From Lycium barbarum (taxonomy: Eukaryota > Streptophyta > Magnoliopsida > Solanales > Solanaceae): DNA of 64,000 nt. Shown here piece by piece: positions 1-64,000 of the stretch. The DNA is taken from contig NC_083344.1 of NCBI RefSeq assembly GCF_019175385.1, forward strand, positions 58,900,782-58,964,781, in the 5' to 3' direction. The notes beneath the pieces are model-generated. The model had not been told where the DNA came from and ran no database searches. It saw nothing but the letters and a program-made list of their open reading frames with translations. The position numbers and the translations under genes are program-made. Numbering within the stretch: position 1 is the stretch's first letter; each line of letters begins with the position of its first letter.

Positions 1-244
1 AATGTTTTATAAGCTTTACGATCTTGTCCCATGTTTTCCCTTAATGCTATTTTTCATTGATAGTCTCGCCTTATGATATTAGTTCCTTCAAGGTGAGGCA
101 TAACGATCATGATTGTTTCATAATGTAATCGGAGGCTACCGACCTTACGTCACTCCGACGTGGACATGGTTTTCTTGGACTCTCGAGCGTGTTGTATGCA
201 TGTTATAAGTATATGTATATGATGTATGTAAATGTATATGATAA

Positions 245-400
245 AAGAGCCAGAGCGCTATAGACGATGATATATGTACATGATGCATGTCTACGTATAC
301 GATAAAAGAGCCAGAGCGCTATAGACGCTGATATATATACATGATGTATGCATATATATACGGGGAAGATGGGAATGAGGCCAGAGCGTTATATACGCAT
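245..400 (+). repeat. Element A hairpin-unit array (5' LTR)
   Basis: Three diverged units each centred on CCAGAGCGCTATAGACG or a close variant, separated by AT-rich spacers with TATATGTACATGATG. The AGCGCT core is self-complementary. The same array recurs at about 5715-5880 and, in related form, in element C at about 17915-18060. Confidence 0.7.
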
Positions 401-696
401 ATCCACCTGATCAGTTGGCATTATATGACATGACATCGTCCTGGACGCGGGATGTATATATTTATGGTTAAATGGATCGGCTGCCGACGCCTCGGCAATA
501 TGACATGTTCTATTTTTATATATATGAGCAAGAAATGTTTTTTTTTTAAAGGAAAGCTAAGCATGCATGGTATCCGCCCTCAGCGGCCCTCATATGTACA
601 GGTTACGCTTTTATCCTATGACATGTTCTATCTTTCCATGCAGTTGTTGTTCATACGCATATTTCTTGCTAAGTTACTAATCTTGCCTTACATACT

Positions 697-752
697 CGGT
701 ACATTGCTCGTACTGACCACTCTTCTTCGGGGGCTGCGTTCATGCTGCGCAG
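697..752 (+). other. Three-hairpin block, element A 5' LTR
   Basis: Consecutive inverted repeats: CGGTAC with GTACTG; an imperfect C-rich/GGGGG stem around TCTTCTTC; and CTGCG (734-738) with CGCAG (748-752). Confidence 0.65.
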
Positions 753-1139
753 GTACTCCCAAATGATTAGAAGACCTTACTGAAGATGTTCCAGCGGAGA
801 TGGCGAACTCCATTTGTCCCGGAGAATTGCCAAGTCCAAGTATATGCTATGATGTTTTGTTCTATGTTAGAGGATTTGCAGACAGAGCAATGGGTATTGG
901 GTTGTCAGTCTGTAAGCGGCTCCAGCAGCCGATATGTTATTATGTTTCATGTCACGAGTCTTACATGATGTAAGAGTTTACTGATGAAAAGAAAAAAAAA
1001 ATATTAGAGAGCTTACTATGTATTTCTTTCTTTACTGATTCAAGAGTTTCTATATGTAATAAGCGTCAGCGGGTTCGCTCGGCTCCAGATATGGGGTCGG
1101 GTGCCCATCACAACCTAGTAAAGTCGGGGTGTGACAAAG

Positions 1140-1151
1140 TGGTATCAGAGC
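1140..1151 (+). other. Primer-binding site, element A
   Basis: TGGTATCAGAGC, complementary to the 3' end of plant initiator tRNA-Met, three bases after the 5' LTR end. This fixes the orientation of the element. Confidence 0.95.
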
Positions 1152-1198
1152 AGGTCGGTCTAAGGGTTGTCTGCAAAGTCGTGTCCGGTAGAGTCCTG

Positions 1199-1232
1199 TT
1201 TATAAGTGTGAAGCCGGCCACATTTATAAATA
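1199..1232 (+). other. Leader stem-loop, element A
   Basis: TTTATAAGTGTG pairs imperfectly with CACATTTATAAA about 50 nt after the primer site. Equivalent stems occur in B, C, D, G and H. Position and conservation suggest a packaging or dimerisation signal; this is inferred. Confidence 0.55.
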
Positions 1233-1320
1233 GGAGGCTACGGGGCATCTAGGGATTGTTGACCTTCTTTCTGTCTCTGATCGTGCGATAGAGCCAAGTC
1301 ATAGGAAATAAGATTCCTGA

Positions 1321-1342
1321 TACTAACCGTTAATTCCCGCAG
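1321..1342 (+). other. Candidate branch point and splice acceptor, element A leader
   Basis: TACTAAC (1321-1327) is followed by a pyrimidine-rich run ending CCCGCAG (AG at 1341-1342). This is the place where relatives have an acceptor directly before the gag ATG; here the next codon is ACG rather than ATG. Confidence 0.5.
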
Positions 1343-1841
1343 ACGCCTGGTAGCGGCGGGAGCAGGCGAGTGACGATATGACAAGTCACAAAGGTAAGTC
1401 CAGATATTTTGTTCTGATACTTGGAACTGGAAGTTTTGGATGGCTGGAATAAGTCATATAGCCGTAAGTTCTATGAAACATTATCGATATTTGCTGCGAA
1501 CAGATCTGGAATAGTATAAATGGTAAAGGAGGTTCTGCCAGAACGGATATGCTTAACAGGAAGAAGCGTGGAAAGGAAATACTGTAAATAGGTAATAAGT
1601 GAGATGCGTTATTTCAGAAAGGCTAAGGATTTTCCATGACGACGAAGGTGCGATCATTACCATCGGGAATCTGGAAGCCCAGGACCGGAAGTAGTCATAC
1701 ACACAGGTGGAAAGTGAACATTGGGAACCGAGAAGGGTAAAATGGTAATTATGAAAGAATGGACGTGTTACCAAAAATGTCCCGGAGCCCGTAAGACTCC
1801 GATTTGCTCCAGAATATGTAATAAAGGTAATGTAAGGAAGT

Positions 1842-1944
1842 GAACGCGAAAATATCAACATTGAGACATCGAATTCCAGTGAAGTTTTTCGGTTAAGCGT
1901 GCTCAGGTGGGAGCAATTTCATGATGGGTGACCCCCTGGGAAGT
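1842..1944 (+). pseudogene. 5S rRNA-derived segment in element A
   Basis: A 103-nt stretch aligns without gaps to nt 1-103 of plant 5S rRNA (compared from memory). The 5' half is diverged. The 3' half keeps GGTTAAGCGTGCT (1891-1903), and the box C region GATGGGTGACCCCCTGGGAAGT (split as 1923-1930, 1931-1940 and 1941-1944) matches perfectly. It lies in the element's sense direction. A TTTTT inside it (within 1884-1889) and a TTTT about 10 nt downstream would stop RNA polymerase III. The last ~17 nt of 5S are absent. Identical flanks in B and C show one capture in a common ancestor. Confidence 0.88.
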
Positions 1945-3292
1945 TGACAAGAAATTTTATAAATTGAGACATAAGAGACAAATGAAAAGCTAGGATAATC
2001 TAAGGAAAACTAGAGTGTATAGGATGGTTAGAGACCATAATAAGACGCGTAGGACAAGGCGGATTAGCTCGGTAAAGAGACAGGGAGTACATCACAGCCC
2101 CAGAATTAGGATAGGCTTGAACGACATTTGGACGTACCTCGTGGATTAGTTGATAGTAGCTATATACATATATATGTGAGGATGTAGGATATTCCAAAAT
2201 GAATGTATAGGTGAATCTCATAGTTCCAGTAACCGGCACTATGGCAAGGTTGGCATTAACCAAACAAAGGAATCAAAGCCCGATCGATAGCGAAAGTAAA
2301 TGGTACTAGCGCTATAAGGTAAGTTGTTAGTGCCTCTGCGACCGATTAAGACTGGAGAATCTAATACATTAATAGTTGGAAAGGAAAAAAAAAAAGGGAG
2401 CGAGCTAATGGAACAAGGGTGAACGATAAGAAATTGCAGTGAAAGAAAAGTAGGAAAATCTAGCAAGGAGAAACTCCGAGAGAAGCTATCGACAAGACAC
2501 GAGACTACTTGGGCCCAAATTTAAAAGATAGGTGTGAGAAGGGATAGAGTGTGGCAATATAGATCAAAAGGGAAAAATGTGGAGTCTGACGACCGATTCC
2601 AATAAGTAGGGCCAAAGGAATAGTTCACGAGCCTTAGAACCCATATGAAGAAATAACAAGAGAAGGATGGTACTCGAAGACGGTTAGCATATAAGGAGCC
2701 CCCTAAAGGGGGGGAGGCCATATTATAGTGGACCTAAAAAGGAATAGCAACACTATTAAGTGTCAGGAAAGGGAATCTATTAGCCTGGAATCAGAGTTCA
2801 AAATACGTCAGCGCGTCGCAAGAATACTTGGGAGAAGAATAGAAGCGAAATAATAATGAATATACTAAGAGATAGACCTGAGGATAAAGAAATAGTCTAC
2901 GACTACATTGAATCGTTAAGTAAGGATTGTGTACTAAGACATGGTTTCCGTTAAGGTGTGGTGACGAGACAATAATAAAAAAGGAAGGACCCAGAAAGAA
3001 CAAGGATACTGAGGTGACGCAGTGAGTTAGAAAAATCTATGACATGGAGCAGTGACTCATGAAAAGTCAAGGGGTTCGATTATAAGGAAAATAAGGTAAA
3101 GGATAAGGAACGGGCATGACGGAAAGAGCAGCTATAAAAGAAACCCATGACATGGAATGAGGACTCATGTAAGGATCCAGGAGTTTGATAGTAAGGAAAG
3201 TAGGATAACAAATATTGAATGGACATGGAGAAGAAAGGGCAACTATAAAGAAACCCCCTCCCGAAGTACTACAAGACCCCACAAGGTTAGTT

Positions 3293-3314
3293 GAACATTC
3301 GAGGACGAATGTTC
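3293..3314 (+). other. Pre-PPT hairpin, element A
   Basis: Perfect inverted repeat: stem GAACATTCG / CGAATGTTC with loop AGGA, ending 1 nt before the polypurine tract. Confidence 0.8.
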
Positions 3315-3315
3315 T

Positions 3316-3329
3316 AAAGGGGGGGAGGA
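3316..3329 (+). other. Polypurine tract, element A
   Basis: AAAGGGGGGGAGGA directly abuts the 3' LTR start TGTTATATCCCG, as expected for the plus-strand primer. Confidence 0.93.
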
Positions 3330-3716
3330 TGTTATATCCCGTAATTTATACGTTTGGATATTTCATGGTGGTTGCGGTGAGTTAAGGGAACGACCATCTT
3401 CCAAATGCAATTTAATGTACAAGTTGGTTATAAATATTATTTATGAACATCGGTTGTATGGAAATATTGAGAAAGGTTAAGGGTAAAAAGAGAAATTCAA
3501 GAAAATGGAAAAATTCTCTAGGAAATAAAGAAAGGAGCATGTGGCCATTTCATAAGTGAAAGGGGGCTAATTATAAATAATGAAAGAGTGTATGGACCAA
3601 GCTTGCTTAAGAAGACTTTTAGACTTCTTTGACCAGTTTTAGAAATTTCAAAAAAAGAAAAGAAAAAGAAAGAAATCTCTAGAGAGGGGCATGTGCCCCT
3701 CACATGCTTGGAAGCT

Positions 3717-3730
3717 TATATATATATATG
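3717..3730 (+). promoter_or_regulatory. Candidate TATA box, element A LTR
   Basis: TATATATATATATG about 390 bp into the LTR, followed by a stretch ending in a strong splice donor. A simple TA repeat could look the same by chance. Confidence 0.35.
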
Positions 3731-4824
3731 ACTAAGTCTTGAAAGGAAGACTAATTCATCAATTGCCAAGTCTAGAAAAATCAAAAAAGATCAAGAAAGA
3801 AAGAGAGGAGGAGAAAAGGGAAGGCCATTTCGGCTAAGACCTTGGAAAACTAGGCCCTTGATATCTTCTTCCAAAAATTAGTCTCTTCATGTATTCCTAC
3901 TAATCCAAGGGCCCTCTTCAACATGGTGCAATTGTTGGGGCAAGAAAACTATCCTTTGTGGCAAGTCCAAGATTCTAGTCAAGTGGAAAGTTAAGGAAGA
4001 AGGTAAGGATTCATGCTCTTTTATGTGTTATGGATGGTGTGTGAATATTGTTGTCTGTAAGAATGAATGAAAACCATAGAAATAATGTGTGTTGTAGGTA
4101 TGGCCGTGAGTGTATATTGTGTGTATGGCCGTGTATATTTGTTTTATTGTGATGGGATGGTAAGCAAATTTTATGTAGTATATTAGTTGTTGAAATGTAT
4201 GGACATGGATGAAGAATTCATGAAAATATATATGTAGTTGTGTTAGCTGAAAATAGTTGTATTTGTGGAGAAATGATGAATCAATTTTAGTAAGTATTTT
4301 AATTGTTGTGTTATGAATTCCATGATGTTAAATGAGGATTTAGTAGTTGGAAATGAAGTTGTGATTGTTTGTGGATCATGGAAGGTAGTGTGATGTTATT
4401 AGTATGATGTTGTAGTATGTAGTTCATGAATTTGAAGGAGAAAGGGAGTGTGTTGTTATTGTTCTTATTGGAATTGGAAGGCATCGGGTGAAGTAGTATG
4501 TCGGTAGAATCATTTAAATGTTATGCAATGTGAATTGAATATGAATGAAATGTCATTAGATTGTGTGACAAAGGTTGCCAACGTTACATTGTATCTTGGA
4601 TTAAATTGTTGACATTGTTGGCATGATTGTTGGTAATATTGTCGATAGTTTGGCCGGGTTGAATTCCCGAATTATTGTTGATTAAAATTTGGCCGAGTCA
4701 GAACCTCGGGGATGGTATATTTACAGGGGAAATGCTGCCGAAATTTCGGCAGACAAAGTGTTACTTTAAGGAATCAACTTCTAAAGGCCCTAATTAAGTT
4801 TTGGTAAACATGACCAATTTGTAA

Positions 4825-4876
4825 ATTTTGGCGGATTTGGAACGTGAATTTGGAGTATCAAAAGGAGCGGAACAAG
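4825..4876 (+). other. Candidate micro-exon, element A 3' LTR
   Basis: 52 nt between a degenerate acceptor (GTAA where other families have GCAG or GTAG) and donor AACAAG|GTATGTAAGG (GT at 4877). Closely similar to the copy in C. Confidence 0.5.
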
Positions 4877-6184
4877 GTATGTAAGGCTTCACCCTTCTTT
4901 CTATGGAATGTCTTAGACGTAATAAGTCGGATACAAGCCGCGGGGACAATTCTATTCTCCGGAACCCGCACCCAAAGTTTTCCCTTTTTCGTTAGTAGAA
5001 TTGAACTGAAAATTGTGCGAAATGTTAGAAAAACTTCCTAAACATCTAAAACTTGTATAAAGAGGACCCGACTACCCTAAAACCCTCCCAAGTGACGTCA
5101 TGAAATGTAACGAACGTAAATTTGGTACGCCGCCTCATTTGACCCGAGGTGGGCCCATGGTTCCCAGATTTTCCTTATTGTTCCATTTGACCTATTTTGA
5201 AGTAGAATCCAAAGGAAACTTTTGATCCTTATGTCGCTTATCAAACGACAAGTAATGTAGCTATTCTAATGAGAATACTTCTATGATGATAATGATAATG
5301 ATGAAGTAGGGAAGAGAATATGTCTATGACAAGTATGACGAGAATGATTGTATGTCTAAAAGTCTTAAGTGAAGGATTCAATATGAACACAAGAATAATG
5401 GACTAGTTCTTGAGTCCAACCCTATTCCTTTGTCATGACTCTATTTTCTAAAGACTCTAAAGTACATGAAATAATGTTTTATAAGCTTTACGATCTTGTC
5501 CCATGTTTTCCCTTAATGCTATTTTTCATTGATAGTCTCGCCTTATGATATTAGTTCCTTCAAGGTGAGGCATAACGATCATGATTGTTTCATAATGTAA
5601 TCGGAGGCTACCGACCATACGTCACTCCGACGTGGACATGGTTTTCTTGGACTCTCGAGCGTGTTGTATGCATGTTATAAGTATATGTATATGATGTATG
5701 TAAATGTATATGATAAAAGAGCCAGAGCGCTATAGACGCTGATATATGTACATGATGCATGTCTACGTATACGATAAAAGAGCCAGAGCGCTATAGACAC
5801 TGATATATATATACATGATGTATGTATATATATACGGGGAAGATGGGAATGAGGCCAGAGCATTATATACGCATATCCACCTGATCAGTTGGCATTATAT
5901 GACATGACATCGTCCTGGACGCGGGATGCCCGGACGCGGGATGTATATATTTATGGTTAAATGGATCGGCTGCCGACGCCTCGGCAATATGACATGTTCT
6001 ATTTTTATATATTTGAGCAAGAAATGTTTTTTTTTAAAGGAAAGCTAAGCATGCATGGTATCCGCCCTCAGCGGCCCTCATATGTACAGGTTACGCTTTT
6101 ATCCTATGACATGTTCTATGTTTCCAAGCAGTTGTTGTTCATACGCATATTTCTTGCTAAGTTACTAATCTTGCATTACATACT

Positions 6185-6240
6185 CGGTACATTGCTCGTA
6201 CTGACCCCTCTTCTTCGGGGGCTGCGTTCATGCTGCGCAG
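6185..6240 (+). other. Three-hairpin block, element A 3' LTR
   Basis: CGGTAC/GTACTG, then CCCCTCTTCTTCGGGGG, then CTGCG/CGCAG. The middle stem is better preserved than in the 5' copy. Confidence 0.68.
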
Positions 6241-6623
6241 GTACTCCCAAATGATTAGAAGACCTTACTGAAGATGTTCCAGCGGAGATGGCGAACTCCA
6301 TTTGTCCCGGAGAATTGCCAAGTCCAAGTATATGCTATGATGTTTTGTTCTATGTTAGAGGATTTGCAGACAGAGCAATGGGTATTGGGTTGTCAGTCTG
6401 TAAGCGGCTCCAGCAGGCGATATGTTATTATGTTTCATGTCACGAGTCTTACATGATGTCAGAGTTTACTGATGAAAAGAAAAAAAAATATTGGAGAGCT
6501 TACTATGTATTTCTTTCTTTACTGATTCAAGAGTTTCTATATGTAATAAGAGTCAACGGGTTCGCTCGGCTCCAGATATGGGGTCGGGTGCCCATCACAA
6601 CCTAGTAAAGTCGGGGTGTGACA

Positions 6624-6980
6624 GTGGAGTTTCTGTTCGAGAAGTTGTTGAATCCTCTATCATAGAAGAGGTAAAGAGGCACTAGTACGAAGACCCTATT
6701 CTGGCACGTTATAGTGATACAGCTCTTCAAAAGGAGAAGATCCCGTTCGAAGTTACACCTGACGGCGTGTTACGATATGAAGGCAGACTATGTGTACCTG
6801 AGGTTGCAGGGCTACGACAACAAGTTATGGAAGAGGCACACTATGCCCGTTATTCTGTTCATCCAGGGTCAACGAAGATGTATCATGACTTCAGATGTTT
6901 ATATTGGTGGGATTGCATGAAAAAGGACATAGCGGAGTTTGTTGCTCAATGCCCGAATTGTCAGACGATTAAAATGATGA
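6624..6980 (+). pseudogene. Element E: integrase N-terminal (HHCC) fragment of a truncated pol
   Basis: A single frame encodes the linker after RNase H (VREVVESSIIEEVKRH, then an in-frame TAG at 6683-6685, then YEDPILARY) and the zinc-binding part of a Tekay-type integrase: [32 protein letters not shown], and AQCPNCQ. Homology then ends abruptly near 6975. The integrase catalytic core, chromodomain and everything upstream are missing. The left side is interrupted by element A. In H the same linker continues leftward without a break, so A inserted within this pol copy. The fragment is non-functional. Confidence 0.88.
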
Positions 6981-7584
6981 CTCCTTGCTTGTTAGTTAGT
7001 ATACAGGTGGGTAGTACAAATTACAGAGGAGGTTCTGCCAAAATTTTGTTAAAGTTGATTGTGATCAGTATATATATGTGTGCTATGATCAGTAAGATAC
7101 ACAAGTGTAAACTGAAGAATGAAAGGTTAATAATAGTTGTAAATTGACTGAAGGGAGGGTTAAGATAAGTTCTCTCGGGGATTAGAAGTAAGGTTGATAC
7201 ACTAAGATTAGTGTGATTCGGATAATGTGATAAGATTATGAGAAGAGACTTAAGAGGGGGAAGCAATGATAAGCAAGGAGTCATTCGAGAGGTGAGTTAG
7301 TATAAAAAGAGTAAGCTTAAACGAGTAAAGAATGAAACAAGGAAGAGAGAGAAACGTGATTACACGTGTTTTAGGAAAGAAAGTAATGTGTCCCTTATAG
7401 AAATCAATATAACTGAAAGCATAAATGTGGTTAAGGGAAGTTGAAGCTTATAGAGGAAAGATAAGTATTGAAAAGCACTTTAAGAATTGTGAAGGGTTAA
7501 GTGATAATAGTAAGCATTGGAATTGGATGCGAGTATTAGTCTTCATTTATCATTCGAGGACGAATGTTTCTAAGAGGGGAAGGA
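6981..7584 (+). other. Element E 3' untranslated region and PPT
   Basis: Purine-rich sequence with GGTTCTGCCAAAATTTTG resembling the A and B internal domains. It ends in a CATTCG-AGGA-CGAATG hairpin (7550-7569) and a purine tract AAGAGGGGAAGGA (7572-7584). The 600-nt region has no coding signal. Confidence 0.7.
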
Positions 7585-8220
7585 TGTTACACCCCAGAAT
7601 ATTTCGTGTTACTAAGGCTACGGACAGCTTAATGTGAGCTCAAGGAGGAGCAAATATTACAAGTATAAAGAATGAAATTCTACTGTAGTAGCATGAGGAT
7701 AGCATGAGTATGATATTTGGAATTCGTACAATATGATTGGAATGATACGTTAAAAGATATATAGCCCTCGTAACCGCAAGCTGAGGTGGGGCCCACATGA
7801 TGGGATTTTTATAAAGGACATATGATAAGTAATATGGACAATATATGTGAAGTTAAACACAACTCAAGAAGGACCCTTGAGCCAAATCCAAGTGTAAGCC
7901 CTCCAAAAAAATATTTTTAAGTTACGTTTTCGGGTGATCTGACTTCGGGAGGCCATAACCCAATCATTATTTGGGAATTTGGGAAAACCACAAATATGAA
8001 AGTTGTGGATAATGGAATTATATTTCCAACCATAGGTCATGGGCCTTCACACGATATAGGGATAAAAAGTTATTGAAGTTTTACGATGGAAAGGTCAAGC
8101 TGGGCAGTGGGCTCGGCCCAACCCGACTCCAAGTCGGGTCAGGCCCACTTCCCTTGCTATTTAAGGGAGGTTTTAACCCTTATCATCCTCATTTCATACC
8201 AAAAAGTCCAGAACATGGTA

Positions 8221-8243
8221 CAGAGAGAGAGAGAGAGAGAGAG
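8221..8243 (+). repeat. GA/AG microsatellite
   Basis: About eleven AG dinucleotides within the E LTR, just downstream of the candidate TATA-like box. Confidence 0.9.
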
Positions 8244-8681
8244 TGAGGGGATTTTAGAGAGATAAAGCAAGGGTTCGATCAAGTTCGAGGCCCCGAATCC
8301 CCAGTTTCGTGAAGGATAAAGTGTAGTACGAGTTGTCGTCATCGTTTTAAGCTAATTATTGAGCTTGGGGGATGATATTTCGTGATTGATCTGCTGCTAA
8401 GGTATGTATAAGGTTCCTATTATTTTATTAAAGTGTTTATTTAGAGTTTTAACGGATTAGAACGGAGGAAATAATGTTAAAAGCTCGTTTGGCATTTTTG
8501 GGAGGTTTATGAAGGTGGGGCTGTTTCAGTGGAGTTAAATGGATGGAAATATCTAAGTTATGATGTATATTGATTGTCGATATTGTTGTTTGACGTTGTT
8601 GCTGATAATTTAGCTAAATTGGATTTTCGGGTTTGTCTAGTTTATAAAGGAAATGCTGTCGAAATTCCGTTAGAAATAGAG

Positions 8682-8686
8682 ATAAG
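8682..8686. repeat. TSD of element B (left copy)
   Basis: ATAAG, repeated at 27137-27141. Confidence 0.95.
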
Positions 8687-9090
8687 TGTCACACCCTAAT
8701 CTCCCTAGGGTGCGATGGGCACCCGACCCTTACTTAGGGCCGAGCGAACCCTCAGACCCTTAGTGCACACATAATCTTCTTAGACTTTTAAATCAAATAA
8801 AGATGAAATACATAGTACAGCTTTCAGAAATATTCTTTTTCATCGTTATTCTCGAATCAAACAAAATCTGTAATCATGTAGGATTTATTACATAACACAG
8901 AATGACATATCGGCTGATGGAGCCGCTTACAAAACTGACATTCTATACTCACGACTCTGTCTGCAAAGTCTCTAACATTAATCAGAAATCATAGCACATA
9001 TACTCTGACTCGGCAGCACTGCAGGAGGAAATGGAGCTTGCCAACGCCGCTGGAACATCTTCTATAATGGCTTCTACTCATCTGGGTGTA

Positions 9091-9131
9091 CCTGCGCGGC
9101 ATGAAACGCAGCCCCCGAAGAAAAGGGGGTG
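9091..9131 (-). other. Three-hairpin block, element B 3' LTR (first hairpin deleted)
   Basis: On the minus strand: CCCCC/GGGGG around TTTTCTTC, then CTGCG/CGCAG. The GTACT half of the first stem is lost here compared with 24331-24389. Confidence 0.65.
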
Positions 9132-9384
9132 AGTATGTAAGGCATGGAATACAGCAAACAAAACCATAATCGAAACAAGCAGTACAAAAGTAAATACATT
9201 TTCAAAATACCAAAATGCTTATTTTTCAGAATGCAAATCGTGTATACCGATGTCATATGTCAAAAGAAGTACAGAAAATAGGTAGATCGTCCTGAGTGCC
9301 AAAATGCTTACTTTCCAAACACAGACCGTGCGTGCCAACATCGTATGTCATCATATACATATACATATAACTGATTCATATGAA

Positions 9385-9570
9385 ACATAATAGTGCTGAG
9401 GAACGTACGGCCCGATCCATATATAACATATTAGTGCCGAGGAACGTTCGGCCCGATCCATAAACATATTGCTGCGGAACGTGCAGCCCGATCCATAAAT
9501 ATATTGCTGCGGAACGTGCAGCCCGATCCATATACATATGTTATATTGCTGCGGAGCGTGCAGCAGGTTA
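9385..9570 (-). repeat. Element B hairpin-unit array
   Basis: Five units ending CCCGATCCATA (plus strand), each preceded by a different inverted repeat: GCTGC...GCAGC in some units, GCCGA...TCGGC in others. Stem bases change together while the flank is constant. Also present at about 24640-24820. Confidence 0.75.
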
Positions 9571-10081
9571 GTACAGATAATAAGCACGATATGCAGAGTA
9601 ATAAAAACAACATACTGGAAACACGAATCATGCATGCCAGGAACGGTATCCGGCCCCTTGCGGGACCCGGGGAACGTGGCGCCACCCTGCCTTTGGCGCC
9701 ACACACATCATACTCCAGAAGATTTGCTCCGTAATCTCCGTCACACATCATAATATCACATCATAAGATCAGAATATACATATACACATATATGGTTCGG
9801 CGAACCATGAACACATCATAATCGAACGTACTAGCATTTGAAGATCAAAACCTTAGTCATATCAATTATCTTTCGAATGCCATTTGGAAACTTATCAAAC
9901 GAACTTCGGACATCATAGATACGCATCAAAACCATATGAAACAACTTATGGAAGTCAAGAATATTAGCCATCCTAGTGGCTCTAAGAATAGGAAATTTCT
10001 GTGAAATCATACATATATGTCATTTGCTCGTTTCATAAAGATCATGCCAAAAGAAAGAAAGAAAGGGTAAGCCTTACATAC

Positions 10082-10132
10082 CTTGTCTGCTTCCTTAGCT
10101 AATCCGAACTTAAGTCTTGGCCTTTCCAAAAT
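10082..10132 (-). other. Candidate micro-exon, element B 3' LTR
   Basis: 51 nt on the minus strand between acceptor TTGTTATAG and donor ACAAG|GTATGTAAGG. Confidence 0.6.
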
Positions 10133-11493
10133 CTATAACAATATTAGTGAGTAACAAACATTAGATGTAGATGTCCAAGAACCTTATCCTGAACTAACAC
10201 TTTGTCTACAGAAATTTCGGCAGCATTTCCCCTGTAAATACAACAACCCCGAGAATTCAAGCCGGCCAAATTTATCAACAACCATACCAACAATTATTTC
10301 GACAATACCAACAATCTATTTGAAACATATTCCAACATTAGTAACCCGCTTTGACATAATTCAACGGCATTCCGTTTACATTCACTTTAACTACATACAA
10401 TCAAACCAACGCCAATGTTCGCATACTCCAACACTAATCCAATGTCATTTAAACAAGGCTCAAGAACATTTCAAACAATCCGCACAACATTCAAACAATC
10501 CAACCAAAACTCCATTCCACCCGAAACCTTCCAAATGCAACAAAAGCAACAACAATACATTTTCTTCTTTCAAATTCATGGACTATACCAACGATTCACA
10601 TGCTAGCAACATTATTTTCCATAATTACAAGAAGTGATATTATAGTCACTTTAGCTTCTAAAACAACTCTCCAACACTTACAACTTCAACTAGAATCATC
10701 AAGCTTTGATTATCAATATAGAATCCACAACAACAACAACCAAAACACTAGATAAAATAATTGAGTCATTATTCCTACACACACACACATACACACGGCC
10801 ACAATACATACATCCATATTTTCATGAATTTTACCCATTTCTACATACTACAACATACACAACCATCCATAACATATAAAAGAAGATTAATTCTTACCTT
10901 TTTCCCTTGATTTCCCTTTTGTCTAGAATTATGAACTTGCAACAAAGAGAGGTTTTCTTGCTCCAACAATTATACCACGTTAAAGAGGACCTTTGAATTA
11001 GTGGGAATACTAGAAGAAACTATTTTTTTGGATCAAATTTGGGAAGGCTTCAATTTTCCCTTCACTTGGCCGAATAGCTCCCTTGTTTGGGGTCTTCTCC
11101 AAGTTTCTTCTATTTTCCAAGTGTTAAGAATGAAAAATGTGAATAAATGGTCATCTTTTTATGTATATATATTAGGCCTCCATGTGGTCCTTGGACCACC
11201 CCCCATGGCCGGCCACTTGGCCCAATTTTTATCAAGCCCAATCCTTTTTTTTTTGTTTTGCACTTCATGAAGATTTATTTTCCAAATTTCAAATTTTCCC
11301 TTAGCCTCCCTCCATATTTTCATGAGTCATCTTGCGAATTTCCCTTTTTACCCCTAGCCTTTCTTAATATTTCCACATCAAATTTTTTTTTATAACCAAC
11401 TTATATACCAAACAAGATCAAAATATAGCCTTGTCTTTAACTTGTCGCAATTATCTCAAAATATACGAATGTGCAAAATACGGGATATAACAT

Positions 11494-11507
11494 CCTCCCC
11501 CCCTTTA
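11494..11507 (-). other. Polypurine tract, element B
   Basis: Read on the minus strand, CTAAAGGGGGGGAGGA-like purines directly precede the LTR start TGTTATATCCCG. Confidence 0.9.
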
Positions 11508-11528
11508 GAACATTCGTCCTCGAATGTT
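11508..11528 (-). other. Pre-PPT hairpin, element B
   Basis: AACATTCG/CGAATGTT stem with a 4-nt loop, adjoining the PPT as in A. Confidence 0.75.
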
Positions 11529-11639
11529 AAACTAGTCTTATAGGGTCTTACAAGCATTTCGGGGAGGTTAGCTTTTATAGTCATCACATATAATTCATTC
11601 ACCAATCAGTATAATCAATTAAGGAATTTAGATTACCTG

Positions 11640-11795
11640 TAGGCATAGGAAACAAGTGAGGGTACTTCTTCTTCATCTCTTCTTCAGCTTCCCAGGTCAT
11701 TTCTTCCCAGTTATCATTCCGCCACAATACCTTAACAAAAGCCACATTTTTGGTACGTAATCTTCACTTGATGATCTGATATGGCCACAGGCTAT
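11640..11795 (-). pseudogene. Chromodomain remnant of pol inside element B
   Basis: The minus strand translates to a decayed chromodomain end: TKNVAFVKVLWRNDNWEEMT, then WEAEEEMKKKYPHLFPMPTG. This matches the last part of the H pol (55440-55600) and those of D and G. The rest of pol is absent. It shows that B is a large internal-deletion derivative of an autonomous Tekay/Del element. Confidence 0.82.
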
Positions 11796-12776
11796 CCCTT
11801 GCTCTTACCTGACCCACAGTATTGCAGTCTTGCTTATCATGCTATAAATATCCATCGGCTTTTGGTGTTCTCCTTTCTTCGCCCCCTGTTTCTTTATGTC
11901 TTTGTCACTATCCTTTTTAATCTTTCATTCCAAATATGTACCCAAAAATATATGTACGTAATGTTTCTTTGCCAATTATTATCCTTCGCAGTCCAGTTGC
12001 GCTTATAGTGACTATGATCCGAATTCACCTAACTTCTTAGTTCGTAACATCTTCGAGTTCTTACTACAACTTTTTCTTTATTTCCTTCCCTCACATTTCT
12101 CGACAATACTTGTCTTTGATTTCTTTGTATTGGCGCTCACAGCGTCCTTCGTTATTTCTTGTTTGCTCTCCGGTGGGGATACCTTACAAATATGATCGAG
12201 CATCGCTTCACATCGATGATTCATATAAGTTCATAGCGTATATTCTCATGCTCCGTATAATTAATGGTCCATGAACTATTTTCTAGTATCCGATGAACTC
12301 TTTTATTTCACTCATAGGCACTGCGTCCTTTCTTTCCTTCAAAAATTTCCAAACTACCAATCGTTGGTATTTTTGTTTAATAGTCGTTGTTGTCCGAAAT
12401 ATCCCTTGAGTCTTATCATTCTCTCCATTATCCTTTATGAACTTAGCTTGTAGCCCTTTCTTGCTCTTTTTATTACTATTTAAAACATGTCGCTACGTAC
12501 TTAGGTACGGCGCAAATTTGCCCGATATGAGGGATTCAAATCATGTTCTGAACATATCATAATTCATGTTGGCATGAAGCATTCTCTTAAGGCGTCTTCC
12601 ATCCTTTCCCTTCATGCCGGCCTCATGATACACTCATTGTCAATTTGTTTTTACTTCTTTCATGTATTCTCTTGGTATGCCGATATGTTTTGAATTCTAG
12701 CCCCGAGCTAATAAATTTCCTTTTCTGGCTCTTGAAATTGTTATGATTCCTTTTAAGCCTAATATAATATGGCCTC

Positions 12777-12795
12777 CCCCCCCCCCCCCCCCCCC
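12777..12795. repeat. Poly-C/poly-G tract
   Basis: About 20 consecutive C (G on the element's sense strand). The length of such a run is uncertain in assemblies. Confidence 0.85.
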
Positions 12796-14241
12796 TTAAG
12801 GGGTTCTTTATATGCCAATAGTCCTTTTGTGAAGTCTTCGTTTATACCTTAATCCTCGTCTTTCCTTCCAACTCTGTGCACAACATATCGAAACTTCTTA
12901 CCATAAGCTTTCCTTTTCATTTTCTGTCTACATTATCATTCTTGTCAACATTCCCATATCTTCCTATCCACTATTAAATCTTTTCACCCATTTAGCTTAC
13001 TTACTCGTAGTGCTTCTTAACTACGCGCTTGTGGTGGGACAGTGCGTCCATGTTGTCTCGAGCGTCCTGCTACTTTGACCTTAGCATAAATTCCTTACAG
13101 ATTACATTCCCTCTATTCTCGCTCATCGAACCTTTAACCATGTTTATGATGCTGTGACCGAGCGGTCTCCCATGCACGTCCCTTGGATTGCATTCCATTT
13201 CCTTTGAGATCAAATCTTCCAGACCTCACATGAATTTTTGCTCCACACCATTAATCTCCCAATCAACAATGTCGACCCATTAGTATACTTTTCCTACTTT
13301 CATCCTTAACCTTCCCTAGGTTCCTTCCTCCTCGGACACTTTTCTTCTTTTGCCATTTGTGGCATCGGCTCTGAAGTTCGTAAAATTTTTACCTTAAACG
13401 CGCAAATTCGTATTATTTCCAAGTCATCCTTTCCGGAAAGCATTTCCATGTCCGAGGCAACCATATTAATATAGCTGCACATTTTATTCCTTTATATACC
13501 TTTCAAGGACCTAAATCTCCAAGCATCGTCGCAAGGCCTAATCATTCTTTTCTTGCTTCACATCCCTCGTCATAGTCACTATTCCTTCAGTCCCACTTAT
13601 TGAAATTGGTTTTCGAACTCCACACATTCCTCTTTTGTTCCATGTTACCATACTTTATCCTTTTCACGTGCCTACCTTTGAATTTTTATCCAAATAGTCT
13701 CGTACCTTTACCGGTAATTTCTCTCGGCGGTTTCACTCACCAAGGTTTTCTTAACTTGCATCTTTTCCCGACATCTGATCTCCTTGCCTTCCATTTACTC
13801 ACACTCTTTCTTTTCCAAATATCGTTGTATTAAAATTTCCAATCTTAACCCGTAGTAAAAATAATAGCAGCTTATCTTGTAACACTCGTACCATCTATTT
13901 TTGCTATCACTTGAACTTCAGTACCCTTATTCGATTGATGCCTTCCATATCGTAGCACCGGTTGCTGGGACACACATCACATGTCCGTCAATATAATCAC
14001 ATAGGGGATATCATGCGCATTCAAATAATTACTGCCAACTTGCTCACAAAATACCTCCAAACGCTATTCAAGCCTATCCAAATTCTAGAGCTGTGATGCA
14101 CTCTCTGTCTCTTCACCAGTCTAGTCTGCCTCGTCCTACGCGACCTCTTAGGGTCTCCAACCTTCCCATATATTTTAGTTTCCCTTAGGCTACTCTAACC
14201 TTCACTTATCTCTTGTATCTGAATTTACAGAACTTTAGTGC

Positions 14242-14344
14242 ACTTCCTAGAGGGTCACCCATCCTAAGATTTCTCTCACCCCAGCACGCTTAACCCCGAA
14301 ACTTTGATGAAATCTGGTGACTTAATGCTGATATAATCGCGTCC
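14242..14344 (-). pseudogene. 5S rRNA-derived segment in element B (best preserved overall)
   Basis: The reverse complement is 103 nt long and aligns gaplessly with nt 1-103 of plant 5S rRNA. I count roughly 80 matching positions against the consensus recalled from memory. It begins GGACGCGATTATATCAGCAT, keeps GGTTAAGCGTGCT and GAGAG, and ends TAGGATGGGTGACCC then AGGAAGT. Most differences are C to T or G to A, as expected from decay of methylated DNA. It is flanked upstream by GAGGAAGT, matching its own last bases. Sense to the element, inside the internal domain and not in the LTR, so it differs from Cassandra TRIMs. Confidence 0.92.
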
Positions 14345-15152
14345 ACTTCCTCGCATGACCTTCATTACATGATCTGGAGCAAGTCGAGGTCTTACGGATT
14401 TCGAGACATTTTCGTAACATGTCTTTCTCCTTTACAATTACTATTTTACCCTTTTCAATCCTCAATATTCAGTTTTCACTCATATGTGTACTACTCTTCG
14501 TCCTAGATTCCTAGATTCCCGATGGTAGCAAATATACCTTCGTCGCCGTTACTTGTAAGTATTCGGATATCAGTCTGTTCGGATTCCCACTCACCATTCT
14601 TGTATAATAATATATAGCAAAACTGATTGTCGACTCTCTGAATCCTCCAACAGACCTTGTTCCTACTAAGCCTCGAATGTTATCCATTGCAATCCTTCGG
14701 ACTGCTAATCGTCCTTCTCGCTATTATTCTTCATGTCATGCCAAATCCATAGCTTCTCTAAAATATCACATCCCACTTATGGTCTGTTTACGATATTCCC
14801 TTTCCACACTTCTTCCTGTTAGGCGTACTCAACTAAATGACCTGAGTTTTGAACAATTCTGGCAGAATCTTCTTTTACAGTTCTTACTATTCAGAATCCA
14901 CACACAGCAAATACCAACAATGCCTCACAGGGCATACAGTCATACGACATATTCCAGCCACCCAGAGCTTCCAATTTCCAAATAACAGAACAAATGTATC
15001 AAGGCTTACTTCCATAACTTTCCATATCATTACTTACCTCCTTCCGTCGTATATAAAGCTTATATAAGGAATTCTCATTTCCTATGACTTGGCTCTATCG
15101 CACGGTCTAAGACAGAAAGAAGCGCAACAATCCCTAGATGCCCTGTAGCCTC

Positions 15153-15189
15153 CTGTTTATAAATGTGGGCGGATTCACACCCATAAACA
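15153..15189 (-). other. Leader stem-loop, element B
   Basis: Minus strand GTTTATGGGTGTG pairs imperfectly with CCACATTTATAAAC, just after the PBS in the sense direction. Confidence 0.55.
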
Positions 15190-15234
15190 GGACTCTACTG
15201 GACACGACTTTGCAGACAACCCCTAGGAAAACCT

Positions 15235-15246
15235 ACTCTGATACCA
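15235..15246 (-). other. Primer-binding site, element B
   Basis: TGGTATCAGAGT on the minus strand: one mismatch to the tRNA-Met complement, three bases from the LTR end. Confidence 0.9.
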
Positions 15247-15249
15247 CTT

Positions 15250-15624
15250 TGACACACCCTAATCTCGCTAAGGTGCGATGGGCACCCGACCCTTACTTAG
15301 GGCCGAGCGAACCCTCAGACCCTTAGTGCACACATAATCTTCTTAGACTTTTAAATCAAATAAAGATGAAATACAAAGTACAACTTTCAGAAATATTCTT
15401 TTTCATCGTTATTATCGAATCCAACAAAATCTGTAATCATGTAGAATTTATTACATAACACAGAATGACATATCGGCTGATGGAGCCGCTTACAAAACTG
15501 ACATTCTATACCCACGACTCTGTCTGCAAAGTCTCTAACATTAATCAGAAATCATAGCACATATACTCTGACACGGCAGCACTCCAGGAGCAAATGCAGT
15601 TTACCAACGTCGCTGGAACATCTT
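15250..15624 (-). repeat. Element B 5' LTR, part 1
   Basis: Starts TGACACACCC (plus strand). Matches 8687 onward. Interrupted at 15624 by C with ATCTT duplicated. Confidence 0.94.
15620..15624. repeat. TSD of element C (left copy)
   Basis: ATCTT, repeated at 24296-24300. Confidence 0.95.
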
Positions 15625-16962
15625 TGTTATATCCCGTATTTTTGAACGTCAGATTATTTGCTGAGATGGGACCCACACATCAAGATTTTTTTGGGACATC
15701 TGAAAATTCATATGAATCACATATGAGAAGTTAAACACAACTCAAGAAGGACCCTTGGGCCAAATCAAAGTGGAAGTCCTCCAAACGAATATTTTAAGAA
15801 AACGTTTTCGGGTGATCTGACTTCAAGGGGCAAAAACGGTATTATAAGTTTGGAATTTGGAAAAGTACCAAGACCTAGAAGTTGTAGATAATTGAATTAG
15901 CTTTCCAACCATAGGTCGTGGTTCCCCAGGTGACGTCGGTACAAGGAGATATGAACGTTTTAAGGTCGAAAGGTCAGTGGGCTAGGCCCAACTCGGGACC
16001 AAACCGAGTTGGCCCAAAAAAATCAAAACAAATACTAAGGCCCAAATTTGTGAGGCCCAACCGGCCATGGTTATGGCCCAAGCCCATATTACATAAAATT
16101 TGGTCAATAAATAAGATGACTAAGTCATCTTTATCACACAACCTCTAGAACATTCAAGAAGTTGAAGAACAAGAAAGAGAAGGAGAAAAGTTGAAGGCCA
16201 TTTCGGCCAAGATCAAATTTCCAAGGAAAAATTGATAAACATTCTTCAAAAATCATTTTCTACCAAGTAAAGGGTGATTAACAAGGTGGAGTTGTTGTTG
16301 GAGCAAGAAAAATTCAAAATCATACAAATTGTCAAGTTGTAGTCAAGTGAGAAGTTGAAGAAGAAAGGTGAGTTTTGATCTTTTTTTATGTGTTATATAT
16401 GGTTTATATGTGTTGTAGTATGCTAAAATGGATGAAATTCATGAAGGAGAGAAATATAGTACATGGCCGTGTGTATGTATATATGTGTAGGAGTCATGCT
16501 TAAATTATTTTAATTAGTGTTTGGTTGTTATTGTTGTGAATGATATGTGGAAAATGGAAGTTGAATGAATTTTGAGAAGTTGTAGTGTGTATGTTGGTGT
16601 TGGTCATGTGGTTATGGTGAAAAAATGGAAGAGAATGAGTCAATTTTATTTAGTATGATTTTGTTGGAATATAGATTATGAGGTTGTTATTGTTTTCATT
16701 AAAGTTAGAAAGTTTTTGGAAGAAGTAGTAAGTCGATTGAATATGGAAGTTGTTAGTATTGTTGTTGTTGGAATTGTGGTTGATATTTTGGCCGGGTTTG
16801 AATTCCCGGGATTGTTGTTGATTGAAATTAGCCAAGTTGAACTTGGTGGGATGGAGTATTTATAGGGGAAGTGCTGCCGAAATTTCGGTAGCCAAATGTT
16901 TCCTTAAGAATTCAACTCTAAGTACCCTAATAAGAGTTTTGGTAAACATGACCAATTTGCAG

Positions 16963-17014
16963 ATTTTGACGAGATTGCGACGTGAATTTGGAATAGCAAA
17001 AGGAGCGGAAAGAG
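16963..17014 (+). other. Candidate micro-exon, element C 5' LTR
   Basis: 52 nt between CCAATTTGCAG (AG 16961-16962) and AAAGAG|GTATGTAAGG (GT 17015). A CCCTAAT branch-point-like motif lies about 30 nt upstream. Confidence 0.6.
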
Positions 17015-18353
17015 GTATGTAAGGCTTCACTCTTCTTTCTATGGCATGTCTTAGATGTAATAAGTCGAGTACGAGCCTCGGGGACAACCCTAGCCCCCGG
17101 AATCCGCATCCAAAGTTTTCCACTTTTTGTTCAATAGAATTGAACTAGAAAGTGTGCAAATGATGGAAAGACCTCTTAAACCCTTAGAACTTGCATAAGT
17201 GGGACCCGATTACCCTAGGACCCTCACAAGTAATGACATGACACGTAATATATGTAAATCATATACGTCACCCCATCCCGCCCGAGGTGGGCCCGCTACT
17301 CTCGTATTTTTCCTTACAGTCTTGCTTGACTTACTTAAAGTGAATCCAAAGGGAACTTTTATCCTGATTTCGTTACCAAATGATAAGTACTGTGACTCCT
17401 CTAACGAGGGCACTTCCATGACGATAATGATAACAATGATGTTAGATAAGAGAATATGCCTATGATACGTACTACCGGAACGACTCTATGACTAAGATGA
17501 CTAAGCTAAGTATCTTATGTAAACATGAAAATGATAAACTAATTTTTGAATATTATTTATATTTCCTAGCTATGACTTTATTTTCTAAAAGATTTCAAAG
17601 TCTATGAACTGTCATCTATGATGCCCCGATTTCATTCTACGTTTACTTTAATATTATTCCCCGTTGATAGTCTCACCTTAAAATACTCGTTCCTTCAAGG
17701 TGAGACAAAGCGATCACGAGTATTCTATAATGTAATCGGAGGTTACCGACTTTACGTCACTCCGATGACTACATGATGCTTCTTTGGGCTCTCCTGCGTG
17801 CATATGAGATATATGTTTATAGGATACGTAAATGCATATAAGACATGTAAATGTATGTAGGATATGCGTATATATTTTTAAAATATGCATATGACGAAAG
17901 AGCTAGAGCGCTATAGACGCTGATGTACCTACATGACACACGTATATGTATATGATAAAAGAGCTAGAGCGCTATAGACGTTGATATATGTACATGATAT
18001 ATGCATATGTATACGAGGGAAATGGAGGTAAGGGCAGAGCGTTATGAACGCATATCCACCTGATCAGTTGGCATTACATGATATGATATCGTCCCGGACG
18101 CGGGATGTGTATATTTATGGTTAAATGGATCGGCTGCCGACGCCTCGTCAATATGAGATGTCCTATTTTATATGTATATGTATATGAACAAGGAAAGATT
18201 CTTAAAGGAAAGCTAAGTACGCATAGCACCTGCCAAGGGTATATATATATATATACAGGTTATGTTTCTATCTCAGGACATGTGCTATTATTCTCTTATG
18301 TCGTTATTTCCGTTTTATACTTTCCGTATGCTACTATTCATGCCTTACATACT

Positions 18354-18411
18354 CGGTACACTATTCGTACTGACGTCCCTTCTTGTGGACGCTGCGTTTC
18401 ATGCCGCGCAG
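18354..18411 (+). other. Three-hairpin block, element C 5' LTR
   Basis: CGGTAC/GTACTG; middle stem GTCC/GGAC around CTTCTTGT (where A, B, H and I have C/G runs); CTGCG/CGCAG. Confidence 0.72.
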
Positions 18412-18824
18412 GTCAGCAGACAGGCGGATTTGATACTTAGAAGCTCTACCAGCAGTGTTGACAGTGCTCCAGTTATTCCGGAGCCTCACTTCCTTGGTAC
18501 TATTTTGTGTATATATATTCGGGCACAGCAGTACTCAGCCCTTTCTATGTATAAGTGTACTACGTCTAGAGGCTCGTAGACAGTTATGTACAGTCAGTTA
18601 AGTACAGTTAGATATATGGTGTTTTGGCATGTTAATGTTGATGTATAAGTGATAACGAAGTTTATTAGTCTATGTTCAGAATGACGCCGCTAATGTTAAT
18701 GTTCAAAAACAAAATGGCTCTGTTTACATGGCTTGCTAAGAGGTAAAGGTAAAACGATAGACAAGGGGTGCTCGGTACAAGTATCGGGTACTCGTCACGG
18801 CCCCTAGACGGGTCGTGACAGAAG

Positions 18825-18836
18825 TGGTATCAGAGC
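18825..18836 (+). other. Primer-binding site, element C
   Basis: TGGTATCAGAGC, four bases after the LTR. Confidence 0.95.
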
Positions 18837-18882
18837 AGTTCGGTCCTAGGAGTTTGTCTACGAGCCGTGTCCAGTAGAGTCT

Positions 18883-18917
18883 TGTTTATGGGTGTGTTGC
18901 GCGCCACACTTATAAAC
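18883..18917 (+). other. Leader stem-loop, element C
   Basis: GTTTATGGGTGTG / CACACTTATAAAC around TTGCGCGC, about 50 nt after the PBS. Confidence 0.6.
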
Positions 18918-19034
18918 AGGAGGCTACAGGGCATTTAGGAAATGTGACCTTCTTTGCATTCTGAAATCGTGCGATAGAGCTAAATTGCCAGGCTTCCATA
19001 TTCCTTTTCCTAAACCTGTGTTATGGTTTCATTA

Positions 19035-20579
19035 ATGCCGCCGAAGAAAAAGGCTACGATGGCCGAGAAAGCCAAGGGGGTGGCGGCCAGCAGAGTTGAA
19101 CGGGAGCAAGAAGAAGAAGAATCTCATAATGAGGCTCCCCCTCAGACTGTTCCTGCTCCCCCTGCACCAGCAGAGCAGGAAAGAGTTCCAGCTCCAGCCC
19201 CCGCACCTCCAGTTCCACCGCCAGCAGTTCCGGGCCAGCAGATGGCAGAGGCCATCCAGTTATTAACCCAGCTCGTTGCCGCACAGGCTCAGCGGCAAGA
19301 TGTAGACCTGGGAGGCAGAGCGGTAAGTGCAAGGGCCCGCGACATTATCACCCTGAAGCCTCCAGAGTTTTATGGATCAAAACCAGAGGAGGACCCGCAG
19401 AGTTTTATAGATGAGATGCTGAGGACTCTGGGGATCATACATGCTTCGGATACGGAATCCGTAGAGTTGGCTTCATACAGGCTGCGGGATGTGGCAGTTC
19501 TGTGGTACAGTAGCTGGATATCATCGAGGGGAGCAAATGCACCCCCTCCGGTTTGGCAGGAGTTCACTGAGGCGTTCCTGCGACATTTCCTACCGCCAGA
19601 GGTTCGACGGGCTCGATCCGATATGTTCTTAAACCTGAGACAGGGAAATATGAGCGTTCGAGAATACAGCCTCCATTTAAATTCATTAGCCAGGTATGCC
19701 CCAGCCATGATAGCGGATAAGGGAGATCATGTACACCGATTTGTGAGTGGGCTAGGGCCACATTTGGTTAAGGAATGTTTGACAGCTTCACTCCAGGACG
19801 GGATGACTATTACTCGAATCCAGGCCCACGCCCAAAATCTGGAGGAACAATATCAGCCACGGCGAGAGGAGCGTTACCCAGATAGGGGTTCCAGAAAAAG
19901 GGGCAGGTTTTCCAGGACTAGAAGCGAGTACAGAGGGGGACAGGCACAAGAGCTATTCAGGCATTCAGAACAACCGGCGGCCAGTGCACCGCCTCGATTT
20001 ACGGATAGGGGACTTGACCGTTCTACTCACTCGCGACCAGATCAGGGTACTAAGGCGTCAGGATCCCAGTATAGAGCTGATTCTAGCAGGATGATGCCAC
20101 CCCCGCCACGGTGTGCGCGATGTGGTAGACCACATTCTGGAGAGTGTCGCGCAGGTACAGGTGCATGTTATACTTGTGGGCGGGTTGGCCATTTGATGCG
20201 TGATTGCCCACTGAGGTATGAGGGAGACCAAGCCCAGCCCGTCGGGTCCGCGGTTGGTTCATCGTCGACCGTACGCCCTCTTGGACAGACTTCCCAAGCT
20301 CAAGCGGGCCGCGGCCAAGGTAGAGGAGGGACACCTAGTTCAGCTGGTCCTCCGCACCGCCTATATGCATTGAGAGGACGACAGAACCCTGAGCCTTCCG
20401 CAGACGCGGCCACAGGTACTTTTTCGGCACCTTCTATGATGTGTATGTTAATTGATTCGGATTCTATCCTATCCTACGTTGCCTTTATATTGCTGATCAT
20501 ATTAAGAATTCAGAAATTAGGACGAAAGGTAGCCATACGCACAGGTAAGAAGACGAATACTAGAGATTGCGGAGGTTAG
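19035..20579 (+). CDS. gag: Gag polyprotein with a truncated protease start (514 aa), element C
   Basis: Capsid/nucleocapsid protein that packages element RNA in cytoplasmic particles. I chose the ATG at 19035 because MPPKK is the start shared with D, G (MPKKK) and H; an in-frame ATG lies 12 nt upstream. Residues about 10-90 are Glu-rich then Pro/Ala-rich. Residues about 100-270 are the retrotransposon Gag domain (FYGSKPEEDPQSF, ELASYRLRDV, FLRHFLPPEVRRAR, NLRQGNMSVREYS). Two zinc-binding motifs follow: CARCGRPHSGEC (from about 360) and CYTCGRVGHLMRDC (from about 378). The frame reaches the protease start but reads LIDSDS where relatives have LIDPGS, then runs into unrelated sequence. The gag part has no stop codon, unlike gag in D, G and H. 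Confidence 0.92.
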   Translation: MPPKKKATMAEKAKGVAASRVEREQEEEESHNEAPPQTVPAPPAPAEQERVPAPAPAPPVPPPAVPGQQMAEAIQLLTQLVAAQAQRQDVDLGGRAVSARARDIITLKPPEFYGSKPEEDPQSFIDEMLRTLGIIHASDTESVELASYRLRDVAVLWYSSWISSRGANAPPPVWQEFTEAFLRHFLPPEVRRARSDMFLNLRQGNMSVREYSLHLNSLARYAPAMIADKGDHVHRFVSGLGPHLVKECLTASLQDGMTITRIQAHAQNLEEQYQPRREERYPDRGSRKRGRFSRTRSEYRGGQAQELFRHSEQPAASAPPRFTDRGLDRSTHSRPDQGTKASGSQYRADSSRMMPPPPRCARCGRPHSGECRAGTGACYTCGRVGHLMRDCPLRYEGDQAQPVGSAVGSSSTVRPLGQTSQAQAGRGQGRGGTPSSAGPPHRLYALRGRQNPEPSADAATGTFSAPSMMCMLIDSDSILSYVAFILLIILRIQKLGRKVAIRTGKKTNTRDCGG

Positions 20580-21105
20580 AACTGTAAATAAAAGAAGAGA
20601 TGTGTTACGCGGCGTTTCGAAAACTGCTAAGACCCCAACTCGTTCCATAATATGTGATATAAGTAGTGCGAGGGAGTGGGGGCGAAAATACTAACGCTAA
20701 GACGCTGAAATGCTCTAAAGTTTCAAGGTTAAGCGTGCTAGGTGAGAGTAATTTCATGATGGGTGACCCCCTGGAAAATATGCTGAAATTTTCACAAATG
20801 TGGGAACAAGAGACGAATGTGAAGCTAGGTAGTCCAATGTAAATTAGAGTGTGTGGAGTGGTTACAAACCCTATAAAAGTCATGTAGGCTGAAACGGACA
20901 AGACTAACGGAAGAGGAGAAAGCGTGACAGAAAGGGGACTTATTAACGTGGGGCCAACGTTCGGAGCTTACTCAATGGACTTACGACATAAAAGCGACCT
21001 AAGCGACATGTGAGATGTCTACGAAGGAGACCTCCCCCGAAGTATTATGATACACTATGAGGCCAGTTTAACATTTGAGGACGAATGTTCTAAAGGGGGG
21101 GAGAA
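20500..21105 (+). other. Element C post-gag non-coding tail
   Basis: Homologous to the internal domain of A (for example GCCATACGCACAGGT and GTCATACACACAGGT), joined directly to the protease start. This marks the deletion junction that removed pol. Contains the 5S-like segment, a pre-PPT hairpin (21070-21090, one mismatch) and the PPT (21092-21105). Confidence 0.82.
20677..20779 (+). pseudogene. 5S rRNA-derived segment in element C (most diverged)
   Basis: 103 nt equivalent to the A and B copies, with GGTTAAGCGTGCTA, GTGAGAGTA and GATGGGTGACCCCCTGG kept. The 5' half is recognisable mainly through A and B. A TTTT lies about 10 nt downstream. Upstream flank CGAGGGAGT matches the AGGAAGT flank in the other two. 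Confidence 0.82.
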
Positions 21106-22442
21106 TGTTATATCCCGTATTTTTGAACGTCAGATTATTTGCTGAGATGGGACCCACACATCAAGATTTTTTTGGGACATCTGAAAATTCATATGAATCA
21201 CATATGAGAAGTTAAACACAACTCAAGAAGGACCCTTGGGCCAAATCAAAGTGGAAGTCCTCCAAACGAATATTTTAAGAAAACGTTTTCGGGTGATCTG
21301 ACTTCAAGGGGCAAACACGGTATTATAAGTTTGGAATTTGGAAAAGTACCAAGAACTAGAAGTTGTAGATAATTTAATTATCTTTCCAACCATAGGTCGT
21401 GGTTCCCCAGGTGACGTCGGTACAAGGAGATATGAACGTTTTAAGGTCGAAAGGTCAGTGGGCTAGGCCCAACTCGGGACCAAACCGAGTTGGCCCAAAA
21501 AAATCAAAAACAATAATAAGGCCCAAATTTGTGAGGCCCAACCGGCCATGGTTATGGCCCAAGCCCATATTACATAAAATTTGGTCAATAAATAAGATGA
21601 CTAAGTCATCTTTATCACACAACCTCTAGAATATTCAAGAAGTTGAAGAACAAGAAAGAGAAGGAGAAAGTTGAAGGCCATTTCGGCCAAGATCAAATTT
21701 CCAAGGAAAAATTGATAACAATTCTTCAAAAATTATTTTCTACCAAGTAAAGGGTGATTAACAAGGTGGAGTTGTTGCTGGAACAAGAAAAATTCAAAAT
21801 CATACAAATTGTCAAGTTGTAGTCAAGTGAGAAGTTGAAGAAGAAAGGTGAGTTTTGATCTTTTTTTATGTGTTATATATGGTTTATATGTGTTGTAGTA
21901 TGCTAAAATGGATGAAATTCATGAAGGAGAGAAATATAGTACATGGCCGTGTGTATGTATATATGTGTAGGAGTCATGCTTAAATTATTTTAATTAGTGT
22001 TTGGTTGTTATTGTTGTGAATGATATGTGGAAAATGGAAGTTGAATGAATTTTGAGAAGTTGTAGTGTGTATGTTGGTGTTGGTCATGTGGTTATGGTGA
22101 AAACATGGAAGAGAATGAGTCAATTTTATTTAGTATGATGTTGTTGGAATATAGATTATGAGGTTGTTGTTGTTTTCATTAAAGTTAGAAAGTTTTTGGA
22201 AGAAGTAGTAAGTTGATTGAATATGGAAGTTGTTAGTATTGTTGTTGTTGGAATTGTGGTTGATATTTTGGCCGGGTTTGAATTCCCGGGATTGTTGTTG
22301 ATTGAAATTAGCCAAGTTGAACTTGGTGGGATGGAGTATTTATAGGGGAAGTGCTGCCGAAATTTCGGTAGCCAAATGTTTCCTTAAGAATTCAACTCTA
22401 AGTACCCTAATAAGAGTTTTGGTAAACATGACCAATTTGCAG

Positions 22443-22494
22443 ATTTTGACGAGATTGCGACGTGAATTTGGAATAGCAAAAGGAGCGGAAAGAG
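22443..22494 (+). other. Candidate micro-exon, element C 3' LTR
   Basis: Same 52-nt unit as in the 5' LTR; GT donor at 22495. Confidence 0.55.
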
Positions 22495-23825
22495 GTATGT
22501 AAGGCTTCACTCTTCTTTCTATGGCATGTCTTAGATGTAATAAGTCGAGTACGAGCCTCGGGGACAACCCTAGCCCCCGGAATCCGCATCCAAAGTTTTC
22601 CACTTTTTGTTCAATAGAATTGAACTAGAAAGTGTGCAAATGATGGAAAGACCTCTTAAACCCTTAGAACTTGCATAAGTGGGACCCGATTACCCTAGGA
22701 CCCTCACAAGTAATGACATGACACGTAATATATGTAAATCATATACGTCACCCCATCCCGCCCGAGGTGGGCCCGCTACTCTCGGATATTTCCTTACAGT
22801 CTTGCTTGACTTACTTAAAGTGAATCCAAAGGGAACTTTTATCCTGATTTCGTTACCAAATGATAAGTACTGTGACTCCTCTAACGAGGGCACTTCCATG
22901 ACGATAATGATAACAATGATGTTAGATAAGAGAATATGCCTATGATACGTACTACCGGAACGACTCTATGACTAAGATGACTAAGCTAAGTATCTTATGT
23001 AAACATGAAAATGATAAACTAATTTTTGAATATTATTTATATTTCCTAGCTATGACTTTATTTTCTAAAAGATTTCAAAGTCTATGAACTGTCATCTATG
23101 ATGCCCCGATTTCGTTCTACGTTTACTTTAATATTATTCCCCGTTGATAGTCTCACCTTAAAATACTCGTTCCTTCAAGGTGAGACAAAGCGATCACGAG
23201 TATTCTATAATGTAATCAGAGGTTACCGACTTTACGTCACTCCGATGACTACATGATGCTTCTTTGGGCTCTCCTGCGTGCATATGAGATATATGTTTAT
23301 AGGATACGTAAATGCATATAAGACATGTAAATGTATGTAGGATATGCGTATATATTTTTAAAATATGCACATGACGAAAGAGCTAGAGCGCTATAGACGC
23401 TGATGTACCTACATGACACACGTATATGTATATGATAAAAGAGCTAGAGCGCTATAGACGTTGATATATGTACATGATATATGCATATGTATACGGGGGA
23501 AATGGAGGTAAGGGCAGAGCGTTATGAACGCATATCCACCTGATCAGTTGGCATTACATGATATGATATCGTCCCGGACGCGGGATGTGTATATTTATGG
23601 TTAAATGGATCGGCTGCCGACGCCTCGGCAATATGAGATGTACTATTTTATATGTATATGTATATGAACAAGGAAAGATTCTTAAAGGAAAGCTAAGTAC
23701 GCATAGCACCTGCCAAGGGTATATATATATATATATATATACAGGTTATGTTTCTATCTCAGGACATGTGCTATTATTCTCTTATGTCGTTATTTCCGTA
23801 TGCTACTATTCATGCCTTACATACT

Positions 23826-23883
23826 CGGTACACTATTCGTACTGACGTCCCTTCTTGTGGACGCTGCGTTTCATGCCGCGCAG
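23826..23883 (+). other. Three-hairpin block, element C 3' LTR
   Basis: Identical stems to the 5' copy (middle stem GTCC/GGAC). Confidence 0.72.
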
Positions 23884-24295
23884 GTCAGCAGACAGGCGGA
23901 TTTGATACTTAGAAGCTCTACCAGCAGTGTTGACAGTGCTCCAGTTATTCCGGAGCCTCACTTCCTTGGTACTATTTTGTGTATATATATTCGGGCACGG
24001 CAGTACTCAGCCCTTTCTATGTATAAGTGTACTACGTCTAGAGGCTCGTAGACAGTTATGTACAGTCAGTTAAGTACAGTTAGACATATGGCGTTTTGGC
24101 ATGTTAATGTTGATGTATAAGTGATAACGAAGTTTATTAGTCTATGTTCAGAATGACGCCGCTAATGTTAATGTTCAAAAAAAAAAAAGTGGTTCTGTTT
24201 ACATGGCTTGCTAAGAGGTAAAGGTAAAACGATAGACAAGGGGTGCTCGGTACAAGTATCGGGTACTCGTCACGGCCCCTAGACGGGTCGTGACA

Positions 24296-24300
24296 ATCTT
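24296..24300. repeat. TSD of element C (right copy)
   Basis: ATCTT. Confidence 0.95.
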
Positions 24301-24330
24301 CTATAATGGCTTCTACACATCTGGGTGTAC

Positions 24331-24389
24331 CTGCGCGGCATGAAACGCAGCCCCCGAAGAAAAGGGGGTCAGTACGGAATATGTACTGA
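24331..24389 (-). other. Three-hairpin block, element B 5' LTR
   Basis: Minus strand: CAGTAC/GTACTG around ATATTCC, CCCCC/GGGGG around TTTTCTTC, CTGCG/CGCAG. All three stems intact. Confidence 0.7.
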
Positions 24390-25748
24390 GTATGTAAGGC
24401 ATGGAATACAGAAAATAGAACCATAATCGAAACAAGCAGTACAAAAGTAAATACATTTTCAGAATACCAAAATGCTTATTTTTCAGAATGCAAATCGTGT
24501 ATACCGATGTCATATGTCAGAAGAAGTACAGAAAATAGGTAGATCATTCAGAGTGCAAAAATGCTTACTTTCCAAACACAGACCATGCGTGCCAACATCG
24601 TATGTCATCATATACATATACATATAACTGATTCATATGTAACATAATAGTGCCGAGGAACGTACGGCCCGATCCATATATAACATATTAGTGCCGAGGA
24701 ACGTTCGGCCCGATCCATAAACATATTGCTGCGGAACGTGCAGCCCGATCCATAAATATATTGCTGCGGAACGTGCAGCCCGATCCATATACATATGTTA
24801 TATTGCTGCGGAGCGTGCAACAGGTTAGTACAGATAATAAGCACGATATGCAGAGTAATAAAAACATCTTACTGGAAACACGAATCATGCATGCCAGGAA
24901 CGGTATCCGGCCCCTTGCGGGACCCGGGGAACGTGGCGCCACCCTGCCTTTGGCGCCACACACATCATACTCCAGAAGATTTGCTCCGTAATCTCCGTCA
25001 CACATCATAATATCACATCATAAGATCAGAATATACATATACACATATATGGTTCGGCGAACCATGAACACATCATAACACCGTAACACATCATACTCCG
25101 GAATACATATATGGCACCCGGCCCTCAAGCAAGGGACCCGGCGAACCATGCGCACGATATATACCGGCCCGGGACTCGGCGAAAAAGGTAATGGCACATG
25201 CACGAGCAGAGTAGTGAGAAACTATATGCATATAAATCAAGACTCGATAGATAAGTATACTTACCAACACCTGAAGGCTCAGAAACAAGTTTCGGGTCAA
25301 TCCGACTCAGTATAAGAAAGTTCTGAGCGTTTGAAGTACAGAACCTTCTACGAACATTTTAGAAGCTATTTTTTGGAAAATCAAAGCAACAATCATATCA
25401 AGTATCTTTCGGATATCGCTATGGATCAAATCAAATAGAGCTTTTGGAACCATACGTACATATCAAAATATATCAAAGACTCAATGGAATAATCGAACGT
25501 ACTAGCATTTGAAGATCAAAACCTTAGTCATATCAATTATCTTTCGAATGCCATTTGGAAACATATCAAACGAACTTCGGACATCATAGATACGCATCAA
25601 AACCATATGAAACAACTTATGGAAGTCAAGAATATTAGCCATCCTAGTGGCTCTAAGAATAGGAAATTTCTGTGAAATCATACATATACGTCATTTGCTC
25701 GTTTCATAAAGATCATGCCAAAAGAAAGAAAGGGTAAACCTTACATAC

Positions 25749-25799
25749 CTTGTCTGCTTCCTTAGCTAATCCGAACTTAAGTCTTGGCCTTTCCAAAAT
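25749..25799 (-). other. Candidate micro-exon, element B 5' LTR
   Basis: 51 nt; acceptor TTGTTATAG, donor ACAAG|GTATGTAAGG. CACTAAT lies about 20 nt upstream of the acceptor as a possible branch point. Confidence 0.6.
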
Positions 25800-27141
25800 C
25801 TATAACAATATTAGTGAGTAACAAACATTAGATGTAGATGTCCAAGAACCTTATCCTGAACTAACACTTTGTCTACAGAAATTTCGGCAGCATTTCCCCT
25901 GTAAATACAACAACCCCGAGAATTCAAGCCGGCCAAATTTATCAACAACCATACCAACAATCTATTTGAAACATATTCCAACATTAGTAACCCGCTTTAA
26001 CATAATTCAACGGCATTCCGTTTACATTCACTTTAACTACATACAATCAAACCAACACCAATGCTCGCATACTCCAACACTAATCCAATGTCATTTAAAC
26101 AAGGCTCAAGAACATTTCAAACAATCTGCACAACATTCAAACAATCCAACCAAAACCCCATTCCACCCGAAACCTTCCAAATGCAACAAAAGCAACAACA
26201 ATACATTTTCTTCTTTCAAATTCATGGACTATACCAACAATTCACATGCTAGCAACATTATTTTCCATAATTACAAGAAGTGATATTATAGTCACTTTAG
26301 CTTCTAAAACAACTCTCCAACACTTACAACTTCAACTAGAATCATCAAGCTTTCATTATCAATAAAGAATCCACAACAACAACAACCAAAACACTAGATA
26401 AAATAATTGAGTCATTATTCCTACACACACACACATACACACGGCCACCAAACATACATCCATATTTTCATGAATTTTACCCATTTCTACATACTACAAC
26501 ATACACAACCATCCATAACATATAAAAGAAGATTAATTCTAACCTTTTTCCCTTGATTTCCCTTTTGTCTAGAATTATGAACTTGCAACAGAGAGAGGTT
26601 TTCTTGCTCCAACAATTATACCACGTTAAAGAGGACCTTTGAATTAGTGGGAATACTAGAAGAAAATATTTTTTTGGATCAAATTTGGGAAGGCTTCAAT
26701 TTTCCCTTCACTTGGCCGAATAGCTCCCTTGTTTGGGGTCTTCTCCAAGTTTATTCTATTTTCCAAGTGTTAAGAATGAAAAATGTGACTAAATGGTCAT
26801 CTTTTTATGAATATATATTAGGCCTCCATGTGGGCCTTGGACCACCCCACATGGCCAGCCACTTGGCCCAATTTTTATTAAGCCCAATCCTTTTTTTTCG
26901 TTTTGCACTTCATGAAGATTTATTTTCCAAATTCCAAATTTGCCCTTAGCCTCCCTCCATATTTCCATGAGTCATCTTGCGAATTTCCCTTTTTACCCCT
27001 AGCCTTTTTTAATATTTCCACATCAAATTTTTTTTATAACCAACTTATATACCAAACAAGATCAAAATATAGCCTTGTCTTTAACTTGTCGCAATTATCT
27101 CAAAATATCTGAATGTGCAAAATACGGGATATAACAATAAG

Positions 27142-27410
27142 TTTAAGGGATTGATTTTAAGGATATATATTTGATTGATTGTTGGAGTAAATTAAATATA
27201 TTGTTGTGATTGTCATTGATATGTATTTTGAAGGAAGGAAAAAATTGAAGAAATGCGTTTGATAATCACATTCGAGCTTGTTGCTCCTTAGAAAGTATTA
27301 TGAAGTTGTTATGAATATATACACCTATTCTATTGCTGAGATTGACATTGTTGTTGGGCTGTGGTGATGATAGGTAGAATTGGGATGTACTAGTGATATA
27401 AGGGAGATGC
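27142..27410 (+). repeat. Element E 3' LTR, part 2
   Basis: Segment between the B and D insertions. Ends GGGAGATGC, with GATGC duplicated by D (27406-27410 and 37104-37108). Confidence 0.88.
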
Positions 27411-27489
27411 TGTTACACCTCGGAAATATCCTCGTGAACGTACAGTGAAAAGTTGCAGGTTTGCACTTTGACCCAGTTGGTCGTAAAGT

Positions 27490-27740
27490 GGAATACGGCC
27501 CGTAAACTGATTTACGGACCGTAAACTGCTATCGTCCTCCAACCTTTCAAAAATTTCAACTTTCTGTCAAATGCTTCAAATGGTTAAAAACGACTCGGAA
27601 TACAGACCGTAAATCGAAATACGGCCCGTAAACTGAGTTGTAAATTGCCATGATCTCCAGCATGCATTTCTGGTTTTGATATGCTTAAATACGGTCGCGA
27701 AGGACGGACCGTAAACCAGAAAACGGCCCATAAAGTGGGT
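27490..27740 (+). repeat. Palindrome cluster TTTACGG-N-CCGTAAA in D LTR U3
   Basis: At least five copies of ATACGGCCCGTAAAC, TTTACGGACCGTAAAC or close variants in about 250 bp upstream of the candidate promoter. Repeated in the 3' LTR (about 34935-35185) and in G. Confidence 0.85.
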
Positions 27741-28506
27741 TTACGACAACTGTACATCCCGACTACTGTTCATAAAAAAAAAATCAGATTTTGTGATTAA
27801 TATAAGGGACCCTTTTTATTCATTTTCATTTCATTTCTCATCTACACCACTCAAGAACTCTCCAGAAAATTCTCCAAACACTTCAACCATAAGAATAACA
27901 AGGAAATCTATGATCAACAACATTAAATCCATGAAACAAGGTGTTTGAAACTCAAGTGAAGTTCATCCAAACCAAGAAGTTCCAAGAAAGGTGAAGTAAG
28001 GTTTTGGTGCAAAAGGAAGGATTCCACTCTAGGCTTGTTCCACCATCATCTAAGATAAGTTTCATGACTTCATCATGTTGTTTAAGGTATTGGAAAGCTA
28101 AGATGCTTGAATGGTAGGAAAACATAGAAGATGGGTCTTAAAATGGATGAATAGTGTCACAATTGAATTGTAGTTGAATGGGATCATAAATGTCGATGTG
28201 CTATGATTATGAATATGTTGAAAATGATGCTTAGACCATGAATCAAGTATTATATAGGAGGAAACGCGATAATGAGTTATAAGTATAAATGTAGAAAAAT
28301 TTGAAAGAAATGGTGGATTGTGGTTAGTGCATGTAAATAATGATTGTTTATTTCAATAACGTGAACGTTGTTGTGAGCGTTTGGGAGTTAATATATAATA
28401 TGGGAAAAGTAGTATAAACAAACGAAGTGCCGCCCAATTGTCTCTAGAAATAGTAGTGATTTCTTATAGTTGATTAACTAACGCAAATGCGAATTCTCTC
28501 TTGAAG

Positions 28507-28563
28507 GTAGAAACGAGATATTGAAGGAGAATAAACGAACGCTAGATTGCTTAAACGAGAAAG
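28507..28563 (+). other. Candidate micro-exon, element D 5' LTR
   Basis: 57 nt; acceptor CTCTCTTGAAG with ACTAAC about 25 nt upstream; donor GAAAG|GTATGTGAGG. Confidence 0.6.
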
Positions 28564-28884
28564 GTATGTGAGGCTAGTCCCTTTTTTCTAATGGCATGAA
28601 TCCTATAGTGTAACTACTTTCTTATCCACGAGCCTATGTCTATAATTAGCTACACAAGGTAATGAGTTAAAGTACAAAAAGTCTAATGATGTTATTCATC
28701 GCTTACACTCACCTTATACGCTAATTCCTTCAAGGTGAGGCAGAATGTCCATGGTTGTCCATAATGCAATCGGGGGATCACGACCTTACGTCACCCCGAT
28801 AGAGTATGGTTGATCTGGAGCCTTATGCATGTACTATGATAAGATAAGCATACCCTGATGAGCACATTATGATGATGATATAAC

Positions 28885-29060
28885 ACCGCGCCTAGTTGGC
28901 CGGGCAGTCACCGCTAAGGCGGGCAGCTATATGTATACACCATGGCCAGATGGCATAGGCAGACACCACTAGTGGGCGACATGAGAGGATACCCCGAACG
29001 CGGAAAGCCTGGACGCAAGCTAATGTTATTGATTATCACACCGATCCGATATGGACGGGC
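28885..29060 (+). repeat. Element D hairpin-unit array
   Basis: Successive units with different short inverted repeats but a common tail: CGCCTAGTTGGCCGGGCAG, ACCGCTAAGGCGGGCAG, ACCACTAGTGGGCGACATG and CCGATATGGACGGGCAG. About 58 bp of this array is missing from the 3' LTR. Confidence 0.65.
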
Positions 29061-29216
29061 AGCTTATACATTTTGCATATATGGTATGATGATGAGTATG
29101 AGTAAGATAGCATGCATGACTTATTTTCTTTATACTTGACAGTCAGATTCAGATGTTCCATATTGATATCATTCCCATTATCATTGTCTTATTTCACTGT
29201 TTATGCCTCTCATACT

Positions 29217-29273
29217 CAGGACAATGTTCGTACTGACGTCCGCTTTCTTTGGACGCTGTGTTCATGCCCACAG
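29217..29273 (+). other. Three-hairpin block, element D 5' LTR
   Basis: Middle stem GTCC/GGAC. Third stem CTGTG/CACAG, a compensated version of CTGCG/CGCAG. First stem imperfect. Confidence 0.72.
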
Positions 29274-29657
29274 GTAGACAGGGAGGAGAGCTCGATCTAG
29301 ATCCGTAGTAGCTGTCAGCTGAGTGGAAGCCCTCCATTATCCCGGAGGTGCTTATGATTATTCTTTTGAGTATATATATCGCCATGTATATGAATTTTCT
29401 TTTGGGCATGACGGGGGCTTATCCCGTCCCGATGTTCAACACTCCAGTAGAGGCTCGTAGATACACAGAGCGGGTTAGATGGTCTCACGAGATCACTACT
29501 GTATTTTATGTTTTCATACTAAATATGATTTTCCTCCGCTATGAGTATAAAGATGATAAAAAGAGCATTAAATGAGTAAAATGAGCGACAAAGCTAGTGG
29601 TGCTCGGTGGCTAGCCCCGGGTACCTGTCACGGCCCTTAGATGGGTCGTGACAAAAG

Positions 29658-29669
29658 TGGTAACCGAGC
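29658..29669 (+). other. Primer-binding site, element D (diverged)
   Basis: TGGTAACCGAGC: two differences from TGGTATCAGAGC. Confidence 0.85.
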
Positions 29670-29712
29670 AGTTCGGTCCTAGAAAGTGTCCACGAGCCGT
29701 GTCTAGTAGAGT

Positions 29713-29748
29713 CTTGTTTATGGTGTGTTGTGCGCCACATCAATAAAC
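29713..29748 (+). other. Leader stem-loop, element D
   Basis: GTTTATGGTGTG / CACATCAATAAAC around TTGTGCGC. Confidence 0.5.
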
Positions 29749-29850
29749 AAGAGCTACAGGGCATTTAGGAAAAATGACCATGTTTCTTCTATAAGATCGT
29801 GCGATAGAGCCGTGTATAAGATTTTATCCTCCCTAATAGTGTGTTATGAT

Positions 29851-29856
29851 TTCAGA
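29851..29856 (+). other. Candidate splice acceptor before gag, element D
   Basis: ATGATTTCAG|A then the gag ATG at 29857. CCCTAAT about 20 nt upstream is a possible branch point. Confidence 0.5.
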
Positions 29857-32800
29857 ATGCCGCCAAAGGGGAAAGCTACAGTCGCCCAGAATGGCAAGAC
29901 TGCGGCAAAGAGGCAGGTAGAAAGACAACCTCCGATGAATATCGAAGAAGGCGAATCACATAATGAGGCCTTATCTAACACCTATTCTACCCCGACTAAT
30001 GTGGGAGAAAAAGGAGGAGCCCCAGCTCCAATTCCTCCACCAGCTGCTTCAGGTCAACAAATGACCGAAGCCATTCAGCTATTGAAACAATTGGTTGTCG
30101 CAGAGGCACAAAGACAAAATGTGGGTTCAAGTGACCGGGCAGCAAGTACCAAGGCCCGTGATTTTATGAGTTTAAATCCTCCGGAATTCTTCCGGTCAAA
30201 GCCGGATGAGGATCCGCAAAGTTTCGTAGATGAGATGTTAAGGACATTGAAGATTGTCCATGCCTCCGAGACCGAATCCATGGAGTTGGCATCGTATAGA
30301 CTCCGGGATGTGGTTGTATTATGGTACAACAACTGGGTATGATCAAGAGGAGTGAACGTGCCTCATCTAGTTTGGCAAGAGTTTGTGGATGCTTTTATTC
30401 GTCACTATTTGCCACCCGAGGTCCGTCGAGCTAGAGCGGACAGGTTTCTAAATCTCAGGCAACGAAATATGAGTGCCCGGGAGTATAGTCTGCAATTTAA
30501 TTTTTTAACTAGATATGCCCCGGCTATTGTGGCCGACATGGGGGATCGGGTACATAGATTTGTAAGTGGCCTAGGGCCACATTTATTCAGAGATTTTTTG
30601 ACAGCTTCCTTGCAAGACGGGATGGATATTTCCCGAATACAGGCCCATGCACAGAACTTGGAGGGGCGACAACAAAAACAAAGAGGCGACCGTGATGTTG
30701 ATAGAAGACAAGGCAAGAAGGCCAGATCCATGGGAGCTACCAGCGAACATAGAGAGAGATCAAGGCAGACATATTCTGGGTACTCAGGCCAGTCAGTGAC
30801 AAGTGCACCTCCTCGCTTCACAGCTAGGAGATTTGATCGCTCTTTCCATTCAGGACAGGGCCATAGTTCGAGGTCTTCAGATTCCTAGTTCAGGGAAGAT
30901 TATAGTCAGAGGAGACCCCCAGTGCCGCGATGCAATCAATGCGGCAGATTACATGCCGGATAGTGTCGTCAGGGTTTGGATGCCTGCTATACTTGTGGTC
31001 AGGTGGGGCATATGATGAGAGATTGCTCGTCGATGAGTGGCAGAGTGGGAGTTCAGCCTACAGGTTCAGCAGCTGGTTCTTCATCAGTACGCCCGGCGGG
31101 GAAGACTCCCCAGATGTCAGTAGGTCGAGGTAGAGGCAGAGGAGCAACATCTACTTCAGGTGCCACTCAGCCCTGTGTATATGCTTTAGCCGGACGATAG
31201 GATCTCGAGTCCTCTCCGAATTTAGTTACAGGTATATTATCTATATTCTCCCGTGATGTGTATGCATTGATAGATCCGGGTTCTATATTCTCTTACATTA
31301 CTCCATATGTTGCTGGTTGTATTGGGGTGAAACCCGAGTCAATTAGACCCTTTGAGGTACTCACTCCGGTTGGTGATCCCGTGATAGCAAGACAAATGTA
31401 CAAAAATTGTGTCGTGATGGTATGTGATCGTCAAATCAAAGCTGACTTGATTGAGCTAAAAATGGTAGATTTCGATGTAATCATGGGTATGGATTAGTTG
31501 GCGTCGTGCTATGCAAACGTTGATTGCCGCACAAAAGTGGTCCGATTCCAATTTCCGGGAGAGCCCGTGCTTGCATGGAAGGGTAATGCAGCATCACCGA
31601 AAGGTAGGTTTATTTCTTACCTTGAGGCAAGAAAGATGATAGCCAAGGGTGATGTTTATCACTTAGTCCGGGTTCATGATACCGAGGCAAAGCCGCTAAC
31701 TTTCCAGTCAGTTCCGGTAGTGAATGAATTCCCAGATGTGTTTCCGGATGAACTTCCAGGCCTTCCACCAGAAAGAGAGATTGATTTCGCCATTGATGTG
31801 TTGCCGGACACCAAGCCTATTTCTATTCCTCCTTATCGAATGGCCCCGACAGAATTAAAAGAGTTAAAGGCGCAGCTAAAAGATTTGCTCGAAAAGGGAT
31901 TTATTAGACCCAGATCATCACCGTGAGGAGCTCCAGTTTTGTTTGTAAGAAAGAAAGACGGATCTATACGGATGTGCATCGATTACAGGCAATTGAACAA
32001 AGTGACGATAAAGAACAAATATCCTCTTCCAAGGATTGATGACTTATTCGACCAATTGCAAGGTGCCAAGTGGTTTTCCAAAATAGACTTGAGGTCGGGT
32101 TATTATCAAGTGAGGGTTAGAGAAGCGGATATTCCCAAAACAGCCTTCAGAATGAGATATGGCCACTATGAATTCCGAGTGATGTCGTTTGGGCTAACTA
32201 ACGCTCCGGCTGTGTTCATGAATCTGATGAATAATGTATTCAGGCCGCTCTTGGATTTGTTTGTCATAGTATTTATTAATGACATTCTAGTATATTCTCG
32301 CACAGAATCAGAACATGCAGATCATTTGAGAATTGTACTTGGCATTCTTCAAGCCCGAGAATTGTATGCAAAATTTTCAAAGTGCGAGTTTTGGCTAAAT
32401 AATGTAACATTTTTGGGCCATGTTATATCCAATGATGGCATTCGAGTCGACACTTAGAAAATTGAAGCGGTGAAGACTTGGCCAAGGCCTACAACGCCTA
32501 CAGAAGTCCGTAGTTTTCTGGGTTTGGCAGGTTATTATCGAAGGTTCGTAGAGGGCTTTTCGTCTATTTCAGCCCCATTGACGAAGCTAACCCAGAAGTC
32601 AGCAAAGTTTCAATGGGATGATGCCTGTGAGCGCAGTTTCCAAGAGTTGAAAAACAGGTTGACCTCTGCTCCGGTTCTAACACTTCCAGAAGGGTCAGAT
32701 GGTTATGTTGTGTATTGTGACGCTTCTGGTGTCGGATTCGGATGTGTATTGATGCAGCATGGTAAGGTTATTGCATATGCTTCGAGGAAATTGTGGAAAC

Positions 32801-33170
32801 ATAAGAAGAATTATCCAACTCATGATCTCGAACTAGCTGTGGTCGTTCATGCCTTAAAAATGTGGAGACATTATTTGTACGGTGTGCACGTCGATATCTA
32901 TATAGATCACAAAAGTCTTCAGTACATATTCAAGCAAAAAGAGTTGAACCTGCGACAGAGGCGGTAGTTAGAATTATTAAAAGATTACGATGTTAACATT
33001 TTATACCACCCCGGGAAGGTGAATGTAGTAGCCGACGCACTTAGCCGCCGATCAATAGGCAGTTTATGTGAAGTCCCTCCGGAAAGGAAAGAGATGGTTC
33101 AAGAACTTCATCGATTGGCTAATCTTGGAGTGCGTGTAATTGATTCGGGCGATGTCGGATTAGTATAAAT
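29857..33170 (+). pseudogene. gag-pol: Element D gag-protease-RT-RNase H, one frame with multiple stops
   Basis: Gag starts MPPKGKATVAQNGK; the Gag domain is at about 30180-30660 and a zinc knuckle CYTCGQVGHMMRDC at about 30982. Protease LIDPGS is near 31267; RT runs about 31800-32460; RNase H ([29 protein letters not shown]) about 32690-33040. The same frame is kept throughout but is broken by stops at 30340, 30886, about 30961, 31198, 31495, 31924, 32455, 32965 and about 33166. Several are CAG to TAG, and others fall at conserved Trp codons (TGG to TAG or TGA). The RT catalytic motif at 32272-32283 reads FIND, not FIDD, so the enzyme would be inactive even without the stops. Confidence 0.93.
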
Positions 33171-33239
33171 GATTTCACAATTTCGTCCTTGGATATGGAA
33201 GTGAAAGAACGGCAGTGCGAAGATTCGTAGTTATGTCGT

Positions 33240-34592
33240 TATAGAGACATATCTCATGGGAAAGAAAAGTCTCCGCTTGAAATTTCCATGGATGGAATTC
33301 TTAGGTACCGAGGCAGGTTATGTGTGCCGAATGTGGCGGAAATGCGCTGACGAAGTTTAGAAGAAGCACATTGCTCTCGATATTCTATTCACCTAGGTGC
33401 AACCAAAATGTATAATGATCTCAAGATGATGTACTGGTGGGATGGCATGAAGAGAGACATAGCAGAATTCATAGCACAATGTCCAAATTGCCAACAGGTA
33501 AAAGCTGAACATCAGAAGCCAGGGGGCTTGTTACAGGCAATAGAAATTCCTACTTGGAAATGGGAAGTGATAAACATGGATTTTATAGTGGGATTACCTC
33601 GTTCCCGTGGCAAGTATGATTCCATATGGGTGATCGTGGACAGATTGACGAAGGCAGCCCATTTTCTCCCAGTTAGGACTACATACTCAGCGGAAGATTA
33701 TGCGAGGCAGTATCTCAAGGAGATTGTGCGACTTCATTGTGTTCTATTATCCATCATCACAGACAGAAGAGCACAGTTTACAGCTAAGTTCTGGAAATAT
33801 TTTCAAGAAGGCTTGGGCACACGAGTGAAGTTTAGCACGGCATTTCATCCGCAAACTGATGGGCAGGCCGAGCGTACCATCCAAACTTTAGAAGATATAG
33901 TACGGGTGTGTGTGTTGGATTTCGTTGGTGGCTGGGTTGACCACTTACCCCTTATTGAGTTCGCATACAACAATAGCTACCATTCAACTATACAAATGAC
34001 TCTATATGAAGCTTTATATGGAAGGAAATGCAGATCTCCAATTGGATGGTTCGAAATAGGAGAAGCACAATTAGTGGGCCCTGAATTGATCCAACAAACA
34101 ATAGAAAAATTTAAGGTGATCCAAGATCGGTTGTTGACAGCTCAAAGTCGCCAAAAGTCCTATGCGGACAACCGCCGACGAGACTTGGAATTTCAAATTA
34201 ATGATTGGGTATATTTGAAAGTGTCACCCATGAAAGAGGTGATGAGATTTGGTAAGAAAGGGAAGCTAAGTCCCAGATACATTGACCCTACAAAATCATT
34301 CGCAAGGTGGGTCTGGTAGCCTATGAATTGGATCTACCTTCGAAGCTTGAATCAGTCTATCCAGTTTTCCACGTTTTGATGCTCCACGAGTGCATTGCAG
34401 ATCCCACCAAATATTGTCCCGATAGATGATGTGCAAGTAACAGAAAATCTAACCTATGAAGAAGTACCTGTTGCTATCCTCGACAGGCAAGTGCAGAAAC
34501 TCCGAAACAAAGAGGTGGTTTCTGTTAAAGTCTTGTGGCGAAACAATAACCGGGAAGAAATGACATGGGAAACGGAAGAGAGTATGAAGTAG
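33240..34592 (+). pseudogene. pol: Element D integrase and chromodomain, frameshifted
   Basis: A 303-codon open piece from 33408 carries CPNCQQVK, the catalytic core with NMDFIVGLP (first Asp), IITDRRAQF (second Asp; relatives have SDRG) and [13 protein letters not shown] (Glu), and the region toward the GPY module. A one-base loss near 34285 shifts the frame there (SPRYIDPTKS). A compensating change near 34400 restores it for the chromodomain (PVAILDRQVQKLR, KVLWRNNNREEMTWE). The HHCC part before 33408 is out of frame and has stops. Integrase inserts cDNA; the chromodomain targets chromatin. Confidence 0.9.
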
Positions 34593-34817
34593 GAGTATCC
34601 GCATTTATTTCGACCCCCAGGAGAGATTCAAGATGAAACGCCAACGATAAGAGGTACGTATGCTTATTTTCATGTTTTTGGTCGTGTGTGGCCATAGATA
34701 TGTCGATGTTGTGATGTAGTCCTGTGAGGCAATGATATTATGGGTTGTTGTGACAGGTTGGTAGTGCCAGATTACAGGGGAAACTCTAGCGAAATTTTCG
34801 TAGAATCCCGAATGTTT

Positions 34818-34839
34818 AAAATTCGAGGACGAATGTTCC
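34818..34839 (+). other. Pre-PPT hairpin, element D
   Basis: AAATTCG/CGAATGTT with loop AGGA; one mismatch. Confidence 0.65.
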
Positions 34840-34840
34840 A

Positions 34841-34854
34841 AAAGGGGGGAAGAG
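34841..34854 (+). other. Polypurine tract, element D
   Basis: AAAGGGGGGAAGAG immediately before the LTR start. Confidence 0.92.
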
Positions 34855-35950
34855 TGTTACTCCTCGGAAATTTCCCCGTGAACGTACAGTGAAAAGTTGC
34901 AGGTTTGCACTTTGACCCTGTTGGTCATAAAGTGGAATACGGCCCGTAAAGTGATTTACGGACCGTAAACTGCAATCGTCCTCTAACCTTTCAAAAATTT
35001 CAACTTTCTGTCAAATGCTTCAAATGGTTAAAAACGACTTGAAATACGGACCGTAAATCGAAATACGCCCCGTAAACTTAGTTGTAAATTGCCATGATCT
35101 CCAGCATGCCTTTCTGGTTTTGATATGCTTAAATACGGTCGCGAAGGACGGACCGTAAACCAGAACATGGCCCGTAAAGTGGGTTTACGACCACTGTGCA
35201 TCCCGACTACTGTTCATAAAAAAAAATCATATTTTGTGATTAATATAAGAGACCCTTTTTATTCATTTTCATTTCATTTCTCATCTACACCACTCAAGAA
35301 CTCTCAAGAAAATTCTCCAAACACTTCAACCATAAGAAAAACAAGGAAATCAATGATCAACAACATTAAATCCATGAAACAAGGTGTGTGAAACTCAAGT
35401 GAAGTTCATCCAAACCAAGAAGTTCCAAGAAAGGTGAAGTAGGGTTTTGGTGCAAAAGGAAGGATTCCACTCTAGGCTTGTTACACCATCATCTAAGGTA
35501 ACTTTCATGAATTCATCATGTTGTTTAAGGTATTGGAAAGCTAAGATGCTTGAATGGTAGGAAAACATAGAAGATGGGTCTTAAAATGGATGAATAGTAT
35601 CACAATTGAATGGTAGTTGAATGGGATCATAAATGTCGATGTGCTATGATTATGAATATGTTGAAAAGGATGCTTAGACCATGAAACAAGTATTATATAG
35701 GAGGAAACGCGATAATGAGTTATAAGTATAAATGTAGAAAATTTTGAGAGAAATGGTGGATTGTGGTTAGTGCATGTAAATGATGATTGTTGATTTCAAT
35801 ATTGTGAACGTTGTTGTGAGCGTTTGGGAGTTAATATACAATATGGGAAAAGTAGTATAAACAAACGAAGTGCCACCCAATTGTCTTTAGAAATAGTAGT
35901 GCGTTTCTTATAGTTGATTAACTAACGCAAATGCAAATTCTCTCTTGAAG

Positions 35951-36007
35951 GTAGAAACAAGATATTGAAGGAGAATAAACGAATGCTAGATTGCTTAAAC
36001 GAGAAAG
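35951..36007 (+). other. Candidate micro-exon, element D 3' LTR
   Basis: 57 nt, acceptor CTCTTGAAG, donor GAAAG|GTATGTGAGG. Confidence 0.55.
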
Positions 36008-36596
36008 GTATGTGAGGCTAGTCCCTTCTTTCTAATGGCATGAATCCTATAGTGTAACTACTTTCTTATCCACGAGCCTATGTCTATAATTATCTAGACA
36101 AGGCAATGAGTTAAAGTAGAAAAAGTCTAATGATGTTATTCATCGCTTACACTCACCTTATACGCCAATTCCTTCAAGGTGAGGCAGAATGTCCATGGTT
36201 GTTCCATAATGCAATTGGGGGATCACGACCTTACGTCACCCCGATAGAGTATAGTTGATCTTGAGCCTTATGCATGTACTATGATAAGATACGCATACCC
36301 TGATGAGCACATTATGATGATGATATAACACCGCGCCTAGTTGGCCGGGCAGTCACCGCTAAGGCGGGCAGCTATATGTATACACCATGGCCTGGACGCA
36401 GGCTAATGTTATTGATTATCACACCGATCCGATATGGACGGGCAGCATATACATTTTGCATATATGATATGATGATGAGTATGAGAAAGATAACATGCAT
36501 GACTTATTTTCCTTATACTTGACAGTCAGATTCAGATGTTCCATATTGATATCATTCCATTATCATTGTCTTATTTCACTGTTTATGCCTCTCATA

Positions 36597-36655
36597 CTCA
36601 ATACAATGTTCGTACTGACGTCCGCTTTCTTTAGACGCTGTGTTCATGCCCACAG
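36597..36655 (+). other. Three-hairpin block, element D 3' LTR
   Basis: Third stem CTGTG/CACAG kept; middle stem GTCC/AGAC has one new mismatch. Confidence 0.62.
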
Positions 36656-37199
36656 GTAGACAGGGAGCAGAGCTCGATCCAGATCCGTAGTAGCTGTTAG
36701 CTGAGTGGAAGTCCTCAATTGTCCCGGAGGTCCTTATGATTATTCTTTTGAGTATGATTATTCTTTTGAGTACATATATCGCCATGTATATGTATTCTTT
36801 TTTTGGCACAACGGGGTCTTGTCCCGTCCCGATGTTCAGTACTCCAGTAGAGGCTCGTAGATACGTAGTGCGGGTTAGATGGTCTCACGAGATCACTACT
36901 GTATACATATCAATATTATTTTGATAGCCTAAGGGCATATGTACACGAAAGTATTTTATGTTTTCATACGAAATATGATTTTCCTCCGCTATGAGTATAA
37001 AGATGATAAAAAGAGCATTAAATGAGTAAAATAAGAGACAGAACGAGTGGTGTTCGGTTGCTAGCCCCGGGTACCCGTCACGGCCCATAGATGGGTCGTA
37101 ACAGATGCGGCCCATTTCGTTTTAGAGTCATAGTTATCAATTCATATACGCGATATACGAAAGCCCTCTAAAGTTGTGTACGTATTCCTATGATTATAG

Positions 37200-37258
37200 G
37201 TTTGGCATGCTAATTGTGGAAAGTTTGTGATTAAGTTGAGTTCCTTGAACAACTTAAT
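37200..37258 (+). other. Candidate micro-exon, element E LTR
   Basis: 59 nt; acceptor GATTATAG; donor weakened to TTAAT|GTATGTTAAGG (GT 37259-37260). Confidence 0.45.
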
Positions 37259-37903
37259 GTATGTTAAGGCTATCCCTTATTTCTTTTGTCATGGTCTATG
37301 TGAGACAAACAAACGACGAATGTATAAACCCCAAAGAAGCTCCTATTCTTAGAGACACTAGGATGGCTAATTTTCTTGATTTCCAGAAGCTATGTTATTA
37401 TGTCCTGATACGTGTCTGTAATTTCTGAAATCCTATTTGATATAATCCATAGTGACATTCGAGGGGTACTTGACATGACTATTGGCTTTGATTCCCATGT
37501 GTTAGTTCATTCTAGTTATTCTATTGAGTCTCAGATGATTTAGTTGCATATGGTTGCTCATGATATTCTACTCGTGCATGCCGTTAATATGTCGAGTCCC
37601 GAGCCGGGTATGTATTCGGGCACAGTTTCACTATATTGTTAACCGAGTCCCTCGCTAGAGGGTCGGGTACGGTATATATATATATTGATGATGATCATGA
37701 TGTGATTATGGCGCCGAGTATGGTATATGATGACTTTATTCACCGAGTCCCATAATGGGCCAGATATGGTATAAGGTATAGACATGCATGATTCTTATCT
37801 CGTAAGGCACGAGTGCATTGGTATCTTTGATTATCATACTTGCCTTCAGTAGTCTTCTATTTAGTTATGATTCTCTTTATTGTATTTCATGCTTTATATA
37901 CTC

Positions 37904-37960
37904 AGTACATATCTCGTACTGACCCTCTTTCTTCAGGGGGCTGCGTTTCATGCCCGTAGG
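37904..37960 (+). other. Three-hairpin block, element E LTR
   Basis: CAGTAC/GTACTG; imperfect C/G middle stem; CTGCG/CGTAG, which keeps pairing through a G-U wobble. Confidence 0.68.
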
Positions 37961-38427
37961 TACAGAAACTCGATCTGGTGATCCTCCAACTTAGGACTTC
38001 TGCTCAGCTATTTGGAGAGCTCCATTGTTCCGAAGCCTAGACTATTTTGGTACAGATCTTTTCATATTGACTTATGTATATGTTTAGGGGTACGGCAGGG
38101 CCCTGTCCTGTCATATTTCACTTTTATACTCTTAGAGGTCTGTAGACAAGTGTGGGTTGTATATGGGTTATGGTCAGCTGTGTTGATATGGTTTGTTTTG
38201 GATATTTTCGTATGTAGTGGCAGCCTTGTCGGCTTGCGTATTGTGTTATGCTTTGGTTGGCTGTGACTCCTCAGGAGACAGATTTATGATATGTGACGTT
38301 ATGAATCTTTAGTTGCTTTTACAAGTCCTCATGCTGTCCTTACTTTTAGTCTGACTATATCTAACAGGTTTGTATACGAGTGTCCAGCTCGGGCACTGGT
38401 CATGGCCCACGGGGTTTGGTCGTGACA

Positions 38428-39257
38428 ATATCTTTCACCGAGTGCCGGGCCGGGTATGTTTTCGTGCACAGTTTCACCGAGTCCCAGGCCGGGTACGTAT
38501 ATATATATATAATATGATTATGGCACCAGGTCCCATGATGGGCCGGGTTTGGTATGTGATGGCTTTATTCACTGAGTCCCATAATTAGCCGGGTATGGTA
38601 TATGATATAGACATGCATGATTCTCATCTCGTAAGGCATAGGTGCATTGGTATCTTTGATTATCATACTTGCCTCCTGTAATCTTTTATTCAGTTATGAT
38701 TTTCTTTATTGTACTTCATGCTTTATATACTCAGTACATATCTCGTACTGACCCCCTTTCTTCGGGGGGTTGCGTTTCATGCCCGCAAGTACAGACACTC
38801 GGTTTGGTGATCCTCCAGCCTAGGAATTCTACTTGGCTGTTTGGATAGCTACATTGTTTCGGAGCCTAGATTATTTTGGTACAGATCTTCTGATGTAGAC
38901 TTATGCATATCCAGGGGTACGGCGGGGCCCTGTCCCCTCATATTTAACTTTTATACTCTTAGAGGTTTGTAGACAGGTGTGGGTTGTACGTAGGTTGTGG
39001 TCAGCTATGTTGATATGATTCGCTTTGGGTATTTTCGTATATAGTGGCAGCCTTGTCGACTTATGTATTATGTTTTGTGATGGTTAGCTGTGACTCCTCA
39101 GGAGATAGGTTTAAGATGATACGTGACGTTATGAATCTTTAGTTGCCTTTGCAAGTTCCCATACTATTCTTAGTTTCAGTTTGACTATATCTAACAGGTT
39201 TGTATACGAGTGTCCAGCTCGGGCACTAGTCATGGCCCATAGGGTTGGATCGTGAAA
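38428..39257 (+). repeat. Old LTR L, right-hand part
   Basis: Resumes in mid-LTR (ATATCTTTCACCGAGTGCC), matching P at 41883 and E, and ends near GGTTGGATCGTGA with the terminal CA mutated. Interrupted by E; its left part lies before the window. No primer site follows, so it is either a solo LTR or the 3' LTR of an element inserted in M. Confidence 0.8.
38732..38788 (+). other. Three-hairpin block, LTR L
   Basis: CAGTAC/GTACTG; CCCCC/GGGGG; third stem TTGCG/CGCAA, a compensated change from CTGCG/CGCAG. Confidence 0.72.
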
Positions 39258-39775
39258 AAAAGGTTGAGATAAGGTATGAAGAAGCCTTGAATCATGCTAT
39301 TATGGCTAGAAGAGCCATGTGGGCTCTAGCTAGGGAAGAGAGTGACCAAAGGGAGAACTTGTTTCATGCAAGGTGCGAAATTGTGGATATGGTATGCTCA
39401 TTAATCATTGATGGTGGGAGTTGCACGAATGCCGTTAGTCAATTTTTAGTTGAAAGTATGAAATTCCCTACCCGCAAGCACACTAATCCCTATAAATTGC
39501 AATTGTTTAATGAATGTTGTGAAATGAGGGTCAACAAGTAAGCCATTATCAAATTTAGCATTGGCAAGTACCAAGATGAGATTTTATGTGATGTGATACC
39601 CATGCAAGCTTGCCATCTATTGCTTGGAAGACCTTGGAAATTTGATGTTGATGCCCAACATAGTGGGAGAACTAACAAGTACTCATTTGTGGTCAAGGGT
39701 AAGAAGTACATTCTTAACCCATTAACCCCTTACCAAGTGAGTGAGGATTATAGAGTGATGAGGGAGCTTCGAGAG
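39258..39775 (+). pseudogene. Fragment M: gag-protease region of a different Ty3/gypsy lineage
   Basis: One frame (with an in-frame TAA at 39539) encodes a retroviral-type aspartic protease of another gypsy family: RENLFHARCE, CSLIIDGGSCTNAVS (active site D-G-G-S), PYKLQLFNECCEMRVNK, FSIGKYQDEILCDVIP, ACHLLLGRPWKFDVD and TNKYSFVVKG. The style differs from the LIDPGS protease of D, G and H. It is bounded by LTR L on the left and by LTR N on the right, so only about 520 bp is visible. Confidence 0.82.
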
Positions 39776-40118
39776 TGTTATATCCTGTATTTTTGTAAGT
39801 TGGATTATTCGTAATCTAATCGACATAAGTTGAAGGACATGATTTTTTTTGAGATATGAGACAAGGACTTTTAATCCCGATTTTAATAATACACGGTTGG
39901 TTTATTAATTACAATTGGTGGAGATAGTAGTGAAGATTAGGAATTAATTAACCATGATCAGATTATTAAATGGGGATTAATAATTAATTAAGCTAATTAG
40001 ACCGCTAAGTGGGCCCCACAAAACGTGGCTGAATTTGATCGGAGCATGGATGATGACATGCTAATGGGACACATGTCAAGTTGGCTGCCACATCTCAACC
40101 AGGTAGGCTGCATATATA
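39776..40118 (+). repeat. LTR N, 5' part
   Basis: Starts TGTTATATCCTGTATTTTTG. The body (ATCAGATTATTAAATGGGGA, GGGACACATGTC) resembles the starts of LTRs I and H. Cut off at 40118 by O; the remainder would lie beyond the window. Confidence 0.65.
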
Positions 40119-40309
40119 TGTTACGTCCCGTGTTCTCATGCGTTGGAAAGTGTGCGAGTTAAATGATATTAGTAACGGACACATGGTTATCCCCCAAATT
40201 TATAGGTGGTTAGAGTGATGGTACATATGTATCATAGTGATTAGAAGTTAAACAAATCGAAGAGTTTCGTCGAGGTTCGAAATATATTGGAACGAAATAC
40301 GGTCCAAGC
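40119..40309 (+). repeat. LTR O, 5' fragment
   Basis: Starts TGTTACGTCCCGTG after ATATA. Only about 190 bp before another LTR start. No matching end or second TSD copy is visible. Confidence 0.45.
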
Positions 40310-40749
40310 TATAATATCCCGTATTTTAGACTAGAAAATTTGGACCGTCCAACATGAGCAAATTTATCCGAGCCCGGAGGATTTAGTCATATTCAAGTAT
40401 GAGAATCAAGAGATCAATGTGTAAAAGGAATGAAGTCCCGAAATTATTTAAGACTCGAAAGTAAATGACGGTGATTGGAAATAATATTTTGCGTGTACCA
40501 AAAGGGTCTATGGACTACTGCTATGTCACATGATCACGACAATGAATATGGAGTGTATTAAAATTGATTAATTTTTTAGTAAATTGAGATCAAGAAATTA
40601 ATTGAGATCATTGGATAGCTATTAGTGGACTTAGTCCACGTGTTTTATTTAAAATGCGCTGCAAGCTTGCAAAGTATATACATAACACGTTATGCCTTTG
40701 TGTCAAGTTATTGATGACTATTAAAAGAGTTAGGCTAGCCAAGTACACC

Positions 40750-40757
40750 TATAAAAG
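40750..40757 (+). promoter_or_regulatory. Candidate TATA box, LTR P
   Basis: TATAAAAG, about 440 bp into the LTR and about 250 bp before the first donor-like site. Confidence 0.45.
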
Positions 40758-41509
40758 GCCAAATTGGGATGACTTTGTGTCATTTTTTTTATATACACAT
40801 AATGGAAGGGAGGGGGGGGGGGGCAATGTAATTCCTTTGGAATTCAGCAACAGAAGCAAACATCAACAAATATTTTGTTCTATGCTAGGGAATTAATTAA
40901 CGTGAGCAGCAACACGGATGGACATAGTATTAACGTGAATTTAAATTGTAGTAGCAGCTACGTGAGTTGGTATTTTACGGAAGAAGAGTATTTCTTGGCA
41001 TACAAGGTAATAATTCTCCTCTCCTAGGTATATTTAAATTCATCCAAGTCATAGTTATATTGTGGGATGAGAAATACGAAAATTATACGGTAAATCGTAT
41101 ATGATATTGTTGTTGGCTCATGGGCTGTTTGTGGACTGTTTTGGAGGTGTTCTTGAGCTATTTAAGGCTAGAATTGTTGGAACATATTTTATTATATTGT
41201 TGTTTAAATTTTGATTGATATTTTTACATATTTATGAAGAAGGAGAAGTTATACGGCCAAATGGTATATTGTGTATATAGGGGCTGTTTTGATCATATTC
41301 TTGAATTGTTAATAATGGGGACCCTTAAGAAATGACTTAATTATATGGTTGTTGGTGTTGTTGTTGAGGACTTGGCCGAGTTAAATTCTCGGGGTTTGTT
41401 GAATATATAAAGGAAATGCTGGCCGAATTTCTATAAATGACGCGCTAGCTTAGGGTTGGATTCCTAAGTACCTTTAGCTAATGTTTGGTATTTACTGACA
41501 TTGTTGTAG

Positions 41510-41560
41510 ATCTTGGGAAGCCCGAGACTTAGGTTTGGATTAGCTTAAGAAGCAGACAAG
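41510..41560 (+). other. Candidate micro-exon, LTR P
   Basis: 51 nt; acceptor ACATTGTTGTAG preceded by TTTACTGAC; donor ACAAG|GTATGTAAAG (GT 41561). Confidence 0.62.
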
Positions 41561-41883
41561 GTATGTAAAGTTAACCCTTCTTTCTTTTTGGCATGATCTA
41601 TGTGAGACAAACAAACGATGAATGTATAAACTCCAAAGTAGCTCCTATTCTTAAAGACACTCGGACGTCTAATGTAATTGATTTCTAGAAGCTATTTCAT
41701 TATGTCTTGATACGTGTCTATAATTCCTAAAGTTCTATTTGATATAATCCATAGTGACATTCACATGACTGTTGTCTTTGATACTCAAGTGTTAGTTCAT
41801 TCTACTTATTCTATTGATTCTCAGATGATGATTTAGTTTGCATATGGTTGCTCACTACTCTGCTCATGCATGCTGTTAATACA

Positions 41884-42110
41884 TCTTTCACCGAGTCCCG
41901 GGTCGGGTATGTTTTCGTGCACAGTTTCACTGTATTGTTCACCGAGTCCCTCACTAGAGGGCCGGGTACGGTATATATATATATATATATATATGATGAT
42001 ATGATGATGTGATGATATGATGATATGATGATGTGATTATGGCGCCAAGGATGGCTTGTGATGACTTTATTCACCGAGTCCCATAATGAGCCGAGTACAA
42101 TATATGATAT
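41884..42110 (+). repeat. LTR P hairpin-unit array
   Basis: Units of CACCGAGTCCC...GGGCCGGGTA with different inner palindromes: CCCGGGTCGGG, CCCTCACTAGAGGG and CCCATAATGAG. Separated by TA and GATGATAT repeats. Confidence 0.75.
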
Positions 42111-42230
42111 TGATATGCATGATCTACATTTCATAAGGCAAGTGTATTGGTATTTTGAATGTCATACTTGTCTTCTGTGATCTCTATTTCAGTCATGATC
42201 CTCTTTATTGTATTTCATGCTTTATATACT

Positions 42231-42287
42231 CAGTAGATATCTCGTACTGACCCCCTTTCTTCGGGGGGCTACGTTTCATGTCCGCAG
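42231..42287 (+). other. Three-hairpin block, LTR P
   Basis: Middle CCCCC/GGGGG intact. First stem CAGTAG/GTACTG and third stem CTACG/CGCAG each carry one mismatch. Confidence 0.62.
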
Positions 42288-42661
42288 GTACGGATACTCG
42301 ATTTGGTGATCCTCCAGCCTAGGATTTCCACCCAGCTGTTTGGAGAGCTCCATTGTTTCGGAGCCTAGACTTTTGGTACAGATCTTTTGATTTATATATA
42401 TGTTTATCCAAGGGTACGGCGGGGCCCTGTCCCTTCATATTTCACTATCGATACTCTTAGAGGTCTGTAGACATATGTGTGGGTTGTGTATAAGTTTTGT
42501 TCAGCTGTGTCTATATGGCTTGCGTATGGTATTGATATGTAATGACAGCCTTGTGAGCTTGCGTATGGTATTGATATGTGGTGGCAGCCTTGTCGGCTTG
42601 CGTATCATATTATGTATAGGTTAGTTGTGACTCCTCAGGAGACAGGTTTATGATATGCGGC

Positions 42662-42715
42662 TGTCACGACCCAACCCCGTAGGCCGTGACTAGTGCCCGA
42701 GCTGGACACTCATAT
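42662..42715 (-). repeat. Element H 3' LTR, part 1
   Basis: The first 54 bp match 60457-60510. CATAT at 42711-42715 is the left TSD of G. Continues at 52754. Confidence 0.88.
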
Positions 42716-42974
42716 TGTTACACCTCGGAAAATTTTCCGTTGGTACGCAAGAGAACGAACTAGTGATGAATATGAGTGCATGATGTCCATGGACAAGAAA
42801 CGACGTTTGATGACCTTAGGCGAGATTTCGAAAGTATCCGATCTGAGACGAGGAAGTTGGATAAGTTAAGATGAGATACAAGGTGAGCAATGCATGTGCA
42901 TGGACGGGGGTGTTTGAAATGAGAAGTCTAAGAAATATGGGAAGTTGCAGAATTGCAACTGCCCAGTGGTCGTA

Positions 42975-43225
42975 TATTGCAAAATACGGACCGTAAAGTG
43001 TAATACGGTCCGTAAACTGGCGGTCGTAAACTGCCATGCCAAGCTTCGACTTTCTGCCAGCAGAGGAAATGGTTAAATACGACCTGGTGGACGGACCGGA
43101 CCGTAAAGTGATTTACGGCCCGTAAACCATGGTCGTAAACCACCATGAAGGCAGCCCAACTTCTGGTTCTGGAAATGGTTAAATACGCCCATGGAGCACG
43201 AGCCGTATAGTGGAATATGGTCCGT
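42975..43225 (+). repeat. Palindrome cluster TACGG-N-CCGTA in G LTR U3
   Basis: ATACGGACCGTAAAG, ATACGGTCCGTAAAC, TTTACGGCCCGTAAAC and degenerate copies. Same motif family and position as in D; repeated at about 50605-50860. Confidence 0.85.
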
Positions 43226-43829
43226 AAACCTCCATGGACGACCACTGTTCACCAAGCACAGATTTTCCAATTCATTAAATATGAGGATCAAGACTTATTT
43301 TATTTCATTACAACATTACACCACTTCTCTCTAAAACTTCTCTCTACATTTATTATATGAGTTTTCAAGGATTATAAGCCATCAATAACATTAAGACAAG
43401 TGAATCAAGGATAAGGGAATCATCAAGGATCATCCAAGTCAAGAAATCCAAATGGAGAAAAACTAGGGTTTTGCTCAAAGAGGAGTATTATCAACCAAAG
43501 CTTGTTCCTACAACTTCTAAGGTAAGATTCATGATTTTTACATGATGTTTAAGGTATTGGAGAATTAAAGTACATGGATTGTAGAAAATATGGTCAACTA
43601 GGTCATGAATGATGAATAGTGACATTTTGAGAAATAGTTTGAATTAAGTTATGAATGTTGTTGTGTTGTGTTATAAATGGTATTAAGATCATGAACTAGA
43701 CACTTTAGACGAATGGACGAAGTTGGGTGTTATGACCATGAATGTGGGTGAATTAGAGGCAAATTGAGGAAATCTAGACAATGTGGTTAATGTGAATGAC
43801 TAATGGCCATTGTTATGATATTAATGAAG

Positions 43830-43885
43830 GTATAAACGCTAGCATTGGAAGGGAACGTGCAAGTGTAGAATAGTTCGACGGAAAG
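43830..43885 (+). other. Candidate micro-exon, element G 5' LTR
   Basis: 56 nt; acceptor TTAATGAAG, analogous to CTCTTGAAG in D; donor GGAAAG|GTATGTAAGG (GT 43886). Confidence 0.5.
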
Positions 43886-44162
43886 GTATGTAAGGCTAAA
43901 CCTTCTTTCATAAGGCATAGTTCTTGGCCAAATTCCTAATTCCTCTATATGAGTATGTTGTCTTCACATGGTTGACATTCCGAGCTCATAAGCTCATGAC
44001 CCTTGCTATGTACTATGATTATACTATGTTCCTCGTATGACGAGTAAGTCCATAATGTAGATGTATCGATAATGATGAGGATAGTAATGATGATGAGAGT
44101 AAAATGGGATTAGAGATGCTTACGAGCTATGATTTATGTATATGTATGCCTATGAAGGGCAA

Positions 44163-44360
44163 TGATAAGACTCCGAGCTTATGATGCCGGGTAAGACTAT
44201 ATGTGTATGACTATGTATAAAGTATGTATACGATTACGAAACGCGCGCACACCTCTGCAGATGGTACGGATAACCCTGATGCCTTGGTAGGGCCAGGTAT
44301 GTATGACCTTGAGCCTTGGTTGGCCAAGCATGTATAAGACACCGATCCTATGAGGTCGGG
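44163..44360 (+). repeat. Element G hairpin-unit array
   Basis: Units with different inner repeats and similar tails: GCCTTGGTAGGGCCAGGTATG, GCCTTGGTTGGCCAAGCATG and CCTATGAGGTCGGGTATG (the first written here is its core plus tail). Repeated at about 51785-51990. Confidence 0.55.
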
Positions 44361-44633
44361 TATGCTATGTCAATGTTATGTATATAAAATGACTATGTAT
44401 ATGATATGAATATGAATGTGATAAGACTATGTATAAGAATACGAATAAGGACGTGTATACGAATATGAGCACAAGTAGGGTACGAGTATTATTATGGGAT
44501 ACGAACGACGATGTATGCAAGTAAGCGACATGATGATGATGATATTACTATCTCCCCTCCTATGCTATTTTCATATGATATCTATTATGCTTCTATATTG
44601 ATGTTGATCATGCTTTACATACTCAGTACATTC

Positions 44634-44680
44634 TTCGTACTGACGTCCTTTTTTTTGTTGACGCTGCGTCATGCCCGCAG
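44634..44680 (+). other. Three-hairpin block, element G 5' LTR
   Basis: CAGTAC/GTACTG; middle stem GTCC with TGAC (one mismatch; the 3' copy has GGAC); CTGCG/CGCAG. Confidence 0.68.
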
Positions 44681-45127
44681 GTGCACAGGGAGACAGACCT
44701 GATCCATAGCTACTTATTCAGAGATTGCATAGATGAGCTCCATTTCTTTCGGAGCTGTAGCTTTTGGGTACTTATTCTTTTGTGTATATAATTATGGGCA
44801 TAGCGGGGTCCTGTCCCACTCATACGATATGTCATACTCTTAGAGGCTCGTAGTCATGTGTATGTGGGTAGAGATGTTCGGCCATGTCGGCCCATGTTTT
44901 GTATATCTTTTGTTAGCCACGTCGTCCTTGTACTTATGATGTGGCATAGATGCCTATGATATGTTAAATGGTGATGGTCGTCTAATGGGATCAATATGAT
45001 TAACGATAAGAAAAGCACGAATTGACTTATGGTTCACCTAGATGTTATATTATGTACGATAAGGGAGTGCTCGGGTGGGGTAGCACCGGGTGCTCGTCGC
45101 GGCCCCCTAGCCGGGTCATGACAAAAG

Positions 45128-45139
45128 TGGTATCAGAGC
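45128..45139 (+). other. Primer-binding site, element G
   Basis: TGGTATCAGAGC, four bases after the LTR. Confidence 0.95.
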
Positions 45140-45183
45140 AGTTCAGTCCTAGGATGTGTCTACGAGCCATGTCTAGTAGAGTC

Positions 45184-45219
45184 TTGGTTATGGGTGTGTT
45201 GCGCGCCACACTTATAAAC
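45184..45219 (+). other. Leader stem-loop, element G
   Basis: GGTTATGGGTGTG / CACACTTATAAAC around TTGCGCGC, one mismatch near the base. Confidence 0.52.
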
Positions 45220-45320
45220 GAGAAGCTGCGAACATTTTAGGAATATATGACCTTCTTTCTTCATAAGAATCGTGCGATAGAGCTATTATGTAAGAAATCT
45301 TGTTCCTAAATCGTGTGTTG

Positions 45321-45332
45321 TGTATTTCAGAG
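45321..45332 (+). other. Candidate splice acceptor before gag, element G
   Basis: TGTGTATTTCAG|AG then ATG at 45333; CCTAAAT about 23 nt upstream. Confidence 0.52.
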
Positions 45333-47547
45333 ATGCCTAAAAAGAAAAAGGCTACAGCCGCCCAAAAGGGCAAGACGGTGGCAGAAAAGCGGGCTGAAAG
45401 AGCACCGCCACCGGTAGTAGAGGAAGATGAGTCCCAGAGTGCGGCTCAATCTCAGTCTTCCCAGACAGTGCCTATTACTGAGGAGCGTGAGGGAGCCTCA
45501 GCCCCAGCTCCAGCACCTCCAGCTCCTCCACCAAACGCTTCGGGTCAAGATGTCAAAGAGGCCATTAATTTGTTGACTCAGTTAGTTGCAGCCCAGACTC
45601 ATAGGCAGAGTTCAGGGCATGGTGACAGGGCTGTTAGTGCAAGGGCCCGTGACTTCATTGCTTTGAAATCCCCGGAATTCTTTGGGTCAAAACTGGAGGA
45701 GGATCCCCAGGACTTTATTGATGGTATGCTAAGGACGCTCCGGTTGATACATGCGTCAAACACCGAATCGTTGGAGCTAGCGTCAAATAGATTGAGGGAT
45801 GTCTCAATCCAGTGGTATACGGTTTGGATGGCTTTGCGGGGAGCCAATGCACCTCCACCGGTATGGCAAGAGTTTGTTGATGCTTTTCTCCGTCATTATA
45901 TGCCCCTAGAAGTTCGGCGAGCTAGGGCTGATAAATTCTTGAATCTGAGGCAAGGTAGCATGAGTGCTACAGAGTATAGTCTCCGCTTCAATTCCTTGGC
46001 TAGGTATGCTTCGGCCATGGTAGCGGATATGGGCGATCGGGTGCACCGGTTTGTGAAAGGCCTAGGGCCACACTTGATGGATAAATGCTTGACTGCGTCC
46101 CTTCAGGATGGCATGGATATTGCACGCATTCAGGCACATGCTCAGGAATTAGAGGAACACCTATAGCAGCGGAGAAATGAACGTGAGCACGATAGGGGCC
46201 ATAACAAGAGGGCCAGACCTTCGAGTTCGAGGAGCGAGTCCAGGGGCGGACACAGACAGTAGTTTCCAATCCAATCAGGCTATTCTATGACCAGTACACC
46301 TCCACAGTTCACGGGGCAGAGATTTGACAGATCTACTCGTTCCGAGCCGAGTCAGGGTTATTCGGGGTCTCAGTTTAGAGGTGATTCAGGCCAGCCAAGG
46401 CCACCCGTACCACGATGTTCTCAGTGTGGAAAGTTGCATTGGGGTCAGTGCTGATCAGGGTCAGACGCTTGCTATTCATATGGTCGGCCAGGCCATATTA
46501 TGCGTGATTGCCCCTCAGTACATGGTAGAGGTAGGACCCAACCATCAGGGTCGGTAGCCGAATCTTCGGCATCTATACGCCCTACGGGGCCAGGTTCGCA
46601 TGCGCCAGCTGGCCATGGTAGAGGCAGAGGGAGAGCTCCCAGTACTAGCGGTTCTCAGCACCGTATTTATGTTTTAGCTGGACGCCAAGATCTTCAGTCT
46701 TCTCCTGACGTAGTCACAGGTATATTATCGGTATTCTCTCATGATGTATATGCTTTGATTGACCCAGGCTCCACATTGTCTTATGTTACTCCATATATTG
46801 CGGGTCGGTTTATAGTCGAGCCGGAGTCGATCAAACCTCTTGAGGTGTCTACGCCCGTTGGCGAACCGGTGATAGCTAGCCGAGTATATAAGAATTGTGT
46901 GATTGTGATTTGTGATCGTTGTACCATGATTGATTTGCATGAGCTATAAATGGTAGATTTTGACGTTATTATGGGCATGGATTGGTTGGCTTCTTATTAC
47001 GCCAATGTTGATTGCCGAATGAAGATGGTTCGTTTCCAGTTTTCGGGAGAACCAATCTTAGAATGGAAAGGGAATGCGGCATCACCAAAAGGTAGGTTTA
47101 TTTCCTATCTAAAGGCAAGGAAGATGATCACGAAAGGGTGTATTTATCACCTAGTGCGAGTTCAAGATGTAGAAGCTGAGTCGCCGACTCTTTAGTCAGT
47201 TCCGGTAGTGAACGAATTTCCGGATGTGTTCCCGGAAGAGCTTCCAGGCCTTCCTCCCTGAGCGAGAGATCGATTTTGCGATTGATGTGTTGCCAGACAC
47301 TAATCCCATATCTATTCCTCCCTATAGGATGGCACCAGCAGAGTTGAAAGAGTTGAAGGAGCAATTAAAAGACTTGCTTGAAAAAGGCTTCATTAGGCAT
47401 AGTTCATCCCCGTGGGGAGCACCCGTATTGTTCGTCCGGAAGAAGGATGGCTCCTTGAGAATGTGCATTGATTATCGGCAATTGAATAAAGTGACAATTA
47501 AGAACAAGTATCCCCTCCCGAGGATTGATGATTTATTTGATCAATTG
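45333..47547 (+). pseudogene. gag-pol: Element G gag, protease and N-terminal RT with stops and one frameshift
   Basis: Start chosen at MPKKKKATAAQKGK (45333), directly after the acceptor-like site. The Gag domain is open to a TAG near 46164. Further stops lie near 46261, 46453, 46947 and 47193; a one-base insertion near 47262 shifts into the pol frame; TAA at 47548 splits RT. The stops fit C-to-T change (CAG to TAG, CGA to TGA, CAA to TAA) except 46947 (AAA to TAA by comparison with D). The second zinc knuckle reads CYSYG, losing one zinc ligand. Protease [12 protein letters not shown] and the RT N-terminus ([18 protein letters not shown]) are recognisable. Confidence 0.92.
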
Positions 47548-47550
47548 TAA

Positions 47551-50256
47551 GGTGCCAAATGGTTTTCAAAGATTGATTTGAGGTCCGGGTATCACCAAGT
47601 AAGAGTTAGGGAGAAAGATATCCCTAAGACAACTTTCAGAACGAGATATGGCCATTTCGAGTTCCGAGTAATGTCGTTTGGGCTAACTAATGCACCGGCA
47701 GTGTTTATGGACTTAATGAACAATGTATTCAGGCCTTTTCTGGATCTATTCGTGATTGTATTCATCGATGATATCCTAGTGTATTCTAGATCTGAGGCAG
47801 AACATGCGGATCACTTGTGTATTGTCCTTGGCGTTCTTCGAACCCGAGAGTTATTTGCGAAGTTTTCCAAATGCGAGTTTTGGTTGAACTCAGTGTCATT
47901 TCTGGGCCACATTGTTGCAGCTGACGGTATTCGAGTGGATAGCCAAAAGATTGAGGCAGTGAAGACTTGGCCAAGGCCCACGAACCCTACGGAGGTTCGT
48001 AGCTTTTTGGGCTTAGCAGGTTATTACAGAAGATTTGTTGAGGGTTTCTCTTCTATTTCTGCACCGCTCACCAAGTTGACTCAGAAGTCAGCTAAGTTTC
48101 AATGGACAGATGCTTGCGAGCGTAGTTTCCAAGAGTTGAAAGACCGACTGACTTCAGCCCCAGTCTTGACACTTCCAGTGGGATTGGAAGGATATGTTAT
48201 TTATTGTGATGCTTCAGGCGTCGGGCTAGGTTGTGTATTGATGCAAAATGGTAAGGTGATTGCGTATGCTTCTAGACAATTACGGAAACATGAGCAGAAT
48301 TATCCTACCCATGACTTAGAATTGGCCGCGGTGGTCCATGCTTTAAAGATATGGAGACATTACTTATATGGTGTCCACGTGGGTATTTATACAGATCATA
48401 AGAGTCTCCAGTACATCTTCAAGCAGAAAGAGTTGAATTTGCGGCAACGACGATGGCTAGAGTTGCTAAAAGACTATGATGTTGAAATCCTGTACCACCC
48501 CGGAAGGGAAAATGTTGTGGCTGATGCTCTTAGCCGTAGGTCGATGGGGAGTCTAAGTGATGTACGACCAGAAAAGAAAGAGATAGCCCGTGATCTTCAG
48601 CAGTTAGCTAGCCTAGGAGTCCGAGTGGTGGACTCAGGTAGCAGCAGAGCTACTATTCAGAATTCAGCAGTTTCATCGTTAGTAGCGGAAGTAAAAGAGC
48701 GACAATATGAGGATCCCATACTAATGCAGTACAGAGATACACTCCCTCAGAAGGAGGAGTCATCATTTGACATTTTGGAAGACGGAGTTCTCTTATGTCG
48801 AGGCAGGTTATGTGTTCCCGATGTGGCAGGTCTGCGCCATCAGATTTTGAGAGAAGCTCATTGTTCCCGTTACTCCGTTCACCCCGGAGCAATGAAAATG
48901 TATCATGATCTTAAGACTATATATTGGTGGAATGGGATGAAGAAAGACGTAGCGGAATTCGTAGCTCAGTGTCCTAATTGCCAACAAGTGAAGATAGAAC
49001 ACCAAAAGCCTGGTGGCTTATTGCAAGCTATAGAAATCCCAACTTGGAAGTGGGAAGTGATTAATATGGATTTCATTACAGGGTTACCCCGTTCTCGACG
49101 TAAATATGATTCTATATGGGTGATCGTGGATAGACTCACAAAGTCAGCGCATTTCTTACCGGTCAGAACGACCTATATGGCAGAAGTTTATGCCAACCTT
49201 TATCTTAAAGAGATAGTGAGACTCCATGGCGTTCCGGTATCTATTATCTCCGATAGAGGAACTCAGTTTACAGCCAAGTTTTGGGGGTCTTTCCAAGAAG
49301 GTTTAGGGACCCAAGTGCGCCTAAGCACGGCGTTTCATCCACAGACTGATGGGCAAGCTGAACGTACTATTCAGACTCTTGAAGATATGTTACGGGCATG
49401 TATGATAGATTTTGGAGGAAATTGGGATGACCATTTGCCACTCATTGAGTTTGCTTACAATAACAGTTATTATTCTAGCATTCAAATGGCACCGTATGAG
49501 GCTCTATATGGGCGAAAGTGTAGATCCCCAATTGGGTGGTTTGAAACCGGAGAAGCTAAGTTGATAGGGCCAGACTTGGTCCAGCAAGAAATAGAGAAAG
49601 TTAAGCTCATACAAGATCGGTTGCTAGCGGCTCAAAGTCGTCAGAAGTCCTATCCGGATAATCGTCGAAGATACTTAGAGTTCGAAGTGAAAGATTGGGT
49701 ATTCTTGAAAGTGTCGCCAATGAAGGGCGTGATGAGATTTGGAAAGAAGGGGAAGCTCAGTCCCCGGTATATTGGGCCATACGAAATTGTGCGCAAAATA
49801 GGCAAAGTGGCCTATGAGCTAGATCTACCTCCAGATTTGGAGTCAGTCCATCCAGTATTTCATGTCTCGATGCTTCGGAAGTGTGTTGGAGATCCTACGA
49901 GGATCGTCCCAGTGAATGATATTCAAGTGACAGAAAAGTTAACTTATGATGAAATACCCATTGCCATATTAGATAGGCAAGTACGGAGGCTTAGAAACAA
50001 AGAAGTGGCCTCACTTAAAGTTCTGTGGAGAAATAGCAATCGAGAGGAAATGCATGGGAAGCGGAAGAGAATATGCGATCCAAATACCCACATTTATTTC
50101 GGCCCATGGAAGAAGTCCAAGATGAGACGTCAAAATCATAAGGTATGTATGTTTTCCTTTTTTTACATTCAGGTCATGTGTGGCCAAATTTCTAGTGCTG
50201 TTGTATTATTGCCCTGTGAGGCATTGTTATTGTGGGTTGTTGTGACAGGGTGGTAG
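47551..50256 (+). CDS. pol: Element G pol: RT-RNase H-integrase-chromodomain, 892-codon open stretch
   Basis: Open after the TAA at 47548-47550; first ATG 47578. Counting from that ATG: RT palm FIDD 62-65; RNase H D211, E248, D273 and D316; integrase zinc site H428, H435, C465 and C468; core D498, D559 and E595 (D,D-35-E spacing); GPY module near 735; chromodomain from about 790. All these catalytic residues are intact. A one-base deletion at about 50052 (residue 825) breaks the chromodomain end, so the last ~65 codons are out of phase with relatives. The upstream RT half is separated by the stop, so a complete enzyme is not made from this frame. Listed as CDS because it is long and uninterrupted. 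Confidence 0.88.
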
Positions 50257-50311
50257 TGCCACATTACAGAGGAAACTCTGGCGAAATTTTTATAGAATTC
50301 CCCAAGCCTTT

Positions 50312-50333
50312 AACATTCGAGGACGAATGTTCC
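50312..50333 (+). other. Pre-PPT hairpin, element G
   Basis: AACATTCG/CGAATGTT stem, AGGA loop, perfect. Confidence 0.78.
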
Positions 50334-50334
50334 T

Positions 50335-50347
50335 AAGGGGGGTAGAA
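50335..50347 (+). other. Polypurine tract, element G
   Basis: AAGGGGGGTAGAA; one pyrimidine interrupts the tract. Confidence 0.88.
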
Positions 50348-51454
50348 TGTTACACCTCGGAAAATTTTCCGTTGGTACGCAAGAGAACGAACTAGTGATG
50401 AATATGAGTGCATGATGTCCATGAGCAAGAAACGACGTTTGATGACCTTAGGCGAGATTTCGAAAGTATCCGATGTGAGACGAGGAAGTTGGCTAAGTTA
50501 AGATGAGATACAAGGTGAGCAATGCATGTGCATGGACGGGGGTGTTTGAAATGAGAAGTCTAAGAAATATGGGAAGTTGTAGAATTGCAACTGCCAAGTG
50601 GTTGTATATTGCAAAATACGGACCGTAAAGTGCAATACGGTCCGTAAACTGGCGGTCGTAAACTGCCATGCCAAGCTTCGACTTTCTGCCAGCAGAGGAA
50701 ATGGTTAAATACGACCTGGTGGACGGACCGGACCGTAAAGTGATTTACGGCCCGTAAACCATGGTCGTAAACCACCATGAAGGCAGCCCAACTTCTGGTT
50801 CTGGAAATGGTTAAATACGCCCATGGAGCACGAGCCGTATAGTGGAATATGGTCCGTAAACCTCCATGGACGACCACTGTTCACCAAGCACAGATTTTCC
50901 AATTCATTAAATATGAGGATCAAGACTTATTTTATTTCATTACAACATTACACCACTTCTCTCTAAAACTTCTCTCTACATTTATTATATGAGTTTTCAA
51001 GGATTATAAGCCATCAATAACATTAAGACAAGTGAATCAAGGATAAGGGAATCATCAAGGATCATCCAAGTCAAGAAATCCAAATGGAGAAAAACTAGGG
51101 TTTTGCTCAAAGAGGAGTATTATCAACCAAAGCTTGTTCCTACAACTTCTAAGGTAAGATTCATGATTTTTACATGATGTTTAAGGTATTGGAGAATTAA
51201 AGTACATGGATTGTAGAAAATATGGTCAACTAGGTCATGAATAGTGACATTTTGAGAAATAGTTTGAATTAAGTTATGAATGTTGTTGTGTTGTGTTATA
51301 AATGGTATTAAGATCATGAACTAGACACTTTAGACGAATGGACGAAGTTGGGTGTTATGACCATGAATGTGGGTGAATTAGAGGCAAATTCAGGAAATCT
51401 AGACAATGTGGTTAATGTGAATGACTAATGGCCATTGTTATGATATTAATGAAG

Positions 51455-51510
51455 GTATAAACGCTAGCATTGGAAGGGAACGTGCAAGTGTAGAATAGTT
51501 CGACGGAAAG
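51455..51510 (+). other. Candidate micro-exon, element G 3' LTR
   Basis: 56 nt, identical layout to the 5' copy. Confidence 0.48.
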
Positions 51511-52248
51511 GTATGTAAGGCTAACCCTTCTTTCATTAGGCATGGTTCTTGGCCAAATTCCTAATTCCTCTATATGAGTATGTTGTCTTCACATGGTTGA
51601 CATTCCGAGCTCATAAGCTCACGACCCTTGATATGTACTATGATTATACTATGTTCCTCGTATGATGAGTAAGTCCATAATGTAGATGTATCGATAATGA
51701 TGAGGATAGTAATGATGATGAGAGTAAAATGGGATTAGAGATGCTTACGAGCTATGATTTATGTATATGTATGCCTATGAAGGGCTATGATAAGACCCCG
51801 AGCTTATGATGCCGGGTCAGACTATATGTGTATGACTATGTATAAAGTATGTATACGATTACGAAACGCGCGCACACCTCTGCAGATGGTACGGATAACC
51901 CTGATGCCTTGGTAGGGCCAGGTATGTATGACCTTGAGCCTTGGTTGGCCAAGCATGTATAAGACACCGATCCTATGAGGTCGGGTATGCTATGTAAATG
52001 CTATGTATATAAACTGACTATGTATATGATATGAATATGAATGTGATGAAACTATGTATAAGAATACGAATAAGGACGTGTATACGAATATGAGCACAAG
52101 TAGGGTACGAGTATTATTATGGGATACGAACGACGATGTAAGCAAGTAAGCGACATGATGATGATGATATTACTGTCTCCCCTCCTATGCTATTTTCATA
52201 TGATATCTATTATGCATCTATATTGATGTTGATCATGCTTTACATACT

Positions 52249-52304
52249 CAGTATATTCTTCGTACTGACGTCCTTTTGTTTGTGGACGCTGCGTCATGCC
52301 CGCA
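52249..52304 (+). other. Three-hairpin block, element G 3' LTR
   Basis: Middle stem GTCC/GGAC intact; first stem CAGTAT/GTACTG one mismatch; CTGCG/CGCAG. Confidence 0.68.
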
Positions 52305-52748
52305 GGTGCACAGGGAGACAGACCTGATCCATAGCTGCTTATTCAGAGATTTCATAGCAGAGCTCCATTTCTTTCGGAGCCGTAGCTTTTGGGTACTTAT
52401 TATTTTGTGTATATAATTATGGGCATAGCGGGGTCCTGTCCCGCTCATACGATATGTCATACTCTTAGAGGCTCGTAGTCATGTGTATGTGGGTAGAGAT
52501 GTTCGGCCATGTCGGCCCATGTTTTGTATATCTTTTGTTATCCACGTCGACCTTGTACTTATGATGTGGCACAGATACCTATGATATGTTAAATGATGAT
52601 GGTCGTCTAATGGGATCAATATGATTAACGATAAGAAAAGCACGAATTGACTTATGGTTCACCTAGGTGTTATGTTATGTACGATAAGGGGGTGCTCAGG
52701 TGGGGTAGCACCGAGTGCTCATCGCGGCCCCCTAGCCGGGTCGTGACA

Positions 52749-52753
52749 CATAT
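52749..52753. repeat. TSD of element G (right copy)
   Basis: CATAT. Confidence 0.95.
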
Positions 52754-52984
52754 ACACCCGTGTTAGCTATATGATATAGGACCCATAGGCCCAACACATA
52801 GTCTTAGAACTGTAGCACAAATATATATATATATATATATATTAAGCAACCTGTCTCCTGAGGAGTCACAACTAACAACAGGTAACGCAGTATATAAGCC
52901 GACAAGGCTGTCATAGCATGTGGGAACGTCCCAACTATATATATACGCAAGCCGACAAGGATGCCACTACACACAACATCCCAA

Positions 52985-53016
<32 letters not shown>

Positions 53017-53298
53017 CGCAAGCCGACGAGGCAGCCACTACGAGTGGGAACGTCCCAAAACATAAGTCATACTAACACAGCTGGATAGCACATACATACA
53101 ACCCACACATATGTCTACAGACCTCTAAGAGTAACAACAGTATCATATGACGGGACAGGGCCCCGCCGTACCCCTGGATAAACACATCTATGCAACAAAA
53201 GGATCTGTACCAAAAAGCTAGGCTCCGGGACAAGGGAGCAATCCAAGATAGCTGAATAGATATCCTAAGCTGGCGGATCACCAAAACGAGCGTCTGTA

Positions 53299-53355
53299 CC
53301 AGCGGGCATGAAACGCAGCCCCCAGAAGAAAGAGGGTCAGTACGAAATATGTACT
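53299..53355 (-). other. Three-hairpin block, element H 3' LTR
   Basis: First stem CAGTAC/GTACTG around ATATTTC is intact; middle stem imperfect; CTGCG with CGCTG has one mismatch. Confidence 0.6.
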
Positions 53356-53482
53356 GAGTATATAAAGCATAGAATACCATAAAGGAGATCACATCTAAAG
53401 TAGAGATTACCAGAAACAAGTATAATAATCAAGAAATCACTGTACCTATGCCTTACGAAACAAAATCATGCATATCATTATC

Positions 53483-53770
53483 AAATACCGTACCTGGCTC
53501 ATTATAGGACTCGGTGCCACAATCATATCATATCATCATATCACCATATACATATACCGTACCCGGCCCTCTAGTAAGGGACTCGGTGAATAAAGTCGTG
53601 TACACGTATACCGTACCCGGCCCATCATGGGACTCGGTGCCATAATCATATATCATATAATCATATCATCATATCATCATATACCGTACCCGGCCCATTA
53701 GTAAGGGACTCAGTGAATAATGCATTAACACTGTGCATGATAACATACCCGGCTCGGGACTCGGTGAATG
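53483..53770 (-). repeat. Element H hairpin-unit array (five units)
   Basis: Plus-strand reading: five units of CCCGGC...GGGACTCGGTG with inner parts CTCATTATAGG, CCTCTAGTAAGGG, CCATCATGGG, CCATTAGTAAGGG and TCGGG. Most form CCC/GGG stems of different sequence. Confidence 0.78.
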
Positions 53771-54221
53771 ATACAATAATAGTATGCACGAGCAGAGTAG
53801 TAAGTAACCATATGCACATAAATCATCTTTTGAGACTCAATAGATAAATAGACTAATCAGCTCTCGAGTATCAGGATAATAGCCATATTAAGTTTCTCTA
53901 AATGTCATTAAGAACTATATTAAGGAAAGTCTCTAGGATCATAGACTTGTATCAAATCAATACGAGACAGCTTATGAAAGTTAAGAACATTATTCATTGT
54001 AGAATCCTTTAGGAATAGGAACTTTTGTACATCATTTACTAGCCAATCATATAAAAGACTCGAGGGCAATAGCTCGACTATCCTGAGAGTACTAACATCA
54101 AGAAGTGAATAAGAATCGTAAATCATGCTCGGAACTTGTGGATAGAATTACCCCAAAGCTCATATCGTACATTACTTATATCTAAGACATGCCAAAAGAA
54201 AGAAGGGACAGCTTTACATAC

Positions 54222-54275
54222 CTTTAGCGTTTACTCGCAACACAACGCGTATACGCTACCCAATAGTATTTCAAC
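54222..54275 (-). other. Candidate micro-exon, element H LTR
   Basis: 54 nt; acceptor CTTAATATAG; donor CTAAAG|GTATGTAAAG. Confidence 0.58.
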
Positions 54276-55405
54276 CTATATTAAGACGTCAAGAACTACG
54301 GTTAAGCTACGGGGAGATTCAAAACGTATTCTAATGTTAGTAACTCCCTTCTAAATAATTAGACGACGTTTCCCTTATATTCAAACCAGCCACACACAAC
54401 CAAGCCAACATCAACAATTATACATTCAAGTACCAACCCGAGACTATTCAAACAAGACTCGAGAACGCTCCGGACAGTCCGTACAACATTCCAAAACAGC
54501 CCAACCAACACAAAATACAACATATAATCTTCCAAGTTCGACAAGCATAACAACAACACATTCTTTTCTTCCTATTTCATGAACTATACCAAAAATCCAC
54601 ATGTTACAATATTATTCATATAAATGCAAGAAACTATATTAACATTATATTAGCTTCTACAACAGCCCACAAACAATTACAACTCCAACTTGAACCATTA
54701 AGCCTTCATTATCACCATACAATCCATAACAACAACAACCAAAATACCAAGTAAAATCAATTCACCATTGCATGCACAAACAGCCCCTACACGGCCTCAA
54801 CACCATCACACATAGTTCCATGAATTTCATTCATTTCTACACACTACAACACGTTCAAACCACCCTCAATATATGCAAAAGAAAGTTAAACCTTACCTTA
54901 AACACTTGACTTCTCAACTTGACTAGAATTTGTGCCTTGAATTTAATACTTGTTCTTTCTATCTAGGATCAATCCCACGTTGTTATACACCTTCCAAAGG
55001 GTTGAAATGCTTGAAGATTTTTTTTTTTGATCAACACACAAGGATTCAATCTCTGCCAGCCATGGCCGAGAGCCTCTCTATCCCTCTCTAGGTTTTCTTG
55101 AGTTGTGAAGATGAAATATGACTTTCCTTGTCATCAATTTACCATTTATATCATGCCTATATGCTGGACACATGTCCCACTCATGGCTTGAGCCAATCAA
55201 ATGTGGCCAAGCCATGGGTGGGACCCACACAACCATTTATGACTTTTAATCCCATTTAATAATCTAATCATGGTTAATTAATCCCTAATCTCCATTAATA
55301 TTTCTATACCAATTAAAATTTATAAGCAATTCGTGCATTCATAAAAATCTGGAATTAAGGACTTTGGGGAAGTCTCTTTTATAGCTATCACATATAGTTC
55401 ATTTA

Positions 55406-58400
55406 TCAATCAAAATAATCAATCCAGGAGTTTGGATTACCTGTGGGCATAGGGAACAAGTAGGAATACTTATTCTTCATCCCCTCTTCGGCTTCCCAGG
55501 TCATCTCTTCCCTGTTATTATTCCGCCACAATACTTTAACGGAAGCCACATCTTTAGTACGCAACCTTCTCACCTGACGATCCAGTATAGCTACAGGGTT
55601 CTCCTCGTACGATAATTCCTCTGTTAGCTGGACGTCATCCACGGGGAATATTCTGGAAGGATCACCAATACATTTTCGAAGCATAGATACGTGAATGACT
55701 GGGTGCACTGCTTCCAAATCAAATGGTAGGTCTAATTCATAGGCAACCTTGCCTACCCTACGAACAATCTGATAAGGTCCAATATACCTCGGGCTAAGCG
55801 TCCCTTTCTTGCCGAATCTCATTACGCCCTTCATGGGTGACACCTTTAATAATACCCAATCGCCAACCCGGAATTCTAAGTGTCGACGTCGATTATCTGC
55901 ATATGACTTCTGTCGACTCTGGGCTGCTACTAACTTTTCCCAATCAATAGCTTGCTGAACCATATCTGGGCCGATTAATTTAGTCTCCCCAACATCAAAC
56001 CAGCCAATAGGTGACCTGCACTTTCTGCCATACAGAGCCTCATACGGTGCCATATGGATGCCAGAATGGTAGCTTATTATTGTAGGCAAACTCAATAAGT
56101 GGCAGATGATCATCCCAGCTACCTCTGAAGTCAATAACACAGGCCCGCAACATATCTCCTAGTGTTTGAATAGTACGCTCGTCCTGCCCGTCAGTCTGAG
56201 GGTGAAATGCTGCATTAAGACTCGCCTGTGTTCCCAATACTTCCTGGAATGATCTCCAGAAGTTAGCTGTAAACTGAGCACCTCTGTCTGATATAATAGA
56301 TGTGGGAACCCCGTGAAGCCTTACTATCTGCTTAATATATAATTTTGCGTAGTCCTCAACTGAATAAGTAGTTCTAACTAGAAGAAAATGGGCTGATTTT
56401 GTCAGCCTATCTACAATGACCCATATGGAGTAATACTTCCGTGGAGTGCGAGCCAAACCTGTAATGAAGTCCATATTAATTGCTTCCCACTTCCAAGTCA
56501 GAATTTCCATCTCCTGTAATAATCCACCAGGCTTCTGATGCTCGATCTTAACCTGTTGGCAATTCAGGCACTGCAATACAAACTCTGCTATGTCCCTCTT
56601 CATGCCATCCCACCAGTACAAACATCTGAGGTCATGATACATCTTTGTTGACCTCGGATGCACGGAATATAGGGCACAGTGTGCCTCTCCCATAACCTGT
56701 TGTCGCAACCCAGCAACCTCAGGTACACATAACCTGCCCCTATATCGCAATACTCAAGCAGATGTAATCTCGAATGGGGTCTCCTCCTTCTTAAGGGCTG
56801 CATCTCTATATTGTGCCAGAACAGGGTCCTCGTACTGATGTCGCTTTACCTCTTCCATAATAGAGGATTCAGCGACTTCTCGGACAGAAACCCCACCATC
56901 TCTAGAATCAGCCAAACGGACTCCAAGACTAGCTAGCTGATAAATTTCACGGACTATTTCCTTCCTTTCCGGTTGCACTTCCGTCAAGCTGCCCATAGAT
57001 TTACGGCTGAGCGCATTTGCTACGACATTTGCCTTTCCTGGGTGGTATAGAATGTTAACATCATAGTCTTTCAGCAACTCTAGCCACCTCCTCTGTCGTA
57101 AATTTAGCTCCTTCTGCTTGATTGGAGACTTTTGTGATCCGTATAAATATCAACATTCACGCCATATATATAATGCCTCCATTACTTCAAAGCATGAATT
57201 ACCGCTGCTAACTCCAAATCATGTGTAGGATAATTCCTTTCATGTTTCCTGAGCTGCCGGGAGGCATAGGCTATAACTCTGCCATGCTGCATCAATACAC
57301 AACCTAGCCCAACACCGGAAGCGTCACAATAAATGACATAGCCATCTAGTCCCTCAGGAAGAGTTAGAACTGGAGCTGTAGTCAATTTCTCCTTTAATAA
57401 CTGAAAGCTTCGCTCACAAGCGTCGGTCCACTGGAACTTGGCTGCCTTCTGTGTTAGCCTTGTTAAAGGCGCTGAAATTGAGGCAAACTTCTCCACAAAT
57501 CTCCTGTAATATCCTGCTAGCCCCAAAAAACTACGTACCTCAGTAGGTGTTGTAGGTCTAGGCCAAGTCTTGATAGCCTCAATCTTCTGTGAGTCTACCC
57601 GAATGCCATCTGCTCTAATAATATGCCCCAAAAATGCTACTGAAGTCAACCAGAATTCACATTTAGAGAACTTAGCATATAAATTCTAGTGCTGGAGCAC
57701 CCTAAGTACCGTCCTCAAATGATCTGCATGCTCCTCTTCCGACCGCGAATAGACCAGAATATCATCAATGAATACAATCACGAACAGGTCGATGAATGGC
57801 TTGAACACTCGGTTCATTAGGTCCATAAACACTGCTGGAGCATTGGTCAGCCCAAAAGACATCACTCTGAACTCATAATGCCTATATCGGGTCCTGAATG
57901 CAGTATTTGGAATATCTGCCTCTCTTACCCGCACCTGATGGTAGCCTGACCGCAGGTCTATCTTAGAAAAACACTTAGCACCCTGCAACTGGTGGAATAA
58001 ATCATCAATCCTGGGGAGGGGATATCTATTCTTTATGGTCACCTTGTTCAGCTACCTATAGTCAATACACATCCGCAGCGACCCATCTTTCTTTCTCACG
58101 AACAATACTGGCGCTCCCCAAGGTGATGTGTTGGGCCTAATGAAGCCCTTATCTAACAAATCTCTCAGCTGCTTCTTCAATTCTTTCAGTTCTGCAGGTG
58201 CCATTCTGTAAGGAGGAATAGATATGGGCTGAGTATCTGGCAACACATCTATGGTGAACTCTATCTCCCACTCCGGAGGAAGACCTGGAAGTTCATCTGG
58301 AAATATATCTGGAAATTCATTGACTACCGGAACTGACTGAAGAGTCGGTACCTCTGCTTTCAAATCATGTACACGAACCAGATGATAAATATACCCCTTT

Positions 58401-60252
58401 CTAACCAACTTCCTTGCCTTGAGGTATGAAATAAAATTACCCCTCGGCGATGCTGTATTTCCCAGCCATTCTATAATTGGCTCCCCTAGAAACTGGAACC
58501 GAACTATCTTGTTTCTACAATCAACATTAGCATAACAAGAAGCTAGCCAATCCAAACCCATAATAACATCAATCTCAGTCATATCTAACTCAATCAAATC
58601 TGCCAAGGTATGACGACTATATTTATTCACCGAACACTTTTTATATATCTGCTTCACTATAACAGAGTCTCCTACCGGTGTAGCTACTTCAAATGGTTCA
58701 ATCAACTCAGGTTTTATTCCAATTCTACTAGCAACGAAGGGAGATATATATGATAAGGTGGAGCCTGGATCTATCAATGCATATACGTCTCGAGAGAAGA
58801 TCGATAATATACCTGTAACCACATTGGGTGACGCCTCCTGATCCTGTCTACTAGCCAAAGCATATATGCGGTTTGAAGGACCGCTAGCACTGGAAGCTCC
58901 GCCACGGCCCCTACCACGGCCTGCTGGTGTCTGAATACCCTGCCCCATAGCCACAGAAGAAGATGAACTAGCAACCGACCCAGTAGGCTGAGCTGCACCA
59001 CCTGGACTACCCCCAAATGGACACTCCCTCATAATATGGCCTTGAAGGCCACAAGTAAAGCAAGCACCTATAGTAAAACGGCATTCCCTAAAATGAGGCC
59101 TACCACAACGAGAACACCGAGGCAAAGGTGGCCTCAACCGACCCGAACTCCCATGCATCTGTGAACCTGATGCCCTAGAGATCTGACCGGCTCCTGAATA
59201 CCCTGTGCTATCAAATCTCCTACCCGAGAACTACGGGGGTGCACTCCGTGCTGGCTGAGAAGGATATCTACTATGCTGCTGCTGAGGCTGCTTGCCTCGA
59301 AACTCACCCGGATAGCCAACTGATCTAGCCCTCTTTTGCTGGCCTCTGTCATAGTCTCTATCCGGCTGGCGTCCCCTGTGCCGATCCTCTAACCCCTGTG
59401 CATAAGCCTGTAGCCGAGCAATATCCATCCCTGGCTGAGAAGCCATTGCCATACAGTTATCAATCAAGTAACGATCCAGTCCCATCACATAACGATGCAC
59501 CCTATCAGCCATATCGGCTACAATAGTAGGCACATATCTAGCCAACGAATCAAATTCAAGACTATAATCTCAAACACTTCTACCATTCTGTCTCAAATGT
59601 AAAAATCTATCGACTCTGGCTCGCCTCATCTTCGAAGGTAGAAAATGGCCAAGGAAGGCCTCCACGAACTCATCCCATACCACTGGAGGAGCATCCTCGC
59701 CCCTATAAAACTCCAAGGACTCATACCAATTAACAACTACATCACGCAACCGATATGAAGCTAACTCAACAGACTCAGTCTCAGAAGCTCTAATTATCCT
59801 CAACGTACGCTGCATCTGCCGAATAAAATCATATGGATCCTCCGCGGGCTTTGACCCATAGAACTCTGGGGATTACAAGTCAAGAAATCACGAGCCCTCA
59901 AACTATCATGTCTATACGCATAGTCAAACCCTAATCCATGCCTGCAAGCCTTCCCTGCTGCTAGTCTGGTCAGTAACTGAACTGCATCTCTCATGGCCCT
60001 ATCCTCCACCCCTGGCTGAGGAGCTGGAGGCTCGGGTACTGGAACCTTAGGAACTGGCGGTGGAGCCGCCCCCTGATCTGCAGCTGCGGCTGCTCTAGGC
60101 TCCACTGATAGTGGCGGTGTAGCAGAGCTCGCTGATTGGAGCACAACCTCAGGCATAGGCTGGGCATGGGCCCTAGTAACTCTACGGATCTGGCTGGTCT
60201 CTCCAGCCACTGACTTGCCTTTCTGGGCAACTGTCGCTTTCTTTGGAGGCAT
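55406..60252 (-). pseudogene. gag-pol: Element H gag-pol polyprotein, minus strand, multiply broken
   Basis: Starts MPPKKATVAQKGKSV (ATG at 60252-60250). A frameshift near 59820-59880 and stops near 59571 and 59231 break gag. Zinc motifs [12 protein letters not shown] and [14 protein letters not shown] lie near 59120-59020. The 58052-59158 stretch gives protease ([11 protein letters not shown]) and the RT N-terminus, with stops near 58050 and 57684. RT keeps FIDD (57761-57772). RNase H is split by a stop near 57181. Integrase 56040-56750 keeps the HHCC and DDE signatures ([25 protein letters not shown]). A shift near 56080 leads to the GPY and chromodomain piece ending WIDYFD at 55406. Gag is more diverged than in C, D and G, so H is a separate subfamily. 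Confidence 0.92.
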
Positions 60253-60262
60253 CACTGTAAAC
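60253..60262 (-). other. Candidate splice acceptor before gag, element H
   Basis: Minus strand ATGTTTACAG|TG then ATG; CCCTAAC about 20 nt upstream is a good branch-point match. Confidence 0.55.
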
Positions 60263-60360
60263 ATAATAATCCGTTAGGGAGGAATTATCCTGATAATACA
60301 TCTCTATCGCACGATCTAGAGTGAGAAGGAAAGATAACATCCTAAATGTCCCGTAGCTTC

Positions 60361-60397
60361 CTGTTTATAGATGTGGTGCACAACACACCGATAAACA
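60361..60397 (-). other. Leader stem-loop, element H
   Basis: Minus strand GTTTATCGGTGTGTTG with CACCACATCTATAAAC; loop GTG. Confidence 0.5.
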
Positions 60398-60440
60398 AGA
60401 CTCTACTAGACACGGTATGTAGACATTCCGAGGACAAACT

Positions 60441-60452
60441 GCTCTGATGCCA
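60441..60452 (-). other. Primer-binding site, element H
   Basis: Minus strand TGGCATCAGAGC, one mismatch to tRNA-Met, four bases from the LTR. Confidence 0.92.
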
Positions 60453-60456
60453 ATTT

Positions 60457-60618
60457 TGTCACGACCCAACCCTGTAGGCCGTGACTAGTGCCCGAGCTGG
60501 ACACTCTTATACACCCCTGTTAGCTATATGATCAATCCACAACCAAACATGATATGGGACCCATAGGCCCAACGCATAGTCTCAGAACTGTAGCACAAAT
60601 ATATATATATATATTAAG
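60457..60618 (-). repeat. Element H 5' LTR, part 1
   Basis: TGTCACGACCC...ATTAAG; interrupted by solo LTR I with TTAAG duplicated (60614-60618 and 63537-63541). Confidence 0.9.
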
Positions 60619-60932
60619 TGTTATATCCCATATTTTCATATAATGGGACGTTTTAAACGCGACAAGTTAAAGACAAGACTATTTTAAGATACGAAGTAGA
60701 GACTTTAACTTCCGGTTTCGTTTCAAGTCACAAGTTACCTATAAATTTCGTTTGGTATAGAAGCATTAATGGAAAATTGGGATTAAATTAACCATGATTA
60801 GATTATTAAGTGGGATTAAAAAACCAAATCAGTCCATAAAATAAGCCATAGTGGTCGTGTAAGAGGATGGAAGTTGTCAATGATCATTGACCCAAAATTT
60901 GAGTGGGACACATGTCCAAATCATGTAATGCA

Positions 60933-60941
60933 TATATATAA
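60933..60941 (+). promoter_or_regulatory. Candidate TATA box, LTR I
   Basis: TATATATAA followed about 30 nt later by a pyrimidine-rich stretch (TTCATTCATCAC), a plausible start region. Confidence 0.45.
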
Positions 60942-62071
60942 CACAAATTCTGATTCATTCATCACTAACTAGCTCATTTCCACATTTACAAAGCAAACAA
61001 AAATTAAGAGATAGAGAGAGAGGCTCTCGGCTACAAGCTGGCCGAGAATAACCTTCTCCAAATTGATCAAAAAATCAGTTTCTTAAGCAATTCAACTCCC
61101 TTGAAGGTGTGTATTAACGTGTAGCATTCATTGGAATAGCAATAACAAGTGTTAAAATTCAAGAAGTGAAAGTGAAGGGCTAGCCGATTGAAGGGTTTAG
61201 TTACAAGGTAAGAATTGATCCCTGCTCATGTGTTTTATGGTGAATTGAATGTTTATGATTGTGCATGTTGGTATTGGACTGTTTTTCTTGAATTTTAAGT
61301 GGGTCGTGTGCTATAGACCGAGGTGAAATGATGCTTAATCTTCTTGTACATGTATTGGGAATGAATTGAATCTGTTGTAGTATGGATAAATGGATGAAAA
61401 TCATGAAGTTGTTGTAGTTGTGTTGAAGCCGTGTAGGGGACTGCTTTAGGAGAAGTTATGGACTGTTTTGTGTCATGTTTTAATTGTTATTGTTATGGAC
61501 ATTGTGGTGTATTGTATGCATTATGGAAAGATGAATTGGGGTGTAAAAGAAATGAATTATGTTGAAGTAGGAAAACAGTCCCAAACCGTGGACTGTTTTA
61601 ATGATAGGAGTGGATTAGTGCGTTTTAAATGTTGATTGTTGTTATGAACGTATTGCGAAAGTGAAGCTTAATAATTCAAGTTGAAATTGAAATGATTTGT
61701 GGGCTGTTGTAAGAATAAATATGATGCTAAAACAGTTCCAATAATCGTATAAGTAATGTTGTAAACGTGTTGTTGTCGTTGTAGTTGAAGTTGGAAAACT
61801 GCGAATTGAAAATGGTAATGTTGTGCGTGTTGTTTGGCCTTGAATAGGGGACTGTTTTGAATGATGTACGGACTGTCCAAAGTTCCCTTAAGTCATGTTT
61901 AACCAAGTTCGGATTGATACTTGAAAGTATGATTAGCAATATTAGTTTGTAGTACTAGTTGGTTTGAATACGAACGAAACGTCGTCTAAATGTTAGAAAG
62001 GGATTGTTAACGTTGAAATACATATTGAATTCCCTCGTAGACTAATCGTAGCTCTTGATATCTTGATATAG

Positions 62072-62124
62072 GATAAGTACCATTGGGAAGCAAGTACAAG
62101 TTATAATACGACTAAACGCTAAAG
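62072..62124 (+). other. Candidate micro-exon, LTR I
   Basis: 53 nt; acceptor TATCTTGATATAG with GACTAAT upstream; donor CTAAAG|GTATGTAAAG (GT 62125). Confidence 0.6.
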
Positions 62125-62548
62125 GTATGTAAAGCCTATTCCTTCTTTTTCTTGGCATGTCCTAGACGTAAGTAAGAAATGATATGAACCTTGGGGTAAA
62201 TTCTACTCTCTAGTTCCAAGCATAACTTATGATTCTATTCATTCCTTAATGTTATTGTCACGAGCCTACTATATGATTGACTAATAAATGATGTATAGAA
62301 GTTCCTACTCTTAAAGAATTGCATAATTAGAGGCATACTTGGCTTTCAAAAGCTGCACCACATTAAATTGATACATGTACATGAAATCTGAAACGTTCCT
62401 TGCTATAGTTTGTAATGAGATTTAAAAAAAAGTACTGAATATGATTATAATCCTGACACTTGAGAGCTGGTTAGTTAATTATCTATTGAGTCTCTAAAGA
62501 TGATTTGCATGTATGTGGTTTCTTATTATTCTGCTCGTGCTTACCGCT

Positions 62549-62755
62549 ATATCCTTCAATGAGTCCCGGGCCAGGACACGTTTTCGTGCGCATATTTATT
62601 ACATTATTCACCGAGTCCCTCAGTAGAGGGCCGGGACACGTTATATATATATGATGATATGATGATATGATGACATGATGATATGGGGATGGCGACCAGG
62701 AGGGCATATGTTCATTATTCACCGAGTCCCTCACTAAAGGGCCGGGACACGTTAT
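62549..62755 (+). repeat. LTR I hairpin-unit array
   Basis: Three units GAGTCCC...GGGCCGGGACACG with inner palindromes CCCGGG, CCCTCAGTAGAGGG and CCCTCACTAAAGGG, separated by TA and GATGATAT repeats. Confidence 0.78.
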
Positions 62756-62937
62756 ATATGTTATATACAGAATGATTATTCAGCTTTGATTACAAAACTC
62801 TATATTGATATTGATATGCGAACGATACAAATGAATTATGTTCAAAGGTAAGTTTTATGAATTTCTGTTTGTTGCATTGGGTCCTACACACCTTGTCTCA
62901 GTATGAGTCTATTACTATAGTTCATGCTTTACATGCT

Positions 62938-62993
62938 CAGTACATATTTCGTACTGACCCCCTTTCTTTGGGGGGCTGCGTTCATGCCCGCAG
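62938..62993 (+). other. Three-hairpin block, LTR I
   Basis: CAGTAC/GTACTG, CCCCC/GGGGG around TTTCTTT, CTGCG/CGCAG, all intact. Confidence 0.72.
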
Positions 62994-63541
62994 GTACAGA
63001 CGCTCGTTTCGGAGATCCGCCAGCTTAGGATATCTATTCAACTACTTTGGAGTGCTCCTTTGTTCCGGAGCCTAGCTTGTGGTATGACTCCCTTTTGTTG
63101 TATATGTATGTGTTTATTCGGGGTACGGCGAGGCCCTGTCCCGTCATATGATACTGTCAGTACTCTTAGAGGTGTGTGGACATTTGTGTGGGTCTGTATA
63201 TAGTTGTTGTTGCGTTGTATGAATACGACTTATGTTTGGGGCGTACCCATTCGTAATGGCAGCCTTGTCGGCTTGCATATATATATATGTTTGGGATGTT
63301 GCGTGTAGCGGCAGCCTTGTCAGCTTGCGTAGATATATATATGTTGTTGTTGAAGATCGTAACTCCTCAGGAGACAGGTGCCTACGACATACAGAATTGT
63401 GACAGCTTTAAAATAACGTCCTTCCTTTTTATACAAATAAGTTCATAATATGCTGGTTATAAAACATTATAGTTAATAGGGGATATGAGTGTCCAACTCG
63501 GGCACTAGTCACGGTCTACGGGGTTGGGTCGTGACATTAAG

Positions 63542-64000
63542 CAACCTGTCTCCTGAGGAGTTACGATCTTCAACAGGTAACGCAGTATATAAGCTGACAA
63601 GGCTGTCATAGCATGTGGGAATGTCCCAACTATATATATACGCAAGTCGGCAAGGCTGCCACTACACACAACATCCCAAAACATATATATATATACGCAA
63701 GCCGACGAGGGTGCCACTACGAGTGGGAACGTCCCAAAACATAAGTCATACTAACACAGCTGGACAGCACATACATACAACCCACACATATGTCTACAGA
63801 CCTCTAAGAGTAACAAAAGTATCATATGACGTGACAGGGCCCCGCCGTACCCCTGGATAAACACATATATGCAATAACAGGATCTATACCAAAAAGCTAG
63901 GCTCCGGGACAAGGGAGCACTCCAAGATAGCTGAATAGATATCCTAAACTAGCTGATCACCAAAATGAGCGTCTGTACCTGCGGGCATGAAACGCAGCCG
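63542..64000 (-). repeat. Element H 5' LTR, part 2 (runs off window)
   Basis: Resumes AACCTGTCTCCTGAGGAG as at 52847 and reaches the third hairpin (CTGCG/CGCAG on the minus strand) at the window edge. Confidence 0.9.

What the first reader, a model, noticed from the sequence alone, without database searches (positions are those of the whole stretch)
14242..14344. A near full-length 5S rRNA sequence embedded in the internal domain of a non-autonomous gypsy element
Seen: on the minus strand 103 nt align gaplessly to nt 1-103 of plant 5S rRNA at roughly 78% identity by hand count against the sequence recalled from memory. Most differences are C/T or G/A. The same 103-nt unit occurs in A (1842-1944) and C (20677-20779), always sense and always in the internal domain. 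Known: Cassandra TRIMs carry 5S sequence in their LTRs. A 5S passenger in the internal domain of LARD or TR-GAG Tekay-type elements is not something I know to be described.
Basis: partly seen in the sequence, partly recalled or inferred. Interest (0 to 1): 0.93.

Follow-up and report, generated by a model that had tools for sequence, protein, structure and literature searches.

The report
5S promoter kept inside plant retrotransposons
A large family of defective plant jumping genes carries a piece of the 5S ribosomal RNA gene in its middle, and the two short stretches that act as that gene's switch stay nearly unchanged while the sequence around them drifts, which suggests that the switch is useful to the element rather than being a harmless passenger.

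Summary
Three non-autonomous gypsy-type elements (A, B, C) carry 102-103 nt matching nt 1-103 of the host's 5S rRNA, sense, between PBS and 3' LTR (blastn E 8e-10, 3e-19, 6e-9). They score below Rfam's 5S cut-off, but 12 of 14 relatives tested reach it. The unit is family-wide: 7,580 places match an element-type box A/IE pattern, and 40 of 40 copies picked only by upstream flank carry it. It does not behave as a passive passenger. In those 40 copies the 5S promoter boxes A and C are the best conserved windows of the stretch: between copies whose flanks differ by 0.42, the boxes differ by 0.09 and the rest of the unit by 0.36. Base-pair covariation is absent, helix I cannot form, and no Pol III terminator is conserved, so the constraint looks DNA-level: a TFIIIA/Pol III-type internal control region. 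Cassandra and Ajax carry 5S promoters in the LTRs of miniature elements; here it lies in the internal domain of elements with about 3.2-kb LTRs, where it cannot drive full-length RNA. What it does is inferred, not shown.

The parts
14242..14344 (-). 5S-derived unit of element B, matches 5S nt 1-103, 80 of 103 identical
1842..1944 (+). 5S-derived unit of element A, 69 of 103 identical
20678..20779 (+). 5S-derived unit of element C (102 nt, one base fewer than its relatives)
14283..14294 (-). box A core GTTAAGCGTGCT (5S nt 51-62) in B
14242..14263 (-). box C stretch (5S nt 82-103) in B
1892..1903 (+). box A core in A
1..1136 (+). 5' LTR of element A, visible part; its start is at window coordinate -2141
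1137..3329 (+). internal domain of A: PBS-like site at 1140, PPT before 3330, no ORF of 180 aa or more
3330..6623 (+). 3' LTR of A; 5-bp TSD GTGGA
8687..11492 (-). 3' LTR of element B
11493..15249 (-). internal domain of B, no ORF of 180 aa or more
15250..15624 (-). 5' LTR of B, inner piece; C is nested between it and the outer piece; TSD CTTAT
24296..27136 (-). 5' LTR of B, outer piece
15625..18820 (+). 5' LTR of element C; TSD ATCTT
19023..20579 (+). gag ORF of C, 518 aa (Retrotrans_gag, zinc knuckle), ends 98 nt before the unit
21106..24295 (+). 3' LTR of C

Best explanation
One ancestral non-autonomous Ty3/gypsy element captured nt 1-103 of a 5S rRNA gene or transcript in its internal domain, and its descendants have kept the 5S internal control region (boxes A and C) as a working DNA element. 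Most likely it binds TFIIIA and attracts the Pol III machinery inside the inserted copy. Transcription from it would start inside the element, so it cannot make the full-length RNA needed for copying; the benefit is therefore probably local, for example keeping the copy accessible or resisting silencing so that the LTR promoter can work. Shown: 5S origin, place, strand, copy number, constraint on boxes A and C, absence of covariation. Inferred: factor binding, Pol III recruitment and the benefit.
For: 5S origin. One capture: the type copies of A, B and C share 10 changes from 5S. Same place and strand: 5' UTR/PBS region upstream on the same strand in 27 of 30 B-type and 30 of 30 A-type loci and in 3 of 3 near-5S copies followed outward. 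Constraint without picking by the unit: in 40 copies chosen by 26 nt of upstream flank, mean pairwise identity is 0.926 for box A and 0.938 for box C against 0.783 for nt 1-49, 0.810 for nt 65-79, 0.710 upstream and 0.738/0.642 downstream; the two-box template ranks 4th of 339 placements, the three better ones lying 2-4 nt away; box divergence is 0.088-0.096 where flanks differ by 0.38-0.42 and the rest of the unit by 0.35-0.36. In 20 copies chosen by box A/IE, box C, not chosen on, has 0.912 against 0.554-0.735 for the neighbouring segments outside box A and nt 98-103. Fixed differences fall in boxes A and C at 4 of 44 sites, private mutations at 13 of 38, Fisher p 0.0065. Against an RNA fold.
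Against: No transcription or binding data. No conserved Pol III terminator: TTTT within 40 nt after the unit in 0 of 28 B-like and 6 of 12 C-like copies and 16 of 29 A-type copies scanned. The box limits are recalled from other species; with IE included the fixed-versus-private test weakens (p 0.037), and taken type by type it is 0.03-0.06 without IE and 0.06-0.22 with it. Copies are related, so all p-values are indicative. The flank-picked set comes from one chromosome.
Confidence: 0.6

Rival explanations
1. The unit acts as RNA: the element's RNA carries a 5S-like fold that binds TFIIIA or ribosomal protein L5 and so steers its splicing, export or packaging.
For: Pairs inside nt 1-103 are mostly kept (19, 18, 18 and 18 of 21 in the four type copies), C-type retention being slightly above its null (p 0.03; the other three 0.07-0.26). 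The true pairing beats slid pairings (0.850 against at most 0.661), as descent from 5S alone would also give. Plant 5S mimics are recalled.
Against: Across 58 distinct units the standard-pair fraction is 0.850 against 0.848 in shuffles, 127 of 500 reaching it; 13 of 34 5S pairs have a partner beyond nt 103; predicted folds are ordinary (z B -0.01, A -0.53, C -1.78).
Confidence: 0.17
2. Neutral passenger: a 5S fragment captured once and decaying at the rate of its surroundings.
For: Outside the boxes the unit's divergence is close to that of the flanks (0.36 against 0.42 in the most distant pairs).
Against: Boxes A and C stay at 0.09-0.10 in the same pairs, and two differently chosen sets of copies agree. 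The box A CpG is kept in 32 of 40 flank-picked copies, although methylated CpG normally decays, so a mutational cold spot is unlikely.
Confidence: 0.08
3. The unit is refreshed from time to time by recombination or template switching with host 5S RNA or genes, so that similarity to 5S reflects conversion, not selection.
For: A clade exists with units 88-98 of 103 identical to host 5S although its flanks have diverged (lowest pair 63%, mean 74%); one copy, L147, equals 5S over nt 1-95.
Against: Refresh would not spare the boxes alone; the 10 shared changes persist beside the boxes in the type copies of A, B and C; the near-5S units form one clade on the flank tree, and the sister copies L144 and L148 share three unit changes. 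Those six copies were picked for a 5S-like nt 50-84.
Confidence: 0.1
4. The block is a Cassandra LTR, or a 5S-derived SINE, that inserted into an ancestral gypsy element.
For: The block that C shares with A and B is about 380 nt with the 5S inside; Kojima 2024 (sections 17 and 19) discusses SINE3 insertion for Cassandra and Ajax.
Against: Of 10 dispersed canonical 5S sites fetched, 6 belong to this same family, 3 are full-length dispersed 5S and 1 is array-like; none was recognised as Cassandra. LTR-like ends of the block were looked for by eye only, so this stays weakly tested.
Confidence: 0.05

Closest known systems
Cassandra (5S-bearing TRIM; PMC7215508, PMC10853983, passages and one section seen)
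   Same: Non-autonomous LTR element with a 5S-derived region whose promoter boxes are conserved while sequence beside them varies; tandem LTR-internal arrays are described there, and similar regular spacing is seen here.
   Different: Cassandra carries the 5S in its LTRs, where it can promote element RNA, and is about 0.6-0.9 kb without coding. Here the LTRs are about 2.8-3.3 kb, the 5S is single and internal, and type C still has gag.
Ajax / TRIMp3 (Kojima 2024, PMC10886601; abstract, passages, sections 17 and 19 seen)
   Same: 5S-derived promoter region with box A, IE and box C in a non-autonomous LTR element.
   Different: Nemertean, 421-434 bp, promoter part only and in the LTR; here nt 1-103 in the internal domain of a plant element.
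LARD and TR-GAG non-autonomous gypsy elements
   Same: A and B have large LTRs and no ORF of 180 aa or more (LARD-like); C has gag only (TR-GAG-like).
   Different: Definitions are recalled; neither is defined by a 5S unit, and the paper searches listed none with one.
Tekay/Del chromoviruses (name recalled)
   Same: Neighbouring gag-pol elements share the 5' UTR/PBS region and gag with C and have integrase and a weak chromodomain.
   Different: Those in the window have no 5S match.

Membership tests
Cassandra | 5S-derived region inside the LTRs | tested here: not met
   Unit lies between PBS and 3' LTR, one per element
Cassandra | miniature size, no coding | tested here: not met
   A, B, C are about 8.7-9.8 kb from the coordinates; C has a gag ORF
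Cassandra | promoter boxes conserved, other 5S-derived sequence variable | tested here: met
TRIMp3 (Ajax, Helenus) | TRIM with a Pol III promoter in the LTR | tested here: not met
RF00001 5S rRNA | score at or above gathering (38 bits) | tested here: not met
   A 17.3, B 33.4, C 22.3 bits; 12 of 14 chosen relatives pass
LTR retrotransposon | LTR pair, PBS, PPT, 5-bp TSD | tested here: met
   TSDs A GTGGA, B CTTAT, C ATCTT
LARD | large LTR element, internal domain without coding | tested here: met
   A and B: no ORF of 180 aa or more in the internal domain; shorter ORFs not examined
TR-GAG | gag as the only coding region | tested here: met
   C: Retrotrans_gag E 1e-17 plus zinc knuckle; no other ORF of 180 aa or more in its internal domain, no blastn match there to the neighbours' pol
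Tekay/Del chromovirus | RT phylogeny and integrase chromodomain | tested here: inconclusive
   Chromodomain 21.4 bits against cut-off 25.1 in a neighbour; no RT tree made
Type-1 Pol III promoter | TFIIIA binding and Pol III transcription | not testable with these tools
   only sequence constraint was measured

The most novel reading that the evidence does not exclude
A class of large LTR retrotransposons that keeps, by selection, a 5S-type Pol III promoter in its internal domain rather than its LTR, in several thousand copies in one genome, and uses TFIIIA/Pol III binding for something other than making its own genomic RNA, such as resisting silencing.
Probability: 0.42. Interest if true: 0.85.

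Novelty: new variant of a known kind. Interest (0 to 1): 0.74.

Why it matters
In the papers seen here, 5S-derived promoters in LTR elements lie in the LTRs of miniature elements, where their use is plain. Finding the same two boxes kept where they cannot promote element RNA suggests that Pol III factor binding may serve an element in another way. It also matters practically: thousands of TFIIIA-box-like sites outside the 5S arrays could confound 5S counts, 5S FISH probes, and Pol III ChIP or small-RNA mapping in such genomes.

Tried and rejected
Origin by template switching at a 6-nt GGAAGT present at both ends of the unit: suggested by A and B, but several core-picked copies closer to 5S lack it upstream, so dropped. 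Coding explanation for the boxes: only read by eye, the frame through box A meets TGA at nt 81-83 in A and C types; no tool test. RNA-fold conservation: the window's C looked suggestive (5 two-sided changes, p 0.003), but with a commoner C-type copy it fell to 3 (p 0.08), and the 58-sequence test was negative. Conservation seen in loci picked by the unit itself was set aside as biased. One search, over 69 copies, also mixes in 26 picked by box sequences; the report relies on the same count over the 40 flank-picked copies with the picked 26 nt left out. Limits of sampling: the 40 are 40 of the first 100 listed of 3,824, all on C1 and without mismatch to the flank pattern; the 20 box-picked are 20 of the first 100 listed of 7,580, also on C1; the 10 dispersed 5S sites are 10 of the 15 dispersed ones among the first 100 listed of 566; 10 of 40 C-type hits were fetched. 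Pattern counts are places, not intact elements. No copy without the unit was seen among the 40, so no empty site was found. In 'private' mutations come from 60 unit-picked loci and the C column from the window copy alone. One script stopped on L119, which I had fetched with wrong offsets; it was kept after a fix. The host species was not established. Cassandra was not recognised in the sites read. L010 and L011 were fetched and not used.

Full report
The window lies on contig C8 (133.5 Mb) of a 1.67-Gb genome. The host's own 5S genes, mostly in an array on contig C6, served as reference. Against that reference the unit of element B matches nt 1-103 without gaps at 80 of 103, A at 69 of 103, and C from 20678 with one missing base. 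The rest of the window gives no match better than E 0.12. Rfam's 5S model scores B at 33.4, C at 22.3 and A at 17.3 bits, below its cut-off of 38.

Anatomy. All three are LTR elements that begin TGTTATATCCCG and end in GACA or similar, with a PBS-like TGGTATCAGAG site 3-4 nt after the 5' LTR, a purine tract before the 3' LTR and perfect 5-bp target duplications. LTRs are 2.8-3.3 kb. LTR pairs differ at 41 of 3,275 (A), 62 of 2,779 (B) and 30 of 3,181 (C) aligned sites, that is 0.9-2.2%; at a recalled grass rate of 1.3e-8 per site per year these would be insertions of under 1 My. C is nested in the 5' LTR of B. C keeps a 518-aa gag; A and B show no ORF of 180 aa or more in the internal domain. 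In A and B the unit lies about 0.7 and 0.9 kb after the 5' LTR, in C 98 nt after gag and 326 nt before the 3' LTR. Unit and adjacent flanks are homologous in all three. The gag-pol relatives in the window share the 5' UTR and gag with C but show no 5S match.

Family. Searching the genome with each unit gave 40 of 40 scored hits at 93-100% (B; 3,368 candidates), 95-100% (A; 2,002) and 97-100% (C; 1,493); only 40 were scored each time. Of 30 loci cut for each of B and A, the 5' UTR/PBS region lies upstream on the same strand in 27 and 30; 9 of the 30 A-type loci also show a reverse-strand match of the 5' UTR, which an inverted repeat within it explains. The 26 nt before the unit, at up to 2 mismatches, occur at 3,824 places (2 for the reversed control). 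An element-type box A/IE pattern at up to 1 mismatch occurs at 7,580 places (0 for the control). Of 40 copies fetched by the upstream pattern, 40 carry the unit. Of 20 fetched by the box A/IE pattern, 20 have a downstream flank matching A, B or C (one weakly, 25 nt at E 6e-4) and 19 a matching upstream flank. Of 10 dispersed canonical 5S-like sites, 6 belong to this family, with units 88-98 of 103 identical to host 5S and the match ending near nt 103; for three of these six, followed outward, 3 of 3 have a PBS upstream on the same strand. 12 of 14 chosen relatives pass Rfam's cut-off, at 38.9-77.3 bits; six of the twelve had been picked for 5S likeness, and one C-type and one B-like copy do not pass. 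The type copies of A, B and C share 10 changes from 5S, so one capture is the simplest reading.

Constraint. Loci found with the unit show the unit better conserved than its neighbours, but that is biased. In the 40 copies found by upstream flank only, mean pairwise identity is 0.926 for box A (50-64), 0.938 for box C (80-97), 0.810 for 65-79, 0.783 for 1-49, 0.710 upstream and 0.738 and 0.642 downstream. The best 12-nt windows of that stretch start at nt 49-51 and 82-90; within the B-like subset alone the junction that was picked on and nt -7 to -2 rank first. Sliding the two-box template over the stretch puts the true place 4th of 339, the better ones within 4 nt, and the best more than 20 nt away at 0.870, itself overlapping box A, against 0.933. 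In the 20 copies found by box A/IE, box C scores 0.912, 7th of 402 placements, and the best place more than 20 nt away 0.780. Among pairs of the 40 flank-picked copies, boxes A and C diverge by 0.061, 0.055, 0.096 and 0.088 as flanks go through 0.157, 0.227, 0.376 and 0.416, while the rest of the unit goes 0.101, 0.134, 0.348 and 0.360. Fixed differences from 5S in A, B and C fall in boxes A and C at 4 of 44 sites, private mutations at 13 of 38 (p 0.0065; with IE 6 of 44, p 0.037; weaker type by type). Box A is intact in 32 of 40 and the box C core in 37 of 40 flank-picked copies.

DNA or RNA. The unit stops at nt 103, so 13 of 34 5S pairs have a partner outside it. Pair retention in the type copies is 18-19 of 21, not clearly above a mutation-placing null (p 0.03-0.26), and in 58 distinct sequences the paired fraction equals shuffled data (0.850 against 0.848, 127 of 500 shuffles reach it). 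Predicted folds are ordinary. TTTT, the usual Pol III stop, follows within 40 nt in 0 of 28 B-like, 6 of 12 C-like and 16 of 29 A-type copies scanned, and first at +191 in B and +391, +1 and +198 in three near-5S copies. So a defined small RNA does not seem to be what is conserved; two DNA boxes are. These are the boxes (limits recalled) that TFIIIA reads in 5S genes and that Cassandra conserves (PMC10853983 section 14).

Mechanism. The boxes lie downstream of the 5' LTR and PBS. A transcript begun at the unit lacks both and cannot be copied into a new element, so the promoter cannot serve as in Cassandra or Ajax. I take the likeliest use to be local: factor binding that keeps the copy accessible. 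This step is inference; I give the specific anti-silencing reading about 0.25 and the general reading, a selected DNA-level 5S control region, about 0.6.

Literature. The searches in an open-licence library listed no paper whose title or shown abstract start reports a 5S unit in the internal domain of a gypsy element; most listed papers were not opened, and subscription papers and repeat databases were not searched. The novelty claim is limited to that.

Noticed in passing
G000:C1:87081470-87102135; G000:C9:63070874-63080932: 5S-bearing elements at regular spacing: five same-strand units about 5.14 kb apart and three about 4.98 kb apart, like the LTR-internal arrays described for Cassandra.
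   Followed up: no
L143, L146, L150: Dispersed full-length 5S copies that include the 3' end and trailer, outside the C6 array, with unrelated upstream sequence; L150 has a 51-bp direct repeat on either side of the 5S.
   Followed up: partly
L151 (G000:C5 near 76.0 Mb): Three diverged 5S-array-like repeats within 1 kb, away from the C6 array.
   Followed up: no
window 1137-1285 and homologous places: In the more distant A-type loci (L058-L071, picked by the unit) the PBS and next 150 nt are 92-95% like A while the following 380 nt are 74-84%; the stretch contains an inverted repeat. Possibly a packaging signal.
   Followed up: no
L142, L144, L145, L147, L148, L149: A clade of this family whose unit is still 88-98 of 103 identical to host 5S although its flanks average 74% identity.
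   Followed up: partly
window 15625-24295: Element C is inserted within the 5' LTR of element B.
   Followed up: yes
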